Source of the DNA: a virus
DNA length: 64,000 bases
Reading direction: 5' to 3' (one strand)
IMG/VR virus record: IMGVR_UViG_3300044680_000280
Coordinates: 62,001-126,000 of that record
Part shown: piece after piece, positions 1-64,000 of the stretch
How the letters are laid out: each line of letters starts with the position of its first letter
Numbering within the stretch: position 1 is the first letter of the stretch
Translations under genes and position numbers: made by a program
The notes under the pieces: model-generated
Database searches by the model: none
The model's input: the letters and a program-made list of their open reading frames with translations, nothing else
Told to the model about the DNA's origin: nothing

Positions 1-1961
1 TAGAGGAGTCCGTCCGATGAGCTGGAATCCGTGATCCTTAGGGTACGACCGTACATGGCTCCAGTCTGGGAACCCATGGAAGACCATGTGTAGGGCTGGA
101 ACTGAGTGGGAAGAGTTCGGCCACCGTAACTGAATAGGGGCGACGACTGGTCTGGAAAGAAGCACAACTGAATGACTCGGTTACCGTCATCAATGGCCGC
201 CATTACTGAGTTCGGCGAAATCCCATGGGTGAAGGTTCGAAGTTGCACAGAAACGTCGAGGACGACGTCCGAGGAGATCGACAAAAGTGGTTCGATGCGG
301 TCATACCCTCGGAAATCTCCGCCTATGAGTCCGACTTGGCTCTCAACGCTTGTTGTCGTAGCGCTCGTCGAATCGATAATCAGAGACTTAGCAAGAGCGG
401 TTGAGAGGAGAGTTTCCGTGCCCGCGTACCCTATGGGCGTCCACGGTTGAGACGCCGCCTCTGGGGTGGTCGTACCCTCATAGCTCACGAAGACAGATGG
501 TGCTGTCTGAAGAGGGTTCGTCGGAATGATGTCGTACTTGACGAAATCCCATAGAGAGGTGTTGACCGACTCATAGGACATCGACCCAAAGAAAACGCCC
601 TGGAGCTGATTGAACGGTGCCGTGAGCTCCTCAAGTGCAGGGAGTTGGCTCTCCAGAACTTGAAGCGTAGGCGTAACGTCTCCATCCAGGTAAACAGAGA
701 TGTTTCCTGACGGATCCCGAAAGAGTCGGTAGCTGTGGATAACGGTCCAGTCCAACGTAGCGGGGGAGCCCGTTGGACTTCCGTTTGAAATTCCCCCACT
801 CCAAGCTGTAATAACCGACGGGTCATTTCCACCCCCCGATACGAGGAGTCCAATCTGATTGACACCCCCGCTCGTAAGGTACCCGAGAACAATGGCTTTG
901 GATGAATCCGAGTAACCCGCCGCAATGCCCGTGAAAACTCCTTCAGTTGTCGTAGCGATCGTGATGTAATTTCGCCATGTAGCTGCAAAGACATGCTGAA
1001 AAGTGAGATCGACTTGACGCGTCCAAAATAGCACCCGCCCATTTGGAAAGGGACCAGCCACAGTCTTCGTGACAGTCAGAAGGCTGTTGGCGATAGACGT
1101 TGTGCCCGTACCTGTTCGATCCCACGGGGCAATCGGATCGTTTTCGGGAAGGGCCGTCGCCCCGTAAGAAACGAAGGTCGAGGTCACTTCCCTTGAAAGG
1201 GGCGGGTATGCGATCTTGTGAAGGGGTGAATTCAGAACAAGAAGGTTCGGATCGTTCAAAACCGCAGTGTACGCCCGCTCGTAGGCACGGTACTTGAGAT
1301 CTCTTTGTTGAGGCTGAGGAAGAGTCGATTGGGAATTGCTCGGAACGTAATTGCTGGGGACGATGAGCTGATTGTTGTAGCGGTATTTGTGACCTGTACC
1401 GTCATCGGCATATCCCACGTCACGGTTCCAGGAATTCAAGCGAAACGCAGGACTATTCAACGAGCGAAAATCAACCGTAGGGTTCTCAATCCAAGAATAG
1501 GAGACTTTGACATCATCTCCCGGGTTTGGGGGATTCGTCAGAATGATCTGTCCAAGAAGCCCGTTCACCTGTTCTGGGATAACCTGAACGTTGTTGATGA
1601 GAACCGTGACATCATCGGCTCTCTCGGCAATTTGCCCGTTACGTGGGTCAAAAACCTCCCAGGAGATGTCAGTATTGTCTGGGTCCGGAAGGTAGAAGCA
1701 TGACACGAGCTTGACAGCCGTCGTGCTCAAAATCGTTGCAATGCGGTACGTGCCCGCATTAACGTTCGTCCCACTCAGAGTAACGTAGAGCCCGAGCATG
1801 GACGGGGTGATGAGGCCGCCGGGCAGCACAACCGTAACTGGGTCCAGAATGGTTGCCCCCGATCCGCTCGCCAGGGTAAGCGGAGGTCTTGATATTGGCC
1901 CATGATCGACGAAAATCGACCTAGAGGTTATAGCCGGGGTTGTTGTGACCGCGAAACTCAT
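1..1961 (-). CDS. Lectin-like adhesin or fibre protein, 3' end outside window
   Basis: A minus-strand reading frame starts with ATG at 1961 and stays open for 653 codons to the left edge, so the C-terminus is missing. The start overlaps the TGA of the upstream 2706-residue gene in an ATGA arrangement, which argues for translational coupling. The N-terminus begins MSFAVTTTPAITSRSIFVDHG. Residues of about 300 to 500 contain strand patterns typical of concanavalin/LamG jellyrolls (for example LFWTRQVDLTFQHVFAATW and YRLFRDPSGNISVYLDGD), and a second similar stretch follows (LDVSVQLRTFTHGISPN). I infer a surface-binding virion protein at the distal end of the fibre operon. Function beyond a lectin-like fold is a guess. 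I checked the frame codon by codon at positions 1-180, around 1130 and at the start, and found no stop. Confidence 0.8.
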   Translation of the reverse strand, partial: MSFAVTTTPAITSRSIFVDHGPISRPPLTLASGSGATILDPVTVVLPGGLITPSMLGLYVTLSGTNVNAGTYRIATILSTTAVKLVSCFYLPDPDNTDISWEVFDPRNGQIAERADDVTVLINNVQVIPEQVNGLLGQIILTNPPNPGDDVKVSYSWIENPTVDFRSLNSPAFRLNSWNRDVGYADDGTGHKYRYNNQLIVPSNYVPSNSQSTLPQPQQRDLKYRAYERAYTAVLNDPNLLVLNSPLHKIAYPPLSREVTSTFVSYGATALPENDPIAPWDRTGTGTTSIANSLLTVTKTVAGPFPNGRVLFWTRQVDLTFQHVFAATWRNYITIATTTEGVFTGIAAGYSDSSKAIVLGYLTSGGVNQIGLLVSGGGNDPSVITAWSGGISNGSPTGSPATLDWTVIHSYRLFRDPSGNISVYLDGDVTPTLQVLESQLPALEELTAPFNQLQGVFFGSMSYESVNTSLWDFVKYDIIPTNPLQTAPSVFVSYEGTTTPEAASQPWTPIGYAGTETLLSTALAKSLIIDSTSATTTSVESQVGLIGGDFRGYDRIEPLLSISSDVVLDVSVQLRTFTHGISPNSVMAAIDDGNRVIQLCFFPDQSSPLFSYGGRTLPTQFQPYTWSSMGSQTGAMYGRTLRITDSSSSDGLL

Positions 1962-4900
1962 TGATTTGTCACATAATTTCTGGATATGTCTTTGGGACCA
2001 CCAATTTCTGTATCGAAGACCGTGGCGAATCCTGTGACGGTTGACGTGCCATACACTGTTCCCATTAGATTAGAAACGAATTCGACGTTCCCGGTGACGT
2101 CACAGGAACCGTCCGACTCTCCTGCGGCATCGATGGGGATAGCGTAGTCGGCAACGCACTCGGAGTTCGACGTAATGTTGGCACCGACTCCAATTGTGGT
2201 CGTTGCGGACGCGATGATCGTAGAGTTGGCATCGATTGTGGACGTATCGTGACCGTGGACGAAGATCGTGAGGGAATCACTGGTCGAAACCGCATCCGAA
2301 AGGGTCTCGCGATGATTGACGTTAATCGCATAGCTATTGGGCACGCACACGGAGTTGGCGGTGACCGTCGAGGAGACATTGAGAGTCTTAGTACCGTTTG
2401 CAGTGATCGAGGAGTTGGCCGTGACGGTCGCGGTGTCTGTCTTATAGTTGGCACCGATATTGGCTGTAACTGTAGAGTTTGCCGTAATGGCCGATTGACC
2501 GGTTACATTGGTAATAGCTTCAACCGTGAGAGTGGCGTATGCCTCAATGTTGACGTAGCCCGCCGCCTGCTGGTAGATGACATTTCCACCAACGATACAC
2601 CCGGACTCGGAGAAGCCCTGTCCGAATACGGCTCCACCAAGGAGGCCCGTAAGGTAAGAGGTACCGTAGCCAGCCGAGGCAATGCTTTGAACGACCTGTT
2701 CTCTGACCCCAGTGGTCGAAAGACCCGTAACTGCCCCAGAAATGTGATTTGCATATTCCGCATTTCCAGTAATGGTACCGACACCATCGGCTTCACATGG
2801 ATTGTCCCCGTAATACTGATTGCCAGGACCCATTATGGCCGTGGCCATGCCGGTAATAGAACCCGCAATATGGTTGTCAAACTCCGCGTCGCCGGACACG
2901 GTCGCGAACCCGTCCACCGTATTGAGGCTGGGAGCCCAGATCTTCCTGATACCACCATAGAGCTGACCGGTAGCGCCAGAGACGTCGGCTCCCGCATAAA
3001 CCCTGTCGAGGGTCAGAGTTGTGTCGTTCTGGATGGATTCAATGAGATAGTATCCCGATCCGCCTGGGGCTGTGCCGCCGTAGAATTGAAGTATTTCACT
3101 CGCGTATAGTTGGGTCGTGAAGGAAGTTCCGACTCCAGCAACCACTGCGGTCCCATTCGTTAGCGTAAACGTACCCGTGGCAGTCTCATTGAGATTGCTG
3201 AGTTCGGTTACATTGCAGGAGCCAGACGTCGAACCAGAAATGTGATTCGTGTACTCGACATCACCCGTAAGGGTCGACGAACCGCCAGCACCAATATCCC
3301 CACCATCGACGGGGCTAAGGGCAATGATGAGGCCGATGTTAGCCTCAACGTAGGAAAGACCGTACGTAAGACCCTCAATCCAATTGGCGGGTTCAACGAA
3401 GCCCTGGACATAACACTCACCTCGGCACGTAATACCCTGGTAAAGGGAAGCACCAGTCGAGGTCGTTCCCGTGTAGGACGTGCTCAAGGTGAGAGACGTT
3501 TCACTGGAGATTGACTGGATGTAGTAAGTACCTGTTGCAGCCGGCGAACCCTCTCGGAAAGTTAGGGACTGGCCGATGTACAGGTTCAGGAAACTCGTAC
3601 CGGTTCCAGTAACCGTTGCAGAACCATTCGTCAGGGCAACCGTCCCCTCGAGCTTCTGGAACTGCACCGAGATGAGCATCGTCGAGGCGATGAGGTCGAC
3701 GGTTGCGGTCCCGCTAATCGTTTGGAACGGCGCGTACAATGCAGCAACGTTGTCCGAGTCCGTAAGAGTCTCGAAACTATCCGTGAGGGTCTCGTGAACT
3801 CCTCGACTGACCTTGAGCTTGTCGCTCGTTGTCATCGAATCCGAAGCAGACGGATAGTACTTGGCCGTCGCGGAAGCCGTAGTGGTCGCCGAACCATTGA
3901 GACTCGTGGCCCCAGACGCAACAATCACGGTAACCAGGGAGTCCTTGGTGGTCACCGTGTCAGAGACGTTCGCATTCAAAACAACAATCGAACCCGCCTG
4001 ATCCGAAATTGCAATCGTGTCGGAAACCGACTGATGTAGTTCAGCATTGACGTTAGCCGTGACACTAGAGTCAGCCAAAACGGACGAGGTTCCCGTAGCA
4101 TTGATATAGTTCGTCAGGGAGTCGGACGTGGTGGCCGTGTCGGAAACCCCCTCCACCACCGTATGAACAACGGCAAGGGAGTCGGAAACTGTAAAGTCAT
4201 CGGAGACATTTTCGAAGTAGTTCGAGTTCTGACGGGCCGTGAGGGACGAGTCGGCGGTGATCGATGCATTCGCCGTAAAATTGGCGTCCGTCTGAATGGA
4301 GTCACTGATCGAAACAGAATCGGAGAGGTTTTCGTAGATGACAATGACAGCGGTTAGAGAATCCGTGACTGTAATCGTATCCGACGCGTGAATCTCATCG
4401 TCAGCAAGCGGAGATGCCGTGACCGAGGCACTTGCATTTAGAGATGCGGTAACCTCAAAAGATGCCGACGTGTTAAGGCTATCCGTAGGGGTAATCGTAT
4501 CGGACAGTTGCTCGTTAACAACGATGACGGCGACGAGCGAGTCGCTGATCGTAATGGTGTCAGAGAGTCGAGCCTCATCCTCGTCCGTAGCATTTGCTGT
4601 AACCGAGGAACTCGCGGAGAGGGAAGCGTCCGTTCCAAAAGATGCCGAGCTCGAAAGGGAGTCAGAATAGGCGACCGAGTCAGAAAGATTCTCGTAGGCG
4701 ACTATGACTGAACTGAAGGAATCGCTGATTGTAATAGTATCGGAAATGGGCTCGATGTGGTCAGCCGTAATAGCGGCTACGAAGGAGTCCGAGCCGTCAA
4801 GCATCGCTGAGGCTTCGTAAGATGATGTGCCAGTCAAAGAGTCGCTGATCGAGATTGTGTCGGAGATGTTTTGGGTGATGACACTCAGGACTGTCAGGGA

Positions 4901-7900
4901 GTCGGACGTGGTGACCGTATCCGAAAGGCTCTCGCGGAGGTTGGCGGTAGCGCTGGCCGTAACGGTGGAATCCCCATTAATCGAAGACGAGGCAGTGAAG
5001 TTTGCATCCGTGTATAGATAATCAGAGGATGTAATCGTGTCCGACAGAGTCTCATGGAGCACGACGATGGCCGAAGCGGTGTCGGTAATCGAGATTGAAT
5101 CGGAGATATCGACTTCCTCGTACGCATTGGAACTTGCCGTCACCGAAGACGTGCCATTGAGGGAGGCGGCTACAGTGAAGTTCGCATCCGCTGTGAGGGA
5201 ATCGGAGCACCCGATTGTGTCGGACAAGGACTCGTGGAATACAACGATTCCGGTCGCCGAGTCCGTGATCGTGATGACGTCGGATAGATAAACATAGTCA
5301 TCCGCCGTAACGTTTGCTGTCAGGGACGATGAACCGTCGAGGGTCGCGGATGCCGTGAAGCTGGCGTCTGCTGTTAGGCTATCCGAAGTGGTGACCGAAT
5401 CCGAAACGCTCTCATGAAGAACGACGATTCCGGTAACCGAGTCCGTGATCGTGACGGTGTCCGAGAGGTGGATTTCATCGTCTCCCGTTACCGAAGCGGA
5501 CAAGGACGCGGAGCCGTCCAGGGTAGCAGTCGCATGAACGTCGGCACTGGTCTGTAGGAAGTCCGTAAGAGAAATGGTGTCCGACAGGCTTTCGGTAAAG
5601 ACAACAACCGAGCTGACGGAATCCGTGATTGAGATCGTATCGGAGAGGTGAAGTTCGTCCTCTCCAGTGGCATTAGCCGTGACCGAGGAGTCAGCGGAGA
5701 TGGTCGACACCACGAAGTAGGCGGCGTCGGTCTGAAGGGAGTCTGTATAGCTAACCGAGTCCGACAGGTTCTCATTGATTACGATGACCGCGGTTAGGGA
5801 GTCACTGATAGAGATCGTATCGGATAGGTGAAGCTCATCGTCTGCCGTCACGCTCGCGGTGAGCGTAGAACTGGCCGAAATGGCCGAGGCTGCCTCGAAA
5901 GACGCAAAACTGGTAAGAGAGTCCTCGTACGTCGTTGTGTCAGAGACGCTAACAGTAAGAACCACCTGAGCGGTCAGAGAATCGCTACTAGTAATCGAAT
6001 CGGAAATAGTGATGATATGATCGGCTGTGATAGCGGCTACGAAGGAGTCGGAACCATCGAGCATCGCCGAGGCTTCGTAATCCGCAGTGCTCGTCAAGGA
6101 GTCACTGATTGAGACCGAGTCCGACACGCTAACAGTAAGAACCACCTGAGCGGTCAGAGAATCGTAGATGCTGATTGTGTCAGAAACTGACGTGGGGTAA
6201 TTCGAATTCGACCGAGCCGTGATAGACGAGTCCCCATCTATCGATGCGGAGACCGCATGGTTAGCGCTTGTACTGAGGAAGTCCGAAGTGCTGATCGAGT
6301 CAGATAGTGCTTCGTAGGCAACAACGATTGCGGAGACGGAGTCCGTGGCCGAAATCGTGTCCGAGAGGTGGAGTTCATCATCTGCCGTCGCGGCGGCCGT
6401 AAGAGAGGAGCTTCCGTTGAGGTTCGAATGCGCCGTGAAGTTGGCGTCCGTTTGAATCGAATCGGCATAGGTAATCGTATCCGAGGGACTCTCGTACACA
6501 ACGATGACCGCGGTCAGAGAATCGGAGATGCTGATTGTATCAGTGACAGACCCGCTATCGTGAGCCGTAATACTAGCGGAAACCGATGAAGTTCCGTCGA
6601 TGGTCGAGGTTCCCGTATGACTGGCTACGGCCTGAAGAGAATCGGTCGAAGTGATCGTATCCGAGATGTTGGCTTGGATGACGACAACCGCAGTCAGGAT
6701 GTCACTGACCGTAATGGTGTCCGAAAGCGTCTCGACGTGCGAGGCCGTGACGCTAGCAGAAACCGAGGCGTCGGCGTCGATGGTTGAGGTTGCAGTGAAG
6801 TTGGCGTCAGTTTCCAGGGTGTCGGAATAGGTGACAGTGTCCGAAACGTTTGCGTGGACGATGATAACTGACGTTACCGAGTCAGAAATAGACACGGAGT
6901 CAGATACGGAGGCGGCATCGTGGGCTGTGATGCTGGCCGAAACCGAGGAACTCGCCGTGAGGGACGCTTGAACCTGATGGTTCGCATCCGTCTGGAGGGA
7001 ATCCGAAATGGTGACCGTATCGGAAACGTTCTTGTAGATCGTGAGGGTCGTCGACAGGGAGTCCGATATGGTGACAGTATCGGAAAGGCTCTCAACGTGA
7101 TCAGCGGTGATCGCCGCCAAGAGGGAGTCGGTTCCGTCTATGACCGCGAACGCCTGGTAGCTCGCATCCGTGGTCAGAGAATCGGTACAGGTAATCGTAT
7201 CCGAGAGAGAAGGTATACCCGAGAGAACAACGGAAAGTGAATCCGAGAAGGTGACAGTGTCTGAGACAGGGTTTAGGTAATTGGAGTTGCTTCGAGCTGA
7301 GCAGGTCGAGTTCGCCGTCAGTGAGGCGGCCACTTCCCTTATGGCAATGGCAGAGGCCGTGTCTGAGTACGTGATCGTATCTGAAACGTTCGCATTGAGG
7401 ACGACGGTTGCGGTAACCGAGTCCGTGGCACTGACCGTATCAGACAAACTTGCCTTATGCTGAGCAAGGGCCGAAGCGGATACGGATGCAGAACCGCTCA
7501 AACTCGAGGCGGCCGTATGATTGGCGTATGCGGTGAGAGAATCCGTATAGGTAACCGTGTCCGAAACGCTTCGATGAACCGTGGTTATGCACGTGACCGA
7601 ATCAGTAGTCGAGATCGTGTCACTGAGAGATATGACTCGATTCGCTTGAGCCGATAGGGAGTCCGTGGCCGAAATCGTATCGGAAAGGGATTGGATATGA
7701 TTCGCGTCAATGGAAAGAGAATCGGTGACCGAAACCGTGTCGGAGACGCTTACCGACAACACAATGATTGAGGACAGAGAGTCCGAAATTGAGATCGTGT
7801 CTGATAGACTCGGATTGTGTTGCGCGAGAGCTGAAGCCGTGAAAGACGAGCTGGCGGATAGAGAGGAAGCAGCGACCTTATTCGGATGGGCCGTAACAGA

Positions 7901-10078
7901 ATCAGTGCACGTAAGGGTGTCAGCAAGTGGAATACTGTTATTCCTGCCGACTGCCAAGGAATCGGATACCGCAATTGTGTCACTGACCGAGATATGGTGA
8001 CCAGCAGAGGGCGAAAGAGAGTCAGAAATTGTAATCGAGTCGGACGTGCTGATAGCTCCGTACGTCCGTTGTTTCTGAAGTGGTTGTCGACGTCTCGGAA
8101 GCTTTGCGTAGTAGGGAACGGGCGGGTCGGCGCCCTGAGTGGCCGTGTTCGCTGATGTGTTGATATTCGCCGTGGTGGCGGTGGTGCCCGTATAAGGTTG
8201 GGCTAGAGTGAGCTGACCATTTCCCATTGTGTAACCACTATTCGTGGGAACAGTGGTCGTCATGGTCATGGAGGTGGAACTGTTAATTGATGATATCGTA
8301 TACGTGCCAGTTGCCGTCTCGCTCTCATAGTATAGAGTTACGGTTTGACCTGGGAATAGGTGAGTAAAATCCCCAGTATCAACTGCCCCTACGCCCCCGA
8401 CGGTGTTGCTTGCGGTGAGCGTTGTGGTGCCATTCGCATTTATACCGCAACTGCAATTGTAAATGGCTGCAATCGTGTACAACGGAGAAACGGTAACACC
8501 CACGGGACCCAATGGGGTAACGGACACTCCTGAGGTGTTCGCCGAACTGGTGTAATTCGTTGTTAGAGTCAACGAAGTGGTACTAGAGATGCTCTGAATG
8601 ACATAGGTGCCAGATGCGGTAGGGGAGCCCCCGCTAAAAGTTATCGATTGACCCGCAGCAAGATTCGTTGTAAAGCTGGTACTGGTACCAGTAACGGTTG
8701 CAGAACCATTAGTGAGGGCGACCGTACCTGGAATAGTGGATGGGGACCCTTGGTATGGGGTCGTCAAAGTCAGTGCGGTGTTACTCGAAATGGAAGCGAT
8801 GGTGTAAATACCGACCGATAGTAAGGCTCCAATTGTCGTTGCCGAGGCATAGTTCGTTGTTAGTGTCAGAGACGTTGTACTCGCAATAGCCGCGATAACG
8901 TAGGTGCCGGATGCGGTTGACGAGCTACCAGACGAGGCGCCACCACTGAACGTAACCGTCTGTCCTACAACCAAGGTAGTTGTAAAACTAGTGCCAGAGC
9001 CTGTTACTGTAGCCGATCCATTGGTAACAGTGACAGTACCTCCAATGGTACCTGGACCAGTAGAGAAGGAAATGGGTTGCCCGACAGCAAGCAGGGTTGA
9101 AAAACTAGTGCTCGTACCTGTAACTGTCGTTGAGCCATAAGTGAGTGCGGCAGTGCCGGCTATACTAGATTGAGAGGAAAAGGATACGATTTGCCCAGGG
9201 TACAACTGGTTCAAGTAGTTGTAGTTCCACGACAGAATCGTGGTTGGTGCCGTCGGAGTGACCGTGGTTGAACCGTTTGTAACCGAGTTCTGAAGACTTA
9301 CAATTGAGAACCCCGACCCGTTCCCCAAAAGGGTGTACGTAGCGCTAGTTCCAGCAAATGGCCTTAATGCAAATTCAACATTGTAGAAGTTCGGGGCTTG
9401 GTTGTTGAGGTCTGTTTCTCTAGTAAATGGCCAGTATCCGTAAAGGGTATTCAGATTGTCATATGTGGGGGAGAGTTGCTCGGACTCCCTTTCAATGGCC
9501 GCAATCGGCAGAGCCTCCAGCCACATTTTCAGACCAGATATCGAACCTATGAAGGTGTTCTGGAATGTGTTTGTGTACGTGTAGGCGCCGTAGTTGTAAT
9601 TGATACCCAGGCAAAATGTCTGCCCGAGCACTTGTGGGATAGTGGTGTTAGTGTAGTAACTGAGTGAGCTAGTAGGTGTGCCCACAGCCTTCGCAAAAAT
9701 GGTGACAACCGTAGAGGCCGTGTAGGCACTCATCGTCATTCCGACGAAGTACCATTGGTTGTTCTGTAGGGAGACAGTGGATCCGCTTGTAGTGACAACC
9801 GTAGAGGTAGGATCTCCCACCGCTAGAGTGAGCAGACCGGGGGACCCCGCTGCACCCGCGGAACCTTCAATAACTAGAGCGATAGTAGAGCCGCTGGCCG
9901 TCGAGGCCATCTGAAACAAGTAGGCATACGGGGCCCCGCTGCCGTTGTTGTTCAACGACTGAAAGTGCTGCATGTTGATAAACATGCAGATGGTGAAGCC
10001 GTAACCGTTCGAAGAAATGAGCGCGGGAGAGGGGGTCGCTACGAGACCGCCGGCACCTCCTGATAGGTATAAGGACAC
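1958..10078 (-). CDS. Giant repetitive tail fibre protein (2706 aa)
   Basis: The protein starts with GTG at 10078; an AAAGG lies about 10 bases upstream, inside a small AACCT/AGGTT hairpin. Residues 1-240 look like a concanavalin/LamG domain (motifs FTICMFINMQHFQS, NNQWYFVGMTMSAY, FIGSISGLKMWLEAL). Residues of about 250-660 hold several copies of the beta module typified by VTNGSATVTGSGTSF followed by a GQxVTFSGG turn. Residues of about 679-2118 are 72 tandem 20-residue modules rich in SDTISISDSL (separate repeat entry). The C-terminal part has two more VTNGS-type modules, four copies of a (N/D)(V/A)E(Y/F)xNHISGxxTG motif, and one stray SD module near residue 2600. No catalytic motif is visible. 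The likely role is a long fibre or adhesin with an N- or C-terminal binding domain. Identity as a fibre is inferred from composition and its place after the baseplate genes. Confidence 0.85.
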   Translation of the reverse strand: MSLYLSGGAGGLVATPSPALISSNGYGFTICMFINMQHFQSLNNNGSGAPYAYLFQMASTASGSTIALVIEGSAGAAGSPGLLTLAVGDPTSTVVTTSGSTVSLQNNQWYFVGMTMSAYTASTVVTIFAKAVGTPTSSLSYYTNTTIPQVLGQTFCLGINYNYGAYTYTNTFQNTFIGSISGLKMWLEALPIAAIERESEQLSPTYDNLNTLYGYWPFTRETDLNNQAPNFYNVEFALRPFAGTSATYTLLGNGSGFSIVSLQNSVTNGSTTVTPTAPTTILSWNYNYLNQLYPGQIVSFSSQSSIAGTAALTYGSTTVTGTSTSFSTLLAVGQPISFSTGPGTIGGTVTVTNGSATVTGSGTSFTTTLVVGQTVTFSGGASSGSSSTASGTYVIAAIASTTSLTLTTNYASATTIGALLSVGIYTIASISSNTALTLTTPYQGSPSTIPGTVALTNGSATVTGTSTSFTTNLAAGQSITFSGGSPTASGTYVIQSISSTTSLTLTTNYTSSANTSGVSVTPLGPVGVTVSPLYTIAAIYNCSCGINANGTTTLTASNTVGGVGAVDTGDFTHLFPGQTVTLYYESETATGTYTISSINSSTSMTMTTTVPTNSGYTMGNGQLTLAQPYTGTTATTANINTSANTATQGADPPVPYYAKLPRRRQPLQKQRTYGAISTSDSITISDSLSPSAGHHISVSDTIAVSDSLAVGRNNSIPLADTLTCTDSVTAHPNKVAASSLSASSSFTASALAQHNPSLSDTISISDSLSSIIVLSVSVSDTVSVTDSLSIDANHIQSLSDTISATDSLSAQANRVISLSDTISTTDSVTCITTVHRSVSDTVTYTDSLTAYANHTAASSLSGSASVSASALAQHKASLSDTVSATDSVTATVVLNANVSDTITYSDTASAIAIREVAASLTANSTCSARSNSNYLNPVSDTVTFSDSLSVVLSGIPSLSDTITCTDSLTTDASYQAFAVIDGTDSLLAAITADHVESLSDTVTISDSLSTTLTIYKNVSDTVTISDSLQTDANHQVQASLTASSSVSASITAHDAASVSDSVSISDSVTSVIIVHANVSDTVTYSDTLETDANFTATSTIDADASVSASVTASHVETLSDTITVSDILTAVVVIQANISDTITSTDSLQAVASHTGTSTIDGTSSVSASITAHDSGSVTDTISISDSLTAVIVVYESPSDTITYADSIQTDANFTAHSNLNGSSSLTAAATADDELHLSDTISATDSVSAIVVAYEALSDSISTSDFLSTSANHAVSASIDGDSSITARSNSNYPTSVSDTISIYDSLTAQVVLTVSVSDSVSISDSLTSTADYEASAMLDGSDSFVAAITADHIITISDSITSSDSLTAQVVLTVSVSDTTTYEDSLTSFASFEAASAISASSTLTASVTADDELHLSDTISISDSLTAVIVINENLSDSVSYTDSLQTDAAYFVVSTISADSSVTANATGEDELHLSDTISITDSVSSVVVFTESLSDTISLTDFLQTSADVHATATLDGSASLSASVTGDDEIHLSDTVTITDSVTGIVVLHESVSDSVTTSDSLTADASFTASATLDGSSSLTANVTADDYVYLSDVITITDSATGIVVFHESLSDTIGCSDSLTADANFTVAASLNGTSSVTASSNAYEEVDISDSISITDTASAIVVLHETLSDTITSSDYLYTDANFTASSSINGDSTVTASATANLRESLSDTVTTSDSLTVLSVITQNISDTISISDSLTGTSSYEASAMLDGSDSFVAAITADHIEPISDTITISDSFSSVIVAYENLSDSVAYSDSLSSSASFGTDASLSASSSVTANATDEDEARLSDTITISDSLVAVIVVNEQLSDTITPTDSLNTSASFEVTASLNASASVTASPLADDEIHASDTITVTDSLTAVIVIYENLSDSVSISDSIQTDANFTANASITADSSLTARQNSNYFENVSDDFTVSDSLAVVHTVVEGVSDTATTSDSLTNYINATGTSSVLADSSVTANVNAELHQSVSDTIAISDQAGSIVVLNANVSDTVTTKDSLVTVIVASGATSLNGSATTTASATAKYYPSASDSMTTSDKLKVSRGVHETLTDSFETLTDSDNVAALYAPFQTISGTATVDLIASTMLISVQFQKLEGTVALTNGSATVTGTGTSFLNLYIGQSLTFREGSPAATGTYYIQSISSETSLTLSTSYTGTTSTGASLYQGITCRGECYVQGFVEPANWIEGLTYGLSYVEANIGLIIALSPVDGGDIGAGGSSTLTGDVEYTNHISGSTSGSCNVTELSNLNETATGTFTLTNGTAVVAGVGTSFTTQLYASEILQFYGGTAPGGSGYYLIESIQNDTTLTLDRVYAGADVSGATGQLYGGIRKIWAPSLNTVDGFATVSGDAEFDNHIAGSITGMATAIMGPGNQYYGDNPCEADGVGTITGNAEYANHISGAVTGLSTTGVREQVVQSIASAGYGTSYLTGLLGGAVFGQGFSESGCIVGGNVIYQQAAGYVNIEAYATLTVEAITNVTGQSAITANSTVTANIGANYKTDTATVTANSSITANGTKTLNVSSTVTANSVCVPNSYAINVNHRETLSDAVSTSDSLTIFVHGHDTSTIDANSTIIASATTTIGVGANITSNSECVADYAIPIDAAGESDGSCDVTGNVEFVSNLMGTVYGTSTVTGFATVFDTEIGGPKDISRNYVTNQ
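3725..8044 (-). repeat. 72 tandem 60-bp (20-residue) SD modules in 60-residue A-B-C units
   Basis: Reading the minus strand from 8044, every 60 bases begins a 20-residue module; the 72nd begins at 3784, exactly 71 x 60 bases later. There is no net insertion or deletion anywhere. Typical modules are A = SDTISITDSVSSVVVFTESL, B = SDTISLTDFLQTSADVHATA and C = TLDGSASLSASVTGDDEIHL. C-type modules occur at number 4 and then at every third position from 10 to 70, giving a 180-bp super-repeat. Module sequences have diverged widely, but a 39-base stretch is identical at 5946-5984 and 6126-6164, 180 bases apart. A 22-residue block starting at YEASAMLDGSDSF recurs 1260 bases (7 x 180) apart. Confidence 0.95.
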
Positions 10079-10098
10079 GTCAGATCAACCTTTCTAGG

Positions 10099-11904
10099 TT
10101 ATGCAACCTGACGCTTGATGCCTTGCCACGTGTGACCAAAGGCCGGGGTCTCCAAGTACAAAGACGTCGTAGTCGAAGTCGTTCCCGTGTAATTGGACGC
10201 CAAGGTCAACGAGGTGCCGCTTCCAATTGCTGAAATGGTGTACGGGACTCCGGGCTGAGAAGCAAAGGAGATGACTTGCCCAACGGTAAGTTGTAGAAAG
10301 CTCGACGTAGCAGTTGTAACTGTCGCGGACCCGTTCGTCACATTGACGTTAGTCAGGCTGTCAAATGCACTAGTCAGTAGGGCGACTCCGCTTCGGTTCT
10401 CAACGATGATGACTATGTGATCGGGAAGGGAACCACTGAAAGCGGACGCGACACTGAAGGGGGAGCTAAACTTGCTGACGTACCCTGTTAGGGTCGTACC
10501 GGTACTTGTTGCTCCAGTATAGGGAGAGGTCATCGTCAGAGTGGGATTGCCCGTCAAAGTCACTGACCCCGAGCCAGAGTTATTTGCATTAGTAGTTAGC
10601 GTTAGCGAAGTATTGCTGGTGATCGTCGCAATGACATATGTGCCCGTCGGAGGAGTGGTTCCACCTGAAAATGTAACTGCCTGGCCAGGAACGAACTGGG
10701 TCAAAAAGCTTGTGGAGGTTCCCGTAACGGTTGAAGAACCGCTCGTAGTGGCGACTGTACCACTACCCGTAACGCTGCTACCAATGGCCAAAACCATGTA
10801 TGGGACACCGGCTTGACTCGCGAGAGTTATGGTTTCACCCACAGCAGCAGTAAAGGCCGTCGCGCTAGAGAGGACGGAGTATCCGTTCGTAGCATAAACC
10901 GTTGTGCTTCCACCTGGAGCCGTGGCAGCGGACGTGCCGACGTTCATTGTACCTATGAGTCGGGCATTCGGAGGAGATGTCAAGGTCACAGGAGCGGAAA
11001 CCCCGGTTACCTCTTCACCGTAAGTCAATCCGCCGTCCGATGTGCCCGTCGCGTATACGTTAATGATCGACGGTGCGACAGGAGTTGTATTCGTGGTGGC
11101 TTTGACTTGGACGAAAATGTCCTCGAACTCATTGAGAAATGAGTACATAGACAGTGAGTTTGAAGTCGTGCCTGAGTAAGTGGTGGTCAGACTCAAGGAG
11201 TACGCACTTGCGATAGAAGCTATCGTGTAGGTAGTCCCCAGAGACCCTGCAAACTGTACAACCTGATTGACGTACAAGGTGGAGTTGAAATACGTTCCTC
11301 CGTTGGTGTACAAGGTGGCGCTCGACGACGTCGCACCACTGTAAAAACCCGTCAGAGTGAGAGTCGTATTGGTAATACTGGAGATCGTGTAATTCACCCC
11401 GGGTTGCGAGCTGAAACTGATCAATTGACCGATGCTCAACGGAAGGTAGGTGAAGCTGGCCCCAGACGTCCCCGTGCCCGTATAGTTCGTGGTTAGGGTC
11501 AAGGAGGTGTTGTTTGTGATCGACCCAATGACGTAGGTCCCCGTTGCCGTACCACCACCGAACGTGATCATCTGACCCACGGACAACTGAGTCAGGAAGC
11601 TCGTGCTAGACCCTGTCACGGTTGCAGAGGCGTTCGTGACAGTTACGGTCCCCGTTCCTGTGTATCCCGTAAGGCTCGTGGTGACGCTCGTCGAACCATT
11701 CGTCACCGTCACCGTGCCAGAAATGGAAGCCATCGAGACGGCCGTCGAACCATTCGTCACCGAGACAGATCCAGGAAGCAGAACTATCCCGTTCGCCGTG
11801 TTGTCGATGTACGAAGAGGCTGTCGCGGACGTTGAGCCCAGGTTCGCCAGAGCCATCGGCAAGGGCTGAGCCGGTGCCGCGTAATTGGACGAAACTATGC
11901 TCAT
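10099..11904 (-). CDS. Fibre-base protein, shorter paralogue of the 772-aa gene (601 aa)
   Basis: The protein begins MSIVSSNYAAPAQPLPMALA and is clearly paralogous to the 772-residue protein encoded at 13015-15333: both share the N-terminal SATASSYIDNTANG block, the PPNARLIGTMNVGTSAA-like segment, the LPDHIVIIVENRSG segment and a HTWQGIKRQ ending. It stops at KRQVA, just where the longer paralogue continues into a C-terminal domain, so it lacks that domain. Most of the chain is built from VTNGS-type beta modules (for example VTNGSATVTTATSSF and ATTSGSSTVTGTSTSF). The start codon lies in the 3' arm of a leader hairpin shared with two other fibre genes. The inferred role is a baseplate-proximal fibre or adaptor. 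No enzyme motif is seen. Confidence 0.8.
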   Translation of the reverse strand: MSIVSSNYAAPAQPLPMALANLGSTSATASSYIDNTANGIVLLPGSVSVTNGSTAVSMASISGTVTVTNGSTSVTTSLTGYTGTGTVTVTNASATVTGSSTSFLTQLSVGQMITFGGGTATGTYVIGSITNNTSLTLTTNYTGTGTSGASFTYLPLSIGQLISFSSQPGVNYTISSITNTTLTLTGFYSGATSSSATLYTNGGTYFNSTLYVNQVVQFAGSLGTTYTIASIASAYSLSLTTTYSGTTSNSLSMYSFLNEFEDIFVQVKATTNTTPVAPSIINVYATGTSDGGLTYGEEVTGVSAPVTLTSPPNARLIGTMNVGTSAATAPGGSTTVYATNGYSVLSSATAFTAAVGETITLASQAGVPYMVLAIGSSVTGSGTVATTSGSSTVTGTSTSFLTQFVPGQAVTFSGGTTPPTGTYVIATITSNTSLTLTTNANNSGSGSVTLTGNPTLTMTSPYTGATSTGTTLTGYVSKFSSPFSVASAFSGSLPDHIVIIVENRSGVALLTSAFDSLTNVNVTNGSATVTTATSSFLQLTVGQVISFASQPGVPYTISAIGSGTSLTLASNYTGTTSTTTSLYLETPAFGHTWQGIKRQVA

Positions 11905-11942
11905 GGGGTGCCTAATCCCGTGAGCTAAAAGAAGAAAGTGGC
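11900..11942 (-). promoter_or_regulatory. Start-codon hairpin leader of the 601-aa gene
   Basis: On the minus strand a pyrimidine tract (CTTTCTTCTTTTA) is followed by a stem whose arms are 11917-11924 and 11900-11907, with a 9-base loop containing TAGG. Seven of eight positions pair; 11904/11920 is an A-C mismatch in the transcript. The ATG at 11904-11902 is inside the 3' arm. The same tract plus hairpin precedes the 772-aa gene, and a variant precedes the 2178-aa gene. Confidence 0.6.
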
Positions 11943-11979
11943 CTCAGGAAAGAGTCCCCGCAAGACCAATTTCCAAGGG

Positions 11980-12000
11980 TTCCCCACAATTTTTGGGGAA
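11980..12000 (-). other. Small hairpin immediately after the 72-aa gene
   Basis: Arms 11980-11985 (TTCCCC) and 11995-12000 (GGGGAA) give a perfect 6-bp stem with a 9-base A/T-rich loop, abutting the TAG stop at 12003-12001. No T-run follows on the minus strand, so it is not a standard intrinsic terminator. It may be an mRNA-stabilising or attenuating structure. Confidence 0.35.
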
Positions 12001-12219
12001 CTAACCTTTGGCCGTTTCTTTGACTGGAACGATGGCTACCACTCGAAAGAGGTAGGGAGCCGCAAGCGGGGCGCCAGCAAGACCGGCCGCGAACTTCTCT
12101 GCGGCGGACGCGGTAAAGGGACCGTGGTGAATGTCCACGAGGCAGATAACCTTCTCCTCGGTTCCATCTTCACTCCGAACAGTGGCTTTTCCGTGTAGGT
12201 TCTCTTTTACATTGACCAT
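12001..12219 (-). CDS. Small protein of unknown function (72 aa)
   Basis: I place the start at the ATG at 12219 (MVNVKENLHGKATVRSEDG) because a perfect GGAGG at 12232-12228 sits 8 bases upstream. An in-frame ATG five codons earlier, at 12234, would place that ribosome binding site inside the gene. The protein is short, with a likely beta-rich first half (VRSEDGTEEKVICLVDIHHG) and an alanine-rich helix in the middle (ASAAEKFAAGLAGAPLAA). No signal peptide or family is recognised. It sits between a lectin-like gene and the 601-aa fibre-base gene, so it could be a fibre chaperone or a minor adaptor. That is a guess from position only. Confidence 0.6.
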   Translation of the reverse strand: MVNVKENLHGKATVRSEDGTEEKVICLVDIHHGPFTASAAEKFAAGLAGAPLAAPYLFRVVAIVPVKETAKG

Positions 12220-12266
12220 TTTGGTGTCCTCCATAGGAACAGGAATCCTAGCATAAATGGCTCACG

Positions 12267-13013
12267 TTATGCAGTGAATCCATAACGTGTGGTGACGTAG
12301 CTCTTCCAAGCGGAGCGCACTGTAGAGCCGACGGATCCGTTGTAAAAGGCCAACTCGTAAATCTTCCCACCAAATTGAATGGAGCCTGCCCCGTTACCCA
12401 CTACAATGCCGGTTCCGCCCGCAGGTACGTTACCACCGCCCCCAGAGGAGGCAGTGGTGCTGTTCGTGGTAGTGGAAACATATGAAAATGCAGAGGTGGT
12501 AGAAAAAAGGCAATCGATAAGGTACGAATTTCCAGTTGCGACCGTAACCTGATTTATGAAGCTAGTACTAGTTCTCTGACCAATCTCAGTGGCAGTTCCC
12601 ATACGAATAGCCGGGTACCCTGCGCCAGAATTGGTTAGGTCGATCAACCATGCCGTAGAATCCGAGGTAGTATACTGAACCACCATGAAAACTTCGTATG
12701 GATTGCCTAGGTTCAAAGTCTGACTTGACGAAAGGAAGTACCCCCCTATGGTCGAGAAGTCAATATACGGACAACCATTGAGACCTCCAGTAGTCTTGTA
12801 CCCGGGCCTATTTCCAGGCGTTGCTTGAGTCAATGTTTGACTGTTGGCCAAACCCAATTGGTCCACCCACTCAGAGACGTTATTGCTTGAGTCTGTAGTG
12901 ACGCCTAAGTCACTACGAAACCAAGAAACGCAAGTCGGACTGGTGGTGCCCGTGGCAATAACGGGAAATATGTTTATCGGTGCTGGAGCGCCTGCTCCCA
13001 ATGCGAAAGGCAT
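12267..13013 (-). CDS. LamG/concanavalin-like single-domain protein (248 aa)
   Basis: The whole protein reads as one jellyroll lectin-like domain. The pattern VSWFRSDLGVTTDSSNNVSEW, then WVDQLG, NRPGYKTTGGLNGCPYIDFS and a C-terminal GGKIYELAFYNGSV is what LamG-like phage and bacterial surface proteins show (W-R-D near the start, an rP-x-x-x-x-x-x-G-v-n-G-x-P-x-v-x-F step, and a final xxIxEIxxYNxxL strand). A glycine/serine loop lies near residue 190. Its ATG follows the TAA of the 772-aa gene by one base, and that gene's last codons supply AAGGTGG about 10 bases upstream as ribosome binding site. I infer a receptor-binding or fibre-tip subunit used together with the upstream fibre-base protein. 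Confidence 0.75.
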   Translation of the reverse strand: MPFALGAGAPAPINIFPVIATGTTSPTCVSWFRSDLGVTTDSSNNVSEWVDQLGLANSQTLTQATPGNRPGYKTTGGLNGCPYIDFSTIGGYFLSSSQTLNLGNPYEVFMVVQYTTSDSTAWLIDLTNSGAGYPAIRMGTATEIGQRTSTSFINQVTVATGNSYLIDCLFSTTSAFSYVSTTTNSTTASSGGGGNVPAGGTGIVVGNGAGSIQFGGKIYELAFYNGSVGSTVRSAWKSYVTTRYGFTA

Positions 13014-13014
13014 C

Positions 13015-15333
13015 TTAGGCCACCACCTTCTGCGTAACGTCGATAGACCAGTGGATCGTCGTCGACGCCAAACCCGTAACCGAGATTTGCAAGGTGTTCG
13101 TGCTGAGAGCGACCGAGGAGTTCATAGAGCTACCTGAACCGTTCGTGAGGATATTGTAGGCCGCGGGAGTCGAAGGGTTCAGAGTGGCGGCGGAGGACCC
13201 CGCTCGTTGAACCAGGAACTCGTAGTCGGCGCTATAGAGGTCTCCCGCTCCGCCCGTGTCTACCCCTAGAACGTTGACAATGAAGCGACTGGCGGAGCTT
13301 GCAGCCATCGCAATCGACACGGCCGTCGTGGACGTGGAGTTTGTGGTCGTCTGGGAGTAGATGATCGAGTTGACGGGATTTGTACCGCTAGAGTTCAGGA
13401 CCGTCTCGGTTGCCGTGATGGGAATCGAAGAGGCGCCGCTGATCGAATTGACCGTTCCAGTAACTGACCCGGGTCCCGTTGCCGTGACGTCTCCCGTAAT
13501 GGCCGTGATGGCCGAGGTGGAACTCGATTCCAATGGGTCGACGAATTGGCGTTTGGTGCCTTGCCATGTGTGCGTGAATGCCTCGATGTAAATAGAAGCA
13601 GTCGAAGCCCCGGCACCCGTATAGTTCGTGGTCAAAGTCAACGAGGTCCCACTAACCGAGGAAACGGTATAGGGAACTCCCAACTGGGAGCTGAACGAGA
13701 TCATTTGACCGGGGGTCAGGAAGGAGGCCAGAGTCGCGCTCGCCGTGACAAGGTTCGTTCCTGGAGTTAGAGCCGCGGTCGGGGTGATCGCCGTATTGAA
13801 AAGAGTCTGTCCGCTCCTGTTTTCGGCAATGAGGACAATATGGTCAGGGAGAGTTCCCCCATATGCCGCTGCAATGCTGAAAGGAAGACTGAATTTGTTG
13901 ACGTAAGCGGTAAGAGCTCCCGTGGTCGTAGTCGTACCCGTGAAGGGGGTGTTCAAAACGAACGTCGGTTGACCTGTCATGGTCGCTGAGCCCGTCCCAA
14001 CCCCAGTAGCCGTGTTGATAGTCAGAGAGGTATTACTGGCGATGGCCGTAATGACGTACGGCACGGTACCAGTCAGGTAGGTAGACTGGATGACTACCTG
14101 TCCAACAGAGAAGGTGGTCGTAAACGTCGTGCCAGACCCCGTCACCGTCGTGGTGCCGTTGAATGTTACCGTAGCCGAGGATTGAGTCGTGGCCGGTATC
14201 GCGATGATCGTGTACGGGACTCCCACCTGACCCGTGCTGAACGTCACCGTCATTCCAACTAGCAAGCTAGAAATGGTGGTAGACGTGCCAGAAACAATGG
14301 AGGAACCGTTCGTAGCGGTAAGAGTGGAACCACCAATGTTGGACGATGGAGCGGCCGTAGTACCTAGATTGATGATTCCAACGAGTCTAGCGTTTGGCGG
14401 GGCCGTCAAAGTAACTGGACCTGAAACCCCGTTAACCTGCTCACCGTACGTGGTACCGCCATCGGTCGACCCCGTGGCGTAAATGTTTAGGATAGCTGGA
14501 GCTGTTGGAGTGCTGGAAACCGTAACCCTAAACTGAACCAGAATGTCCTCGAACTGATTGAGCAACGAGTACATTTGGAGTCCGCCCGCTGTCATTGTCG
14601 CGTTTACCGACGTCGTGGATCCCGTGTAAACGGATCCAAGGGTGAGGGACGTAGAGCTTTGAATCGAAGAAATGTAGTACGTACCCGAAGCCGTCGGAGT
14701 ACCGCCACTGAACGTGACGTACTGACCCGCGTAGAAGCTTGTAAAACCGGTTCCCGTAACCGTAACGGACCCGTTCGTAAGGGCAACGGATGCCGTAGCC
14801 CCCGTCGAGTTCCCCGTGTAGTTGCTCGTCAGAGTCATGACATATGGGCTCGTGATCGAGGAGACCACGTACGACGTACCCAACGTGCCCGCGAACTGAA
14901 CCGACTGACTCTGGTACAGAGCCGAATTGAAGTACATACCCCCGTTCGTGTACAGGGTTGCGGTCGAGGATGTTGCGCCGCCGTAATTACCCAAGAGAAG
15001 CAACAGAGTGGTGCTAAAAACCTCAAGAATCGTGTAGCTCACACCAGGCTGGGAACTGAAACTAATGACCTGGCCCGCGCTTAAGGGCGTGAAGTTTGCC
15101 GTGCCCGCCGTAACGATCTGCGATCCCTGGGTCACCGTGACGGTTCCCGAGATTGACGCCATTGTGACGGTTGCGGAACCGTTCGTGAGGAGAACCGTTC
15201 CAGGGAACAATAAAGACCCGTTCGCCGTGTTGTCGATGTAGCTCGACGCCGTGGCCGAGGCACTGGTAAGGCCCGCCAGGGACATACCCAAAAGCTGATT
15301 GGGCGAGGAGTAGATAGGCGAAAGAGTGCTCAT
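13015..15333 (-). CDS. Fibre-base protein with C-terminal domain shared with the 2178-aa fibre (772 aa)
   Basis: The N-terminus (MSTLSPIYSSPNQLLGMSLA) and most of the body match the 601-aa paralogue downstream, including SYIDNTANG, PPNARLVGIINLG, LPDHIVLIAENRSG and HTWQGTKRQ. Several VTNGS beta modules follow one another. From about residue 605 the protein continues with a fibre repeat (ITAITGDVTATGPGSVTG) and a C-terminal domain of about 150 residues. That domain is nearly the same as the end of the 2178-aa fibre: both contain FIVNVLGVDTGGAGD or a close variant, YSADYE, VQRAGSS and a terminal SIDVTQKV. The start ATG is in the 3' arm of the shared leader hairpin. The inferred role is a tail fibre or fibre adaptor whose C-terminal domain is an interchangeable tip or trimerisation unit. 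Confidence 0.8.
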   Translation of the reverse strand: MSTLSPIYSSPNQLLGMSLAGLTSASATASSYIDNTANGSLLFPGTVLLTNGSATVTMASISGTVTVTQGSQIVTAGTANFTPLSAGQVISFSSQPGVSYTILEVFSTTLLLLLGNYGGATSSTATLYTNGGMYFNSALYQSQSVQFAGTLGTSYVVSSITSPYVMTLTSNYTGNSTGATASVALTNGSVTVTGTGFTSFYAGQYVTFSGGTPTASGTYYISSIQSSTSLTLGSVYTGSTTSVNATMTAGGLQMYSLLNQFEDILVQFRVTVSSTPTAPAILNIYATGSTDGGTTYGEQVNGVSGPVTLTAPPNARLVGIINLGTTAAPSSNIGGSTLTATNGSSIVSGTSTTISSLLVGMTVTFSTGQVGVPYTIIAIPATTQSSATVTFNGTTTVTGSGTTFTTTFSVGQVVIQSTYLTGTVPYVITAIASNTSLTINTATGVGTGSATMTGQPTFVLNTPFTGTTTTTGALTAYVNKFSLPFSIAAAYGGTLPDHIVLIAENRSGQTLFNTAITPTAALTPGTNLVTASATLASFLTPGQMISFSSQLGVPYTVSSVSGTSLTLTTNYTGAGASTASIYIEAFTHTWQGTKRQFVDPLESSSTSAITAITGDVTATGPGSVTGTVNSISGASSIPITATETVLNSSGTNPVNSIIYSQTTTNSTSTTAVSIAMAASSASRFIVNVLGVDTGGAGDLYSADYEFLVQRAGSSAATLNPSTPAAYNILTNGSGSSMNSSVALSTNTLQISVTGLASTTIHWSIDVTQKVVA

Positions 15334-15372
15334 GGGTGCCTACTCCCATGAGGTAAAAGAAGAAAGTTGGCT
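15329..15372 (-). promoter_or_regulatory. Start-codon hairpin leader of the 772-aa gene
   Basis: Arms 15345-15352 and 15329-15336 form a perfect 8-bp stem (CTCATGGG / CCCATGAG on the minus strand) with an 8-base loop, AGTAGGCA, that carries the only Shine-Dalgarno-like bases. The ATG at 15333-15331 lies in the 3' arm. A CTTTCTTCTTTTA tract lies just upstream. The leader matches that at 11900-11942 over about 45 bases. Confidence 0.65.
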
Positions 15373-15461
15373 CAGTGGAGGAGGTCCGTGTCCTCAGAAC
15401 TTGGGAGAGTAGGTTCGGGTTCCGCCAAGAGTAAGTTTCTCTACGGACAGTTGACGGTCAA

Positions 15462-15845
15462 CTATGCCTCAGTGACGGTCAATTGTCCTGCTGGGAATTT
15501 GATTTGGTCGTTCATATTGACAACGCGGGAAGTCGTCAACGAGCCGAAATAAAGCATGTTGCCAGTGTTTGGGTCATCGAGAATGGCGAAGGCGACAACA
15601 GTACCCCAAGACGACGTCGCAATGGGGTATGTGATGTCCAGAGTATTTGACACGGCACCCGCTACGGGAGCACTGAAGCTCGCGGCCTGTCTCGTGTAAC
15701 TGCCCCCGCTGACCTCCGTGCCAGTCGTTGTGGGAGTCGGAGAACCGGTGTACAGAGCCACGTATACGGTCGTCGGGGAGCTGTACGCGGTGTTTCGCAA
15801 TGCAGCGTTCAGCACGGCAGTTTCGAAGTACTGAGTCTTGGGCAT
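15462..15845 (-). CDS. Small tail fibre protein of the Gp80-like family (127 aa)
   Basis: The sequence follows a widespread phage family usually annotated as tail fibre protein. It has an N-terminal helix with xxALxNTAYSSPTTVYVALYTG, then a PTPTTTGTEVSGGSYTRQAASF segment in which E-V-x-G-G-S-Y-x-R-Q is the hallmark, then SSWGTVVAFAILDDPNTGNMLYFG, and a closing KFPAGQLTVTEA strand. The length of about 125 residues is usual for the family. It lies between an Ig-like protein and the 772-aa fibre gene. The stop codon lies within a 15-base imperfect palindrome at 15449-15463, which may be coincidental. I infer a small virion subunit near the fibres; the precise role in this family is not settled. 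Confidence 0.7.
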   Translation of the reverse strand: MPKTQYFETAVLNAALRNTAYSSPTTVYVALYTGSPTPTTTGTEVSGGSYTRQAASFSAPVAGAVSNTLDITYPIATSSWGTVVAFAILDDPNTGNMLYFGSLTTSRVVNMNDQIKFPAGQLTVTEA

Positions 15846-15924
15846 GGACTTGGCCTCTGTCTCGGCGTACCGAGCAATCGGAAGTTGCTATCCATTATGA
15901 GCGTACAAGAGAAAACCCAAAAAT

Positions 15925-16512
15925 TTAGGGAGCAGCGACGAAGACGCTGTACGACCCGGAACCTACGCCTAAGGTGAGCAAAACTACCTGATTGGCACTC
16001 GCGGTTCGAACTCCCAGAATGTTCACAACGGTTGGGCCAGAAATGCTGTAAACGGCGGGGTTAAGGAGCGGGGTGTCAATCATCATCTGCTTCGAAAAAG
16101 TCAAAAGAAAGCTCCCGTTGGCAGGAATGTACTCAACGTCCGTGACTTGGGGCCCGCCAGTGGCAGTTCGCCATTGAGCTGAAGCGTTGAAAGGGGTTCC
16201 ATCCGCATTCTGAAGACCCGAGACCGTCAAAAGGTACAGGCTCGAACTCGTGGGCTCGTAAATGTACAGGGTGACCCCTGTAACAACCCCTGGAACACTT
16301 TGAATTGGAACCGCCGAGAGAACCATGGAAGGGACGCCCCCTCCGATAGCCGTGACTTGGTAGTTACCAGGATCATTGACTCCGTAAAGAAGCAGGTTCT
16401 TCGAGAAAGTAACAGTGAGGATCGACCCGCCCGAAACCGTAATCGCGTTCGGAATTACCGCCGTAAATGTCGAACTAGCGATAATGGTAGAGCTTACGGA
16501 TTGGTTCGCCAT
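15925..16512 (-). CDS. Ig-like structural protein with two tandem domains (195 aa)
   Basis: An AGGAA six bases upstream supports the ATG at 16512. After a short leader the protein shows two related blocks of about 85 residues. Each has a strand ending in TFSK (ILTVTFSKNLLLYGVNDPGNY and FLLTFSKQMMIDTPLLNPAVY) followed by Y-x-v/I and a final strand before the next block. This is the pattern of bacterial Ig-like (Big) folds, where T-F-S-K-x-v is common. No enzyme motif is seen. The gene follows an intrinsic terminator, so it may have its own promoter or depend on readthrough; I could not identify a promoter. It is probably a decoration or linker protein of the fibre region. Confidence 0.65.
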   Translation of the reverse strand: MANQSVSSTIIASSTFTAVIPNAITVSGGSILTVTFSKNLLLYGVNDPGNYQVTAIGGGVPSMVLSAVPIQSVPGVVTGVTLYIYEPTSSSLYLLTVSGLQNADGTPFNASAQWRTATGGPQVTDVEYIPANGSFLLTFSKQMMIDTPLLNPAVYSISGPTVVNILGVRTASANQVVLLTLGVGSGSYSVFVAAP

Positions 16513-16536
16513 GAGTTCCTACAACACCGAAGAGAC

Positions 16537-16574
16537 AAAAGATAAAACGGTCGTCCGTAATTCGGACGACCGTT
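16537..16574 (-). terminator. Intrinsic terminator after the 238-aa gene
   Basis: A perfect 12-bp stem (arms 16563-16574 and 16546-16557, AACGGTCGTCCG in the transcript) with a 5-base loop is followed on the minus strand by TTATCTTTT. The stem's own last bases extend this to TTTTATCTTTT. It lies 23 bases after the stop of the 238-aa gene and before the 195-aa gene. It is the strongest terminator I see in the window. Confidence 0.85.
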
Positions 16575-16597
16575 CTTTCAAGTGCTTGAAAAGACAC

Positions 16598-17314
16598 TCA
16601 AATGGTGATGGTGTATGTCACCGCTAAAGTATCATTGGTGTACAGCGTTCGCTGCGTGAACAGAATCTCGTTGTTCATCGCGCCGGCCGAAGAGGCATTG
16701 AAGAGCGCCGTGAGCTGAACCGCCTGCGAGGAACCGCCCGTATACGTGAACGTGTGGGAAATCGTCGCCGTCGTTGTGCCCGTCGTGTGGGCGTACGTGC
16801 CTTGGGTTCGTCCGAGGCCGTTCGTCGTAAGCTCACCGGAGAGAGTCGTATCACTGTAGGAGACCGCCGTGGCGGCCGTTGCGCCGTACGACGTGCCCGT
16901 GTAGTTCCCCGTCAAAACGATTGCCGTGCCCGAAACCGACAAGACCGTGTAAACGGTGTCGCTGGTGTCGGAGGTGAACAGGATGGTCGCTCCAGGGTAG
17001 AGGGAGCCAGTCTGAGACGTGGACGCCGTAACGTTGGCCGACCCGTTGGAAACGTTGAACGTACCGGACAACGAAGTGCCCGCCGAGTTCGACAGGGCGA
17101 TGTAGTTGAAGCCGTTGGTTGCCAGGCCCGTCGTTGCGTACCCCTGAATGAAGAGCTGGTCGATGCCGCCGCTCAACACGAGGTTGTGCGCGACTTCGTC
17201 GTCTTCTTCCTGGCGGTACATCCAAAGCCCTCGCGACTCATCGAAGTCGTAGGCTCGCTCGACATGGATCAAAGCCGAGGATCGAAAACGGGGGTGGGTT
17301 TCTTGAATCAGCAT
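16598..17314 (-). CDS. Tail-associated protein with VTNGS-type module (238 aa)
   Basis: I start at the ATG at 17314 (MLIQETHPRFRSSALIHVER) because AGGAG sits 8 bases upstream; the frame could be extended to a TTG at 17347 but has no ribosome binding site there. The first 60 residues form a mixed domain (YDFDESRGLWMYRQEEDD, then VLSGGIDQLFIQGY). Next comes one VTNGS-type beta module (FNVSNGSANVTASTSQTGSL ending in LTGNYTGTSYGATAA). The C-terminal 80 residues are beta-rich and end in AVTYTITI, a pattern seen at the ends of phage proteins that assemble as trimers. It sits just before the only strong terminator and after the 278-aa baseplate gene. I infer a fibre or fibre-attachment protein and do not recognise a specific family. 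Confidence 0.65.
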   Translation of the reverse strand: MLIQETHPRFRSSALIHVERAYDFDESRGLWMYRQEEDDEVAHNLVLSGGIDQLFIQGYATTGLATNGFNYIALSNSAGTSLSGTFNVSNGSANVTASTSQTGSLYPGATILFTSDTSDTVYTVLSVSGTAIVLTGNYTGTSYGATAATAVSYSDTTLSGELTTNGLGRTQGTYAHTTGTTTATISHTFTYTGGSSQAVQLTALFNASSAGAMNNEILFTQRTLYTNDTLAVTYTITI

Positions 17315-17365
17315 GGGCGATGCTCCTAGCCTTGGGGGGATAATCAAAGGTTATTGAACTGGAAC

Positions 17366-18202
17366 TCAAAAGTCTTTCGAGTGGTCCTCACTGACCACTG
17401 CTTTATTGACCTTGACCCCAAGACGATCCCTGTCACGTATACCCGCCCAATAAGAACGAAAATCCTCGTAGTAGTACGTGTGGAGATACCAGGACATGGC
17501 ATCGAGGATCTTGTTGATGTTCGTTCCGTTCGGAACGTAGGTGTCCTGGAAAATGTACCGAATCGTATAAAGGGTATGGGCGGGTCGAATGATGTCAAGG
17601 ATGAGCCGTATGGAAGAATCCACGTCAAAGACATCTGGCGGAAACCCCCCACCGGGAGGGGCGACGACGTCTATTCCGAATCCGAACTCATCCGATATGT
17701 CGTAACCGGAGGCTCCCTGACGAACGAGGAGGAAGTTCTCCGTAACCGTCACGGCGCCTGTATAGAAGAGGGCTACCGCATCCGAGATAGATTTGGGTAT
17801 TGACCCCTGAAAGTAGATTTGGAGCAACCCCAAAAGAAACGTTTGGAAGGAGTTGTCCGAGAACGTAATCGTTGGGATCTGCCCGTTTACGAGCAAAAGG
17901 TAACCGCAAATCGTATAGAGGAAGTCCGACCGTGTCGTCTGTTGATTGGGAAGGTTACCCCAGTTCAAGTCCCCGCTTACGTCCTCAAGAGCCAGCTCGA
18001 GGCGTGCGAGTTCCACGGCAACGGCTTTAAGCTCCAACGTGTAGTTTGGGCCTTCAATCGTGCTCGAGTAGTTACTGGGAAGAAGATCGAGGAGGGTTTT
18101 GAAGATTGCCTGAGACCGGTAAAAGAGCCTAAGGTTGTACTCTTTGCCCTTCTGAACGATGTTGTAGTTCAGGCGCGAAGGATCGAAGGAGAACCTAGCC
18201 AT
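17366..18202 (-). CDS. Probable baseplate protein, tail protein I-like (278 aa)
   Basis: The protein starts three bases after the TAG of the 2178-aa fibre. The N-terminal third has a helical segment with YRSQAIFKTLLDLLPSNYSS and then ELKAVAVELARLELALEDV, which resembles the start of P2 gpI-type tail proteins, where an L-L-P step precedes a helix rich in A, E and L. The middle contains a hydrophobic run (SFQTFLLGLLQIYFQGS) and KSISDAVALFYTGAVTVTENF. The C-terminus is charged. In P2-like baseplates gpI lies next to gpJ and the fibre gene, as here (J-like gene 24770-28246, fibre 18206-24742). The assignment rests on context and a weak pattern; it could be another wedge component. Confidence 0.55.
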   Translation of the reverse strand: MARFSFDPSRLNYNIVQKGKEYNLRLFYRSQAIFKTLLDLLPSNYSSTIEGPNYTLELKAVAVELARLELALEDVSGDLNWGNLPNQQTTRSDFLYTICGYLLLVNGQIPTITFSDNSFQTFLLGLLQIYFQGSIPKSISDAVALFYTGAVTVTENFLLVRQGASGYDISDEFGFGIDVVAPPGGGFPPDVFDVDSSIRLILDIIRPAHTLYTIRYIFQDTYVPNGTNINKILDAMSWYLHTYYYEDFRSYWAGIRDRDRLGVKVNKAVVSEDHSKDF

Positions 18203-18205
18203 ACC

Positions 18206-21200
18206 CTAGCTTATCACCTTCTGCGTGACATCGATCGACCAATCAATTGTAGTCGAAGACAGTCCAGTAACCCCCACTCTGAAAGTGTTTCCAAGCAGAG
18301 AAACGCTAGAGCTCATGGAGCTGCCCGAACCGTTCGTGAGAATGTTGTACGGAGCTGGAGTTGTGGGATTCAAAACGGCCGAAGAAGAACCGGCCCTCTG
18401 AACGACGCACTCGTAATCCGCGGAGTACATATCCCCTGCCCCGCCCGTATCTACACCAAGAACATTAATGGTGAAGCGGCTAACCGTGGCTGGAGGGAAG
18501 GTGCCGATAGAGTATGGGTACACCGTAGTTGCGTTGGTCGTTGTGTATGTGGTGACGATCGCACTGATGGGTGCCGTGGGAGTACCAGAAGAGTTGAGTG
18601 TCGTCTCCGTGGCCGTGATGTTGATGGGAGACGACCCGCTAATCGAGTTGACCGTCGCCGCAGCGGAACCTGGCCCTGAGGCTGTAACGTCCCCAGTAAG
18701 AGCCGTGATCGCTGGAGCGGTTGTGGTGACCCAACCTTGACCCGTACTGATGATGTTAGACGCAGAACCGCTAATGATCGATACGGTGGCGCCCGTGAGA
18801 GCCCCACCGTAGGAGCTTGAGCCGCCGACCGTAATGGTGTTACCAGTATTGTTGATGATGGTTTTCTGGTAGCCTTTGGTCACAAACGGAAGAACAACCG
18901 TCGTAATGGTTGGACCAGCGATTGCGATGGTTCCGTACATGAAACTCGTTGAATCAACCCAATACGTTGTGGCCGACCCACTATAAAGCTGCTTGTAGTA
19001 GGTGTCGTAGCAAGGGATTCGCACGCACGCCGTATTGTTCGAATCGACGAACGTTGCATTCACCTGAGTGAACACCCCACCCGCGGTCGGAGCAAAGAGA
19101 ATCTGATTAGGGACATTCCACCAAACGGGAGGCTGTGTATTTCCGATTAGGTAAGCCGACCCGTTGGGAAACGGCACATCTCCATTATTCGCAATTTGAG
19201 AAGGGTAGAAGCTCAAAAGGGGCTGGGAAACGAGAGGAGTAGAACTCGCGGTGTACGTAGGACCCAAACCGTTGTAGTTGAAATTCAGGTACTGGAGAGA
19301 ATAAACGGTTCCGGCAACATAGGATCCGTCCCCAGAAACCGGCATCCACGAGATTCCGCCTCCAACAGCGATAGGAGTTCCGGGAGTAAACGTAACAGCA
19401 GAGGAGTCCGGTGGAGAGAAAGTGCCCGTCCCCAGGACATAGGTCGTAGAGGAGACAATTCGGATGAAACAATTTTGAACGGAAGCCGACACAGTCACAT
19501 TGAGGCCAGAGGATGCCGCATAGGTCGTGCCAGTGTAGTTCGTTTGCAAGATGATATGGGCACTCGTAACTGAGGATACGAGGTAAATAGTACCGCTCGT
19601 ATCTGACGAGAAGGTAACAGCATCACCAGCAATCAGGGTACTGACCTGAGAAGAAGTCGTTGGCACAGTGGACGAGCCGTTGGTAATGGCAAACGTACCA
19701 CTCAAAGACGTTCCTGGAACGTAGAAGTATGCGGCCGGAGGGGGAGTGGTGGACCCGTCAGGACAAAGAATGGTGGTATTTCCAACGGACGGAACAACGA
19801 TACCCGTGTTGGGAACAGGGAATATCGCACTGTACGTGTTCCCACCGTCCGGGCTGTACTGGGCTTGTAGGGAAAGACCAGGGAACCCAGTCGTAGTGAT
19901 CTTAACCGCAGGTAGAACAGATGCGGTATTGAAGCTGCTTGCCAGATAAATTGGAGTGCTGGATCCGCCAATTGCGTACCCTGCCGTAATAAGGCACGAG
20001 TCGTTGGTCAGAGACCACGGTCCGCATACGATGACACCCTGACCGCCGTAATCGTTTACGGTTCCAGACCCGTTGTAAAGGGAGAGCTGGGCGGTTCGGT
20101 TGTACGAAATGTTGAGCAAGCGAATGACAGTGTCGAGCAAACCGCCGCCCTCGTTCGTTGCTCCGAGGTCGAAGATTTGAACCGCACAGTCTGGCTCAGC
20201 GAGTAGAAGGACATCTCCAAGCGTGTTCGCGCATCCCTCGATGAGAGGATCGGTCACCATCCAGCCCGACCCGCCGAGGATCAAGGCGTATGACATGTTC
20301 CCGCCGTAGACGAACTGGATGTGCTCAATAGCGTTTTGGTTGGACGCCCCAACTCCGCAAAAGCCGTAGCTCTCCGAAGTGTAATAACCATGAGAGCCCG
20401 TTAGGAAGGCGTTGCCTCCGAAGACAAAGATTTGCCTGTAAGTGCATTCATAGCAGTTGTTGACCCAGGTTCCGCCGATCGTCCCTTGGAGCCAGAGTCG
20501 TTCGTACTTGTTGAACGGAGCGAGTTGGCTGTAGTAAGCCATTCCCGTCTGGTACTTCTGGAGAGCCAAGTCGTGAATATGATTCCACGTGGCACCTTGA
20601 GAGTCGTTGACCGAAGAGTTCCAACGGTTCCAAACGGACATGGTCTTCTGCGAGACCCCGTTCCCTTGAAGAATGCCGATTCGGATGTCGTTGAGATACG
20701 TCGACGTTCCCGTGACGAACAAGTCCCTCTGAATGTTTGAGGGGTCGAAGTTGAGGAGATAGATCGTATGGGCGTCCGTCGAGAGTTCCGCCGTTGGGGG
20801 CGTGAAGTTCGTCGTGTATTCCTGCGTTGCGGAAATACGGAGTCCCCCAAAGTACCCGTCGAAGTTCTCTCCGACAAGTTCCCCCCAGTAGCCAGTTCCA
20901 GGCTTGATATAGCCCGAGAACATGCAGCCCATCGTGAGCTGCTCGGTTATGTTCTGGACCAAAGTTCCAGTAATCGCCGTCTTTAGAGTCGTATCCTCGA
21001 CGCCGTTGACGAACCAGTGGAGATATCCGTCCGCTCCCCAACTCATCGCAATGTGCGTGATGGTTCGAAGAGGGATCTGGATCCCTGAGGTCAGGGATCC
21101 GTTGAATTGTGGGTACGCGGGACCGCTCGGGAAGCTATAGAGATTTGACGTCGTCGCGATGTCTCCCGCGAGGTACCCATCACTCATACCGAACGAAACA

Positions 21201-24200
21201 ACCCGATATGGGTAGCCGTAGGTATAGGCGCTGAACGCGCCTCCTGGTCCAACGCCGCCTCCTCCATTCACAATTGGGGTATAGGAGGCTCCAGTCGTGT
21301 ACGAATTGAGGTAAACGAAGCACTCAATCGTGAGGCCCGTGGCTGGGCTCGTAGACGGCCCCAAACCGCCGAGGAAGCCGACACCTGTTTCGGAAAGTCG
21401 GAGGTACGCTCCGTTGTTCCCATTGGCGATAGTCCAATCGACCATATTGATGCCCGTAGAGGCATTGACTTGGCCAAGAGCGCCCGTGGCCGTGTACGTC
21501 GTACCCGTGTAGTTCGTCGTCAGGGTAATCGTCGTAGAATTGATCGGGGTTGTGAGGGTGTAGACCGTTTGGGTCGCGTCCTCGGCAAAGATGATCTTGT
21601 TCCCCGCTGCCAGAATTCCGACTTGGGACGACGTCGTGGTGACTGAGGCTGAGCCGTTGATAACGTGAAACGTCCCCACTAGATAGTTGACATACGGCGG
21701 CTGAGGATACGAAGGACAGTGGGCAATCAAGGGCCCGAGGAACTCTCCTTGGTAAAGGTTCCCGCCTGCGTCATACGAACGATCGTAGAACGTCGTAAAG
21801 TAGTCTGAAAAGATCTCCGAATTAGTCCCGTCGATGAATAGCGGAGACGTGAGGAAGTACGTGCCAGATGGACTCGGATCGAAGTAACATCGAGCTCCGC
21901 CGATAGACTTCGCGTGATCCAACATGGCTTGAAGGGCCGTATTTTGGCTCACTCCTACGGCGCCCGTTGCTCCGAAAGAGCTCGCGCGTAGGACGGGCAT
22001 GACGCTCGTCCAAGACGCCGCCGTGGAGCTCGTAGCAACAAGGGCCTCGCCCGCCGCGGGCGTCCCACTGAGGACAATCGAGCCTTGGAGTCGTCCCGTA
22101 GTTGTTGAGATACTTCCGCCCGACCCCGATCCCGTCGTATCGCCCGTGAGGGTGATGGTCGGCAATCCGCCCGAGGCCAAGGATACCGATGAAGCGGAAG
22201 TAGCGCGTCCCTTGGCGTCGAAAGTCACCTCGGGGATGGTTGTCGTCGAACCGTACGTTCCTGCGGTCACCCCTGAGGTGGCCAGAGTTGACGCTTGGGA
22301 TCCGCTACCAGGACCGGCGGTGACATCTCCAGTGAGTTGTGTGATACCCGTACTAGACGGCGTTTGCCAATCGGCCGCGGTCGAGGAGGTGGCTGTGAGA
22401 ACCTGACCCGTGGAAGGCGTCCCAGAGACGGTGATTCCAGATACGGCCGAAACGGTCGGCGTTACCGTGGTGATACTGGTCGTTCTCCCCTTCACATCGA
22501 TGGTGATAACTGGGATTGCGGTGCTTCCGCCCGTTGTCCCTGCTGTCGCTACCGTGGCGAGAGAAACGCCGATAGTACCACCTGCCCCGGAACCTAAGAC
22601 GTCTCCTGTAATCGTGATTGTGGGTAGATTCGCGGAAGTGGGGGTGGGTGGTGTTGTTGCGACGGATGTAACCCGCCCCTTCGCGTCGATGGTAACCCTT
22701 GGAATGGCATTCCCACTGCCGTAAGTACCAGCCGTAGCCACCGTAGCAAGCGTTGTGGGTATACTTCCGGCACTTCCCGAACCAGAGACATCTCCCGTCA
22801 ACGTGATTGTGGGAAGGTTCGCGGAACTCGGAGTGACCTGAGTCGTGGTAACCGCAGTAATTAAACCCTTGCCATTGACGGTAATGACGGGAATATCCCC
22901 ACCGTCACCAAAGGTTCCAGTATCGGAGTTCACAGTGCTTAATGTCAGGACTTGAGATCCCAAGCCGGGACCCGCGGTGCCGTCCCCCGTAAGCTGATTG
23001 ATTCCCGTAACGGCCGGAGTCTGCCAATCCGCTGTGGTCGAACTCGTCGCAATAAGAGCTTGTCCGATAGAGGGGGTGCCAGAAACTGTAATTCCACTGA
23101 TGGCGCTGACCGTCGGAGTTGCCGTGGAAACAGATGTAACCCGCCCCTTCGCGTCGATAGTGATTACTGGAACTTGTGTGGAAGATCCTGTCGTTCCCGC
23201 TGTCGCAACTGTGGCAAGAGTGAATACCGATGCACCGGGACCAGTCGCCGTACCATCTCCAGTCAAGGAGGTGATTCCCAACCCCCCACTGTTCGGTTCC
23301 CAGCTCGCCGCAGAGCTCGAAGTGGCCGTGAGAATGTAACCAGCCGAAGGGGTCCCACTGAGGGTAATCGTTCCCTGAAGACTGTCTACCGTTGTGTTGA
23401 TGGTGCCACCCGAGCCCGAGCCAGCGGCATCCCCCGTCAACGTGATTGTGGGAAGGTTCGAAGCGCTCGGAGTGACCTGAGCCAGAGAGACAGAGGTAAT
23501 GCGTCCCTTGGAGTCAACGTTTACGACGGGAACGGCATTTCCACCGCCATAAATTCCAGCAGAAACACCGGAGGCGGCGAGAGTCGCCGCAGCCGTTCCA
23601 GGACCCGTTGCCGTAACATCTCCTGTCAGGCCCGTAATTCCAGCCGCAGGGAATGCTTCCCAGACGGCAGTCGTGGAACTCGTAGCAACGAGGGCCTGAC
23701 CAGCGGACGGAGACCCTGGAATCGAAACCCCACTGACAGAGGAAACCGTCGGAGTGGCGGAGGAGACGGCCGTAACAAGTCCCTTGGCATTGATGGTAAT
23801 GACCGGAACGGAAGTCGGGCCTCCTGTCGTTCCCGCCGTGGACACTGTGGCGAGAGTGAAAGGAACAACCCCTGGTCCGCTAGCTGTACCGTCACCGGTA
23901 AGTCCCGTGATCGCCAGCTCATAGCTGGGCGGGGGGAGAACATAGGAATTGTTTGGGTCTTGCCTGATTTTGAATGTGACGCCCGTTGAGAAATTCGGTG
24001 AGGTGTAGCAGCCGATCTGAAAAAACAAGCAACTGGTACCGGGCATGACAACTTCGGGAGCGTTCCATGTTCCCGTGAAGTTGATCGGAGCATCAGGAAC
24101 AATACCCTGAGGGGTCAGAGCGATTGGACTGGTGGTTAGCTCAATTACAGAGCTTGGGCTTCCACCCTGCCAAACTCGGATAAGAAATCCGATCTCTCCA

Positions 24201-24742
24201 CCAACACTTGTGGGTGACGTTTGCTCGATAGCCAGAGCAAACGTCCACTGGCCAGCCGCAAAGGTCTGAGTAAGCTCTGCCGTTTGAAAGCTGTCACTGC
24301 TCGAGATCGTACCGCCTACCGTAACAGGACCTGTATAGTTCGATTGAGTGCTGATCGTAAAAAAGGACGGACTTACGGATACGACCTGAGGAACGTAGCC
24401 AGGAGAAAAGGTTGGACCCGTTGAGAACCAAACATAATCCCCTGGAACTAGAACATCGACCTGACTGACCGAAGTTTGAACATTGGCAGAGCCACTCGTT
24501 GTGGAAAAGGTGCCAGACAGAGACTGCGGACCTGGGAACTCGGCAAACTGCCCTGACGTGGTAATCGCCTCCAACGTCCCGAAGACCATGAGGGCCGTCG
24601 TGTTGTATCCGTTGACGAGGCTCGTAGTCCATCCCGTGCCAGTCGTGGCTACCGATGGGGCGGACCCCCCGAATTGGGCAGTTCCATTGCTGCCAGTCGG
24701 AGAATTGACCAGATAAAATATACTCAAGGGGTCACCGTTCAC
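18206..24742 (-). CDS. Long tail fibre / tailspike with beta helix and inserted lectin domain (2178 aa)
   Basis: Approximate layout: residues 1-270 are beta-rich; 275-920 hold repeats of the common fibre type (ITLTGDVSGSGS, then AIPVITIDAKGRVTSVST). Around 920 a pectate-lyase-like beta-helix cap begins (RASSFGATGAVGVSQNTALQ). Residues of about 1097-1332 are an inserted LamG/concanavalin domain (LTIECFVYLNSY, THIAMSWGADGYLHWFVNG), after which helix-like rungs resume to about 1600. Residues of about 2000-2178 repeat the C-terminal domain of the 772-aa protein. The beta helix could carry depolymerase activity, but I cannot identify catalytic residues. The GTG at 24742 gives the longest frame. 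A TTG at 24727 may be the true start: it lies in the hairpin arm at the same place as the ATG of the two fibre-base genes and yields MSIFYLVNSP, matching their MSIVSSNYAAP and MSTLSPIYSSP. Confidence 0.85.
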   Translation of the reverse strand: MNGDPLSIFYLVNSPTGSNGTAQFGGSAPSVATTGTGWTTSLVNGYNTTALMVFGTLEAITTSGQFAEFPGPQSLSGTFSTTSGSANVQTSVSQVDVLVPGDYVWFSTGPTFSPGYVPQVVSVSPSFFTISTQSNYTGPVTVGGTISSSDSFQTAELTQTFAAGQWTFALAIEQTSPTSVGGEIGFLIRVWQGGSPSSVIELTTSPIALTPQGIVPDAPINFTGTWNAPEVVMPGTSCLFFQIGCYTSPNFSTGVTFKIRQDPNNSYVLPPPSYELAITGLTGDGTASGPGVVPFTLATVSTAGTTGGPTSVPVITINAKGLVTAVSSATPTVSSVSGVSIPGSPSAGQALVATSSTTAVWEAFPAAGITGLTGDVTATGPGTAAATLAASGVSAGIYGGGNAVPVVNVDSKGRITSVSLAQVTPSASNLPTITLTGDAAGSGSGGTINTTVDSLQGTITLSGTPSAGYILTATSSSAASWEPNSGGLGITSLTGDGTATGPGASVFTLATVATAGTTGSSTQVPVITIDAKGRVTSVSTATPTVSAISGITVSGTPSIGQALIATSSTTADWQTPAVTGINQLTGDGTAGPGLGSQVLTLSTVNSDTGTFGDGGDIPVITVNGKGLITAVTTTQVTPSSANLPTITLTGDVSGSGSAGSIPTTLATVATAGTYGSGNAIPRVTIDAKGRVTSVATTPPTPTSANLPTITITGDVLGSGAGGTIGVSLATVATAGTTGGSTAIPVITIDVKGRTTSITTVTPTVSAVSGITVSGTPSTGQVLTATSSTAADWQTPSSTGITQLTGDVTAGPGSGSQASTLATSGVTAGTYGSTTTIPEVTFDAKGRATSASSVSLASGGLPTITLTGDTTGSGSGGSISTTTGRLQGSIVLSGTPAAGEALVATSSTAASWTSVMPVLRASSFGATGAVGVSQNTALQAMLDHAKSIGGARCYFDPSPSGTYFLTSPLFIDGTNSEIFSDYFTTFYDRSYDAGGNLYQGEFLGPLIAHCPSYPQPPYVNYLVGTFHVINGSASVTTTSSQVGILAAGNKIIFAEDATQTVYTLTTPINSTTITLTTNYTGTTYTATGALGQVNASTGINMVDWTIANGNNGAYLRLSETGVGFLGGLGPSTSPATGLTIECFVYLNSYTTGASYTPIVNGGGGVGPGGAFSAYTYGYPYRVVSFGMSDGYLAGDIATTSNLYSFPSGPAYPQFNGSLTSGIQIPLRTITHIAMSWGADGYLHWFVNGVEDTTLKTAITGTLVQNITEQLTMGCMFSGYIKPGTGYWGELVGENFDGYFGGLRISATQEYTTNFTPPTAELSTDAHTIYLLNFDPSNIQRDLFVTGTSTYLNDIRIGILQGNGVSQKTMSVWNRWNSSVNDSQGATWNHIHDLALQKYQTGMAYYSQLAPFNKYERLWLQGTIGGTWVNNCYECTYRQIFVFGGNAFLTGSHGYYTSESYGFCGVGASNQNAIEHIQFVYGGNMSYALILGGSGWMVTDPLIEGCANTLGDVLLLAEPDCAVQIFDLGATNEGGGLLDTVIRLLNISYNRTAQLSLYNGSGTVNDYGGQGVIVCGPWSLTNDSCLITAGYAIGGSSTPIYLASSFNTASVLPAVKITTTGFPGLSLQAQYSPDGGNTYSAIFPVPNTGIVVPSVGNTTILCPDGSTTPPPAAYFYVPGTSLSGTFAITNGSSTVPTTSSQVSTLIAGDAVTFSSDTSGTIYLVSSVTSAHIILQTNYTGTTYAASSGLNVTVSASVQNCFIRIVSSTTYVLGTGTFSPPDSSAVTFTPGTPIAVGGGISWMPVSGDGSYVAGTVYSLQYLNFNYNGLGPTYTASSTPLVSQPLLSFYPSQIANNGDVPFPNGSAYLIGNTQPPVWWNVPNQILFAPTAGGVFTQVNATFVDSNNTACVRIPCYDTYYKQLYSGSATTYWVDSTSFMYGTIAIAGPTITTVVLPFVTKGYQKTIINNTGNTITVGGSSSYGGALTGATVSIISGSASNIISTGQGWVTTTAPAITALTGDVTASGPGSAAATVNSISGSSPINITATETTLNSSGTPTAPISAIVTTYTTTNATTVYPYSIGTFPPATVSRFTINVLGVDTGGAGDMYSADYECVVQRAGSSSAVLNPTTPAPYNILTNGSGSSMSSSVSLLGNTFRVGVTGLSSTTIDWSIDVTQKVIS

Positions 24743-24760
24743 CCTTGAGAAGAAAAAAGG
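24723..24760 (-). promoter_or_regulatory. Start-region hairpin leader of the 2178-aa fibre gene
   Basis: On the minus strand the pyrimidine tract CTCCTTTTTTCTTCT runs into a perfect 8-bp stem with arms 24742-24749 (CTCAAGGG) and 24723-24730 (CCCTTGAG) and an 11-base loop. It matches the layout of the leaders at 15329-15372 and 11900-11942. Here the codon in the 3' arm is TTG rather than ATG, with an in-frame GTG overlapping the end of the 5' arm and the loop. Confidence 0.55.
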
Positions 24761-24769
24761 AGATTACCG

Positions 24770-27700
24770 TCAACTTGTGGCAGTACGGTAGGTGATCGTG
24801 AAGTCCCCTTGTGTGATGTACTCAACGGCAGCCGCCGTGATATCGTGGGAACCGGTATCACCTCGTATGATGTACGTGCATGTATACGCATGATTCGTCG
24901 GAATATCGGGTGGTGTACCCGCCGATGATAGGGAAATGACCACGTGGTTAGCCGTAAGGACGAGTTGCTGAGCGGCGATTTGTGCGGGCGTCGTATAACC
25001 CTGAGCAATGAGGGTAGCCGAGTCGGAATATCCAGTAATGCTGGCACCTTCCGCCCCTATAATCCAACCCTGAGACGGACCGCTCGCCACCGTGGCAAGC
25101 GACGTCGCTGGAGTCATTTGCACGTCGTCTTGGAAGACTCCGTGGGTTTCAGTAGCCAATCCCCCACCGTCAGTTGTTGGGTACTCCAAAGCGCCCGTAA
25201 GAATGTATGCGTTATTGCCCCCGATATTAAGTGAGGGAACCGCCTGGTATGCCGAGTTCACGGTCTCTCGAAGCTTGATCGAACCATCGGCGTAACCCAT
25301 GAGGGCGAAAGGTAGGACATTGAAGTCCACACCCGTCGTATCATTGATGGCGGCGTCTATGTTTGATTGAGCGACGCCCTGACCGATGAGCTTCTGATTC
25401 AGAATGAGAGAGGTGTTCGTACGAATAAGTGGGTCCACGGTCGACTGCACCGCGCCCGAATCGAGCTGAACCGTAGTCTCCAGGTTCACATCATTCTCAA
25501 TTGTCTGCTTGACAAGAACGTCCGCCGTAACGTGCCTTTGGGTATTCACGACGGCTTGGAGCTGCTGGAGGAGATCGTTGATGACGTACGTGACCACGAA
25601 GTTTTCATCGTGGACGTAGTCGACGCTAACCGTCTGCCCACTAACAATGTTCGAAGTCGCTGTTCGCACGAGCTTTGCGGGCGTCGTTGCCGTTCCCTGA
25701 ACGATATCGTAATCAGGAGCCGAGGAGCCTGGTCCATTGTACTCAGTCGTACGATCCGCAGAGTACACGGCAATCGTATCCGTGTTGATTCCTATGCTCT
25801 CTAGGGGTTCGTTGAAGAACCCAATGAGAACATGGACTTCATTGTTCACCGTAATGGTCGCTCCCGACGGGATTCCCTGATACTGAATGATCGAAATGTT
25901 GTCCGTGGAGATGGTAGATTCCCCAACGAGGAGAGGATCCGCGCTCTTGTCGAAAACGATATTGTTTGTGGGGGACAAGGGTCCAGAAACTTCTCCAACG
26001 ACAGAAACGACTCGAATGACTGGCTGAAAACTGAACGTAAAAACGTTCGCCACTTGAAATCGGTAACTAGCTTCAATGACGTCATCAATGTGCGTTGTCG
26101 GCTGGTCCGGAAGAGCGGGGTTCAGCGTGAACGTCTCATAGTCGACAAGGGTCAACCCCGTGAGATCGTAACTCAACCCCTGCGTAACGTTGAATACACT
26201 CAGAACTTGGATAATAGGCGTTGACGGTGTGACCCTTGAGTCCAAAGCTCGCAGTGTGAGCGTCGCAAGATTGATAATAGAGGCATCGATCCCACTGGCA
26301 ATCGTATACGTAAAGGCAAAAGTCTCAGAGATCGTACGCTCAAGCGTGCCTTGAACCCAAATGTCGACTTTGCCACCAATGTGCTTCATACGGACAGGGT
26401 CATAGTCGCGCATCATGAGGGGATCGCCACTCTTGACAACGAGGGCTTTCACTATGCCTACCTGGGACGAAGCCGTACGCTCGTAACCACCCTCAGTGCC
26501 CGTATCAACAGAGACGAACCCTAGGATGGCCCTAGCCGCGAGCTGGGAGTTTGTCTCGACGTCGGTCCCAAAGACCGTTGCAGCATCGTTTGTGACCAGA
26601 ACACCCGAGACGCCCGAAATTTGCGTAATGGAACCCGCGGGAAGGTTTCCGATGCTCCCTGTCTGTTCACAAACGATGTCAACCGTAATTTGGTAGCGCT
26701 TCTCATCGAAGTTGTAATACGCTTGCGCATTCGCAGCAGGGAGAGTGTACGCGCCCGCAATAAGGAACCGTACGGCCGTCGTGTTGGTGCTCGAATTAGC
26801 CGGAGCCGTCACATAGGAATTGGCAGGAATGTCAATGTCTTGAATGGGGGCGGTCAGAGTGTAAATGACTACCTGTCCAGTCGCGGCATTGCCGGGAAGC
26901 CGTGTCTTGTCCTCGTTCCCAGCGAGCTTGTCGAACTGGGTATCGATGAGGCTTTGCACTGCCGCCGTGGACTGAAACCCGAGAGCCGCCATAAGGGCGG
27001 TCTTGTAGGGGCTTGAGCTGACTGGGTCAGAAGTCCCCGTATTGTTCGCATCGTCGATCTGAATTAAGGTTAGGAAACTCTGGGATCTGTGGACGAAATC
27101 CAACACGAACCAAAGGCGCTCCCCTTCCGAGGCAAATGGGTCAATGGATACGTCTCGGGTCGTTGAACCCGGAATCATGGCCACATTGGCGTTGACCGTT
27201 TGAACCTGAGTGATGTAGGAAGTGGTGATGTCGGCAGCAACTCGGCCTGGAAGGTCCGTAATCGCCGTATCGATGGTTAGCGGCGTTCCGAGAACTTCCT
27301 GAGAATACGGGGTCTCAATTTCCTGGTGGAGAGCGCTGTCGTAGAAAACAGCGGTAACAACGTAGTAAAGTGGGTCCGTTGCGGCCACACTGACGAACTG
27401 CTCCGAATTGATGATTCCAGTACCGCCCGCACGATTGTGGGTGAATACGATGAACTCGTTCATGTGGTAGCTCTGAAAGGTGTCCGTGAAGGACAGCTTC
27501 TCAGCGAGGTTCGCTACCTGATACGAATTGTCGTATCTTACGGCTAAGATTTGACCGAAGTCATTCTCCTCCGTAACGCGGATTCGAACGTTCTGAAGGA
27601 TGGTATTGTCCCAAATAGCCGTGTCATTGGCGGACGTAATGATATCCTTTTCGTACGTCGTCGGCGTCAGAACAGGCGAAGCGTTGACCTTGTAATACCC

Positions 27701-28246
27701 CGTAGAGCCACCGGACGCCGTCGAGGCGTAAATATTGAACCCCAGGAAAGACGTCGTCGCAGGAACCGAAATGGCATTCGAGTTTTGAACGACCTGACCG
27801 GGAACCGCTACTGGTTGCTGCCCAACGATGAGAATGGGGGCGAGAGCCAGGATATCGACCGTGTTTCGGTTGCGATTGACCCGAACGCCGGTCGGAATTT
27901 GGGTAATGACAGCATTCGAAGAAAGAACTCTCGTAACCGTTACGGTAGAGGCGGCGCTAACCGCTCCAATGATGTCGACGGTTCGAAGTTGTATCGTATT
28001 GAGCCCGACGATAAGGCCTAGCCCGTCGGGGTAGGACGCTGGATTAGGAACCGTGAAGTTCTGGAGGTTGAAAAGAATGAGAGTTGGATCCGAGACGAAC
28101 GTGCCCCCGTTTATCGATATTTGGATCGCCGCTGTGTCCGGAGTGACCGTACCCGTAATGATGATCGCAGACTCGTTCGTAGTGAACGTAAGGGCTGTTG
28201 TTGTGCCCGAGCCATCTCTCAATTCGATCTGGGGTGCGGTTGCCAT
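24770..28246 (-). CDS. Baseplate J / gp6-like wedge protein (1158 aa)
   Basis: The core at about residues 440-720 shows the baseplate J family pattern: conversion of an anchor region (QDIDIPANSYVTAPANSS) to a V-R-F-L step, then CEQTGSIGNLPAGSITQISG with the characteristic G-x-x-G-N-x-P-A-G-x-I, then ETNSQLAARAILGF and later GGYERTASSQVGIVKALVV. The family forms the inner ring of the baseplate wedge in T4 (gp6), P2 and Mu. About 400 N-terminal residues precede the core. They look like Ig or FN3 folds (GTVTPDTAAIQISINGG; YYVVTAVFYDS), which makes the protein much longer than P2 gpJ. It is followed by the large fibre gene and preceded by the gp25-like gene, as in other contractile baseplate modules. 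Confidence 0.85.
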   Translation of the reverse strand: MATAPQIELRDGSGTTTALTFTTNESAIIITGTVTPDTAAIQISINGGTFVSDPTLILFNLQNFTVPNPASYPDGLGLIVGLNTIQLRTVDIIGAVSAASTVTVTRVLSSNAVITQIPTGVRVNRNRNTVDILALAPILIVGQQPVAVPGQVVQNSNAISVPATTSFLGFNIYASTASGGSTGYYKVNASPVLTPTTYEKDIITSANDTAIWDNTILQNVRIRVTEENDFGQILAVRYDNSYQVANLAEKLSFTDTFQSYHMNEFIVFTHNRAGGTGIINSEQFVSVAATDPLYYVVTAVFYDSALHQEIETPYSQEVLGTPLTIDTAITDLPGRVAADITTSYITQVQTVNANVAMIPGSTTRDVSIDPFASEGERLWFVLDFVHRSQSFLTLIQIDDANNTGTSDPVSSSPYKTALMAALGFQSTAAVQSLIDTQFDKLAGNEDKTRLPGNAATGQVVIYTLTAPIQDIDIPANSYVTAPANSSTNTTAVRFLIAGAYTLPAANAQAYYNFDEKRYQITVDIVCEQTGSIGNLPAGSITQISGVSGVLVTNDAATVFGTDVETNSQLAARAILGFVSVDTGTEGGYERTASSQVGIVKALVVKSGDPLMMRDYDPVRMKHIGGKVDIWVQGTLERTISETFAFTYTIASGIDASIINLATLTLRALDSRVTPSTPIIQVLSVFNVTQGLSYDLTGLTLVDYETFTLNPALPDQPTTHIDDVIEASYRFQVANVFTFSFQPVIRVVSVVGEVSGPLSPTNNIVFDKSADPLLVGESTISTDNISIIQYQGIPSGATITVNNEVHVLIGFFNEPLESIGINTDTIAVYSADRTTEYNGPGSSAPDYDIVQGTATTPAKLVRTATSNIVSGQTVSVDYVHDENFVVTYVINDLLQQLQAVVNTQRHVTADVLVKQTIENDVNLETTVQLDSGAVQSTVDPLIRTNTSLILNQKLIGQGVAQSNIDAAINDTTGVDFNVLPFALMGYADGSIKLRETVNSAYQAVPSLNIGGNNAYILTGALEYPTTDGGGLATETHGVFQDDVQMTPATSLATVASGPSQGWIIGAEGASITGYSDSATLIAQGYTTPAQIAAQQLVLTANHVVISLSSAGTPPDIPTNHAYTCTYIIRGDTGSHDITAAAVEYITQGDFTITYRTATS

Positions 28247-28250
28247 TAGG

Positions 28251-29393
28251 TCATCCTGTTAGTACGTAGCCAGAAAGAGATTGACGAATCAAACCCTGTT
28301 GCTGGGTGGATCCCAGTAGGTCCAAGGGTTGAGGTAGGACAAGCCCACGTGTCAACTGAATGGGTTTCGTCGAACGGTTCTGAATAACAAGGGTTAAGAA
28401 GCAGATGGTGGGGTCGGAGGTCGATTGGTTCAGCGTAACAGACACAAGGCGAAGTGGGTACTCCTCATCCGTCAGAATCTGCCCGACGACCTGCTCCTGC
28501 TGTCGCTTGATCGACTGCCATCGCTGGAATGCCGTGTAAGCGTCCTGAAGAATCGAGTTCTGATTGAACCCGCCCGAGGCGATCTTCTGCCCGACGCTGT
28601 TCTCAATCTGAGTCCCATACCATATGTGGAAAGGGTTCGAACCGAGCAGGGTGAACATGAGCTTCTGAGATTCTTGGATGAGCAGGGCCTCATCGATGAC
28701 GTTCGCCGTTTCACCTGTAGACCCATATCTCCAATCGTTTTCGACTCCAAGTCCACCGCACCGCCGGCACGTCTGCTGGGTGGTCGAATAAGAAAGCTGC
28801 ACGAAGTCGTTGAAGCCCTTGAGAGGCTCATCAAACACAATGAGCCTGAGAGGCGGGTTGGTGAGCGACTGTGGATCCGAAACAAGAGTCCAACCAGGAG
28901 CAGCCTGTACCCCACGGTAGAAGCGGTTTGTCGTCAGACCCAACGTGGGGGCCAAGGTGCTCGCGGCACTGATGTAGATGCTCGCTCCGACTCCCGTGGA
29001 GGCACTCTTGATGCCGATCTGATTACCGTTCGAGGTAAACGCCATTCCTGCCACTTGTGGATTCAAAAGAGCCACCAAGTGGTTTGGCGTGATCTGATTC
29101 GTCGCTGGAACAACCAAAGTCTGGGGAGTCCCCTGGTCTACCGTGACGACCATCGTGTCATTGGCTCCAGTCACAATGTTGTACGGCCCCACGGCTGAAC
29201 CAGTCACTTGAGCGGCGACCTGAACCCCGTTAGGGGGGACATTGAAAGCGCCGTTGTAGTTGAGGACGATCGAACCTAGGTTGCTGATTGGCTGAAGTGG
29301 GACCACGGTCTGACGATCGATAGGAGACACAAATAGACCTTCTTCCGCCACGATGTGCGGGCAAATTTGGTCTATTTGACGGTCGTAACTCAT
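28251..29393 (-). CDS. Probable gp25-like baseplate wedge protein with extra domain (380 aa)
   Basis: The ATG at 29393 overlaps the upstream TGA (ATGA). Residues of about 65-160 form a beta domain (GPYNIVTGANDTMVVTVDQG ending in LAPTLGLTTN) that closely parallels a segment of the tail sheath in this window. A half zinc-finger motif, TCRRCGGLG, follows near residue 210. The C-terminal 150 residues have LLGSNPFHIWYGTQIENSVG, a helix leading to a Q-rich stretch (KRQQEQVVGQIL), and ILTDEEYPLRLVSVTLN. That is the outline of gp25-type wedge proteins, where N-P-F-x-P-x-Y-G and a helix precede a strand pair. Position directly before baseplate J fits gp25. I am fairly but not fully sure; the gp25 signature is weak. 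Confidence 0.6.
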   Translation of the reverse strand: MSYDRQIDQICPHIVAEEGLFVSPIDRQTVVPLQPISNLGSIVLNYNGAFNVPPNGVQVAAQVTGSAVGPYNIVTGANDTMVVTVDQGTPQTLVVPATNQITPNHLVALLNPQVAGMAFTSNGNQIGIKSASTGVGASIYISAASTLAPTLGLTTNRFYRGVQAAPGWTLVSDPQSLTNPPLRLIVFDEPLKGFNDFVQLSYSTTQQTCRRCGGLGVENDWRYGSTGETANVIDEALLIQESQKLMFTLLGSNPFHIWYGTQIENSVGQKIASGGFNQNSILQDAYTAFQRWQSIKRQQEQVVGQILTDEEYPLRLVSVTLNQSTSDPTICFLTLVIQNRSTKPIQLTRGLVLPQPLDLLGSTQQQGLIRQSLSGYVLTG

Positions 29394-30154
29394 GTGCCCG
29401 TAGTGTTCGTTGGGTTATCCGTACCGTCATTCGGAGTCACGTACCCATTGAGAGTGCGGTAGTATGCCGTAACGACTGGCCTTTGAGGTCCAGGCTCGAG
29501 GCCCGCATAAGGAGCGTGCGTAAGAGTTCCCTCGGGATCCTTGCCACCGTCGTCCGCGATAGCTCGATAGTTTCGGTCTGTAATGAGTTGTTGAACAGAG
29601 CTAATCATGTTTTGAGCCGAACCCGAAACCGTCGTGTCTCCCTGAATTGTCTTCAGTAGCGTGATCTCATCGTTCAATTGGTCCGAATAGTCTAGAGCTT
29701 TTCGAATCTTTCTCTCAAGGTACTCCCTCTTATATTGGAGGGAGTCATACATCCAGTCCCTAATTTGCTGACCCAAAACCGCGGAAGGGGCATCTGCCAG
29801 ACCCTCCGTAGAAACGACCGTCCCGTCACTGCGAACTTGCGGGGCTCGGGTTTCGTCCGCCCTCATGAGGTAGAGAGCTTGGGTGGCCTTCTGCCTGAGC
29901 TTGAGGTCGTAATAAGGATTACCCCCAAGAACTTCGTAAGCCCGGAAGAGCTTCCCCATGTAGGAATCGGAGGGACTGGGCTCGTAGCCCGTGACAGTTG
30001 CCTTATCAAAGGTGAACACCACCTGACCGATTCGAGTAAGCTCAGCCGTAAGATGTGCGATTCGACCCGGGATATCCTGTACCTGAGCGAGGGTGTAGGT
30101 CGACAGTCGCTGGAACTGACTGGAATTAAAGGTCCCTAGATGATCGTACGCCAC
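29390..30154 (-). CDS. Structural protein of the baseplate region, function unknown (254 aa)
   Basis: A GTG start at 30154 has GGAG nine bases upstream. The protein is largely helical, with a strong coiled-coil candidate in the middle (QYKREYLERKIRKALDYSDQ, then LNDEITLLKTIQGD). A proline- and glycine-rich tail ends in NPTNTTGT. The N-terminus (MAYDHLGTFNSSQFQRLSTY) is not recognised. Its stop overlaps the start of the gp25-like gene, and the preceding gene ends 33 bases upstream. Co-transcription between two baseplate genes suggests a wedge or connector subunit, but I have no family match. Confidence 0.65.
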   Translation of the reverse strand: MAYDHLGTFNSSQFQRLSTYTLAQVQDIPGRIAHLTAELTRIGQVVFTFDKATVTGYEPSPSDSYMGKLFRAYEVLGGNPYYDLKLRQKATQALYLMRADETRAPQVRSDGTVVSTEGLADAPSAVLGQQIRDWMYDSLQYKREYLERKIRKALDYSDQLNDEITLLKTIQGDTTVSGSAQNMISSVQQLITDRNYRAIADDGGKDPEGTLTHAPYAGLEPGPQRPVVTAYYRTLNGYVTPNDGTDNPTNTTGT

Positions 30155-30187
30155 GTCTAGCGTCTCCTACAAATAGAAAGCTACCGC

Positions 30188-32392
30188 TCAGAAAATGAGC
30201 TTAAACGCACTGGCAAAAGCAGTTACATCCGGTGCCTCGTAGGCGAGGGCGACGCCTGCCGAATAGCCCCCGGGGCCGCTAGGCGGTGGAGTCCCGCCAG
30301 CTCCATCGATCAGTGAAAACCATGTGGTGACGTCCCCGCTCGTCTGTGGAACGAAAAGAAGGTAGAACCCACCCTCCAATGCAAGGATGAAGTCTAGGAT
30401 GTTCACCAAGTACTCGATGAATTGCTCGAGCACTGTGATCTTGCGCTCGATGGCGGCAATAAATTGGGCTATCTCAGCATTGATGCCACGAGAAGAGTCT
30501 TGCATTGCCTTGATCTTGGCAATGATGTCGTAGATGAGCTGTCCCGACCAAGGGATGACGTCCTTGAGTATGGTGAGTTGAATCCAGTCTGGCGGAGTAC
30601 CCCCAAGGGTGTAGGCCGTGATGTGCTGAATGGCGAAGAGAATGTTCTGTCGACACGAAGAGTCGTTGAAGGCCGCCACATAGGCGTTATAGGTGTCGAG
30701 ATCGTAATTCCCGTCGCTATCGAGATATGTGATTGCCATCACGAGCTGGGAAAGGTTCGTCGAAGCGGCTATTTTCGTTGTTGCTGGCGCTAGGGGTCCC
30801 TTCGGCAGTGATTGCATGATTTGTTGAAACTGGGTCATTGCCGAAGAACCCTGTTCGAGTAGCGAGGAGGCTACGGTGTTTGCCAGTCTCGCGGCTTGTC
30901 TCCGCACCGTGGGCATTTGCCAGGGGACGACAACATTCGTCCCCAAAACGGGATCCACAGGAATTGGAGTGATGACAGTAACCGAACTGTAACTCGGAAT
31001 GTTGACCGCACTAGCGATGGCGGAGATGACAGGTTGGGCGAGGAACCCTGCCAGAATGCCCGCATTTTTCGTCAGCGAACCGTACCCTATATGAGTCACG
31101 GGTGTTGGAGGAATGTTCACTCCAGAGTTCGTAAACTTGTCCGGGGACTGAACTGGGACTTGAAAGTTCAATGAAAAGCCCGCTAGGAAAAGAGCGGTCA
31201 AATTCCCTACGATATCGAAATTTGCTGGAATCTTGGGCACACGTTGACGAAAAATGCCGCTCGGATGTCCCATAACCAGGCCCGTGCCTGGCCAGGGAAG
31301 GTACGGGCGTTTGCTCGTATCCATCGATGGGGTCGTTGCCCATTGGACTTGATTGTTCGAGATATTCAGCGTTCCGAAGAAGGCTCGCACTCGGTAGTAG
31401 TATGTTTGGTCGGGTTGGACGTTGGTGTCGAAATATTGGATGAAACCAAGCTCTCCGAAGGCACCATTCGCAATCGTGTTGAGCAGGTTCCCATTGTCGT
31501 CAGTGAGAGTGAGAACCTTGTAGGTGTCGAACTTGATAACAGGGTCGCCGTTTTCGTCATGAAGGTAGACTTTCTGAGAGAGGAATTGTCCTGGAGCGCC
31601 TCGATTTTCATGTTGAGTCTGAAGCATGTAGGTGCATCGACCTGTGCCCGTTGCCGCAATGTCTACGTCCCCATTGAGGGGCGTCGAGCTGCGCTCTATC
31701 AGCCACTTGGGCGGGATAAACTCGTTGGCGACGACGCTACCGAGGTCGGTGAACCCACGAGCTGGGGGATTGGTTGTACCCCCTAGAGTCCACTGCATCG
31801 AAATGCCCGTCGGCGTTGCCCCAAATACTTGAGCAAGGCTCGTTAGGGGTTCGTTTTTACTCCCCATCGGAAGGAGCTTGACGTTCGTTGGAGCCGCGAA
31901 TCTAGTCTGGGAAAGTAGCTCATCCTTCTGAAAGAACCGAATGAGCACCTTCAGGAGCTGCATGAGTGCCATAGGCGTTTGAGCGTCTGCCACAATGAGA
32001 ATGAAGCCGCTCTGGGTGGCACCCGAGATGGGTTGGGGTCGGTTTGGGTCTCGTGTGTCCAAAAGGGACCCTTTGAACCGCTGCACGAACGCCTGATACC
32101 CCCCGGTATACTTGAAAAAGTTGGGGTCCTTCGATGGATCTGGAATATCGAAGTACCCGTAGACACCCGTTTGATTCAAGGACTGGAAAAGAGTATTGAT
32201 GAGGCCGATGAGAGCTTGAACGAGAGCCGCAATCGGATTCGAAATGGGAATGAGAAATGACTTGACTGTGTCAAGAATCGTCTTGAGAACCTCAAGAAAA
32301 ACGACAAGGGTCTCGAGAATACTCCTAACCGGCTCAAGAAGGGTCTCCCCGGGGAGCTGGATAGTGAAGCTCTGCCAAGTAGCTGATGCCAT
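30188..32392 (-). CDS. Large structural protein with FN3-like segment (734 aa)
   Basis: The start at 32392 immediately follows the TAA of the 55-aa gene. The first 75 residues are very hydrophobic and helical (LETLVVFLEVLKTILDTVKS, then PIAALVQALIGLINTLFQSL), more like a buried coiled coil than a signal peptide. The middle contains a probable FN3 strand pair (VQPDQTYYYRVRAFFGTL). Residues of about 480-700 are again helical, with a closing hydrophobic helix (EYLVNILDFILALEGGFYLL) and a glycine/proline-rich C-terminus. No enzyme motif is visible. It lies inside the baseplate cluster and is likely a wedge or tail-tip component. The helical hydrophobic segments could insert in or contact a membrane, but that is inference. 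Confidence 0.65.
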   Translation of the reverse strand: MASATWQSFTIQLPGETLLEPVRSILETLVVFLEVLKTILDTVKSFLIPISNPIAALVQALIGLINTLFQSLNQTGVYGYFDIPDPSKDPNFFKYTGGYQAFVQRFKGSLLDTRDPNRPQPISGATQSGFILIVADAQTPMALMQLLKVLIRFFQKDELLSQTRFAAPTNVKLLPMGSKNEPLTSLAQVFGATPTGISMQWTLGGTTNPPARGFTDLGSVVANEFIPPKWLIERSSTPLNGDVDIAATGTGRCTYMLQTQHENRGAPGQFLSQKVYLHDENGDPVIKFDTYKVLTLTDDNGNLLNTIANGAFGELGFIQYFDTNVQPDQTYYYRVRAFFGTLNISNNQVQWATTPSMDTSKRPYLPWPGTGLVMGHPSGIFRQRVPKIPANFDIVGNLTALFLAGFSLNFQVPVQSPDKFTNSGVNIPPTPVTHIGYGSLTKNAGILAGFLAQPVISAIASAVNIPSYSSVTVITPIPVDPVLGTNVVVPWQMPTVRRQAARLANTVASSLLEQGSSAMTQFQQIMQSLPKGPLAPATTKIAASTNLSQLVMAITYLDSDGNYDLDTYNAYVAAFNDSSCRQNILFAIQHITAYTLGGTPPDWIQLTILKDVIPWSGQLIYDIIAKIKAMQDSSRGINAEIAQFIAAIERKITVLEQFIEYLVNILDFILALEGGFYLLFVPQTSGDVTTWFSLIDGAGGTPPPSGPGGYSAGVALAYEAPDVTAFASAFKLIF

Positions 32393-32560
32393 TTACGCCC
32401 CATACGTGAGTTTGCGCAATTTTTTGCGGTACGACTCGATGTCCGCCTGAGCGACTTTAATCGTGGCTTGAATCACCTCCCGCATACGCTCGTTAATCGA
32501 GAACTGCGTCTTGTACTCCCACTCGACCTTCGGGGGTTCTGGTTTCAAATCTTCGTCCAT
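32393..32560 (-). CDS. Small charged helical protein (55 aa)
   Basis: The ATG at 32560 is one base after the TAA of the 1965-aa gene, and its own TAA abuts the next gene's ATG at 32392, so it exactly fills the gap. Upstream GGA lies within nine bases. The product, starting MDEDLKPEPPKVEWEYKTQF, has an acidic N-terminus and a basic helix (RMREVIQATIKVAQADIESY, then RKKLRKL) that could be a coiled coil. Such short proteins in baseplate operons are sometimes plugs or assembly factors, but here the role is unknown. Confidence 0.7.
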   Translation of the reverse strand: MDEDLKPEPPKVEWEYKTQFSINERMREVIQATIKVAQADIESYRKKLRKLTYGA

Positions 32561-32561
32561 C

Positions 32562-35500
32562 TTACTGATCCTGTAAGGCTAGAAGTTTCGTCAGTTGATT
32601 AACGACGTCCGCTTGAGCTGCAATGCGGTTAGCGACTGCCATCTGCTCCAACACAAGGAGGCCACTCTGCTTATCAATCCTCTCGGAAATCCAAATGTAG
32701 CGGGCATCGTACAATCTGTCGGATGAGGTAAGTGGCGTCTCGATGCTCGTGATGTAGCCAGTGAGGGCCGTTTGACGAGCGGTTACGATGGTGTACCGAT
32801 TGTTGAGATCCGAAGGCAGGTACCCGTAAGCTGTTGCTCCCGAATCCCCAAGAACTGGAACCGTGGTGGATAGCAATCCAGAAAACGTAGTGGTATCAGA
32901 CAAGAACGTTACGTTTTGTAGGTAGATGTTCAAAACTACCTGCAAGGTCGCAAGGGATACCCCGAACGTACTAACGATTTCATACGAAGGAAGAGAGCCC
33001 GAGGAGGGGAACGCCGAGGCGACCGTGATACCCGTTGGACTGTTGATGCTGGCGATTGCGTAGACCCCGGCGTTCGCCCCCGTTTGGACGTACACGAAGT
33101 CTGACGTGGTCACACCGTCATTCGTGAAATCTTGAGAACCGTCCGTCAAAGACGTTCCAGAAACCGAACCGGTTGTACTTGTGATTTCCGTGGTGAAAAC
33201 CGTCCCCAGGAAGTTCAGGATTGCCGTATTCTCATTCGTGACCGCCGTGAGGAGAGTTGAGACCGCCTCCTGTAGCTCGGTTAGGACGCTTCCCGTGTAA
33301 GTGTCGAGTGGGTTGTCGACGCGATAGGTGCCGCCCGTACCACTCGTGAATGCGGAACTCAAGGTCAGGATCGTGTTACTGGCGATAGCCACAATCTGTC
33401 GACGGAGACCCGCATTGGGTCCGCTCGTCATAACTACGGTCCAACCCACCTGAACCGTAGATTCAAACGTGGCGAGAGAATCACTGAAACTCGTGCCTGA
33501 CAAGCTCGCCGTCCCAGAAACCGTCGTAGAGCTGACAGCGATGTCAAAGGTGAACCCCGAGTCCAAAGTGAATGCATCGCTGACCGTGATGGTCGTGCTT
33601 GTAGGAACCGACGTGATCTGACGCCAGGAAGATCCAGCATTCAGACCCGAGGTGATGCGAACGAGGTCGTAGAGCTTGGGCACCGGAGATGGGAAGATCC
33701 CGCTCGTGAGGGTGATCACCGTGCCCCCTAGATTGAGACTCCCCATTCCGACGAACGTTGGTGTCGTCGTCGACGTGCGAAACGTACTGGTAGAGACCTC
33801 GTTCAGAGCTTCGACGTTCAATGGTCCACCGCCAGACGGAACGATTTCTCCGTCAAAGGTAGGCCCGATCAAAGGAACCGCCTGATCTCCATCATCGTCC
33901 GTAGTCTCACCATCGAGAGCGGGGAATCGGTAGGGAGTCAAGTATGTAACACTGACACCTGCCTCGTTCGCCTGAAGAATGTCTCCCGCCTGAACTGGAT
34001 TGATTGTTGGAAACAAGGGGAACGTGACGGCCGGGGCTGGAACGTAAAGCAGTTCCCCTGTCAGAAGATCGGCATTCACGTCTTTGCCAAACTGGTAAAG
34101 CATTTGGTAGCCGTTTTGCGAACTGTTCAAACGGCTCGAGGCATCCGTCGGCGACATGTAGATCGTAGCGCCAGCGGGAACGTCTAAGGGCACCGAGGAA
34201 CTCAGCGTAATGCTTGTAGACGAGAACGAAGCCACCTCAGCGTTAGCCGAATAACTCAAGTACACATTCCCCAGGGAATCCTCTATGACGACCTGCATAC
34301 CAGTGATGAACGAAGGACGCTGCAAGGAGTCGTCTGTTCCAGTGGCGTTGTCAACTGTGAATGTGCTGGTTCCAGCGGGATAGTCGAACTGGATCTGAGC
34401 TCGGGGCCATCGTTTGAATGTGACACCGGGAAGGGACGAAAGGGCTTGGAACGTGTATTGAGCGATATGATCGCCTTCTTTGACCCCCGCTAGAGCGGGG
34501 GACGTGGTGAACACGTTTCGCTTCGTCTTGAAAAACCGACTGTACGGTCCGTTCAGGTAGATTTGCTGATAGGTCCCGTTCGGAAGTGGAAAAGGCGATA
34601 CCTGAATGAGATCATCAATTTGATTGAGAACGCCCGTTGGGGGAAACCCTGAGATGGTTCGTCCAATAACCCCATCGAACACAAACAGTCCATCAGAATC
34701 CCCGACTACTCGACCGTCCATCGCTGTAAGGACGGCTTCCAGGTAATTGATGGCGGAGTTGTAGTAAACGAGCACACTCCGAGCGATGATGTCCTGATTC
34801 GCGTAGTGCCCCTCATTGAAGTAAAGTGACGGCTTACCCTGCTCATACAAAACAGGTTGAGACGCGTTCGATGTGGTGGGGCCGCCCGAGGGAACGTTGG
34901 ACGTGGCGTCCGCTTGAATATCCGCCTCGTATTCCGCACGAAAGTTCGTCATCGTCTCCACGCGGAAGTAGAAATTGTCCGGGTTGAACGTTGAATAGTC
35001 CGCGAGGAGAATCTGATTGAGGAGCCCATTTGCCGTCGTGGGCGTAGTCACGTACGTGTAGCTTGCTTTGAAGTGAAGTCCAGCTTGGACGCTGTAGCTA
35101 CCCGTATAGAAAATCGAGACCTCCTCACCTGACTGAAGCGGGGTTGCCAGCGTGACGTTCCCTGCCGCGTCCATCGTATAATCCGTAGGAGAGGTGAGGA
35201 TGACGCCAGGCTGTCCCTCGACTCTCCTCCAAACGATAATGGATTGAGTCGTAATGGGTGGATACTGTGTCGAAACCGTTGTCGTAGTCGCTTCGAGAAC
35301 GGGTCGAACCGAATACTTGAGCGCCGTCGTTGTGTACTGCTGAACCGTATTGCGAGTCAATGTGACCTGCGTGAGATTCGAGCTCGAGTCGTACGTTGCT
35401 CCCGTAGCTTCGTAATAATCGGAACCAAGTAGAATGATCGTACCCGTTTTGTAAGAGCTCGTCCTATCCCCTACAACGCTGATGGCGTTCATTCCCTGGG

Positions 35501-38459
35501 CAATCGCATTGTACTGGGACAACTCAGTTACGAAGTACGAAGGAACGGTCGGTGTACCCGTCGTCGGAAGAGGTCCGGACGACACATAGAGAGTGGGGTT
35601 CGTGTAGTCGTCTGTGAATGTCTCCCCGATGGTCACCGTGGTGAAACCAGAGGCGTAAGAGGACGAGGCGATGAGGTAAATCTGCTCACTGTCGACGCGT
35701 AGGAGATAACCGACTGGGAATGAGTCCGAATAGTCCCCAGTGATGGTCAAACTACTTTGATCGGAAGTAATACTGACCTGAGCAAGGTTGATTGGCGGAT
35801 TTTGAACTGTGATGTTCTGTTCACCGCCTATCGCCTGGTAAATGTAGTAATCAATGTAGACGTTTTCCGTCGGGGCGATGGTGGCCCCATGCGGTAGCGC
35901 GTCCGTCAGAATAGAATCAGACAAGAACGTAATGGTGGAGTTCGCGGTATCAACCGTGCATTGAGTGCCTAGAACTTGCGGACGACCACCCCGGAAGACT
36001 GCTTGAGTTGGAGTCGTAGCTACTGTTCGCCCCAACGGATTGAAACTCAAGGTCGATGTTGGCAACGGGTGGGGTTGCGTCAGTTCCTTACGAACTAGGA
36101 ACGTTGCCGACTCCATGATAACGACAGACGGATTTTCGGTAGACGTATACGTGACGTACGCCTCTTCGAGGGCGAGGAAACGATCCGTAAAACTGATAGT
36201 CCCAAAGTACGCGGCGATTGTGTAATCCACGTTCTGGACAAGGGTGCGCGACCAATAGACGGTTCCACCGGTCAAATCGGCCGATGAAAAATTCAGGTCT
36301 CCCGTCGCTGCGCTGATCTCAACTGTACCAGACGGCAGAATGGCAGGATTCGAAAAAGCCGCGTCATTCGAAACAATGTTGACCGTCGTAGAGAAAACAG
36401 GAGCACTCCCGTAGCGGAACCGTGTGACCCCCACGTACGTGATAGGAATGCTCAAGCGGGGGGAATTCGTAATCACCCCAAGAGAGTTGATTCTCTCAAC
36501 CCGTGTGTTTGGGTCCACGAGGACAACCTGCTCAAAAAAGCGGTCCGCAAGGACCTCCTTCGAGGAAAGAACCTCGTAATCTAGATCGCTCGAGGTGATG
36601 CCGGGAACATCTGTTGTGAGTGTCGTTGTTCCGACGGCCGAAACCCCATAGACCCCCTCGGAAGCGCCCGACTGAACAACAAGGAAGTCCCCAGGAGTGA
36701 CGCCATCTGTCGTGAAGTTTTGACTTGTGTCCGTAAAGGTAGGACCACTAAATGAGCCTGACGAACTCGCGGCGTATTGCGTTCCGGCCACTTGCGTAAA
36801 TGCGAATTGACCCGCCGTTGTGTCCAGAATGCCGCCTAGCCCGCTCGATGTAACGAATACGTTGGAGGATCCAACCTGTGTGAACGGGTTGTAGAAGCCT
36901 GAACCTGGAGAGGTTTCAATGGCAAAGTCGAGCTCTGAATCCACGATGAGGGGATTGAGAATCGCCGCAGGGGTGGACTGCTCGAAAAGGCTGACGTTGC
37001 TGTTCAGTCGAAACGCGTACTGAAGTTGTCCCGCGTCATAATCGATGACGTACCCCAGTCCCGCGGGCGGACTCGATTGCTGTAGATTGGGAAGGGTTCC
37101 CGTAAATGTCCCGGTCCCCTGGGAAACCGTGACCGTAATCGGATAGCTAGAAGATTCAATGGGCGTCGACGGAAGGGATACGATAGGACTTTGAATCATG
37201 GGACTAGCCCATGTGGCACCCGTCACCGTATAGATGGCACTGACGTCATTGACGGAGGCATCCGTACCAGAAAGGTCCACCGGCGTGCGGAAGAACCGCA
37301 TCGAGATTCCACGCTCGATGGCGAGATCCCCAAGCGTCACACTGAGGGGTTGGCCACTGTACGTCGTGCGGTCCGCCAGAGACAGAAGAACTTGTCCCGT
37401 CGTGGGATCGTACTGGACTTCGCTTTGCTTTCCAGTGTAATTGAAGTCGGAGAACTGGGTTGAAATGGCCTCCTGAAAGTCGATGACGCCAGGGATTCTA
37501 AAGATGATGTCCCCCCCAGGAGACGGAATTGGAGACAGTACGGTTCCCTGCACGCCCGAAGGATTGACCGTCCCCAAAGACTGGGTGGGGAGCGATAGGT
37601 TCGCAGAGATGAGGACCCCATCGTAATAGACGGGTGTCCCCGCATTGTCCGAGATATCCGTTGAATTGAACTTAAGGAGCCCCGTCGTGAGCGCCCACTG
37701 AACGGTACCTGCGGTAGGATTTGGAGAGAAACTGGACTCGTTCGGAACCTCAACTGCTGTAAGCCAGAGCCCATATCCGATTCTAAGGACAGGGTACTGA
37801 GTATCTCCTGGAATTGGATTCAAGAGCAGGGTGTTGTTTCCAATGAGCCCGATGTTACCGTCCGACGCGGTAAAAGAGAACGGGGCTTGCTGCTGGAAGC
37901 GAACAGTCTGTCCTGCGTACGTTGCAAGGTCTGAGGAGTTCCAGTTGAGCTGACCTGCATTCGAACCAATGGTCATGAGTTCCGTCGTGCCCGGGGGAGG
38001 CGAACCGAAGCTCGAAACGAGAGAGACCGTCTGGGTCGTACCACTCCCCGTCGTACCGATCGAAAGTCGGAACGGAGCGGCGGAAGTTACTCCGATCGGA
38101 ACCGCGACCGAAAGGCGTTGAGTGTTCGAAGTTGAACCGAGAACCCCCACGGTAGTCGCTGGACCGCCAGGTAATGGATAGAACCTTTGGTGAGTCGAGT
38201 CGTAGTCGAAACGCTGGACCGCGGCTTCCTCAACAACGAGGCCCTCATTCTTTGTCCAGCCGAATGTAGCGGCGGGGAGCTTTCCCTGGGTCATGACCAC
38301 GACGAGGTAGTCATCTCGGGGTACGTCTTCGGCAGATGTGTAGTAGGCGTTATACGTACCAGGGTCAGATACAAAGTCGTTTGGCGTCGAGGTGAAGGGC
38401 GAGTTTGAGCCGCCCACTCGAGGCGGCTCAAGTACATATCCGCTGATACTGAAGCCCAT
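32562..38459 (-). CDS. Very large beta-rich tail/baseplate structural protein (1965 aa)
   Basis: The chain is almost entirely beta-rich and repetitive. A motif of about 30 residues with outline G-x-L-x-F-x-x-x-D-(6-8)-G-x-x-V occurs at least five times (NAGQLNWNSSDLATYAGQTV; TTGLLKFNSTDISDNAGTPV; TTGQVLLSLADRTTYSGQPL; ATGDLNFSSADLTGGTVYW). Near residues 560-620 and in the last third there are modules related to the VTNGS family (SGPTFTDTSQNFTTDGVTPG; SGTSLTDGSQDFTNDGVTTS). The last 80 residues are helical (DARYIWISERIDKQSGLLVL). The start codon lies 11 bases after the 189-aa gene's stop. Position between spike and wedge genes suggests a baseplate arm or a large sheath-proximal component. I do not recognise a named family. 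Confidence 0.75.
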   Translation of the reverse strand: MGFSISGYVLEPPRVGGSNSPFTSTPNDFVSDPGTYNAYYTSAEDVPRDDYLVVVMTQGKLPAATFGWTKNEGLVVEEAAVQRFDYDSTHQRFYPLPGGPATTVGVLGSTSNTQRLSVAVPIGVTSAAPFRLSIGTTGSGTTQTVSLVSSFGSPPPGTTELMTIGSNAGQLNWNSSDLATYAGQTVRFQQQAPFSFTASDGNIGLIGNNTLLLNPIPGDTQYPVLRIGYGLWLTAVEVPNESSFSPNPTAGTVQWALTTGLLKFNSTDISDNAGTPVYYDGVLISANLSLPTQSLGTVNPSGVQGTVLSPIPSPGGDIIFRIPGVIDFQEAISTQFSDFNYTGKQSEVQYDPTTGQVLLSLADRTTYSGQPLSVTLGDLAIERGISMRFFRTPVDLSGTDASVNDVSAIYTVTGATWASPMIQSPIVSLPSTPIESSSYPITVTVSQGTGTFTGTLPNLQQSSPPAGLGYVIDYDAGQLQYAFRLNSNVSLFEQSTPAAILNPLIVDSELDFAIETSPGSGFYNPFTQVGSSNVFVTSSGLGGILDTTAGQFAFTQVAGTQYAASSSGSFSGPTFTDTSQNFTTDGVTPGDFLVVQSGASEGVYGVSAVGTTTLTTDVPGITSSDLDYEVLSSKEVLADRFFEQVVLVDPNTRVERINSLGVITNSPRLSIPITYVGVTRFRYGSAPVFSTTVNIVSNDAAFSNPAILPSGTVEISAATGDLNFSSADLTGGTVYWSRTLVQNVDYTIAAYFGTISFTDRFLALEEAYVTYTSTENPSVVIMESATFLVRKELTQPHPLPTSTLSFNPLGRTVATTPTQAVFRGGRPQVLGTQCTVDTANSTITFLSDSILTDALPHGATIAPTENVYIDYYIYQAIGGEQNITVQNPPINLAQVSITSDQSSLTITGDYSDSFPVGYLLRVDSEQIYLIASSSYASGFTTVTIGETFTDDYTNPTLYVSSGPLPTTGTPTVPSYFVTELSQYNAIAQGMNAISVVGDRTSSYKTGTIILLGSDYYEATGATYDSSSNLTQVTLTRNTVQQYTTTALKYSVRPVLEATTTTVSTQYPPITTQSIIVWRRVEGQPGVILTSPTDYTMDAAGNVTLATPLQSGEEVSIFYTGSYSVQAGLHFKASYTYVTTPTTANGLLNQILLADYSTFNPDNFYFRVETMTNFRAEYEADIQADATSNVPSGGPTTSNASQPVLYEQGKPSLYFNEGHYANQDIIARSVLVYYNSAINYLEAVLTAMDGRVVGDSDGLFVFDGVIGRTISGFPPTGVLNQIDDLIQVSPFPLPNGTYQQIYLNGPYSRFFKTKRNVFTTSPALAGVKEGDHIAQYTFQALSSLPGVTFKRWPRAQIQFDYPAGTSTFTVDNATGTDDSLQRPSFITGMQVVIEDSLGNVYLSYSANAEVASFSSTSITLSSSVPLDVPAGATIYMSPTDASSRLNSSQNGYQMLYQFGKDVNADLLTGELLYVPAPAVTFPLFPTINPVQAGDILQANEAGVSVTYLTPYRFPALDGETTDDDGDQAVPLIGPTFDGEIVPSGGGPLNVEALNEVSTSTFRTSTTTPTFVGMGSLNLGGTVITLTSGIFPSPVPKLYDLVRITSGLNAGSSWRQITSVPTSTTITVSDAFTLDSGFTFDIAVSSTTVSGTASLSGTSFSDSLATFESTVQVGWTVVMTSGPNAGLRRQIVAIASNTILTLSSAFTSGTGGTYRVDNPLDTYTGSVLTELQEAVSTLLTAVTNENTAILNFLGTVFTTEITSTTGSVSGTSLTDGSQDFTNDGVTTSDFVYVQTGANAGVYAIASINSPTGITVASAFPSSGSLPSYEIVSTFGVSLATLQVVLNIYLQNVTFLSDTTTFSGLLSTTVPVLGDSGATAYGYLPSDLNNRYTIVTARQTALTGYITSIETPLTSSDRLYDARYIWISERIDKQSGLLVLEQMAVANRIAAQADVVNQLTKLLALQDQ

Positions 38460-38470
38460 GGTTGCCCCCT

Positions 38471-39040
38471 TTACACCACATTGCCGAAGCCAACGCCGGA
38501 TGATGGATAGGGACCTCCCGCACCGACAATGGGACTGACGAGAGTGAGAGCCGTAAAGGTCGTACTGAGACCGATTCCGATAGCGGTTGCCATCTTAATC
38601 GACCCCGTATTGGTCATTCCGTTAGCGGCAAAAGCAGCAAGCAGAGGCGGAACGGCAGATGTTGACCCAAACCGAACGATAGCTGTACCGTCGCCCACCC
38701 CCGGATGAGCCGTAATGACAAGGGCCTGTAAGAATGCAAGAACAAGTCCGTTCGTTAGCCCTAGGATAAAATTTGGCGCCATGACCCCAAGTATCCCTTG
38801 GCCCACAAAAGACGTTGACAAGTTCGAAAGCAGAAGCGGATTCGGAACGACCAGGGGAATTTCACCAGTGCCGACGCCGATCGCACCAACGTCAGTCGTG
38901 AGGACCGGAAGGGCATGGATCCAAACGTCGACCCCCGTTGCAATGGCTGATGCGAGTTTGGGGACTCCCGTACCGAGCTGACCCGATGAGACCAGACCGG
39001 CTGCGATGATCCCCGTGGCGCCCGCTGGCGTAAGGGGCAT
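38471..39040 (-). CDS. Small hydrophobic baseplate-region protein, internal duplication (189 aa)
   Basis: The start overlaps the stop of the spike gene by one base (TAATG). The protein is rich in A, G, I, L and V with few charges. It shows two related halves: GIIAAGLVSSGQLGTGVPKL then ASAIATGVDVWIHALP, and AAFAANGMTNTGSIKM then ATAIGIGLSTTFTALT. The second element of each half (A-x-A-I-x-x-G-(V/I)-x-x-x) is conserved. It could be a spike-tip or hub cap because it directly follows the spike gene, but I see no PAAR motif. It might also be an export- or membrane-interacting protein. Unknown. Confidence 0.6.
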   Translation of the reverse strand: MPLTPAGATGIIAAGLVSSGQLGTGVPKLASAIATGVDVWIHALPVLTTDVGAIGVGTGEIPLVVPNPLLLSNLSTSFVGQGILGVMAPNFILGLTNGLVLAFLQALVITAHPGVGDGTAIVRFGSTSAVPPLLAAFAANGMTNTGSIKMATAIGIGLSTTFTALTLVSPIVGAGGPYPSSGVGFGNVV

Positions 39041-41238
39041 TAGAGCGACCTCACAACCGCACAGCCCTGCAAGGGCAGGCCCGTTATCCAGTCAATACTG
39101 GGAGTTGACGGCGGAAGCATGGGGGTTCCACGAGAGACCCCCAAAACTGCGGGGGCTCCCCCAAGAAGAATTTGGGGGGCGACGAGCGAGACCGAAACGG
39201 GAGAGGTCATCGTAATGGCGCCCGATGCCGTAAACGCCATGGTCGTGAGAGACGTCAAACTGACAGCGGCAGAGGCTGTCATTGAGATTCCGCCTGCCGC
39301 TACGGAAACGCTATAGGAACCGACCCCAACACTGACACTGAAAGCACCACCCGCATTATCCCAAGACGTTGACCCCGCTGCCGTCGTGTACGTCCTCGAT
39401 CCTGCAAGAACCGTATCCTCGAGATCGCCTGAAAGGATGGTATTTATTTCCCCGCCCGTCAGGATGTTCTTCATGACCTGCTTGGCATAGTTGTAAGTCG
39501 CGGTATCCGTGCATGTGACGCCGATACCACCGAAGTTACCTGTGTAGCCCGTCTGGGCGGACAAGGAAACCGCGTCCGCCATAACCGTGTAGCCGCCGTT
39601 CGACGTGTGGACAATGGCGCCGTACGCGTTCAGGATATGGTCACCGGAAACGACCTTGTTCTCGTTACCAGTAACCGTGGTGTCGAGAGCGATTCCGTTG
39701 CCTTCATTGTCGGCTGGGGAGCTTGTGAAACTTTGCTTGACGAGAGAACCGTATTCAATATCGATCGCCCGTCCGTTTGCGAGGTGACCGATTCGAGCTC
39801 GAATACCGCCCGCGAGATCGGCAATGACACTAGCACCGAAAACCGTATCCGCCCCAATGAATGCCTTCAAGGCTCCGTCAAGATTGGCTTCCATCGAGAC
39901 GTTCTTAGAGCCGCTCGGATACCGCTCAACTTTGCTACCTGGAATGTTGAGAAATACCTTGCCCTGCTTTGAAACCGATGCAACGAACTGGGAATCTGTA
40001 TCCTGTTGATTCGTTGGAGGAACAATACGAAGGAGAAACGCCCCCGCTGTCGTGTCGACCTCAATGTCTGGCTCAGTGGGAGAGCGTGGAACTTCATCGA
40101 GCTGAAACTTCCCGCGGTTCTTCCCTTCGGAAACAATATCGTCAAAGATGACCGGCTTGAGGATCTTCCCATACTGACGGAGCCCGCGACTCGAAAATGC
40201 ATCATTTCCGACGACGGTACCGTACGCTTGCTCAATGTATGACCGTCGACCATCGAAGGTGAACCCATCAATCTCGTCCCGAACCTCCTGGGAGCCGTCG
40301 GTCGTGTGAGAGAGCTCCATGCGGCTCTCCGTGTACATATCCCCGCCCGATGGGGCCTCGGGATTCGTCCCGACGATAGTACTCGGATAGAACGTCCGCT
40401 TGCCGTTCGAGTAGGTGACGGGTGGAAACTCTCCCGTTTGGTTGTTGAACAACCCGAGCATTTTACCCGTGGTGGTATTCGTGTACGTCCCCCCACCGAC
40501 CGTATTGGGTCCAGTTGCCTCGAGTTCCGCTTGCCCGTAGTAACTGTTTGCCGTGGTCTGAAGAGTGACCCCGTCCGACTGAAAAATGTCACTGGGGAGA
40601 AAGAGTGCGCCGCGTCGAACAGGGCCTGAAAGCTCGTATACGCCGCTGGTGCTAGCCACTCGATTGACCGACTGCATGACCATCGTGCGATCCGTGTCAC
40701 GAAGCTCAAAGAGGTCTCCAGCACGATTCGAGAAGGTCACGTTCTTATTTAGGGCGAATTCGGAACCGGCCGAGGACAGGCCACCCACGTCACCCGGTCG
40801 AAGTTTCAATCGACGGTAACGAACAGTGGGTCCAAAGAACGACGCGAGATTCGTGTCCGTCGGATCAATATCGTTCGGGTCGAGAGGAGACATCGGATCG
40901 AATCCGAGTCCAAGGTGCTGCCCCGTAGGGATGTACCCAAGAATGATGGCTTGGTAAATCTGCTTGTGCTTGCGTCGATAGCCGATCTGAACCAATGAAC
41001 CGACTTCGGGGACACCCCCGAAGAAGCTTCTTGGTCCCGCCATCGCTTGAGACAAGTCAACTTCGTACTGGTCACCACCGCCCGTGATGACCTTGACATC
41101 GGCTTTCATGTGGAGTTCATCCACACGTGTGATCAAGCCAATTTTCATGCCGTTCGGATCGCCCGTGTCTACGAACTTTGACTTCGGGTCCACCCCCATG
41201 TCGGGCGGCATGCGCATTCCTTCGGGTCGCTTAGGCAT
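39040..41238 (-). CDS. Baseplate central spike, gp5/gpV-like (732 aa)
   Basis: Residues of about 30-110 form an OB-fold typical of spike proteins (MKIGLITRVDELHMKADVKV, then GPRSFFGGVPEVGSLVQIGY with the P-x-v-G-x-x-V step, and IYQAIILGYIP). The central part is mixed. From about 540 the sequence becomes a regular alternation of S, T, V and A (GGISMTASAAVSLTSLTTMA; TASGAITMTSPVSVSLVAPQ), as in the trimeric beta helix of T4 gp5 and P2 gpV. It starts in a TGATG overlap with the hub gene, matching the usual hub-spike order. No lysozyme domain is present here; that activity seems to sit in the 625-aa gene. The inferred role is the membrane-piercing needle. Confidence 0.8.
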   Translation of the reverse strand: MPKRPEGMRMPPDMGVDPKSKFVDTGDPNGMKIGLITRVDELHMKADVKVITGGGDQYEVDLSQAMAGPRSFFGGVPEVGSLVQIGYRRKHKQIYQAIILGYIPTGQHLGLGFDPMSPLDPNDIDPTDTNLASFFGPTVRYRRLKLRPGDVGGLSSAGSEFALNKNVTFSNRAGDLFELRDTDRTMVMQSVNRVASTSGVYELSGPVRRGALFLPSDIFQSDGVTLQTTANSYYGQAELEATGPNTVGGGTYTNTTTGKMLGLFNNQTGEFPPVTYSNGKRTFYPSTIVGTNPEAPSGGDMYTESRMELSHTTDGSQEVRDEIDGFTFDGRRSYIEQAYGTVVGNDAFSSRGLRQYGKILKPVIFDDIVSEGKNRGKFQLDEVPRSPTEPDIEVDTTAGAFLLRIVPPTNQQDTDSQFVASVSKQGKVFLNIPGSKVERYPSGSKNVSMEANLDGALKAFIGADTVFGASVIADLAGGIRARIGHLANGRAIDIEYGSLVKQSFTSSPADNEGNGIALDTTVTGNENKVVSGDHILNAYGAIVHTSNGGYTVMADAVSLSAQTGYTGNFGGIGVTCTDTATYNYAKQVMKNILTGGEINTILSGDLEDTVLAGSRTYTTAAGSTSWDNAGGAFSVSVGVGSYSVSVAAGGISMTASAAVSLTSLTTMAFTASGAITMTSPVSVSLVAPQILLGGAPAVLGVSRGTPMLPPSTPSIDWITGLPLQGCAVVRSL

Positions 41239-44200
41239 CAGCTACCCCCATTGAGCGCTGCGAGTTGAGATTGGTAATTGGCAAGATTTTTCTGTTGGGT
41301 TGCGAGTTGAGCATTCAGACTTGCTAGAGTGCTCGTCTTGTCCCCCACATAGAAAGAGGCTGACTGAGTCTTTTGAATTTGAGACTGTAGACTCGCTATC
41401 TGACTCTGAGCTGCCGATATGCTTGCCTGAAGAGCCGCTGCTTGGGCATTGGATTGAAGGTTCTGACCGAAAGCCTTGAAAGATTGGGCCAGGTTGGAGA
41501 TAGCAGTAGACCCTTGCTGGGCAATGGCTGTTGGGTCGCCAAGAGCCGCACGATTAGCCGAACCGTAGGGAGGAACGAGTTCGCCAGTTCCCCCACCCGT
41601 CTGCGCGTACGCTATATTCTGAGCAAGAGTCGAGCTACTATTTCCGTCCGACTCGGAAAGGGTGTTATTCGGGTAAGACGGCTCTCCACGGAGAACGGCT
41701 TCGTACTGTTGATGCACGGTATCGAGCGTATTGTACAAGGTGTACAGGAAGTTGTCGATCGTGTTCAAGACCTGTTGTGGATTGATCGGAGTGACGGTTG
41801 ATGCATCCACGACAGGAATGGCTTGATTCGATTGCGTCACACCAGAGAAGAGACTGGACGGATCGAGAGTCGAATCGTCGGTAGTTGCTGGATTCGGCAT
41901 CGAGAGCACTTTAAGCTGGTATCCGTTCGATAGGAACGTAAGGTCCGACCGCCCTAAAAGGCATGGGCATGTTTGGTCTGACTGAACGTCATTCGTTGTG
42001 GGCTCCATCTCCGCAAGCGTAAGTCCTTTCGACAAGAGACCCACCTCAACACTAGACGGGAGTCCTTGTTGTTGGGGAGATTGCAAAGGGGTGGACCCAA
42101 CGAAGTTGTCCTCCGTGTTCATGAAGGTGGGGGCAGAACCGTCGTTGTTAGTGGTTCCCGCGGTCTGCAAGTCCTCTGGCTCTAAGCGGGTCAACGCATC
42201 GGCGGGATTCGAGTAAGAGCTCGTGAGAGACGTGAGTCCTTGGGACTGTGCATTCAGGGCGGCAAAAAGGTTGCCGGTTAGGGCTGTTTGGGCGGACACG
42301 GTAGCTGGGGCATCAACGTTTCCAGTTTGCTGAATGAGTCGTCCATCGCGTAGGGCGACGCCCCTTCCGTAAGCGAAGGCCCCTACGACCTCGAACCCTC
42401 TCTCATCGCTGACCGGACGAATAAGGGCGGAAGCGCCCTTATTCGGAACGATATTCTGAACGTCTGTACCGGCAACTGTAAGGTTCGTGGACGGAAACAA
42501 GGTCAGCTCTTGAAGGTAACCAGGATTGGTTCCAGAGCTACCCGTGGGGGTCCCCCCAACGTCGTGAGCGTATAGGTAGGCGCCCGCCGAATTGAGGCCA
42601 TAATGGTACCTATTGCTGAGGTACTTATCTCGAAGTGTATCGTCGGCGTTAATGGCAGTTTCCTGCGTGAAGTACTGTTGAAGACTGGTCGCGGCACGAC
42701 TTTCAATTGTGGTGAGGCTCACACTCCTGTTCGTGAGAGGAGGGGCCTGCGTACTAGACCGCATACCGCCGACATTGAGAAGGTCATTCTGCGGGGCTGT
42801 AAAGGGACGTGAGAAGACCATAACCGCATTGGGGTAACCTACGATCTTCCCAGTCTTCGGATGACGAAGAATCATCGGATCGTATGGTGACGGCATCCCT
42901 TCAGCCGGGAATGTTGTCGGTGGGAACGTGGCGGCTTCCCCGACTGTGAGCTTGTAAGTAGCGTACCTAGAAAGCTGGGTCGTCGTGGGTTGAACCGTAC
43001 CGTTACTATTGCCGTTGCTTGTCGTTGTAGCCGGCACCCCTCCATTGAAGCCAGTTCTCTCCAACTTACCGATGCCCTTCGGAGCGATCCACTTCTTTCT
43101 ACGAGCGGTGAGTGTCAGAGTCGTTGTTGCCCGCCCGCCAAAGGCGATGTTGTGAGAGATGCCAGTGATGTACCAAATCTCATCCTTTGAAGCAATGTAA
43201 ACAGGGAATCCCATTCTGAGCTCGGAACGCATAGGAATCGTAACGGTCGCCCTATGGCGTCTGGCGTTCCAACGATCGAGAACGTCGAGCCCAACGTAGA
43301 ACATGTCGTTTGTATTTCCGAGAAACTCGGAATTGTATGTCTGGGACCGCCACCCGTACTGACGAAGTAAGTGATAGTCCGTGACGGACGTCATCGGAGT
43401 CAGCTCCTCACCCCCGATACCTAGATCGACATGACCGCTGTAATTACCCTGCATGAGTACTTGGGTAACAACTTCACTTTCAGAGCTCGAGAAGTCCCAG
43501 TCAATGACGTCAATGTCCTGAATCCACGATATGGGTTTGTTAGACAAAACATCGAGGTTGTAGAAGGGCGGCTTGAAAACGATGGACCCATCGACGTCCA
43601 TATAGAACTCGAAGCCAATGGCATCCTTGGCGGCGGTCGCAAGCTCTAGCTTCGTCTGGTACTCAGATGTCCAGAAGGGGACGTTGGCGTTGATGTTGCT
43701 CCTAAACGCTACAACGCTTGCACTAGTGGGGTCATACAACGCCCCGCCGCTATCCGAAGATCCGTTTGACAGACCTACCGTACGAGAGGCGAAGGCTTGT
43801 CCAATCTTGGCGTTCGCTTTTCGCATTGCCTGATAGAGAGTATCCCCGCGTACAGCAACTCCATTCAGACCGTAAAGCATCAGTGCAGAACGCATCTTCT
43901 GGAAACGCTGTTGCCAGTAAATCATGATGTCGTTCAGAGCTGCCGTGAACGTGTTCTTCTGTACCGACTCACGGTAGAAGCTCGTAAGGTTTCCCGTACC
44001 CACGATAACGTCACCAAAAGACTGCTGTGCCAGAGTCCAAATGACATCGTACGGGTTCATTCCGTAGAAGACGTTTCCGAACAAGCTCATTCCGAGAGAG
44101 CCCGGGTTGGGACTCGTCATGGCGGAGTTGGTCGACATTTTGGTCAATTCCCACCACTTGAGAATGTCAGCGCAGTGGACTGTGACCGTATTTTCCCCAC

Positions 44201-44579
44201 TGGAGTAGGAGTCGTTGACTTCGGTTACCAGTCCCCAAAATACCGGGTAGTATTGAGGAATTCCCTCAACGAGATAGTAACCTTTCGCATAGATCTCAAC
44301 CTCCATCATCTCCGTGATAATGGGTGTGTTGTCGAAGAAGAAGTCGTCGACCGCGTGCCTAGGAATCGACATCGTAAAGCTAGCCGAGCCGGGGACGCTA
44401 TCGACGGACAGGTCGATCTGGATGCTCGTGATGTACTTGTTGAAGGGGAACTTCTTTTTGCACGAAGGGCAACCGATAGCCTCCGAAGAGCCGTTGACAT
44501 AGACAACGGCATCCGGCGCCGTCACGATAGTCGGACGGATTCCAGAGACCCAAGTACCTTGAAACGGACTGCGAGGCAT
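41238..44579 (-). CDS. Baseplate hub, gp27/gpD-like (1113 aa)
   Basis: The first half matches gpD/gp27 hub proteins: IQIDLSVDSVPGSASFTMSI, then VEIYAKGYYLVEGIPQYYPV, FWGLVTEVNDSYSSGENTVT and VHCADILKWWELTKM, then a long middle with EFYMDVDGSIVFKPPFYNLD and the closing GFPVYIASKDEIWYITGISH and TTTLTLTARRKKW strands. A single C-x-x-C pair (C37, C40) near the N-terminus may bind metal with other residues. The C-terminal half is extra: low-complexity T/S/P and then a coiled coil (SAAQSQIASLQSQIQKTQSA; STLASLNAQLATQQKNLANY). At 1113 residues it is more than twice the usual length for this family. It starts in a TAATG overlap with the lysozyme gene and ends in a TGATG overlap with the spike gene. 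Confidence 0.8.
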   Translation of the reverse strand: MPRSPFQGTWVSGIRPTIVTAPDAVVYVNGSSEAIGCPSCKKKFPFNKYITSIQIDLSVDSVPGSASFTMSIPRHAVDDFFFDNTPIITEMMEVEIYAKGYYLVEGIPQYYPVFWGLVTEVNDSYSSGENTVTVHCADILKWWELTKMSTNSAMTSPNPGSLGMSLFGNVFYGMNPYDVIWTLAQQSFGDVIVGTGNLTSFYRESVQKNTFTAALNDIMIYWQQRFQKMRSALMLYGLNGVAVRGDTLYQAMRKANAKIGQAFASRTVGLSNGSSDSGGALYDPTSASVVAFRSNINANVPFWTSEYQTKLELATAAKDAIGFEFYMDVDGSIVFKPPFYNLDVLSNKPISWIQDIDVIDWDFSSSESEVVTQVLMQGNYSGHVDLGIGGEELTPMTSVTDYHLLRQYGWRSQTYNSEFLGNTNDMFYVGLDVLDRWNARRHRATVTIPMRSELRMGFPVYIASKDEIWYITGISHNIAFGGRATTTLTLTARRKKWIAPKGIGKLERTGFNGGVPATTTSNGNSNGTVQPTTTQLSRYATYKLTVGEAATFPPTTFPAEGMPSPYDPMILRHPKTGKIVGYPNAVMVFSRPFTAPQNDLLNVGGMRSSTQAPPLTNRSVSLTTIESRAATSLQQYFTQETAINADDTLRDKYLSNRYHYGLNSAGAYLYAHDVGGTPTGSSGTNPGYLQELTLFPSTNLTVAGTDVQNIVPNKGASALIRPVSDERGFEVVGAFAYGRGVALRDGRLIQQTGNVDAPATVSAQTALTGNLFAALNAQSQGLTSLTSSYSNPADALTRLEPEDLQTAGTTNNDGSAPTFMNTEDNFVGSTPLQSPQQQGLPSSVEVGLLSKGLTLAEMEPTTNDVQSDQTCPCLLGRSDLTFLSNGYQLKVLSMPNPATTDDSTLDPSSLFSGVTQSNQAIPVVDASTVTPINPQQVLNTIDNFLYTLYNTLDTVHQQYEAVLRGEPSYPNNTLSESDGNSSSTLAQNIAYAQTGGGTGELVPPYGSANRAALGDPTAIAQQGSTAISNLAQSFKAFGQNLQSNAQAAALQASISAAQSQIASLQSQIQKTQSASFYVGDKTSTLASLNAQLATQQKNLANYQSQLAALNGGS

Positions 44580-46456
44580 TATGAATTCCCATTATTCGAG
44601 GGGACGATGGTTCCAACTAGCACGTTTTGAGCAGCCTGACTCGCCGCCGTGGCCGCATCAGAGACGGATCCGCCGCTATTGATGGAGTTGTTGTAGGCGT
44701 CGTCCCAACTCTGTTGAGCCTGACTCGCTGGCGTGCCCAAGGAAGAGGTGGCCGACTGTGTGGTCGGAACCGTCGGAGGACTCTGGGTAGAAACTCCGCC
44801 TTGAGCCACGTCGAAGGTAAAGTTTGGGTCGGAGATCTGGTCGAGAAGGAAGGTAGCCCGAACCGTGAATGTGAACGAGTACTCGAGCGTGAAAGGAGCG
44901 GAATCCGTCTCCGTGATTGTGAATGTATCAAACGACCCGATGTAAATCGTGTGGTCATAGTAGATGTAAATCGAACCAACGACGGACATGACCTGCTTTC
45001 GTGAGTCCGTCGGTTCGATGTTGTCCGTGAGGTATAAGCCCCCGTTGTTTCGGTAGAGTTGGTATAGAGACAGGAAGTTCTGGTAGGACGCGGAGTACTG
45101 GCGGGCGGTTCTCGTGAGTCCTGGACCATTCGCATTGACCGAAGCGTCAATAGCTTGAAAGGCGGCCACTCTACCTGAAGCGTCGATCTTGTCTTGTTGT
45201 TCACCCCAATGCTCTACAACATCGGAGGGTCCGTAACGCGTCCAACCTCCATCGGAAATGACTTTTTCTGCCCCGACCTTGAAAGACGACGGATTGACGA
45301 TCATCCGAAGTGGTGGAGTGTTTGCCATATTCTTCAGCAAGAGCTGGGTTGCCGCGATCATCGCACTTTGCTGCTGAGTGTACTTGTTACCCGTAAACGT
45401 GTCGTTGCCGATGTTGTTGTTGATATTCGCCACGTTCGCCATGGTGCTCTGATTGGCAGCATCGGAACCCCCTCCCGTAGCCCATGCAGTAGCTGAACTC
45501 GTATTGACTTGAGTACTCGGACCCAAAGTGAGGGGAGGCGGAAGAATCGAAGTGCTCAGATTGGACACATCCCCAATGTTCGAAGCGATGGTGTTGACGT
45601 TGGGGAACCCGGCCACGTAGTGACTGACGGTGTCCGTGAAATACCCACCATTGTAAAGAGCCTGGCAATACCCTTGAACGTCCCCGTTGTTCGCAGCGTC
45701 AATAGCTGACTGACCTCCGCAACGATAAATCGCTCCAATATAGGCGGAAGCCCCCGCTTGAGCCGTCGAATAGGACATGTAGTACGAAACCGACCCATCC
45801 TGATTGACGAAAGAGAAGGTCTGGTTGTTGTTGATCGCGTTCTGTCCGCCCGTCGTGTTTGGATTGAAGTTGCCTATGTTTCCCGGATTGTAGTTAGGCC
45901 AGCCCCCGCTCGTCTCGCGAATGGACTGTCCTACGAACATGGCGACCGCTTGCGAGGTCGGGGGCTGACCGAATCGCTGCATGTAGGCGGCATTGAAAGC
46001 GGCGGCCATCTGTTGTTGGCTCAACTGAGTCACAATGGCTGGACCCTGATTGGAACCTGGCACTCCGTCGGTGGTCTGTCCGTTGTACCCGTACCCACCC
46101 TGTCCCGACGTGGAACCTGATTGAGCGCTCAGCGCGTTGGCTTGAGTGAGGACCGCTGGTGTGTCTGGTGTGGCCTGGGCAATCGAGTTCGAACGATCCA
46201 GAATCTTGCCCGAAACCTGAGAAGAGGGGGGTATGAGACCGACAACGAAGAGCTTTTTCTTCTGGTCGGGGTTGTTCATCGCGTCCGAGACGGGAATGAA
46301 CTGGTTGCCCGCTGAATCCGTCGGCAACTGAAGAGAATGGTGAAACGTCAGCAGGTTCTGATAGACGCTAGGCGAATAGTAGTCAGCGTCCTGCTCAATC
46401 TGCTGAAAGATGAGGGACTGAGAGGACGATGTGTTCGGATTGGAGCTCGATGGCAT
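44579..46456 (-). CDS. Tail lysozyme fused to a hub-associated domain (625 aa)
   Basis: Residues of about 145-300 look like a lysozyme/transglycosylase domain: QQMAAAFNAAYMQRFGQPPT, then VGQSIRETSGGWPNYNPGNI with E181 as candidate catalytic glutamate and the N-P-G-N-I step common in this superfamily, then SYSTAQAGASAYIGAIYRC and QGYCQALYNGGYF. Residues of about 380-560 form a second domain (RMIVNPSSFKVGAEKVISDG; YGPSDVVEHWGEQQDKIDAS; YQLYRNNGGLY) that is clearly paralogous to the following 255-aa gene product. The N-terminal 140 and C-terminal 65 residues are low-complexity linkers. The inferred role is to degrade peptidoglycan during tail contraction while anchored to the hub. It overlaps the hub start (TAATG). 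Confidence 0.75.
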   Translation of the reverse strand: MPSSSNPNTSSSQSLIFQQIEQDADYYSPSVYQNLLTFHHSLQLPTDSAGNQFIPVSDAMNNPDQKKKLFVVGLIPPSSQVSGKILDRSNSIAQATPDTPAVLTQANALSAQSGSTSGQGGYGYNGQTTDGVPGSNQGPAIVTQLSQQQMAAAFNAAYMQRFGQPPTSQAVAMFVGQSIRETSGGWPNYNPGNIGNFNPNTTGGQNAINNNQTFSFVNQDGSVSYYMSYSTAQAGASAYIGAIYRCGGQSAIDAANNGDVQGYCQALYNGGYFTDTVSHYVAGFPNVNTIASNIGDVSNLSTSILPPPLTLGPSTQVNTSSATAWATGGGSDAANQSTMANVANINNNIGNDTFTGNKYTQQQSAMIAATQLLLKNMANTPPLRMIVNPSSFKVGAEKVISDGGWTRYGPSDVVEHWGEQQDKIDASGRVAAFQAIDASVNANGPGLTRTARQYSASYQNFLSLYQLYRNNGGLYLTDNIEPTDSRKQVMSVVGSIYIYYDHTIYIGSFDTFTITETDSAPFTLEYSFTFTVRATFLLDQISDPNFTFDVAQGGVSTQSPPTVPTTQSATSSLGTPASQAQQSWDDAYNNSINSGGSVSDAATAASQAAQNVLVGTIVPSNNGNS

Positions 46457-46457
46457 A

Positions 46458-47225
46458 TCAGATAATTCCTGTTACGCCGGGTGGAAGACCACTGTCCTGG
46501 TTACCAGTGAGACCGATATTGGACAAGGTGGACGTACCACTAGAATTGGCTTGATTTGCGGAAGCAGGTTGGGTATACGCGGTCCGAGTATTCTGGCTCG
46601 CAAATGTCGGAGCAAGGGTTTGTTGGGCGGCCGAATACGGAATCGCCAAAATGGTCTCCTGCACCTTGAAGGACCAGGACAATTTAAACATGAAAGGGGT
46701 GTCGTCCGTCTCCTCCGGATCGAACGTCTTAAAATACCCGAGGTAGATGCCCCTATCGTATTGAAGCATGATCCGACCTTGAAGAACGATGTTCCCAAAG
46801 GGATCGTACACGGACCCGTTATTTCGGTAGAGGTCGAAGAGGTCCCTGTATCGGTCCCATGCAATCGTTTGCTGCCGAACGACGCTCGCGGTCCCCGTGT
46901 AGAGATTGAGAAAAGCGCCCGTCACACCGTCCGCCGATATATCGGTCATCTCGTCGCCCCAGTGCTGCTCAACGAACCCGCCCCTAGTCTGAATAGGTTC
47001 AATCTTCTTTGTGAGAGTCTCAGAAAACGTTGAGGGATTGATATGCATAACAAGAGCGTGTGGAAGGAGAGCACGGCGCGTATCGAGCGGACTTGTAACC
47101 TGAAATGACATCGGAATGAACGAACGCCTGCTGTCAACACCATGAACGTATGCTGGCGTCTTTGTGGGCGCCGGCTCCCGCTTGAAGTTGTCGGGATTGG
47201 ACGGAGAATGGAGAGGTCCGGGCAC
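46458..47225 (-). CDS. Hub-associated protein, paralogue of the lysozyme gene's second domain (255 aa)
   Basis: The reading frame starts with GTG at 47225, ten bases after the tape-measure stop, and ends one base before the next ATG. Residues of about 55-210 match the second domain of the 625-aa protein step by step: VMHINPSTFSETLTKKIEPI against RMIVNPSSFKVGAEKVISDG, FVEQHWGDEMTDISADGVTG against VEHWGEQQDKIDASGRVA, and DLFDLYRNNGSVY against LYQLYRNNGGLY. A conserved YDRGIYLGYFKTF / YDHTIYIGSFDTF strand follows. Position directly after the tape measure fits a tail-tube initiator or hub subunit in the role of T4 gp48/gp54, or of the LysM-type hub proteins. The exact equivalent is inference. Confidence 0.7.
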   Translation of the reverse strand: MPGPLHSPSNPDNFKREPAPTKTPAYVHGVDSRRSFIPMSFQVTSPLDTRRALLPHALVMHINPSTFSETLTKKIEPIQTRGGFVEQHWGDEMTDISADGVTGAFLNLYTGTASVVRQQTIAWDRYRDLFDLYRNNGSVYDPFGNIVLQGRIMLQYDRGIYLGYFKTFDPEETDDTPFMFKLSWSFKVQETILAIPYSAAQQTLAPTFASQNTRTAYTQPASANQANSSGTSTLSNIGLTGNQDSGLPPGVTGII

Positions 47226-47235
47226 TGGTCAACTC

Positions 47236-50200
47236 TCACGTGAACTTGTGTTTACGTTGCCACTCAAGGACAACATTCATGGCAGCCGCCCGCATCATAT
47301 TGCCAAGCTCTTGTCCTCCAGGCCCATTGACACTGATGGGAATCGTCAAACTCAGAGGTCCGCCACCTTGTTGTCCCTTGGGTATGATCTTTTCCCCTGG
47401 ACGAGCCGCGACGAATACCTGGTCAGGAGACTTAGGTTCAGGAACCGTACCACCCGACGCCATGCCCGGCAATTTAGTCGTCGGCTGATCCTTCGTCGGC
47501 ATAGCAATGGTGCCCGTCGCCGTGGCGCCTGAGAGTACGCCCTGACCGAACGTTGTGGCGTCGAAGTTGCCCGCCTGGAGGCCCTTGGCGACGTCGGCCG
47601 GGTCCATCTTGGAGTAGAGAAAGTACTCGAGAAGGGCTTCACGGTTTGCGTCGAGAACGGCATCATGCCCGTTCTTCCAAAACTGATTTCGAAGGAAGGA
47701 GCGATTGATTTTGATACCGTTCTGAGACAACGTATCCGACAACCCATCGAGAGAGCCGAGTATGGCTTCCCCCTGATCCTGGGTCATCGTGTCGGGCGCC
47801 TTCGCCTTCGCTACGGCGGCCGCATGGGCTGGACTGACCGCGGGAGCTCCAGCCATGGCGGTCGGTGCCGGTGGAGGCGGGAGAGACATACCGATTTGAG
47901 ACAAGGTGTCTGCAAAGTTATCGACAGACTTGACGACGCCCTTCGTGGGAGGGGGAACCGCAGGCGGCGGTGCGGGCGGAACGGGAGCCGTTGCAGAAGG
48001 GGCAACAGGATCAGGAGGAGCCGTGGGGCCTCCCGCATCGATGGATGCTTGTTCTTGGCCCGTCGGTTTGGCATCATCCGTGGCAATGGATGTACCCGCT
48101 GCAATGACCTTCATGAGATCGGGAGTGGTTAGAAACATCCGAATCTTGTCGAGAATCTTGGCTTCCTCGTCCGAGGTCAAACCAGCCTTTTTCAGAGAAT
48201 CGGCGAATCCGTTACCTTTGAGCAGATTCCGCTCGACGGATTGACCCTTCTTTTCGTCGAGGCCTGTGGCTCCCACGGCTTTCGAAAATGCGGACGTGAG
48301 TTCGCTCTTCGACACGTTGTCGGATATAGACTTTGCAAAGTCGTCCCTTTGCTTGTCCGTACCCTGATACATAGCTTTTTCCTGACCCTTGTTTCGGGCA
48401 AGTTCAAAGAGCCCCTTCCGAACGTCATCAAGGCTCTTAGCCTTGTCCACAACCTCTTGAATGGCACTGTTACCAGTCTTCGTTGCCTTGAGTTGGAGTT
48501 TGGTCAGCTCTCTAGTCGGATCCTTGATGATCCACGATGCAATATCGGCAACGGCATCGTAGATGTCGGACATGACATCCCAAAGTTTGTTCATGAGCCA
48601 GTCAATGAGAACTTGAAGTTTGTCAGAAGCAGAACTGGTAAACTGCGCCGTTTGCTTGGCGTAATCCATCTCGGTCTTGGCACCTTGGAGAGCTTCCTTA
48701 TCCCCTTCGTCCAAGGTATCCATAATCTGATCAAAGCCAGCCTGATCGATTGCTTTCTGATCGTCAGCGTCGTTACCAGTCAGCTTGATGCCAGCCTTTG
48801 TCAACTTCGCTTGAGTCTTGTCTTCCCTAAGGGTCTTTTTGAGAACGTCCCGTTGATCCTTCATGGCGACTTCGAACTTAGCCATCTGATTCAACTGATC
48901 GATTGAGATGCCCAGGTTTTCAGCCATGAACTGTTCCCCGAGGGTATTGATACCGTCGAGAAGGCTCTTGCCGCCGTTGAACCCCTTGAGAGCATCCGTG
49001 AGAACTTGAAGTTGTCCCGCTGGTCCGGATTCACCAGCAGCAAACGCAGTTCCGACAGCACCCTTACCGGCACGCATCTTGCGCTTCACCCCAATTTCCA
49101 ACTGGGCTTCCCGAATCTCCCCCCGCATGTTTTCAGGGAGATCCTCAAGCGCTTTGGTGAAGTCCTCCCCACCTTTTTCGATGGCTTCTCGATACTGATC
49201 GGCAGAGCCCTTTCCCATGCTCGCCATCTTCTCGGCAAGATTGTCCGTACCCCGCTTGATGTCTCGGTCCACGACGCCACCGGTCTTACCGGCGCCCGCG
49301 AGCATGGCCACCTTAATCCTCTCCACACGACCCATGTTCTTCACAGCGCCCATGGAAGCACTGAGGAACTTTTGGGCATTCCTAGGGCTCATCACCTTCC
49401 CTAGAACCGTGAGTAGGTGAGCAGCGTCCTCGATACGAGTGTTGTAGAGGTTGAGATCAGCGGACACTCCTCGAATGATGGCAAAAAACTTGTTTGAAGC
49501 GATCCCCGATTCAGAGGCGCCTTTCGTCATCATGTGGAAAGTCTTCGTAACCGAGTCCAGACTTTGACCCATCTCGGTCATCATCTCTCCCTGAAAACTA
49601 GAAATCTCCTGTAGGGAAACGCCAAACTCTCGAGAGTACGCCACGGCTACGTGAACCGCATCTCCGAAAATGGCTGCTTCTCCAGCCGCGTCTTTAGCGG
49701 CGTCCCCGGTCTTCTTGTATTGCTTTGCCAATTCCCCGAGCTGGACGCCCTCTGCCGACATAGCGTTTAGAACCGCAATGTGATCCTCTTTACTGATGCC
49801 CCATTTGATGTTGTCCATAGAGGCTGCATCGTCCCGGATCTTACGGAGCATATCGTCCATGTCCGCAAGAGCGGCCCCGCTCTTCTGATTGTTGCGGTAG
49901 AAGGCGTTCGAAGAACCCGAGACCTCCAAGATTTTCTTGTTCATCTCCTTAGCGGCGGCCTCAGCATCCACCATCAATTTGACAATTCCAGCAAAGATTC
50001 CACTGGCCACGGACAACAAAGGTCCCATAGCTCCTAGCATCTTCAAAATGCCCCCGAGCCCCTTTGAGAGTCCCGCTAGACCGGTATTTCCAAGAGCCAG
50101 GGCTCCCTCCGCTAGACCTCCAACCTTGTTACCGGAAGCAAACTTTTCCCCACTCCTACCGTATCTTTTCTTAGCTTTGTCCCAGAATCCTTTGCCCGCT

Positions 50201-50763
50201 TTCTCGGCCCACTTACCCGTAACTTTGCCGGAAGACATCATCGCGGCAATGGCTTGAGCTGCGCTTTTGGCACTGCTCTTAAAGTCCTTACTGAATAGTT
50301 CTGTCCCGGCTTCAAAGAGATTTCGACCAGCCGTCGCTCCGTGCTTTCCAAGTTTGACAACGTCCCTGTGGGCTTCCATCCCACGACCGTGCTTGACCTT
50401 GAATTCTCGAAGTGCTTGCTTCTTCAACTCCTTGGTCTTGTCGATACGATCTTGAAGGACCTTCTTTTCATCCTCGCTCGCCTCGAGCATCCTCTTGGAA
50501 TCACGAGCAATGTGCGCATTGTAAGCTGATAGAACCTTACCGTATTCCTTATAGGCTTTCTTGGCATCCCCAATGCCAAACGTCATCTTATTAATACCGG
50601 CCAGGGCGAACTTCTGGACATTCTGTCCAAGAGCGCGCATGCCCTTCGAAACGGCGCTGGCGGCTCGAGCACCGCTGTCTCGAAACTTCTTGAGAGCTTG
50701 CTGGGCTTGGTCTACATTTAGGTTTAGACCTACCTCAAAGATATCCTTGTCCTTAGTGGGCAT
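47236..50763 (-). CDS. Tail tape measure protein (1175 aa)
   Basis: I choose the ATG at 50763 because AGGAGG lies five bases before it; the ATG overlaps the upstream TGA (TGATG). The protein is mostly helical, with an N-terminal tape-measure pattern (VGLNLNVDQAQQALKKFRDS, then GARAASAVSKGMRALGQNVQ). A hydrophobic central block follows (LGGILKMLGAMGPLLSVASG, then IFAGIVKLM), typical of the membrane-active region, and SREFGVSLQEISSFQGEMMT, as in tape measures with an internal helical repeat. The C-terminal third contains proline-rich (PPDPVAPSATAPVPPAPPPA) and basic segments. If the usual 0.15 nm per residue holds, the tail would be near 175 nm. It is preceded by two chaperone-like genes, as expected. 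Confidence 0.85.
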   Translation of the reverse strand: MPTKDKDIFEVGLNLNVDQAQQALKKFRDSGARAASAVSKGMRALGQNVQKFALAGINKMTFGIGDAKKAYKEYGKVLSAYNAHIARDSKRMLEASEDEKKVLQDRIDKTKELKKQALREFKVKHGRGMEAHRDVVKLGKHGATAGRNLFEAGTELFSKDFKSSAKSAAQAIAAMMSSGKVTGKWAEKAGKGFWDKAKKRYGRSGEKFASGNKVGGLAEGALALGNTGLAGLSKGLGGILKMLGAMGPLLSVASGIFAGIVKLMVDAEAAAKEMNKKILEVSGSSNAFYRNNQKSGAALADMDDMLRKIRDDAASMDNIKWGISKEDHIAVLNAMSAEGVQLGELAKQYKKTGDAAKDAAGEAAIFGDAVHVAVAYSREFGVSLQEISSFQGEMMTEMGQSLDSVTKTFHMMTKGASESGIASNKFFAIIRGVSADLNLYNTRIEDAAHLLTVLGKVMSPRNAQKFLSASMGAVKNMGRVERIKVAMLAGAGKTGGVVDRDIKRGTDNLAEKMASMGKGSADQYREAIEKGGEDFTKALEDLPENMRGEIREAQLEIGVKRKMRAGKGAVGTAFAAGESGPAGQLQVLTDALKGFNGGKSLLDGINTLGEQFMAENLGISIDQLNQMAKFEVAMKDQRDVLKKTLREDKTQAKLTKAGIKLTGNDADDQKAIDQAGFDQIMDTLDEGDKEALQGAKTEMDYAKQTAQFTSSASDKLQVLIDWLMNKLWDVMSDIYDAVADIASWIIKDPTRELTKLQLKATKTGNSAIQEVVDKAKSLDDVRKGLFELARNKGQEKAMYQGTDKQRDDFAKSISDNVSKSELTSAFSKAVGATGLDEKKGQSVERNLLKGNGFADSLKKAGLTSDEEAKILDKIRMFLTTPDLMKVIAAGTSIATDDAKPTGQEQASIDAGGPTAPPDPVAPSATAPVPPAPPPAVPPPTKGVVKSVDNFADTLSQIGMSLPPPPAPTAMAGAPAVSPAHAAAVAKAKAPDTMTQDQGEAILGSLDGLSDTLSQNGIKINRSFLRNQFWKNGHDAVLDANREALLEYFLYSKMDPADVAKGLQAGNFDATTFGQGVLSGATATGTIAMPTKDQPTTKLPGMASGGTVPEPKSPDQVFVAARPGEKIIPKGQQGGGPLSLTIPISVNGPGGQELGNMMRAAAMNVVLEWQRKHKFT

Positions 50764-52028
50764 CACGGCCTCCTAACGCTGAAAGGAGGGCTCTGGGGCG
50801 TCCTAGCGGGCGTGATAGGCCTAGCCGTCGACGGGTCCTGGTCGGTCGTTCCCACCCGGGTCTCAATCTCCTCAAAGTCAGATCTCACCGCTCTCGATTG
50901 GGGAGGTAGTTTCTTAGCTTGAGCTTCTGCCACTTGGACTTGAAATTGACGGCGGCGAATCATTGCATCCCGTACCTCGGCCGGAGTCAAGCCCGACATA
51001 TCTGTGCCGCCAATAAGTGACTTCCCGCCGAACTCGATCTCCCGCTGAGCGTGCAGTTCTTTTACCTGCTCTTCCTTGGCTTTTTGCGCGTCTTTCATGC
51101 GGTTTTCGTAAGTGTCAACGACGACGTCGTGCCAATCCTTCTCTCCCCGAAGGTCACTCTGCAATTGCTGAGCTAGGTCTTCCACGGTTTGAGCGGTTAC
51201 CCAAACGGCACCAGCCTTGTGAAGAGCTTTATCATGCAAGGGCTCCCCGAGGAGAACGTGACGCAGAACGGCATCCTTTCTGGATAGCTGCTCAGTTCTC
51301 TCCTGCCGCCTGCGCTCCGAGTCCTTTGTGTAAACTTTCTGAATTTCCTTACCAGCACTGCAAGAACCGATGAACTTGGCATGCTCCCACTGCTGCTCAA
51401 GGATATCACGCAAGTCATCAATTCGATTAATCGCTCTCCAAGTGAGCTGACCCCAGTTCATTCCAAGTTGGTCAGTTCCGGCAATTCCAGTGATAGAGGG
51501 GGACGTCATATCCGTATTCAGAACCTGCAACCATCGATACCTGGAGTATTTTTCAAGGGCATAACACTCCACCAGAGTGATCGCCTTTCGCGCCCGACGA
51601 TTAAGCTCACTCAAATAGCGAACAATCTTCATTTTGACGGACAAAATGATTTCCCCGTACTCTTTCGTGAGGCGAGGGATCCACTGATTACGTTCAGGAA
51701 GAATGTTGATTCCACCAACCATAAAGGTGCTGTAAGCGATAAACTGGGACCAAAACCTCTTAGTCGGAGATCCCTTTTCGTCATACCCACCAGTCAAACG
51801 AATGAGCTCGTGCTCGTGGTGATTCAAGGTTTTGAAAACGAATTCGACGTCATTCACCTCACAGGACTGCGTGAGGAATCCGTGAAAAAGCAAGTCTTCG
51901 ACGTCCCGGTAAACCTCGGGGTTGACCTCTGGCTCTTTGGGAGCCTCCACAACGATCTTCTCACCTGCCTCCATTCTCTGGAGTTCGGCTTGCTGCTCGT
52001 CATAGGACGTGGGTAGCTTGTTTTTCAT
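50763..52028 (-). CDS. Probable tail assembly chaperone, second gene (421 aa)
   Basis: This is the gene directly before the tape measure, a slot filled by tail assembly chaperones in most long-tailed phages. The first 170 residues contain NDVEFVFKTLNHHEHELIRL, then FWSQFIAYSTFMVGGINIL. These pair with DCEVVLRNLRPDEYESIVDE and KWQLAHLCRAIVELNGVDL in the preceding 378-aa gene, suggesting that the two are distant paralogues. The C-terminal half is a long charged helix region (VVDTYENRMKDAQKAKEEQV) and a proline-rich tail. The reading frames are separate, with a stop and restart two bases apart, so no programmed frameshift links them. Function is inferred from position and pattern; there is no decisive motif. 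Confidence 0.6.
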   Translation of the reverse strand: MKNKLPTSYDEQQAELQRMEAGEKIVVEAPKEPEVNPEVYRDVEDLLFHGFLTQSCEVNDVEFVFKTLNHHEHELIRLTGGYDEKGSPTKRFWSQFIAYSTFMVGGINILPERNQWIPRLTKEYGEIILSVKMKIVRYLSELNRRARKAITLVECYALEKYSRYRWLQVLNTDMTSPSITGIAGTDQLGMNWGQLTWRAINRIDDLRDILEQQWEHAKFIGSCSAGKEIQKVYTKDSERRRQERTEQLSRKDAVLRHVLLGEPLHDKALHKAGAVWVTAQTVEDLAQQLQSDLRGEKDWHDVVVDTYENRMKDAQKAKEEQVKELHAQREIEFGGKSLIGGTDMSGLTPAEVRDAMIRRRQFQVQVAEAQAKKLPPQSRAVRSDFEEIETRVGTTDQDPSTARPITPARTPQSPPFSVRRP

Positions 52029-52029
52029 C

Positions 52030-53166
52030 TCACCTCGGAGTAGGTCGGAACTTCGGATTCATTACACCTTGAGGTTTTTGCTCGAGTATTGAAGCCACGG
52101 CCCCGATATCCGTGTGACGAGTTCCCTGCTTGGTGAGTACCGGCTTAGCGGTCGGCACGTTCGGTTGAATCAAACTCTGCGGCACGTTGGGCGGGAGGGT
52201 CATCCCAGGCGGAAGAACCGCTTGTGGGGCGGGAGCTCGCATCTGATCGAGGTCCTCATCCATCACCCCTGGCTCTTGTCCCATGAGGGCCGCAATTTCC
52301 GCCGCACGCTTACTCACCGGAGTAGATTGTTCTTGAACCGGGGTGGGTGGTGGCGTAATGATCGGCGTCGATGGTGGGGTTCTAACAATCTCTGGCACGT
52401 TGACGACCTGCTGATTCAACGGAACCCTCTGGCGCATCAACTTAGCCGCCTCTCGAGCCGCCTCAGCACTAACGGTATTAGATGCCTGAACTGGCGGAGC
52501 AGTAGCCGGAGGTGGAGAGGCTGAAACCTCTTCTTGCTGAGGCTGAGGTTCTGCGATCGACTGATCCAGATCCTCTAGAGCCTTTTCATCTTGAGGTCTG
52601 GTAAATAGCGTGTACCCGTTCTCCTCCAGAATCATTTTCAGAATCTGAGGAGGTACTTCTTCCTCTATCTCCTTCATTTCACCAAGGAGACGTCGATACT
52701 TGTCCTCCGCAGTCTCTTCCGCAAGGACAAACGTGACCTTATCCTTCGCTTTGTTCTCCGCTTTGTGGACTACATCGCTGAACTTTCGGTACGCAACGAA
52801 GACGGCTTCTTTGCTCCAGGTCGAAAGGATATTTTTGAGAAGCCAATCGTGGAGCTCACGCTTGATCAGACGAAGGCGCGTCTTGTCCTTCGGATCGGGC
52901 TCCTCCACCTCGACGTAACTAACATCTCTTAGGTCGACGCCATTCAGCTCAACAATAGCTCGACACAAGTGGGCGAGTTGCCACTTGTTGAGGTACTTAA
53001 TGTCCTCAAAAGACTCCGTCTCATCGACGATGGACTCGTATTCGTCCGGTCGCAGATTCCTTAGAACGACTTCACAGTCGTCCAAAATGAATCCCTCTTC
53101 GACTTTACCTACGCCTTTGGCCTTGTCCAAAGACGACAGAAGTTGCTTTTGCGATATCGATCCCAT
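52030..53166 (-). CDS. Probable tail assembly chaperone, first gene (378 aa)
   Basis: A strong AAGGAG lies before the ATG at 53166. Residues 20-110 hold the region resembling the next gene (DDCEVVLRNLRPDEYESIVD; KWQLAHLCRAIVELNGVDLR). A helical stretch follows (HDWLLKNILSTWSKEAVFVA; EETAEDKYRRLLGEMKEIEE). The last 180 residues are proline-, glutamine- and alanine-rich linker (PPPATAPPVQAS; IVRTPPSTPIITPPPTPVQE). It lies between the tail tube and tape measure, where first chaperone genes sit. It is longer than most such proteins. Assignment is by position and by similarity to the following gene. Confidence 0.55.
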   Translation of the reverse strand: MGSISQKQLLSSLDKAKGVGKVEEGFILDDCEVVLRNLRPDEYESIVDETESFEDIKYLNKWQLAHLCRAIVELNGVDLRDVSYVEVEEPDPKDKTRLRLIKRELHDWLLKNILSTWSKEAVFVAYRKFSDVVHKAENKAKDKVTFVLAEETAEDKYRRLLGEMKEIEEEVPPQILKMILEENGYTLFTRPQDEKALEDLDQSIAEPQPQQEEVSASPPPATAPPVQASNTVSAEAAREAAKLMRQRVPLNQQVVNVPEIVRTPPSTPIITPPPTPVQEQSTPVSKRAAEIAALMGQEPGVMDEDLDQMRAPAPQAVLPPGMTLPPNVPQSLIQPNVPTAKPVLTKQGTRHTDIGAVASILEQKPQGVMNPKFRPTPR

Positions 53167-53335
53167 CCTTCGCTCCTTTTTAATGAGGACGCGTGAGGAT
53201 TGACGACGGGATACTTCGAAGGACGGAATCTAAATTTGGGTCCGTGTCTTACTGACGGAAAGCGGAACCGTGTACATTTGGTCTGATCTGATTCAATCCG
53301 TATCTACAAATCGCGTCGCCGCCTCAATGCGTCGA
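53167..53335 (-). other. Intergenic gap between tail tube and chaperone genes (169 bp)
   Basis: This is the largest gene-free stretch in the window. I see the ribosome binding site of the downstream gene at its lower end (AAGGAG before 53166). I see no convincing terminator stem, T-run or promoter boxes. Strong tube expression relative to later genes would make a partial terminator or processing site plausible here, but the sequence does not show one clearly. Confidence 0.5.
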
Positions 53336-54085
53336 TTAGGCTCCCGGCGGAACCGTAGTAGCCGCCGCACTATTGCTCGCAAACCGCAGAGAAAACCCTG
53401 CGCCAGCCTGACCGTTGTCAGAAATGGGGGCGAGACCCGTGTCGATGAATTCACCGTACTGCGATACACCGTCGATGATGTCGGAAACCGTAACGCTCGC
53501 ATTTTCAGCGACCATCGCAGCATCTGAGGTGAACGACGCCGAGTAAGAGTTGAACCAGCAACCCTCGAAGTACGTGAAAAGCGCCTCAACCGCCAGAATG
53601 GGGGTCGCTGCTGGATTGAAGATGAACTGTTGACTCGGTTGCGTGCCGTAAGGCAGTGTCGCGGGCTGAGCATTTGGACCGGCGCCGACGTCTTGCTGGG
53701 TGCTGATCTCCGAAAAAACTAGCTCCTGCTTGATGTCGAAGGGCCAGCGGTGGTGCTTCAGGCTTCGAGCGATACCGTCGATCCCCGCCTTGTAGCCAAC
53801 CGTCTGAAAAACGTTCGCCGTATTCAGGAGAGTACGATTGAGGGTCATCGTCATCGGCTCGGTGATGGACGGCACGAGCTCGGCGATCTGATCACCAAAA
53901 CCTACGCCACGAGCCGCGTCGATCGTACGAGACTCGTCGGTCGAGAACTCGGAGATAACACCAACCTGAACGAATCCCTTGGCCCCTACGGCGTAGCCGT
54001 AAACCTTGTTCTTCTGGGAGATTGCGGACCGAACGTTCGGCGCCGTACCCATACGGTAAATGTAGTTTGTCGTGGTAACAGGCAT
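53336..54085 (-). CDS. Tail tube protein, gp19-like (249 aa)
   Basis: A GGGAG seven bases before the ATG at 54085 supports the start. The protein has the pattern of a contractile-tail tube subunit: an N-terminal arm (MPVTTTNYIYRMGTAPNVRS), then YGYAVGAKGFVQVGVISEFS and a mid-region helix, and a C-terminal WFNSYSASFTSDAAMVAENA followed by SVTVSDIIDGV. This last part resembles the closing G-x-x-x-x-x-I-x-x-x-D-x-x-V-x-E-x-x-x-x-x-Y step of gp19-like tubes. It is followed by chaperone and tape-measure genes, as usual. It is unusual in being separated from the sheath by seven genes and about 7.6 kb. Confidence 0.75.
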   Translation of the reverse strand: MPVTTTNYIYRMGTAPNVRSAISQKNKVYGYAVGAKGFVQVGVISEFSTDESRTIDAARGVGFGDQIAELVPSITEPMTMTLNRTLLNTANVFQTVGYKAGIDGIARSLKHHRWPFDIKQELVFSEISTQQDVGAGPNAQPATLPYGTQPSQQFIFNPAATPILAVEALFTYFEGCWFNSYSASFTSDAAMVAENASVTVSDIIDGVSQYGEFIDTGLAPISDNGQAGAGFSLRFASNSAAATTVPPGA

Positions 54086-54096
54086 GGCTTACTCCC

Positions 54097-54110
54097 GGTC
54101 TCCTCAGACC
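54097..54110 (-). other. Small hairpin before the tail tube gene
   Basis: Arms 54106-54110 and 54097-54101 (GGTCT / AGACC in the transcript) form a 5-bp stem with a 4-base loop that overlaps the stop codon of the 326-aa gene and ends just before the tube's GGGAG. The stem is short and may be chance, but it leaves the ribosome binding site exposed. Confidence 0.3.
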
Positions 54111-55084
54111 TTCGCAGAAGCGAAGAGATTGTGAATCTGCTTGGCACTATCATCGAGTGCAGTCAGGTCCTTACGAACCCAGGATTGTGCGAGATCGACA
54201 CTGTTGAGAATCTCGCTCGTTCGCGACGCAATTGCGTAAAGGTCGCCCTGAGCCTTTGCCGCGTTGAACTTGCGTCCCGCCGTGACAAGAGCCTCGACCT
54301 TGGTGTTGGTCGACTCGACCGTATCGAGAATCCCCTGAGCAAGCTCGGTGTTCGCTTTGAGAATTTCGTATGACGGAGACTGCGTCGACGCCGACTTCGT
54401 TCCAGGAGCGTATACCGGAGTCGTCGAAGGCTCGGGAGCCATGACGGGGGTTGTCGACGGCTTGGGGGCGAAAACGGGCGTCGTAGAAACGTCCGCAACT
54501 TCAACCTTCGTACCGAGAGCACTCGCGTGAGTCGCGCTCGAGGGAAGGCTCTGATTGCCCTCCACCGTATCGACCTTGGGGGCGCTATCGATGTACCAAG
54601 CGTCGTTCTTGCTCTGATCGCCAGGGTTGTAAAAGTGCAGTCCAGCCGCCAAGGATCGCAGCCCCTCGTGCAGCTTGGGAGCGATGAGACCCTCGTCTTT
54701 GGCATACTTGTCGAGACGAGTAACCGTCTGCTCGAGTTGACCCAAACGCTCCAAAAGTGTTTTCTGAGACATGGTGATTGACCCTTCCGCCTTCGCAGAG
54801 ATTCGATTTCCCTCGTCAATAAGAGGACTAACAAGTAAAGGCTTAGCGGCCCACCGTGTTCTGGTAGGAGCCATAAGCTCTTCCATAATGTCGATGTCAG
54901 CCGTAATAACGCAGGATCCAAACGCGTTAAAAGCGTCCAAAGCACCACGAACCTCCCTTTTGGGGGCTACTTTGGTGACAAACTTGAGTACCGAGATGGT
55001 ACCCAGGATCTTGCGATGTCCATTGGGAAATCGGACATAATCACGGAGACCGTCTGTCTCCAACGTGACAAGGATTTTCCGCAT
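54104..55084 (-). CDS. Protein of unknown function with proline-rich repeat (326 aa)
   Basis: The N-terminal 110 residues form a compact domain (MRKILVTLETDGLRDYVRFP; ALDAFNAFGSCVITADIDIM). A helical stretch (LLERLGQLEQTVTRLDKYAK) and a linker with three near-repeats of S-T-T-P-V-x-A-P-x follow (STTPVFAPKPSTTPVMAPEP). The C-terminal 90 residues are helical (ASRTSEILNSVDLAQSWVRK). No family is recognised. The start codon is directly below a strong 8-bp hairpin that contains the only Shine-Dalgarno-like bases. It is the gene immediately upstream of the tail tube, so it could be a tail or neck component or a chaperone, but I have no sequence support for either. Confidence 0.6.
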   Translation of the reverse strand: MRKILVTLETDGLRDYVRFPNGHRKILGTISVLKFVTKVAPKREVRGALDAFNAFGSCVITADIDIMEELMAPTRTRWAAKPLLVSPLIDEGNRISAKAEGSITMSQKTLLERLGQLEQTVTRLDKYAKDEGLIAPKLHEGLRSLAAGLHFYNPGDQSKNDAWYIDSAPKVDTVEGNQSLPSSATHASALGTKVEVADVSTTPVFAPKPSTTPVMAPEPSTTPVYAPGTKSASTQSPSYEILKANTELAQGILDTVESTNTKVEALVTAGRKFNAAKAQGDLYAIASRTSEILNSVDLAQSWVRKDLTALDDSAKQIHNLFASAKV

Positions 55085-55103
55085 GGTCTCTCTTGGAGAG
55101 ACC
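55085..55103 (-). promoter_or_regulatory. Hairpin masking the ribosome binding site of the 326-aa gene
   Basis: A perfect 8-bp inverted repeat (arms 55096-55103 and 55085-55092, GGTCTCTC and GAGAGACC in the transcript, 3-base loop) ends directly at the ATG (55084-55082). The AGAGAG that would serve as ribosome binding site is inside the 3' arm, so translation may depend on unfolding or on ribosomes arriving from the upstream gene. Confidence 0.5.
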
Positions 55104-55117
55104 TAACGAAAGGAAAC

Positions 55118-55318
55118 TCAGTCCTCTTCGTCGTACCAGTCGGCGTCCAGGTCGAACTTCATCTCCATGTCATCCGGAGGCGGGCACGGAATGGTCGGAA
55201 CCTTTGAGGTCGGGGGCTCCACCAGCTCAAATTCATCCGGGGACAGGTAGGGGACGCTCCGGGGACGGGGGCGCACTTCCGTATACTCAAAATCCTCGTA
55301 TGACATGGCGAGCGACAT
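55118..55318 (-). CDS. Small acidic protein of unknown function (66 aa)
   Basis: The ATG at 55318 follows the stop of the 302-aa gene by three bases, and GAGG lies nine bases upstream. The product (MSLAMSYEDFEYTEVRPRPR at its start) is proline-rich in the middle (VPTIPCPPPDDM) and very acidic at the end (DLDADWYDEED). An internal ATG at codon 5 could also serve. No domain is visible; it is probably a disordered adaptor or a DNA-mimic-like regulator, but this is speculative. Confidence 0.5.
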   Translation of the reverse strand: MSLAMSYEDFEYTEVRPRPRSVPYLSPDEFELVEPPTSKVPTIPCPPPDDMEMKFDLDADWYDEED

Positions 55319-55321
55319 AAC

Positions 55322-56230
55322 TCACACCCTCAAAAGAACTTCGAGAACGTCGTCTACAGAGAGAACGGTACCACCCCAGGGAGAGTATAGCCACAACTCT
55401 TCGGCAATCCACCGTTTCGGATTGCCCGCGGCAGTTTCCACCTCAGAGAGGATAGCCGCTGCTTTACTCAAGTCAAACCGCACGTACATGCTTTTGCGAG
55501 AGGCCGTCATGTGACGAAGACCCGTTTCTGGTTCATCGTCCTTCTCAGGCTCGTGTTCAGCGGTTGAGGTATACAAAAGACCTCTTAGGTAGCCTTGTTC
55601 ATACAGACGCGTCCACCCGGTGAACATTTGCCGAAATAGGGGTTTGGGGGTCGCAGCCACCACAAAGCCGTTAGACCCGACCGTCTTGATTTGAGGTTGG
55701 GGAATGTGAAACGGGGGTACCTTCGTCCCCCCGTGAGTGAAGTCGTGCACCCACTCAACGGCGACCGTCAGACGCTTCGCCCGCTCGTTCTCTCGAATGT
55801 ACTCCTTTGGTCGAACGAACTCGTCGAGGGCCAGAACGAGGTTGCGAACCTCTGGCTCAATGTGCGCTAGACCCTGGGCACCTAGTCGGTGAGCAAAGTC
55901 GACCTGAGAAACGATCTTCAAAAAAGATGGGTGTGTAAGTAGGTCCCGGTGCAGAAAAAGAGCAACCGCCACGACCACATCCACATTCAAAAACCGCGTC
56001 ATGAACTTCGTCGGCATCGGACGACCGAGCATGACGTCCTGATAAAAACTCCAAAGGGCTCCGGGGTCCGTTGCCGAAAATTCCGCGCCATGGTGCTCGT
56101 AGGCGTATAGGGTCGGGTCCGCCGCCTGCGCCCTCGTCAAACCTGTCTTGAAGCTGATGGCTCCAGGAAACAACCCCCTGTTATCGGGGTTCACGGAGAC
56201 TTCGAGCGGAATGTTGGACGTACCCATCAT
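55322..56230 (-). CDS. Protein of unknown function with HHG motif (302 aa)
   Basis: The reading frame is open further upstream, but that part is only the shadow of the 128-aa gene, so I start at the ATG pair at 56230/56227 (MMGTSNIPLEVSVNPDNRGL). No clear ribosome binding site is visible, and coupling to the gene above is likely. Features are LYAYEHHGAEFSATDPGALW near residue 45, MTRFLNVDVVVAVALFLHRD, SQVDFAHRLGAQGLAHIEPE and a C-terminal RWIAEELWLYSPWGGTVLSV. The H-H-G pair followed by D-V-V-V-A is slightly like DHH-type phosphoesterases, but the full motif set is missing. It lies in the cargo block next to the helicase and topoisomerase genes and may take part in nucleic-acid metabolism. 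Unknown. Confidence 0.6.
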   Translation of the reverse strand: MMGTSNIPLEVSVNPDNRGLFPGAISFKTGLTRAQAADPTLYAYEHHGAEFSATDPGALWSFYQDVMLGRPMPTKFMTRFLNVDVVVAVALFLHRDLLTHPSFLKIVSQVDFAHRLGAQGLAHIEPEVRNLVLALDEFVRPKEYIRENERAKRLTVAVEWVHDFTHGGTKVPPFHIPQPQIKTVGSNGFVVAATPKPLFRQMFTGWTRLYEQGYLRGLLYTSTAEHEPEKDDEPETGLRHMTASRKSMYVRFDLSKAAAILSEVETAAGNPKRWIAEELWLYSPWGGTVLSVDDVLEVLLRV

Positions 56231-56246
56231 TGAGAAGGTACACCGA

Positions 56247-56633
56247 CTACTTAGGCTCCCAGGAGACGAATCTTCCGCTCTCGATGTCATCCTGCTTGAA
56301 GTCGTAGTCCTCCATGCAGTCCTCGATCCGTTCACGAAGGGAGTCCCGCCACCCCTGCGTCCGCTTGACAATGGGGGCCTTACCAGGCTTGAGGGGCTTC
56401 CCTTTGGCAAAGGAGTAGAGCTGCACTCGAATGGCGTCCTCGCCGACGCCCGCACCAGAGGTTCCGCGCTCGGAAATGGACGTCCAAACTCGCACGCCTG
56501 CGTTTTGGGAGAGGAACAGGTCCAGGACGACCTCCCCTCGAATCGCGCTCTTCCGTGGGTGCAGCGCATGAAACGCCCGATGAATGTAGGTCTCCATCTC
56601 GGAAAGAGTGACCTCTGTGTAGGTCGCGGCCAT
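56247..56633 (-). CDS. Conserved phage-type protein of unknown function (128 aa)
   Basis: I start at the ATG at 56633 (MAATYTEVTLSEMETYIHRA) because AGGAGG lies eight bases upstream, inside the last helicase codons. The ATG overlaps the helicase TAA (TAATG). The protein has a mixed alpha/beta core: FHALHPRKSAIRGEVVLDLF, then GVRVWTSISERGTSGAGVGE, DAIRVQLYSFAKGKPL and KAPIVKRTQGWRDSLRERIE. The pattern G-V-G-x-D-A-I-R-V followed by V-K-R-T-Q-x-W-R-D resembles proteins I associate with diverse large phages, of no known function. Tight coupling to the helicase suggests a shared pathway. Confidence 0.65.
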   Translation of the reverse strand: MAATYTEVTLSEMETYIHRAFHALHPRKSAIRGEVVLDLFLSQNAGVRVWTSISERGTSGAGVGEDAIRVQLYSFAKGKPLKPGKAPIVKRTQGWRDSLRERIEDCMEDYDFKQDDIESGRFVSWEPK

Positions 56634-59600
56634 TACACGTTCCTCCTGTCGTAGGTTGTAGGAGCGGCCCAAACGGGAAGCGCAAGGTCCTCCTCCGTGG
56701 CACTGGCGTGACTGAAGAATTGAGCGAGAACGGTCTTTACCTCTGCCTCGGGTGTCGTCTCAGGGGTGGGATCGTTCTTTCCCGCAACGTTCTGTCCCGT
56801 TGTCAACCCAGCTTGAGCCACGAACGGGGAGATCCCAGCTTGCCGACCGTAAACGCTCTTACGTGGGCAGACGATGGTGAGGTTCTTTGCGGCTCGAGTC
56901 ATGGCCACGTAGGCCAGTTGGCGTTCCGTTTTGTACTCTTCTTCCCGTTCCTTTCGAAGAGCCTCCTGAACCTCGGGAGGCAGCTCGGCCTCCAAGGGGT
57001 TTGGCTTTGGCTCGTACGGAAACACTCCCTTGGCCATGACGACCGACGTGTTGTTCCATTGGGCGCCCTTGACAGAGTGAATCGTTGAAAGAATGACACA
57101 GGGGGGTGCTCTTCGTTCACTCGGAGCCAACTTTAGCTGTTCATCGTCCCAAGTCTTGAGATCGACACGCAAGTCTTTCGCCGCAACAACGAGCTTGTCG
57201 ATGCGAGCCTTGAATTTCTTTGGATCGCTCGGGTCCGTCTCTGGATTGTCTGGGTCTGGTTGGGCGATCTGAAATAGGAAGGCGACGTTTCCCACAGGTT
57301 TCTTGGATTCGTCATCATCGGGATCAGGCGGGGCATCACCTTCTTCCTCGTGCTCGTTATTGAATGGCATGAGAACGTCACGAAGAGTTGGAGCGTCTGC
57401 GCCTTGACGCTCAGGAGCACCCTTAATATTGAGGATATCCCCGAAAAGGTCCTGGGTTGTGTACTTTTTTTGTTCGCCACCCCTACTCACAAGAATCCCT
57501 GAATCGACAGAGCTTCGTATGCCGTTGAGAGAACGACCTAAATTCTCGAGCTCCTCACCAGTCGCTCGTACTTTCCAGTTTTCCCATCGACGAGCTGGAT
57601 CCATCGCGTCCATGAAGTCATTGATTCCGTTACGGTCAAACAAATCGAGGGGATTCACGTTCGCCGTGGTCGTTCCAGACTTGCGGGCCCTCTTCTCAAC
57701 AACCTCACGAACAATCCGTTCCGACTCCCCAGCCTTCAAGAAAAAACGGTTGGGCTTGTTCAAAATCTCAATGAGAGACCGCTGCATTCGCTCGAAGTCC
57801 TGCCCGACTGCGAGATTGAAGTAGCTCATGACCGTAATGGTCTCGGGCGACTTCAAAAAGCTTGTACCGCCTTTGCGGGCGTATGGAATGCCCTGAATGA
57901 TGCAGGCCGTTTCGAAGTCGTTCTGCTCCATGTTGGTGCGAGTAAGCACGGCATAGTTTTCGATGGGTTCCCCAGCGTCCAAATCCTGCTTGATCTGACC
58001 AACGACGTTGAGCGCTCCGTTTGCGTGCGTTGCGGGCTCCTGAACAACAATAGACGCCTGCCCTCGCGGTTTAGATGGGTCAGGACGGGCTTCGATACGA
58101 ACTGCCGTTTCATGGTGCTCCATGAGCTGATTGGCATGGTCCACGATTTCAGGCAGACAACGGTAATTGGTCTTGATCGACTTGACCTTCCAACCTGGCT
58201 TGCCGTGAAACTGATTGAAGAGCTCGGGACGCGCCCCCACGAAGCGGTTGATCGATTGTTTTGGGTCGCCCACGAGCCATTCGGACTTACCATCCGAGCC
58301 GTCGCCGATTTTCTCGCACATCATGTCGATGATCTGATGTTGAACCGTATTAAGGTCCTGGGCTTCATCAACGATAACGTGGTCGAACATCGCTTGGATC
58401 TTCGCTCGAACCTTCGGGTCTCTCTTCAAAAGGTCACGAAAGAGCAGAATCATATCGGAAAAGTCTCCGAGACGAGCTTTCCCATTATCGCGCCACTTGG
58501 CCAGAAATTCCCCCCATTGCCTGCTGGCTCTGGGGTTAGTCCTCACACACGGGGGAGACCAGTTCTTGTTGACGCCCTTAAAGCCTTGAGTCCAGGCGTA
58601 CCACTCAGCTTGAGCGGCCTCATCGGGTCCCTTTGCCGAAGCTTTAGCCTGTTCTGACGTAACGTCATTCATGATCCATGCTTGAACCACATTGCCTGTT
58701 TTGCGCGGCGGATCCTCATTTAAACATTCCTTCCAGATCCGAGACATGTACCCGAAAAACGCACCAGGAGATGGGGCACGACCCGCCCGATGTTCGTGAA
58801 ACCCAGACTTTTCCGAATCCTTTGGCATAAACCATGTGGAAAGAGTTGCCTTTTCCTCAGGAGTCCCGTTTTCCACAACAAACTTGCGAAACATCCCGTG
58901 CATCGTACCGACATGCATCTGATTAAGGATATTGTCCCCCACTCGAGCGGCAATACGCTCACGTAGCTCCCGAGCGGCCTTTTTGTTGAAACTAACGATG
59001 AATACGCGCGAAGGGTTCACCTTCTTTTCTTTGACCAAATAGGCGGCTCGAGCGGTCGCCGTCGTCGTCTTTCCAGATCCCGCGCCCGCATCCACGAGAA
59101 CCTTGCCGTCAGTCATTGCGGCGTCGAGCTGCTCGGGATCAAGACCTTTGAGAGACTCGGGAACGTTCTGTGCTTTTGCCGCCGCTACAGCCGCCGTCGC
59201 GATGCCCACCACCTCGGATCGGGTGGGAGGTATGTCTGGTGTCCCGCTGACCTCGAGCGCCTTTGCCGCCGCCACCGTGGCGTCCGCCTGAATGAGGCTC
59301 AGACGTTCTGTATGGGCCGCCTGCGCCTGGTGCCCCTCTTCACTCAGAGGCGGGCTGTTCGACTTCTTGGCGTGGTCTATGGCCAGCGCCGCCGTGTTGT
59401 CCTGCGTCGCCGTAGAGGCAGCGTCGACAGCATCCTGGAAAGATCCTGAACCCGCCGTCTTCGCCGCAATGTCGATCCACGCCCGAATGCGACCGTTCCG
59501 AACGTTGATAACTGAAAACTTGTCCAGGGCGATAGCGCCGTCGTCGAGACAGGACGACTGCATCGCCGTCTTGACCTCCTGAATGGCTTTGTTCGTCTTG

Positions 59601-59944
59601 AAGACCTTGCGGATGGTGTTTGCTCCTCCGCGCGAAAGTACTGTACGAAGTTGCAGGGCTTGGCGCGGGAGACCCGCTCGATTCGCCCCGAAGTGGAAAA
59701 CCTTCTCAAGCATTTTCCGCATGTTGTCCGTCGGCATGTGCTCAGACAGAAACGTGTGGAACTCGTCGCCCATCATGGAATTGAGCGTACGGATGAGCGC
59801 GACGCCCTTTTGGATGACGGGATCGGAAGGATCTTGGATACCCGTCTTTTCCTTGAGAGTTCGATAGTATGTATCGAAGGCGAGGATCAGTACGACCCAC
59901 TCCGCAACCTCGATCTCCTTGATATCCGCTACGGGCTCGTCCAT
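56633..59944 (-). CDS. UvrD/PcrA-like SF1 DNA helicase with long N-terminal extension (1103 aa)
   Basis: All expected SF1A motifs are present: Walker A GAGSGKT (287-293), DEAQD (526-530), GDPKQSI (559-565), TNYR (about 592), LTRTN (about 667), STIHSVKGAQW (953-963) and VAMTRA (1013-1018). SF1A enzymes unwind DNA 3' to 5' in repair and replication. The motor spans roughly 265-1040. The first 250 residues are an unrecognised, mostly helical domain (AEWVVLILAFDTYYRTLKEK), and an acidic stretch (PPDPDDDESKK) lies near 875. AAGGAAG supports the ATG at 59944. A helicase gene between sheath and tube is uncommon. It could act in host takeover, replication, recombination or end processing; which one cannot be told from sequence. 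Confidence 0.9.
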   Translation of the reverse strand: MDEPVADIKEIEVAEWVVLILAFDTYYRTLKEKTGIQDPSDPVIQKGVALIRTLNSMMGDEFHTFLSEHMPTDNMRKMLEKVFHFGANRAGLPRQALQLRTVLSRGGANTIRKVFKTNKAIQEVKTAMQSSCLDDGAIALDKFSVINVRNGRIRAWIDIAAKTAGSGSFQDAVDAASTATQDNTAALAIDHAKKSNSPPLSEEGHQAQAAHTERLSLIQADATVAAAKALEVSGTPDIPPTRSEVVGIATAAVAAAKAQNVPESLKGLDPEQLDAAMTDGKVLVDAGAGSGKTTTATARAAYLVKEKKVNPSRVFIVSFNKKAARELRERIAARVGDNILNQMHVGTMHGMFRKFVVENGTPEEKATLSTWFMPKDSEKSGFHEHRAGRAPSPGAFFGYMSRIWKECLNEDPPRKTGNVVQAWIMNDVTSEQAKASAKGPDEAAQAEWYAWTQGFKGVNKNWSPPCVRTNPRASRQWGEFLAKWRDNGKARLGDFSDMILLFRDLLKRDPKVRAKIQAMFDHVIVDEAQDLNTVQHQIIDMMCEKIGDGSDGKSEWLVGDPKQSINRFVGARPELFNQFHGKPGWKVKSIKTNYRCLPEIVDHANQLMEHHETAVRIEARPDPSKPRGQASIVVQEPATHANGALNVVGQIKQDLDAGEPIENYAVLTRTNMEQNDFETACIIQGIPYARKGGTSFLKSPETITVMSYFNLAVGQDFERMQRSLIEILNKPNRFFLKAGESERIVREVVEKRARKSGTTTANVNPLDLFDRNGINDFMDAMDPARRWENWKVRATGEELENLGRSLNGIRSSVDSGILVSRGGEQKKYTTQDLFGDILNIKGAPERQGADAPTLRDVLMPFNNEHEEEGDAPPDPDDDESKKPVGNVAFLFQIAQPDPDNPETDPSDPKKFKARIDKLVVAAKDLRVDLKTWDDEQLKLAPSERRAPPCVILSTIHSVKGAQWNNTSVVMAKGVFPYEPKPNPLEAELPPEVQEALRKEREEEYKTERQLAYVAMTRAAKNLTIVCPRKSVYGRQAGISPFVAQAGLTTGQNVAGKNDPTPETTPEAEVKTVLAQFFSHASATEEDLALPVWAAPTTYDRRNV

Positions 59945-59973
59945 GGTTCTTCCTTACATTACCCCGCACAAGT

Positions 59974-59989
59974 GAAACCGGACGGTTTC
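59974..59989 (-). other. Small hairpin between topoisomerase and helicase genes
   Basis: Arms 59984-59989 and 59974-59979 give a 6-bp stem (GAAACC / GGTTTC) with a 4-base loop in the 66-bp gap. The following bases on the minus strand (ACTTGTG) are not a T-run, so this is not a good intrinsic terminator. It may be an RNA-processing or stability element. Confidence 0.3.
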
Positions 59990-60010
59990 TCTTACACCGT
60001 AGAGCTTGGC

Positions 60011-60976
60011 CTAAGAAGAGAATTTGTCGAGAACCGTTCCGTCTTTCGTGTACGCTTCTTCGAGGTTAGGGACCAGGTACTGAGAGCGCAACGTGGACGG
60101 CTCGTGCCCGACCGCGTCGGACGTCTCATCCAACGCTTTCAAGAACTCCTTTTTCAGGAGCTTTTCTCGCTCCTTCTTGTCTTCAGGGAGTTCCTTGCCC
60201 TTCGACCGGATCGCCTTGAGACGCTCCTGCATTTCCCGGTTCGCATGATACCCCCGGAGATCCTTTGCCGTAACGTCAAAATCCTTCAGATAGGCGTTGA
60301 CTTTCTCAGCCGTAGCCTTCGGAAGAAGTTCGGAATTCTCCCCTTTGGCCGCTTCGTACGCTTTCTTGAGGGCCTTTTTGATGCCGGCGTCCGTGACCTT
60401 TTTGTCGTGATCCACCCCGGACTTGCCGACGTACCTAATGGTCGCCCCACCCGAACCGAAGCTCACGTGCTTCTTGCGCCACCCGGTGACCCCAAAGTGC
60501 CCGTCCTTGGCGCTGTCGTCATTGCCAACCCGCTCATACGTATGGTCAATGAGGGCGACCGCCAGGGCCGTTTGAGCCGTGTCCTCATCGTCGGAGGATA
60601 GGTCGCTCTTGTACTTAGTACGGAGTTTACCGATACTCTTTTTAAGGGCATCGATTCGCTCAGCCTTCTTCTTGTCCCGATTGGCAATTTGACGGTCCGA
60701 ATACTCGTAGACGGTCATTTCATCACCGTCTTTGGTCTTGACCTTCTTCTTGGACTTGTAGCTAGCGGCCACCCGCTCCACCATTGCCTTGTTGTGTTTG
60801 AAGTACTCAACCTCAGAAAGCCGCTTCTCTGCCTCACCCTTCGAAGGATAACAGCCCCCATTCCAGTCTTTATTATTCGGAGACCGAACGCAGAACTCCC
60901 CCTTCTCTTTGACGATAATGGCTACACGTGTCGCCGCAGCAATACGCCATACGACTCGAGGAGTTAGAGAGTCCAC
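60011..60976 (-). CDS. Type IB DNA topoisomerase, poxvirus-like (321 aa)
   Basis: The catalytic pentad can be placed: R167 in FGVTGWRKKHV, K185 in RYVGKSGVDH, R241 in VTAKDLRGYHA, H291 in DAVGHEPSTL and nucleophile Y300 in RSQYLVPNL. The preceding YERVGNDDSAKDGHFGVTGW is the usual G-N-x-x-x-x-x-x-x-F/Y-G-x-T entry. Such enzymes relax supercoils through a 3'-phosphotyrosyl bond. The length of about 320 residues fits poxvirus and bacterial TopIB. The start is GTG. The first 20 residues (SLTPRVVWRIAAATRVAI) are a basic amphipathic helix resembling the start of the 214-aa gene product. Residues 22-62 form a small domain (CYPSKGEAEKRLSEVEYFKH). It sits 23 bases after the 214-aa gene. Confidence 0.9.
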   Translation of the reverse strand: MDSLTPRVVWRIAAATRVAIIVKEKGEFCVRSPNNKDWNGGCYPSKGEAEKRLSEVEYFKHNKAMVERVAASYKSKKKVKTKDGDEMTVYEYSDRQIANRDKKKAERIDALKKSIGKLRTKYKSDLSSDDEDTAQTALAVALIDHTYERVGNDDSAKDGHFGVTGWRKKHVSFGSGGATIRYVGKSGVDHDKKVTDAGIKKALKKAYEAAKGENSELLPKATAEKVNAYLKDFDVTAKDLRGYHANREMQERLKAIRSKGKELPEDKKEREKLLKKEFLKALDETSDAVGHEPSTLRSQYLVPNLEEAYTKDGTVLDKFSS

Positions 60977-60999
60977 CCTAGTACGATCCGATAAGAACG

Positions 61000-61644
61000 T
61001 CAGTGTGAATCGTATTGGATACCCAAGTGCTCCCAGAGAGCCTCGAGCTCCAGAATCGTCATGTTTGAGGCCTTGCTCATGTTGTCCTTGAGCCAGCCGT
61101 AGAATGCGATGCCACCCTGCCGCCCTCGGGGCCAGTAATTGGTGTCCTGCCTGTAACCGTCCGCCGCTTTCCCCTCGGCATGAATGACAACACTGTTTGT
61201 CACGCGAAAATCACGGGGACTCGCATGAATACTGACAATAGTGTCATCAGGAAACTTCTTTTCGAGATCAATCGTCGTGCCCGCCGGCTCAACGTCAATC
61301 CCGCGCCTGGTTTGCTCACGAAGCTTGAAGAGATTCTCGTGCCCTGAGCGTGAGAGAATATCTTCCAAGTGCTTCTTCGCCTCGTCGTAGCTCATGTGAG
61401 AGATCGACGAAACTGCCTGCTTGACGATCTTGTCCGAAAGCTCGTCATTCAGAGTCTTCGGAATCAGAGTCAGCTCGCGAACTTTCTTGCCCCTCTTGCC
61501 AGCGTTCTGCATCTCCGTGATCTGAAGACTTCCGTGAAAGTGATGGAGCTTCAGATGTTCCGTAAAAGTGGATTTACCCACTTCCAACGCAACGATCCGG
61601 AGGGCAGCCGCTCGAGCTGCAACACGAAAGGCTAGGGGATTCAT
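61000..61644 (-). CDS. Protein of unknown function with leader shared with the topoisomerase (214 aa)
   Basis: A GGGAG six bases before the ATG at 61644 supports the start. The N-terminus (MNPLAFRVAARAAALRIVAL, then EVGKSTF) lines up with the topoisomerase N-terminus (MDSLTPRVVWRIAAATRVAI, then IVKEKGEF): L, R-V, R, A-A, R and V-A fall at the same positions. The rest has a helical segment (DKIVKQAVSSISHMSYDEAK; LEDILSRSGHENLFKLREQT) and a C-terminal alpha/beta part (DTIVSIHASPRDFRVTNSVV; RQGGIAFYGWLKDNMSKASN). No family is recognised. It is directly downstream of the sheath gene, and the leader suggests that it and the topoisomerase share a location, possibly the capsid interior. Confidence 0.7.
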   Translation of the reverse strand: MNPLAFRVAARAAALRIVALEVGKSTFTEHLKLHHFHGSLQITEMQNAGKRGKKVRELTLIPKTLNDELSDKIVKQAVSSISHMSYDEAKKHLEDILSRSGHENLFKLREQTRRGIDVEPAGTTIDLEKKFPDDTIVSIHASPRDFRVTNSVVIHAEGKAADGYRQDTNYWPRGRQGGIAFYGWLKDNMSKASNMTILELEALWEHLGIQYDSH

Positions 61645-61667
61645 TTTAATCTCCCTTACCTACGATC

Positions 61668-64000
61668 TCAGAGGCTCGCCCTGAGGTTGAACGTGAGTAC
61701 GAGGTATAGAAGGGGGAAGATGGGCTGGTAGTACGCCTGGAAGTCCAGGGTGGTCGGATCGTTCGCGTCCACGTTGGCAGCGACGCCCGTGTAAGCCGCG
61801 ATGATTTCCGCCTGAATGAGACCCTTCAAGAGAGCGGTCATCGAGACGACGACTTCATTCGTTCGCGAGGCAAGGAACTTGGTGCCAACGAACGAGTCGA
61901 GAGCGCTTCGGCTTTGCTCTTGTGTGAAGTCGGAGATCTGAGTGACCGTCGGAAGACGGGTCAAAATCGACGTCATGTTCGTCGTCAGACCCTGGCGGAT
62001 TCGGAGGAATCCGTTACCCAGGTCGTCGAGGAGCGTGACGCCCGCGACTGCCGTCTGGTTTGCCGTGACGGGGTCGAGAGTTCGCTCGATGCTGGTAAAG
62101 CCCAGAATCTTGCGGTGCGTATAGGGAGTCGCCACGTCGATTGCTGGGGAGCAGGACGCTCCTGCAACCGCCGCCGCAAAGAAGGTTCCGTCCACGATGC
62201 TGTCGTAGGACTGGCCGGTCTCGTCGGTCAGGGTGATATCCGAGCTGTCGGGGTAGAGAGCCAGGATACGGTTCGAATTGAGGCTCTTGGCAACGGACTG
62301 AGCATTGCTTGGAGTGGTTCCCGAAGCGAATCCGATCATACCCATGCGCTCTGCTTGATTTCGAATGCTCGACTGAACTTCGCAGTGCTGCGTGAGGTAC
62401 GCAAACACTGAGGTGTCCGTCGCGAGCGGAACGATGACGTCGGGCTTGACATTGCCAGGAAGCGGGGTCGCGAGACCTTGAATCGCAGCGATGAAACTCG
62501 CATCCGACGCCTGGTTCGTGTTCGCGACGGTGAGAACCTGGTCGATACCAACGAGAACCGCACCGTTCTGGACCATCAGATAGAAGGCAAGGGAGACGCG
62601 GTTCTGCGGGCTGACCGCACCGAAGTTGGCCTCGACTGTCTTCTGCTGCTGGTAAAGACGAGTCGTGTAGTCCTGCTTCATGTACGTGTAGGACACGTAG
62701 TAGGAGTCACCAATCGAAGGCGCGACGCCCGAGGGGTCGAACGTTTGAACCGTACCTGTATCGTTCACTCCGACACCGACCGTGTTCGAAACCGTTGTCT
62801 CGAGACCGGGAATGGCGTACGTCGGAATCGACGAGGACACCTGGAAGGTTTCGCTTACGGTCAGGGTGAAGCTTCCAGCCGAGTCGTACGAGCCGCTCGA
62901 GGCTGGGAGAACTGTGAAGCGAAGTCCCGTGACTTCGTCAACATAGGTCTGACCAGGGTAACCGACGTTGTTCGTACCCGTACCCGTACCGCTCGCATTC
63001 GAGGAGGTGACGACGTAGTTGTTCGTGGCGTCTTCGCCGTTATCCCCATCCGTACCAGGCGTGAGCCCGATGTTCGTAGTGGGATTGAAGGCCGAATTAC
63101 CCGAGGTGACGAAGGCGATGCTAGAGGATGCCGCACCGACGGTCAAAGACTCGAACGTGATGTAGTTCAAGCCATTGAGCTGATCGACATAAGCGACCGC
63201 GCCGCTTACGAAGCCCGACGTGGCCATCAGCTCATCGACAACTTCGTAGGCGAAAACCTTCGTCTGCGTTGCCGTCTGATTGACGGTGAGTCCGAGAGTC
63301 GCGTTCGACGTGCCCGAACCGATGGAGATGATCGAGTTGGCGTTATTCGTGGGGCTCGTCAAACGGAGCTTGTTGACGTTTCCAAGAGTTCCCGCCGACG
63401 CAACACCCGAAAGGCCCGGAACCGTATTGATGAGCGTCACAAGGGTCGACGTGGTAACGGAAGTACCAGCCGTCAGGGTGATGGTGTACTGAACCCCATT
63501 GACCGTAATGATGAGCTGGTCGTTGACACCCGCCGTGATGTTGAACGGTCCCGCAACCGATCCGAGAATCGTAGCGGGCTTGTTGATCGCACCAGGGGTG
63601 CCGTTCGCCGACTGGAAGGTCGTGAATCCAAGAACCGTCTCAACGGTTCCCTGCTCAATCGTGATGTTCGACACACTATCGAAACCGCCGGGGAGAGCCG
63701 CCGGAGTCGAGTAGCTGAAGATGTGAAAGAGCACGTCTCCGCCCGAGATCTGCGATAGGCCGGCGAGATGGTTCGGCGCCGTACCCGAGAAGGTGGCGTT
63801 CGCATCGATTGCCGCGTTGATCGCAGCCACGATAGCCGTAGGGGTCAGACTTCCGATAGGGATCGGGGCTACGACCGCCGTGCCGTCAATGAGCAGGTTG
63901 AGGTAGGGGGCCACTTGGGCTGTCGTCGCCGAATTCGTTGTACCCGTGTAAGATGCACTGAGCGTAACGACCGTACCAACAACCGTGGAAACGGTGTACG
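61668..64000 (-). CDS. Tail sheath protein, 5' end outside window
   Basis: The frame is open to the right edge and has no convincing start inside; the GTG at 63914 is internal, because the upstream codons (YTVSTVVGTVVTLSASYTGT) continue the same protein. The C-terminal half has the sheath pattern: a subtilisin-like-fold core with SSIRNQAERMGMIGFASG, ILALYPD and DGTFFAAAVAGASCSPAIDV, then THRKILGFTSIERTLDPVTA, LDDLGNGFLRIRQGLTT and the closing helix VVVSMTALLKGLIQAEIIAA. The N-terminal part contains extra beta domains, one (AGPFNITAGVNDQLIITVNG to ATLGLTVN) shared with the gp25-like protein, and at the window edge a VTNGS-type tail. At over 775 residues it is a large sheath, so it probably carries surface-exposed decorations. 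Confidence 0.85.
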   Translation of the reverse strand, partial: YTVSTVVGTVVTLSASYTGTTNSATTAQVAPYLNLLIDGTAVVAPIPIGSLTPTAIVAAINAAIDANATFSGTAPNHLAGLSQISGGDVLFHIFSYSTPAALPGGFDSVSNITIEQGTVETVLGFTTFQSANGTPGAINKPATILGSVAGPFNITAGVNDQLIITVNGVQYTITLTAGTSVTTSTLVTLINTVPGLSGVASAGTLGNVNKLRLTSPTNNANSIISIGSGTSNATLGLTVNQTATQTKVFAYEVVDELMATSGFVSGAVAYVDQLNGLNYITFESLTVGAASSSIAFVTSGNSAFNPTTNIGLTPGTDGDNGEDATNNYVVTSSNASGTGTGTNNVGYPGQTYVDEVTGLRFTVLPASSGSYDSAGSFTLTVSETFQVSSSIPTYAIPGLETTVSNTVGVGVNDTGTVQTFDPSGVAPSIGDSYYVSYTYMKQDYTTRLYQQQKTVEANFGAVSPQNRVSLAFYLMVQNGAVLVGIDQVLTVANTNQASDASFIAAIQGLATPLPGNVKPDVIVPLATDTSVFAYLTQHCEVQSSIRNQAERMGMIGFASGTTPSNAQSVAKSLNSNRILALYPDSSDITLTDETGQSYDSIVDGTFFAAAVAGASCSPAIDVATPYTHRKILGFTSIERTLDPVTANQTAVAGVTLLDDLGNGFLRIRQGLTTNMTSILTRLPTVTQISDFTQEQSRSALDSFVGTKFLASRTNEVVVSMTALLKGLIQAEIIAAYTGVAANVDANDPTTLDFQAYYQPIFPLLYLVLTFNLRASL

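Follow-up and report, generated by a model that had tools for sequence, protein, structure and literature searches.

A 72-module array of 20-residue SD repeats forms the middle of a probable tail or adsorption-fibre protein of a jumbo phage

The window analyzed here, a stretch of 64,000 nucleotides (bases 62,001-126,000 of a 406,734-bp virus record), contains an open reading frame (ORF) of 2706 aa (1958..10078, minus strand) whose middle part is an array of 72 consecutive modules, each 20 aa long (residues 679-2118; 3725..8044, minus strand). The array is best read as a variant of the SD module, a widespread uncharacterized repeat, and stands out by its length, its strictness and its three module types. 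The most economical reading of the array is the elongated stalk of an adsorption protein. We consider it probable that the protein is a tail or adsorption-fibre virion protein of an uncultured jumbo phage with a contractile tail, its middle 1440 residues forming a long rigid β stalk.

Cutting the translation every 20 codons from base 8044 recovered the 72 modules at the positions claimed in the first-pass annotation. A register scan gave +25 bits per module in this frame, and the 19 alternatives scored -10 to -48. The autocorrelation suggested in the same annotation was equally clear, with residue identities of 0.41-0.45 at lags of 60, 120, 180, 240, 300 and 360 residues. Identities at the other multiples of 20 were 0.22-0.24, the median over lags 1-399 was 0.085, and the maximum among 500 shuffles was 0.148 (lags 10-129). 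The absence of indels, which had also been claimed, was examined with leave-one-out profiles allowing shifts of up to 3 residues. It held for the 68 of 72 modules that aligned best ungapped, and broke down at module 72, which gained 14.4 bits when gaps were allowed. A compensating gap pair in modules 14, 65 and 68 gained 0.3, 2.2 and 0.3 bits, which we regarded as noise. The last module alone clearly requires a gap, and it belongs to a frayed, degenerate end (modules 71-72; 3725..3844, minus strand), where a shift of about 3 residues is needed by module 72. Near the C-terminus of the protein, a second small patch (~2113..2503, minus strand) contains C-like motifs and one SD module. Its motif spacings were 21, 20, 43 and 20, so the spacing drifts outside the array. 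A second IMG/VR contig, identical to window bases 1-14,544 with zero mismatches and zero gaps, carries an identical copy of the ORF. The array is therefore no assembly slip of a single contig, although both contigs may share one sample.

The modules fall into three types. Fifty of the 72 open with [STA]-D, and the remaining 22 are of the C type. The commonest residues per column are SDTITISDSLTAVVVLYENL for type A, SDTITYSDSLTTDANFTATA for type B and SLDGSSSVTASATADDEESL for type C, with many columns mixed. The A and B modules have a near-invariant Asp at positions 2 and 8; in A, and mostly also in B, these are combined with Ile or Val at position 4 and often a bulky residue at position 6. The C modules have Leu or Ile at position 2, mostly Ser at position 6, and mostly Val or Leu at position 8. 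Small residues are invariant in this type at two positions, with Gly or Ala at position 4 and Ala at position 10 in all 22 modules. Over its 1440 residues, the array consists of 36% Ser and Thr and 13% Asp and Glu, with 13 Pro and 29 Gly (2%).

As first noted, C modules recur at intervals of three from place 10 to place 70 (21 of 21 places). An extra C module lies at place 4, so the period of three begins only at module 10. Modules 1-10 (7445..8044, minus strand) run SD SD SD C SD SD SD SD SD C, off the period, and modules 11-70 (3845..7444, minus strand) form twenty A-B-C triplets of 60 aa. When module pairs were ranked by similarity, the distance was a multiple of three modules in 59 of the top 60. 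Duplication of a 60-residue unit would produce this pattern, and it accounts for the period of three. The period might instead reflect a structural requirement, with three modules per turn of the stalk. The unbroken placement of the C modules from 10 to 70 and the complementary residues at positions 2, 4, 6 and 8 between A/B and C would agree with such a requirement. We regard it as improbable, however, as the period is broken in modules 1-10, the similarity of modules a multiple of three apart is also explained by the 60-aa duplication, and the C type is absent by motif from 59/59 relatives (described below). Applied to the window protein, the C motif recovered 20 of its 22 C modules and gave no other match. 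The suggestion of three steps per turn or per chain was thus unsupported, given the off-period modules 1-10 and the 0/59 relatives with a C-type module.

The modules have diverged strongly. Between modules of the same type, pS was 0.74-0.76 and pN 0.36-0.46, indicating old copies under purifying selection. The DNA identity within the array was about 0.51 at 180 bp and 0.36 at 60 bp, and Tandem Repeats Finder detected no array at the DNA level. The first-pass annotation had argued that repeats normally drift in length by slippage, and that a constant length implies a fixed structural unit. The fixed 20-residue unit gained support, since 20 was also the modal spacing in 38 of 51 relatives, a share biased upward by queries of that spacing, and since archaeal proteins have in-register runs of 63 and 93 modules. 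The slippage argument for it was weakened, both because copies with about 51% identity per 180 bp are too diverged for slippage and because the relatives vary, with 142 of 719 spacings differing from 20 in those 38 proteins. Small indels within modules are still possible at such divergence, and the relatives have them.

Relatives were sought by scanning 2.9 million viral contigs with alignments of window blocks and of three relatives. One genome per species was also scanned, which added 3 loci, all from Thaumarchaeota. The 65 loci analyzed correspond to 60 distinct proteins including that of the window, a count that omits loci from contigs already used (L009, L010, L019, L028, L033, L034, L040, L041, L043, L050 and L060). 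The 59 relatives retain L074, with its low-complexity TPTISVT sequence, and a few weak loci. The SD motif was defined as [ST]-D-x-[IV]-x-[IV]-x-D; the search imposes an acid at positions 2 and 8 and a hydrophobic residue at position 4, and leaves the spacing free. With Asp at position 2 in 50 of its 72 modules, the window array falls within the SD-module group.

Outside the window, the 1163 motif spacings were 20 residues in 625 cases, 18 in 133, 21 in 74, 22 in 32 and 19 in 7, the share of 20 being biased upward because the queries themselves had 20-residue spacing. At least five spacings of 16-25 residues were present in 51 of the 59 relatives, the other 8 with fewer being excluded from the 51; the modal spacing was 20 in 38, 18 in 10 and 21 in 3. 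The rarity of 19 (7/1163) would suit a rule favoring even spacings, but 21 reached 74/1163. This parity rule was dropped because 21 is common in a few arrays (45 of the 74 in L020 and L073). In the 38 twenty-modal relatives, 577 of 719 spacings equaled 20, as against 71 of 71 in the window, an outcome with a probability of 1.6e-7 at that rate if spacings are independent. Seven of the 38 likewise had no other spacings, the longest with 23.

Searches of Pfam, NCBIfam and PDB sequences found nothing significant for the window array. The best PDB profile match had an E value of 0.13, and phmmer with the whole protein against the PDB placed an acetyltransferase over the array at E 0.12, neither being significant. 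Significant matches to the array came from one family alone, phrog_12240, which has no assigned function or structure (E 2.4e-6, five stretches, the best at residues 678-847). The first-pass annotation had not recognized the module as a characterized fold, and none was found in these searches. The phrog_12240 profile matched G000 at E 1.3e-6 and none of 14 control genomes. It matched four of the seven relatives scanned (L015 at 6.3e-26) but not L012, L023 or L051, and therefore covers only part of the motif-based group. By motif, the relatives matching phrog_12240 had no C-type module, unlike the window array. L051 matched phrog_22415 (4.4e-8). Two arrays passed Pfam cut-offs, L012 with Vps35 (E 9.7e-11, 41.3 bits against 35, residues 534-752) and L021 with DUF6651 (E 7.3e-9, 36.6 against 27). 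We took both as chance matches to repetitive sequence, because neither recurred in the other relatives scanned.

A tblastn search of the window array against 50,697 phage records gave no match at E 1e-3, and neither did a block of L013. A match in mycobacteriophage Aminay ran antisense to gene 26 and was discarded as chance. Two further matches, to Shewanella phage Y11 (E 7e-4) and to Methanosarcina virus MetMV (E 5e-3), fall in hypothetical proteins in which SD-like motifs can be seen by eye; both are plausible but weak candidates. Six motif octapeptides had no occurrence in the PMC papers searched, and the titles and opening abstract lines of literature on phage-fibre repeats, huge phages and Nitrosotalea contained nothing on the SD module. 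In the part of PMC10966104 consulted, the '20-residue' passage concerns helices.

Four of the SD-module phage contigs among the matches listed exceed 250 kb. The viral protein L011 has a Laminin_G_3 lectin domain ahead of its array. In the record of L029 (G002, 301,550 bp), ORFs of 1345, 2163, 815 and 275 aa matched the array protein; some phages may therefore have multiple array proteins. Among 20 neighbors of relatives scanned, 10 had a PHROG match, including a tail sheath (L015) and virion or tail-fibre proteins (L029), and the other 10 matched no family. In four phage loci, glycosyltransferase-like ORFs precede the array gene by about 1-5 kb (L013, 1402-3135; L015, 1331-3232; L031, 1748-3619; L051, 3657-4838). 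It is pure speculation that these enzymes might glycosylate the Ser/Thr-rich arrays.

SD-module matches also occurred in 17 of 81 genomes of the Nitrosotalea devanaterra family (Thaumarchaeota), with E values up to 1e-6 by module alignment. In one of these archaeal genomes (G038), several matches crossed many stops and are likely false. L096 has 63 modules in register with a mean module identity of 0.67, and L097 has 18. L095 has 93 modules in register with Glu at position 2, and was missed by the stricter motif. Its ORF exceeds 3400 aa, and its modules are very similar, by eye far more homogeneous than those of the window. Two of the Nitrosotalea array proteins contain Laminin_G_3 (E values of 5e-18 and 9e-20), accompanied by NHL repeats in one and by a near-threshold MG2 domain in the other. 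Both start with a hydrophobic leader, by eye, and are therefore probably secreted. Like the window array, the arrays of this family are built from a [DE]-x5-D module of 20 residues. Unlike it, they are cellular, their modules are more alike, and the three archaeal loci tested (L025-L027) have no C-type module. As the runs of 63 and 93 modules show, strict 20-residue register in long arrays belongs to the group and is not confined to this phage. The window array is distinguished by combining such register with strongly diverged modules and a third type of module.

The hydropathy of the window array alternates with a period of two throughout, which is β-type. The coherent hydropathy power was 1346 at 180°, and the next repeat harmonic reached 315 at 108°. 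In 10-residue windows, the power was 13.4 at 180° and 8.0 at 100°, with shuffles at 7.5 (maximum 9.4), though 100° is no harmonic of the 20-residue repeat and the fair comparison is that between 180° and 108°. In 71 of the 72 window modules, hydrophobicity was higher at even than at odd positions. The same held for 77% of 625 modules in the relatives, several arrays showing no alternation or the opposite one in the second half. The mean hydropathy of the array, 0.521, exceeded the disorder boundary of 0.456 calculated with the boundary formula of the charge-hydropathy plot, placing the array on the folded side.

These properties speak against a spacer that is flexible, acidic and mostly disordered, with a 20-residue period that would merely record the duplication of a 60-bp unit. 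The Ser/Thr and acidic content of the array, the variable array lengths in the relatives and the failed structure prediction described below (pLDDT 24.9) would suit such a spacer. However, the β alternation stays in phase across 1440 residues, and hydrophobic positions are conserved at near-saturated synonymous divergence in a sequence on the folded side of the plot. Pro and Gly are scarce, and the length is kept, in 71 of 71 spacings as against 577 of 719. We found the spacer hard to credit and ranked disorder low as the sole explanation.

The structure prediction suggested in the first-pass annotation, run here on single chains, gave no regular solenoid for the window block. AlphaFold2 (AF2) on modules 29-37 as a monomer, with 13 alignment rows, returned a pLDDT of 24.9 and no secondary structure. 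For the distant relative L051, AF2 gave a pLDDT of 74.1 (74.1-61.1 over five models), a pTM of 0.73 and an all-β structure with strands every 20 residues. Of the 37 rows in the L051 alignment, 6 came from the window and were 17-22% identical to L051. The contrast between the two predictions is not clean, because query and depth (13 against 37 rows) both differ. A regular solenoid was thus predicted for a distant relative and not for the window block.

The L051 model raises the possibility that the window array is a single-chain, right-handed parallel β-solenoid with one coil per module, to which we give somewhat less than an even chance. Coils of a β-solenoid stack at about 0.48 nm, and the array would then form a rod about 35 nm long. 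VIA-align placed the L051 model on right-handed β-helices with Z up to 13.6 and an rmsd of 2.7 over 168 residues, but the program lists mainly β-helices, so that absent families are not excluded, and such Z values are possibly generic for repeats. Foldseek with the same model found no PDB match better than E 0.41, and the best match in a viral library had E 0.045 and a TM of 0.61. Right-handed β-helix adhesins (3ljy, 3zpp) share the fold of the L051 model, and the PDB search found no sequence relation between them and the window array. In addition, Asp 2 and Asp 8 lie on the hydrophobic face of the window modules. If the array were a one-chain solenoid, these acids would stack in its interior, and metal ions, corners or interchain partners would be needed. 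AF2 also has a known tendency to fold repeats into confident but false solenoids: in the part of PMC11795689 consulted, it folds perfect repeats of random sequences into β-solenoids in 32 of 78 cases and assigns a pLDDT of 90.3 to a scrambled 20-residue mucin-derived unit. The L051 array is not a perfect repeat.

Alternatively, several chains, for example three, could intertwine in a β fibre like the shafts of adenovirus and several phages, with the module as an axial step. An intertwined fibre would give such a failed monomer prediction, the invariant small residues at positions 4 and 10 of the C modules would suit a tight axis, and tail-fibre type domains occur within the window protein. We hold this possibility only tentatively and favor it less than the solenoid, given that the A and B modules have no conserved Gly or Pro turn and that L051 is predicted as a one-chain solenoid. 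The triple β-spiral shafts of the adenovirus fibre and reovirus sigma1 resemble the window array in their long shaft, short repeats and alternating hydrophobic residues. Their repeat has about 15 residues with a conserved Gly or Pro turn in each, whereas the window repeat has 20 and its A and B modules have no column with conserved Gly or Pro. Scaled to 1440 residues, figures in the consulted part of PMC7565637 correspond to about 127 nm for a β-spiral and about 70 nm for a triple β-helix.

Other known repeat architectures were rejected. A collagen-like fibre has Gly at every third residue, and the array has 2% Gly. The RTX calcium β-roll is a Gly-rich nonapeptide repeat; the array has a period of 20 and its low Gly content, and no RTX family was among its Pfam matches. 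Tandem Ig or cadherin-like domains repeat every 70-110 aa or so, as against 20 and 60 here, and weak Pfam matches to Cadherin_5 (E 0.015) and ICAM1_3_5_D2 (E 0.047) each appeared in one of six array blocks. The staphylococcal Sdr (SD)n sequence shares only the letters S and D with the window array, as Sdr repeats are dipeptides without a 20-residue unit or alternating hydrophobic residues.

The rest of the protein and its genomic surroundings bear on its location. Residues 1-678 (8045..10078, minus strand) comprise an N-terminal region followed by GTVTVTNGSATVTGTGTSF-type β domains, with matches to neighboring ORFs. The N-terminal region has a jelly-roll or LamG-like look, by eye only; Pfam gave no LamG match there, and hhalign against three LamG domains gave a probability of 0.2. 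No relative of the first 280 residues or of the post-array region was found in the phage records, nor of the N-terminus in viral contigs except the identical second contig. Downstream of the array, a tail-type domain (3446..3649, minus strand) contains the best stretch of phrog_1980 and a weak likeness to the distal tail protein gp20 (23gd, E 8.6e-4). The tail fiber family phrog_1980 matched the window protein in six stretches (E 3.9e-25) and also matches the GTVTVTNGSATVTGTGTSF-type β domain; phrog_17834 was another match in the whole-protein profile scan. A neighboring ORF is related to the regions on both sides of the array, and the same tail-type domains occur in the 601-aa ORF upstream (10099..11904, minus strand). 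The β domain, with the pattern GTVTVTNGSATVTGTGTSF...GTYVIxSIxSxTSLTLTT, was seen repeated at ~8150-9180, 3446-3649 and 10099-11904 on the minus strand.

A baseplate wedge subunit (phrog_6; 24770..28246, minus strand) shows that the window includes a contractile-tail module, and a tail sheath (phrog_2839) lies at 61668..63914 on the minus strand. The best relatives of the sheath were in an uncultured 485-kb phage (40% identity over 71%) and in Tunturi_5 of Tunturiibacter (35% over 57%); neither record contained a match to the array protein. A 2178-aa ORF (18206-24742, minus strand) has T-G-D repeats (LTGDGTATGPG) and, by eye, both a pectate-lyase-like start and a LamG-like part. It matched phrog_36881, of unknown function, at 2.4e-7 and no Pfam family above cut-off, and is probably a tailspike or fibre as read by eye. 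Amid the tail genes, a 127-aa ORF (15462-15845, minus strand) matched the 'head protein' family phrog_240 (1.4e-32). The GC skew is negative between 48001 and 62000, although long ORFs remain on the minus strand.

In the stalk that we consider probable, 72 equal β-strand units of 20 residues each would follow one another. Alternate residues would lie on one face, with Ile, Val, Leu or Ala at positions 4, 6, 10, 14, 20 and others, and the near-invariant Asp 2 and Asp 8 of the A and B modules would share that face. The stalk would separate the N-terminal and C-terminal β domains, one end sitting on the virion and the other reaching the host surface. We infer the virion location, the stalk function, the rigidity and which end binds what from several lines of evidence. 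Within the array, these are the β alternation, the folded-side hydropathy and the purifying selection. Around it, they are the phrog_1980 match, the flanking domains related to a neighboring ORF, and the baseplate wedge and sheath in the window. The recurrence of the same module in 51 of 59 distinct relatives and in archaeal arrays, the Laminin_G_3 domains in the array proteins of L011 and of Nitrosotalea, and the all-β 20-residue repeat predicted for L051 are also consistent with a stalk.

Several observations weigh against the stalk. The window block received a pLDDT of 24.9 without secondary structure, and the L051 model is a solenoid of the kind that AF2 overpredicts, as described in the consulted part of PMC11795689, from a distant relative without a phrog_12240 match. 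The two Asp per A or B module would stack acids within a one-chain solenoid. In the literature examined, no protein of the SD-module family was found that had been experimentally shown to be a virion protein. The two phage records nearest by tail sheath have no array protein match, and among the 20 neighbors of relatives, 10 had no family and only some of the others were structural.

A more ambitious proposal, which we consider unlikely as a whole, is that the SD module represents an undescribed β architecture, a molecular ruler for adsorption stalks common to jumbo phages and archaeal surface proteins. The A-B-C triplets would then form a three-module super-coil, in which the small C residues (Gly or Ala at 4, Ser at 6) would pack on the bulky A/B residues at 4 and 6, and the Asp ladders at 2 and 8 would be closed by metal ions such as calcium.

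Taken together, the presence of the same block in phages and in large proteins of some archaea points to a molecular stalk that can be reused. Long fibrous proteins built from short β repeats are already known, but the SD module had no curated Pfam or NCBIfam family, no significant PDB sequence match and no known function. The SD arrays are a natural test case for structure predictors that invent solenoids. One solved fragment would annotate thousands of residues across dozens of proteins, and the structure of the SD module would show a way in which phages of very large size may reach a host.

Follow-up and report, generated by a model that had tools for sequence, protein, structure and literature searches.

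Known head-loading systems and the phage analysed here

The closest described system is that of phage T4, in which a short N-terminal capsid-targeting sequence (CTS) is common to otherwise different proteins (IPI-IPIII), the first 10 residues of IPIII suffice as such a sequence, and a head protease is encoded (PMC9026906). In phage P1, the N-terminal residues of DarB suffice for head loading, no more than the first 30 being needed, and the DarB cargo acts in the new host (PMC9024508). The polyvalent proteins of phages and conjugative elements are giant multi-domain proteins with ART and metallopeptidase domains that are predicted to be packaged and injected (PMC5512222). Large heads with many ejected proteins are found in phiKZ and SPN3US, where the known substrates among the inner-body and ejection proteins mostly carry long propeptides that are cut by a protease (PMC13282480, PMC10052503).

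We analysed a 64-kb window, positions 62001-126000 of a 406,734-bp virus record, together with the rest of that genome and its relatives. Gene calls were mechanical, the records are possibly incomplete, and genes are named after their start coordinate in the genome (as in g171237). The major capsid protein has 482 matches in IMG/VR, and the nearest relatives are hundreds of uncultivated huge-phage contigs. By the same protein, the nearest named records are the uncultured 485-kb LR745208, Tunturiibacter phage Tunturi_5 (47%) and Bacillus phage G (38%).

A short element shared by the topoisomerase IB, its neighbour and other proteins

On the minus strand, the window encodes a type IB DNA topoisomerase (60011-60976; 321 aa, GTG start) and, beside it, a 214-aa protein (61000-61644; ATG start). 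The initial annotation had described a leader of 27 residues common to the two. Nine identities after the Met bear out the resemblance, but the element that is actually shared spans 12 residues (L4 to A15), and the proposed pattern is loose past about residue 15, the two proteins having its second Arg at different positions (R17 and R16). N-termini that share at least nine identities in the 26 post-Met residues are found in 8 of 103,285 gene pairs in the genome, and three of these eight are pairs of tagged genes. The tag of the topoisomerase, residues 4-15 (LTPRVVWRIAAA; 60932-60967, minus strand), scores 18.5 bits with the motif matrix, and that of the 214-aa protein, also residues 4-15 (LAFRVAARAAAL; 61600-61635, minus strand), scores 22.0 bits. 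The further statement that the rest of the two proteins is unrelated held: the topoisomerase belongs to PF01028 and the 214-aa protein has no match in Pfam or PHROG. Common ancestry of the two proteins was dropped as a candidate because their bodies are unrelated.

The match of the topoisomerase to PF01028 is strong (E 2.4e-28; 99.5 bits, cut-off 23.7), and a profile match to the poxvirus topoisomerase 2h7f was also obtained (E 2e-14). R149, K185, R241, H291 and Y300 are invariant in an alignment of nine topoisomerase homologues, and the catalytic Arg, Lys, Arg, His and Tyr, assigned via alignment to the poxvirus enzyme, are all present. Judged by profile and catalytic residues, the protein is apparently an active, poxvirus-like type IB enzyme. 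Its catalytic domain covers residues 98-295 (Pfam coordinates; 60092-60685, minus strand). Just ahead of this domain lies a second, internal tag that is missing from the initial annotation (residues 65-76, MVERVAASYKSK; 60749-60784, minus strand; 16.5 bits). A small module, residues 20-60 (EFCVRSPNNKDWNGGC...; 60797-60919, minus strand), separates the two tags. Since this module is a separate tagged gene in relatives (G018_269305, MKLAERVAARYREAIIRKEKGEFCVRSPNNPDWNGG; G010_11790; L057) and the internal tag lines up with the tag at the N-terminus of relatives (LRVVARYKSKKK and others), the outer tag and the 40-residue module look like an addition to the topoisomerase. In a second topoisomerase-like gene (genome 9370-10104; L002:9370-10104) two catalytic residues, His and Tyr, are missing, as is one Arg region.

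The AlphaFold2 model of the topoisomerase (mean pLDDT 80) contains low-confidence helices at residues 6-16 and 57-73, corresponding to the N-terminal and internal tags, and that of the 214-aa protein (mean pLDDT 86) contains a confident separate fold and a low-confidence helix at residues 3-16. In both models the motif lies outside the confident fold. The helical hydrophobic moment of the motif is 0.52, compared with 0.36 for shuffled peptides, and the tag is predicted to be a mobile amphipathic helix separate from the folded body. A fold search with the 214-aa protein against BFVD and PDB gave no match at E 0.001 or better. In its family the tag is present in the closer homologues (L286-L289) and absent from distant ones (L290-L298), indicating that gain or loss of the tag did not depend on the rest of the protein. 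The family also has a conserved HRY...TDLTNAGKRGKK.

The tag can be written as [LI]-A-x-R-V-A-x-R-[YF]-[LAQ]-x-[AK] and usually starts two to five residues from the Met. We refer to it as the RVAxRYL tag; it does not seem to resemble the T4 element, and we did not find a description of it in the open-access literature searched. A first matrix, built from eight such N-termini, identified 11 genes at 14 bits or more in this genome, against 0.1 expected in shuffles. After iteration over seven genomes, one of them partial, 78 genes reached at least 15 bits, 12 of them in this genome, against 0.8 (about 1) in shuffled N-termini; thresholds for the motif vary by analysis (10, 13, 14 or 15 bits). The number of tagged genes per genome is about 5-17. 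After removal of a few doubtful cases, 74 tagged proteins remained; these form 48 clusters that show no similarity to one another beyond the motif. The initial annotation had proposed to look for other genes with the pattern, and these are thus present, both in this phage and in relatives. A short N-terminal element common to unrelated proteins of one phage is the arrangement that characterizes the T4 type.

The tag is not confined to N-termini, as a T4-type CTS would be. In the last 40 residues 14 copies were found, against 1.0 in shuffles, and between domains 21, against 0.3. Homologues without an N-terminal tag may have a C-terminal one, as does the topoisomerase G001_70657 (...LAERVAARFLT), and the J-domain protein G002_125601 also carries the tag at its C-terminus (...IAHRVVSRYINRV). 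Across the 78 examples, the information content is at background after position +8, that is from +9 on, which argues that there is no common cleavage site after the tag. A secretion signal was considered and dropped, as the tag has no hydrophobic core.

The tail sheath gene (phrog_2839, E 2e-25) is the next one upstream of the 214-aa gene and has the same orientation, and for this reason the late structural operon named by the initial annotation fits both window genes. It does not describe most other tagged genes, which are scattered; several are remote from the head genes, and one lies on the other strand. Because the tag is also present on genes in other parts of the genome, the key argument is not operon position but the head-cluster synteny in relatives described below. 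Four tagged genes, one of them metallopeptidase-like, lie close together at genome 22368-26894 (L003:3368-7855), and homologues of three of the four are also near one another in G001.

Among the 74 tagged proteins, Pfam recognized topoisomerase IB (four), DnaJ (two), ART-PolyVal, DRAT-like and metallopeptidase-like families and others, most proteins having no match, and PHROGs added ParB-like nucleases. No replication polymerase, nucleotide enzyme, tail tube or sheath family was matched by these proteins in either collection. The recognized types, namely topoisomerase IB, J-domain proteins, ART-PolyVal, DRAT-like ART, HExxH peptidases and a ParB-like nuclease, would fit effectors that are injected.

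A second short motif, [YF]xYDRR, is enriched within the first 30 residues (YDRR 31-fold) and is N-terminal in 26 genes of the seven genomes, with a few C-terminal cases in addition. Sites noted for it are at genome 2713, 45841, 214306, 232207 and 291417 and at window 56642-56653 (minus strand), the last being a possible copy at the C-terminus of a UvrD-type helicase. Five of nine YDRR-tagged genes with homologues have an RVAxRYL-tagged homologue, compared with 43 of 1,389 other genes (Fisher 4e-6), and the two tags therefore seem to be interchangeable.

Gene order and fusions at the head cluster

We recognized the head module of this genome through PHROG matches to terminase (genome 179390-181399), portal (175155-176987), head-maturation protease (168188-169681; phrog_18299, E 4.3e-10) and major capsid protein (165095-165976). 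The prohead protease that the initial annotation had suggested looking for is therefore encoded, near the major capsid gene; a sequence search of PDB with this protease gave no match. The major capsid protein, portal, protease and presumed scaffold are without tag. The motif does occur in a large head-cluster protein, g171237, whose gene lies between portal and protease, the place that is occupied in T4 by the prohead-core genes 67 and 68. In about 20 distinct relatives it follows a 'GGS' at approximately residues 65-100. Of the 46 homologous ORFs in the fetched stretches, 15 reach 13 bits and others score lower.

Relatives of the topoisomerase IB were found at 80 loci, 60 of them non-redundant, and with a cut-off of 10 bits the tag is kept in 48 of the 60. 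For about half of the tagged homologues the gene is visibly in the head-assembly cluster, in the terminase-portal or the portal-protease gap, and all nine small stand-alone topoisomerase genes outside a visible head cluster are tagged. Fusions of the topoisomerase to g179115 occur at 12 loci, in the TerL-portal gap immediately after the terminase gene, and fusions to the N-terminal part of g171237 at 16. At 15 loci (L021-L024 and 11 further) the portal gene stands directly before the topoisomerase gene, ahead of the head protease and major capsid protein. The order in L021-L024 is terminase, g179115, portal, topoisomerase, (g171237,) g170786, g170011, protease, g166720, g166005, major capsid protein.

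In the head clusters of L021-L024 and L299-L378 the topoisomerase IB is part of giant multi-domain proteins of up to more than 1,900 aa, many of whose ORFs run off the fetched stretch, with their neighbours beyond view. These giant proteins include homologues of g10101, g44010, g24494 and g2713, all of which are separate tagged genes here, so that the fused partners and the tagged single proteins overlap. In the genome under study g179115 is an 83-aa stub in the terminase-portal slot and the tagged topoisomerase gene lies elsewhere, from which we infer that it has probably been relocated.

A proposed portable capsid-targeting tag and its alternatives

We interpret the RVAxRYL tag as a portable capsid-targeting tag that docks cargo to a common prohead-core partner. 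Bound there through the 12-residue mobile amphipathic helix, each cargo would be packaged into the head alongside the DNA and, with its tag still attached, would presumably reach the next host cell when the phage DNA enters it. To this reading we assign a probability of roughly 0.6. The virus would have about a dozen such cargoes, the topoisomerase and the 214-aa protein among them, and in the new cell the topoisomerase might, for example, relax the entering DNA. The head location of the tagged proteins is one that we infer from gene order, fusion and analogy. Against it count the scatter of the tagged genes, the untagged major capsid protein, portal, protease and presumed scaffold, and the missing tags of Tunturi_5.

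The initial annotation went further and proposed a T4-style propeptide, which the head protease would remove once it had directed the protein to the prohead. A head-maturation protease is indeed encoded near the major capsid gene, and T4 and SPN3US cut short N-terminal propeptides (PMC9026906, PMC10052503). Cleavage as in T4 did not hold up, however: no residue is conserved past motif position +8 in the 78 examples, and tags also lie at C-termini and between domains, making this version decidedly improbable. Comparably poor odds attach to the idea that the motif is itself a site at which the head protease processes giant polyproteins, the copies on stand-alone proteins being leftovers or trim sites. 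Tags do stand at the domain boundaries of the giant topoisomerase polyproteins, typically directly before the topoisomerase domain. Yet the motif is strongly kept in the first ~20 residues of ~48 families, most of them never seen fused, where a cut would remove only a few residues, and it contains no Glu, the residue after which T4-type head proteases cut.

It is unlikely, too, that the tag sends proteins not to the head but elsewhere in the infected cell, such as a replication compartment, a membrane or a chaperone. A positively charged amphipathic helix with the moment given above could bind membrane or DNA, and a role in replication is conceivable for topoisomerase IB and J-domain proteins. 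Against such a destination stand the head-cluster synteny, the fusions to g179115 and g171237, the conserved tag in g171237 and a set of tagged proteins in which no replication polymerase or nucleotide enzyme was recognized. The correspondence between several of the tagged single proteins and domains of relatives' giant proteins could also mean that the tags are relics of linkers in an ancestral giant polyprotein and no longer have a function. This we regard as very improbable, given the sharp conservation in diverse genomes, the placement at either terminus in homologues, the replacement by YDRR and the C-terminal tag kept on the degenerate topoisomerase paralogue (G000_9370; ...LTVKVASRFQKLHG).

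Under the preferred reading, capsid targeting by a portable tag, the mode of action is most likely that of the T4 and P1 elements, by analogy, with a tag that is not evidently cleaved. We do not class the tag as a T4-type CTS, because the motif has no conserved cleavage site and also occurs at C-termini and between domains. Further likenesses to T4 are a head cargo that includes the ADP-ribosyltransferase Alt, ADP-ribosyltransferases being among the tagged proteins here, and the motif-bearing head gene at the position of its core genes. The P1 signal is described for one protein (PMC9024508), whereas the RVAxRYL tag is common to dozens of families. In contrast to polyvalent proteins, the parts are here separate genes sharing a tag, and the accessible part of that description contains no such tag (PMC5512222); the 321-aa window topoisomerase, with one enzymatic domain, does not combine several disparate domains in one polypeptide. 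The phiKZ and SPN3US reports likewise describe no common 12-residue tag in their available portions (PMC13282480, PMC10052503).

More tentatively, and at somewhat less than even odds, this globally distributed clade of huge phages may load dozens of different effectors, including an active topoisomerase IB, into the head by a code of two tags, RVAxRYL and YxYDRR, that can stand at the N-terminus, at the C-terminus or between domains and are left uncleaved. Most huge-phage genes are without known function, and if the tag marks head cargo, the delivered proteins would be recognizable at a glance in hundreds of uncultivated genomes, and would be candidates for taking over the host or countering its defences. 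It would be unusual for a virion to carry a topoisomerase IB, and the tag could serve as a protein-loading handle for very large heads.

Neither tag was found in Tunturi_5, the nearest annotated isolate, which encodes polyvalent ART proteins near its head genes. In the ~88% of the phage G genome that was read (L265-L285), there is no RVAxRYL motif except in the doubtful gp13. Phage G has an N-terminal leader of its own, (K/R)RL(I/L)KK(S/A), found in 27 ORFs with a loose pattern against 1.8 in shuffles; gp13, gp17, gp20, gp38 and gp57 are among the proteins that begin with (K/R)RL(I/L)KK. With a strict pattern it occurs in 18 ORFs, including five of seven ART-like ORFs (Fisher 7e-8), a label that rests on motif because Pfam support is below threshold, and three of 21 ORFs of the portal-capsid region (P 0.01); these statistics are post hoc, since the pattern was chosen after inspection. 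By analogy, the leader suggests the same strategy with another sequence. A host clue was also sought among bacterial assemblies, where two MAG contigs matched (L379 and L380, one labelled Actinomycetota). Both are phage-like stretches with topoisomerase fusions of the head-cluster type, and they may represent either a clue to the host or a binning error.
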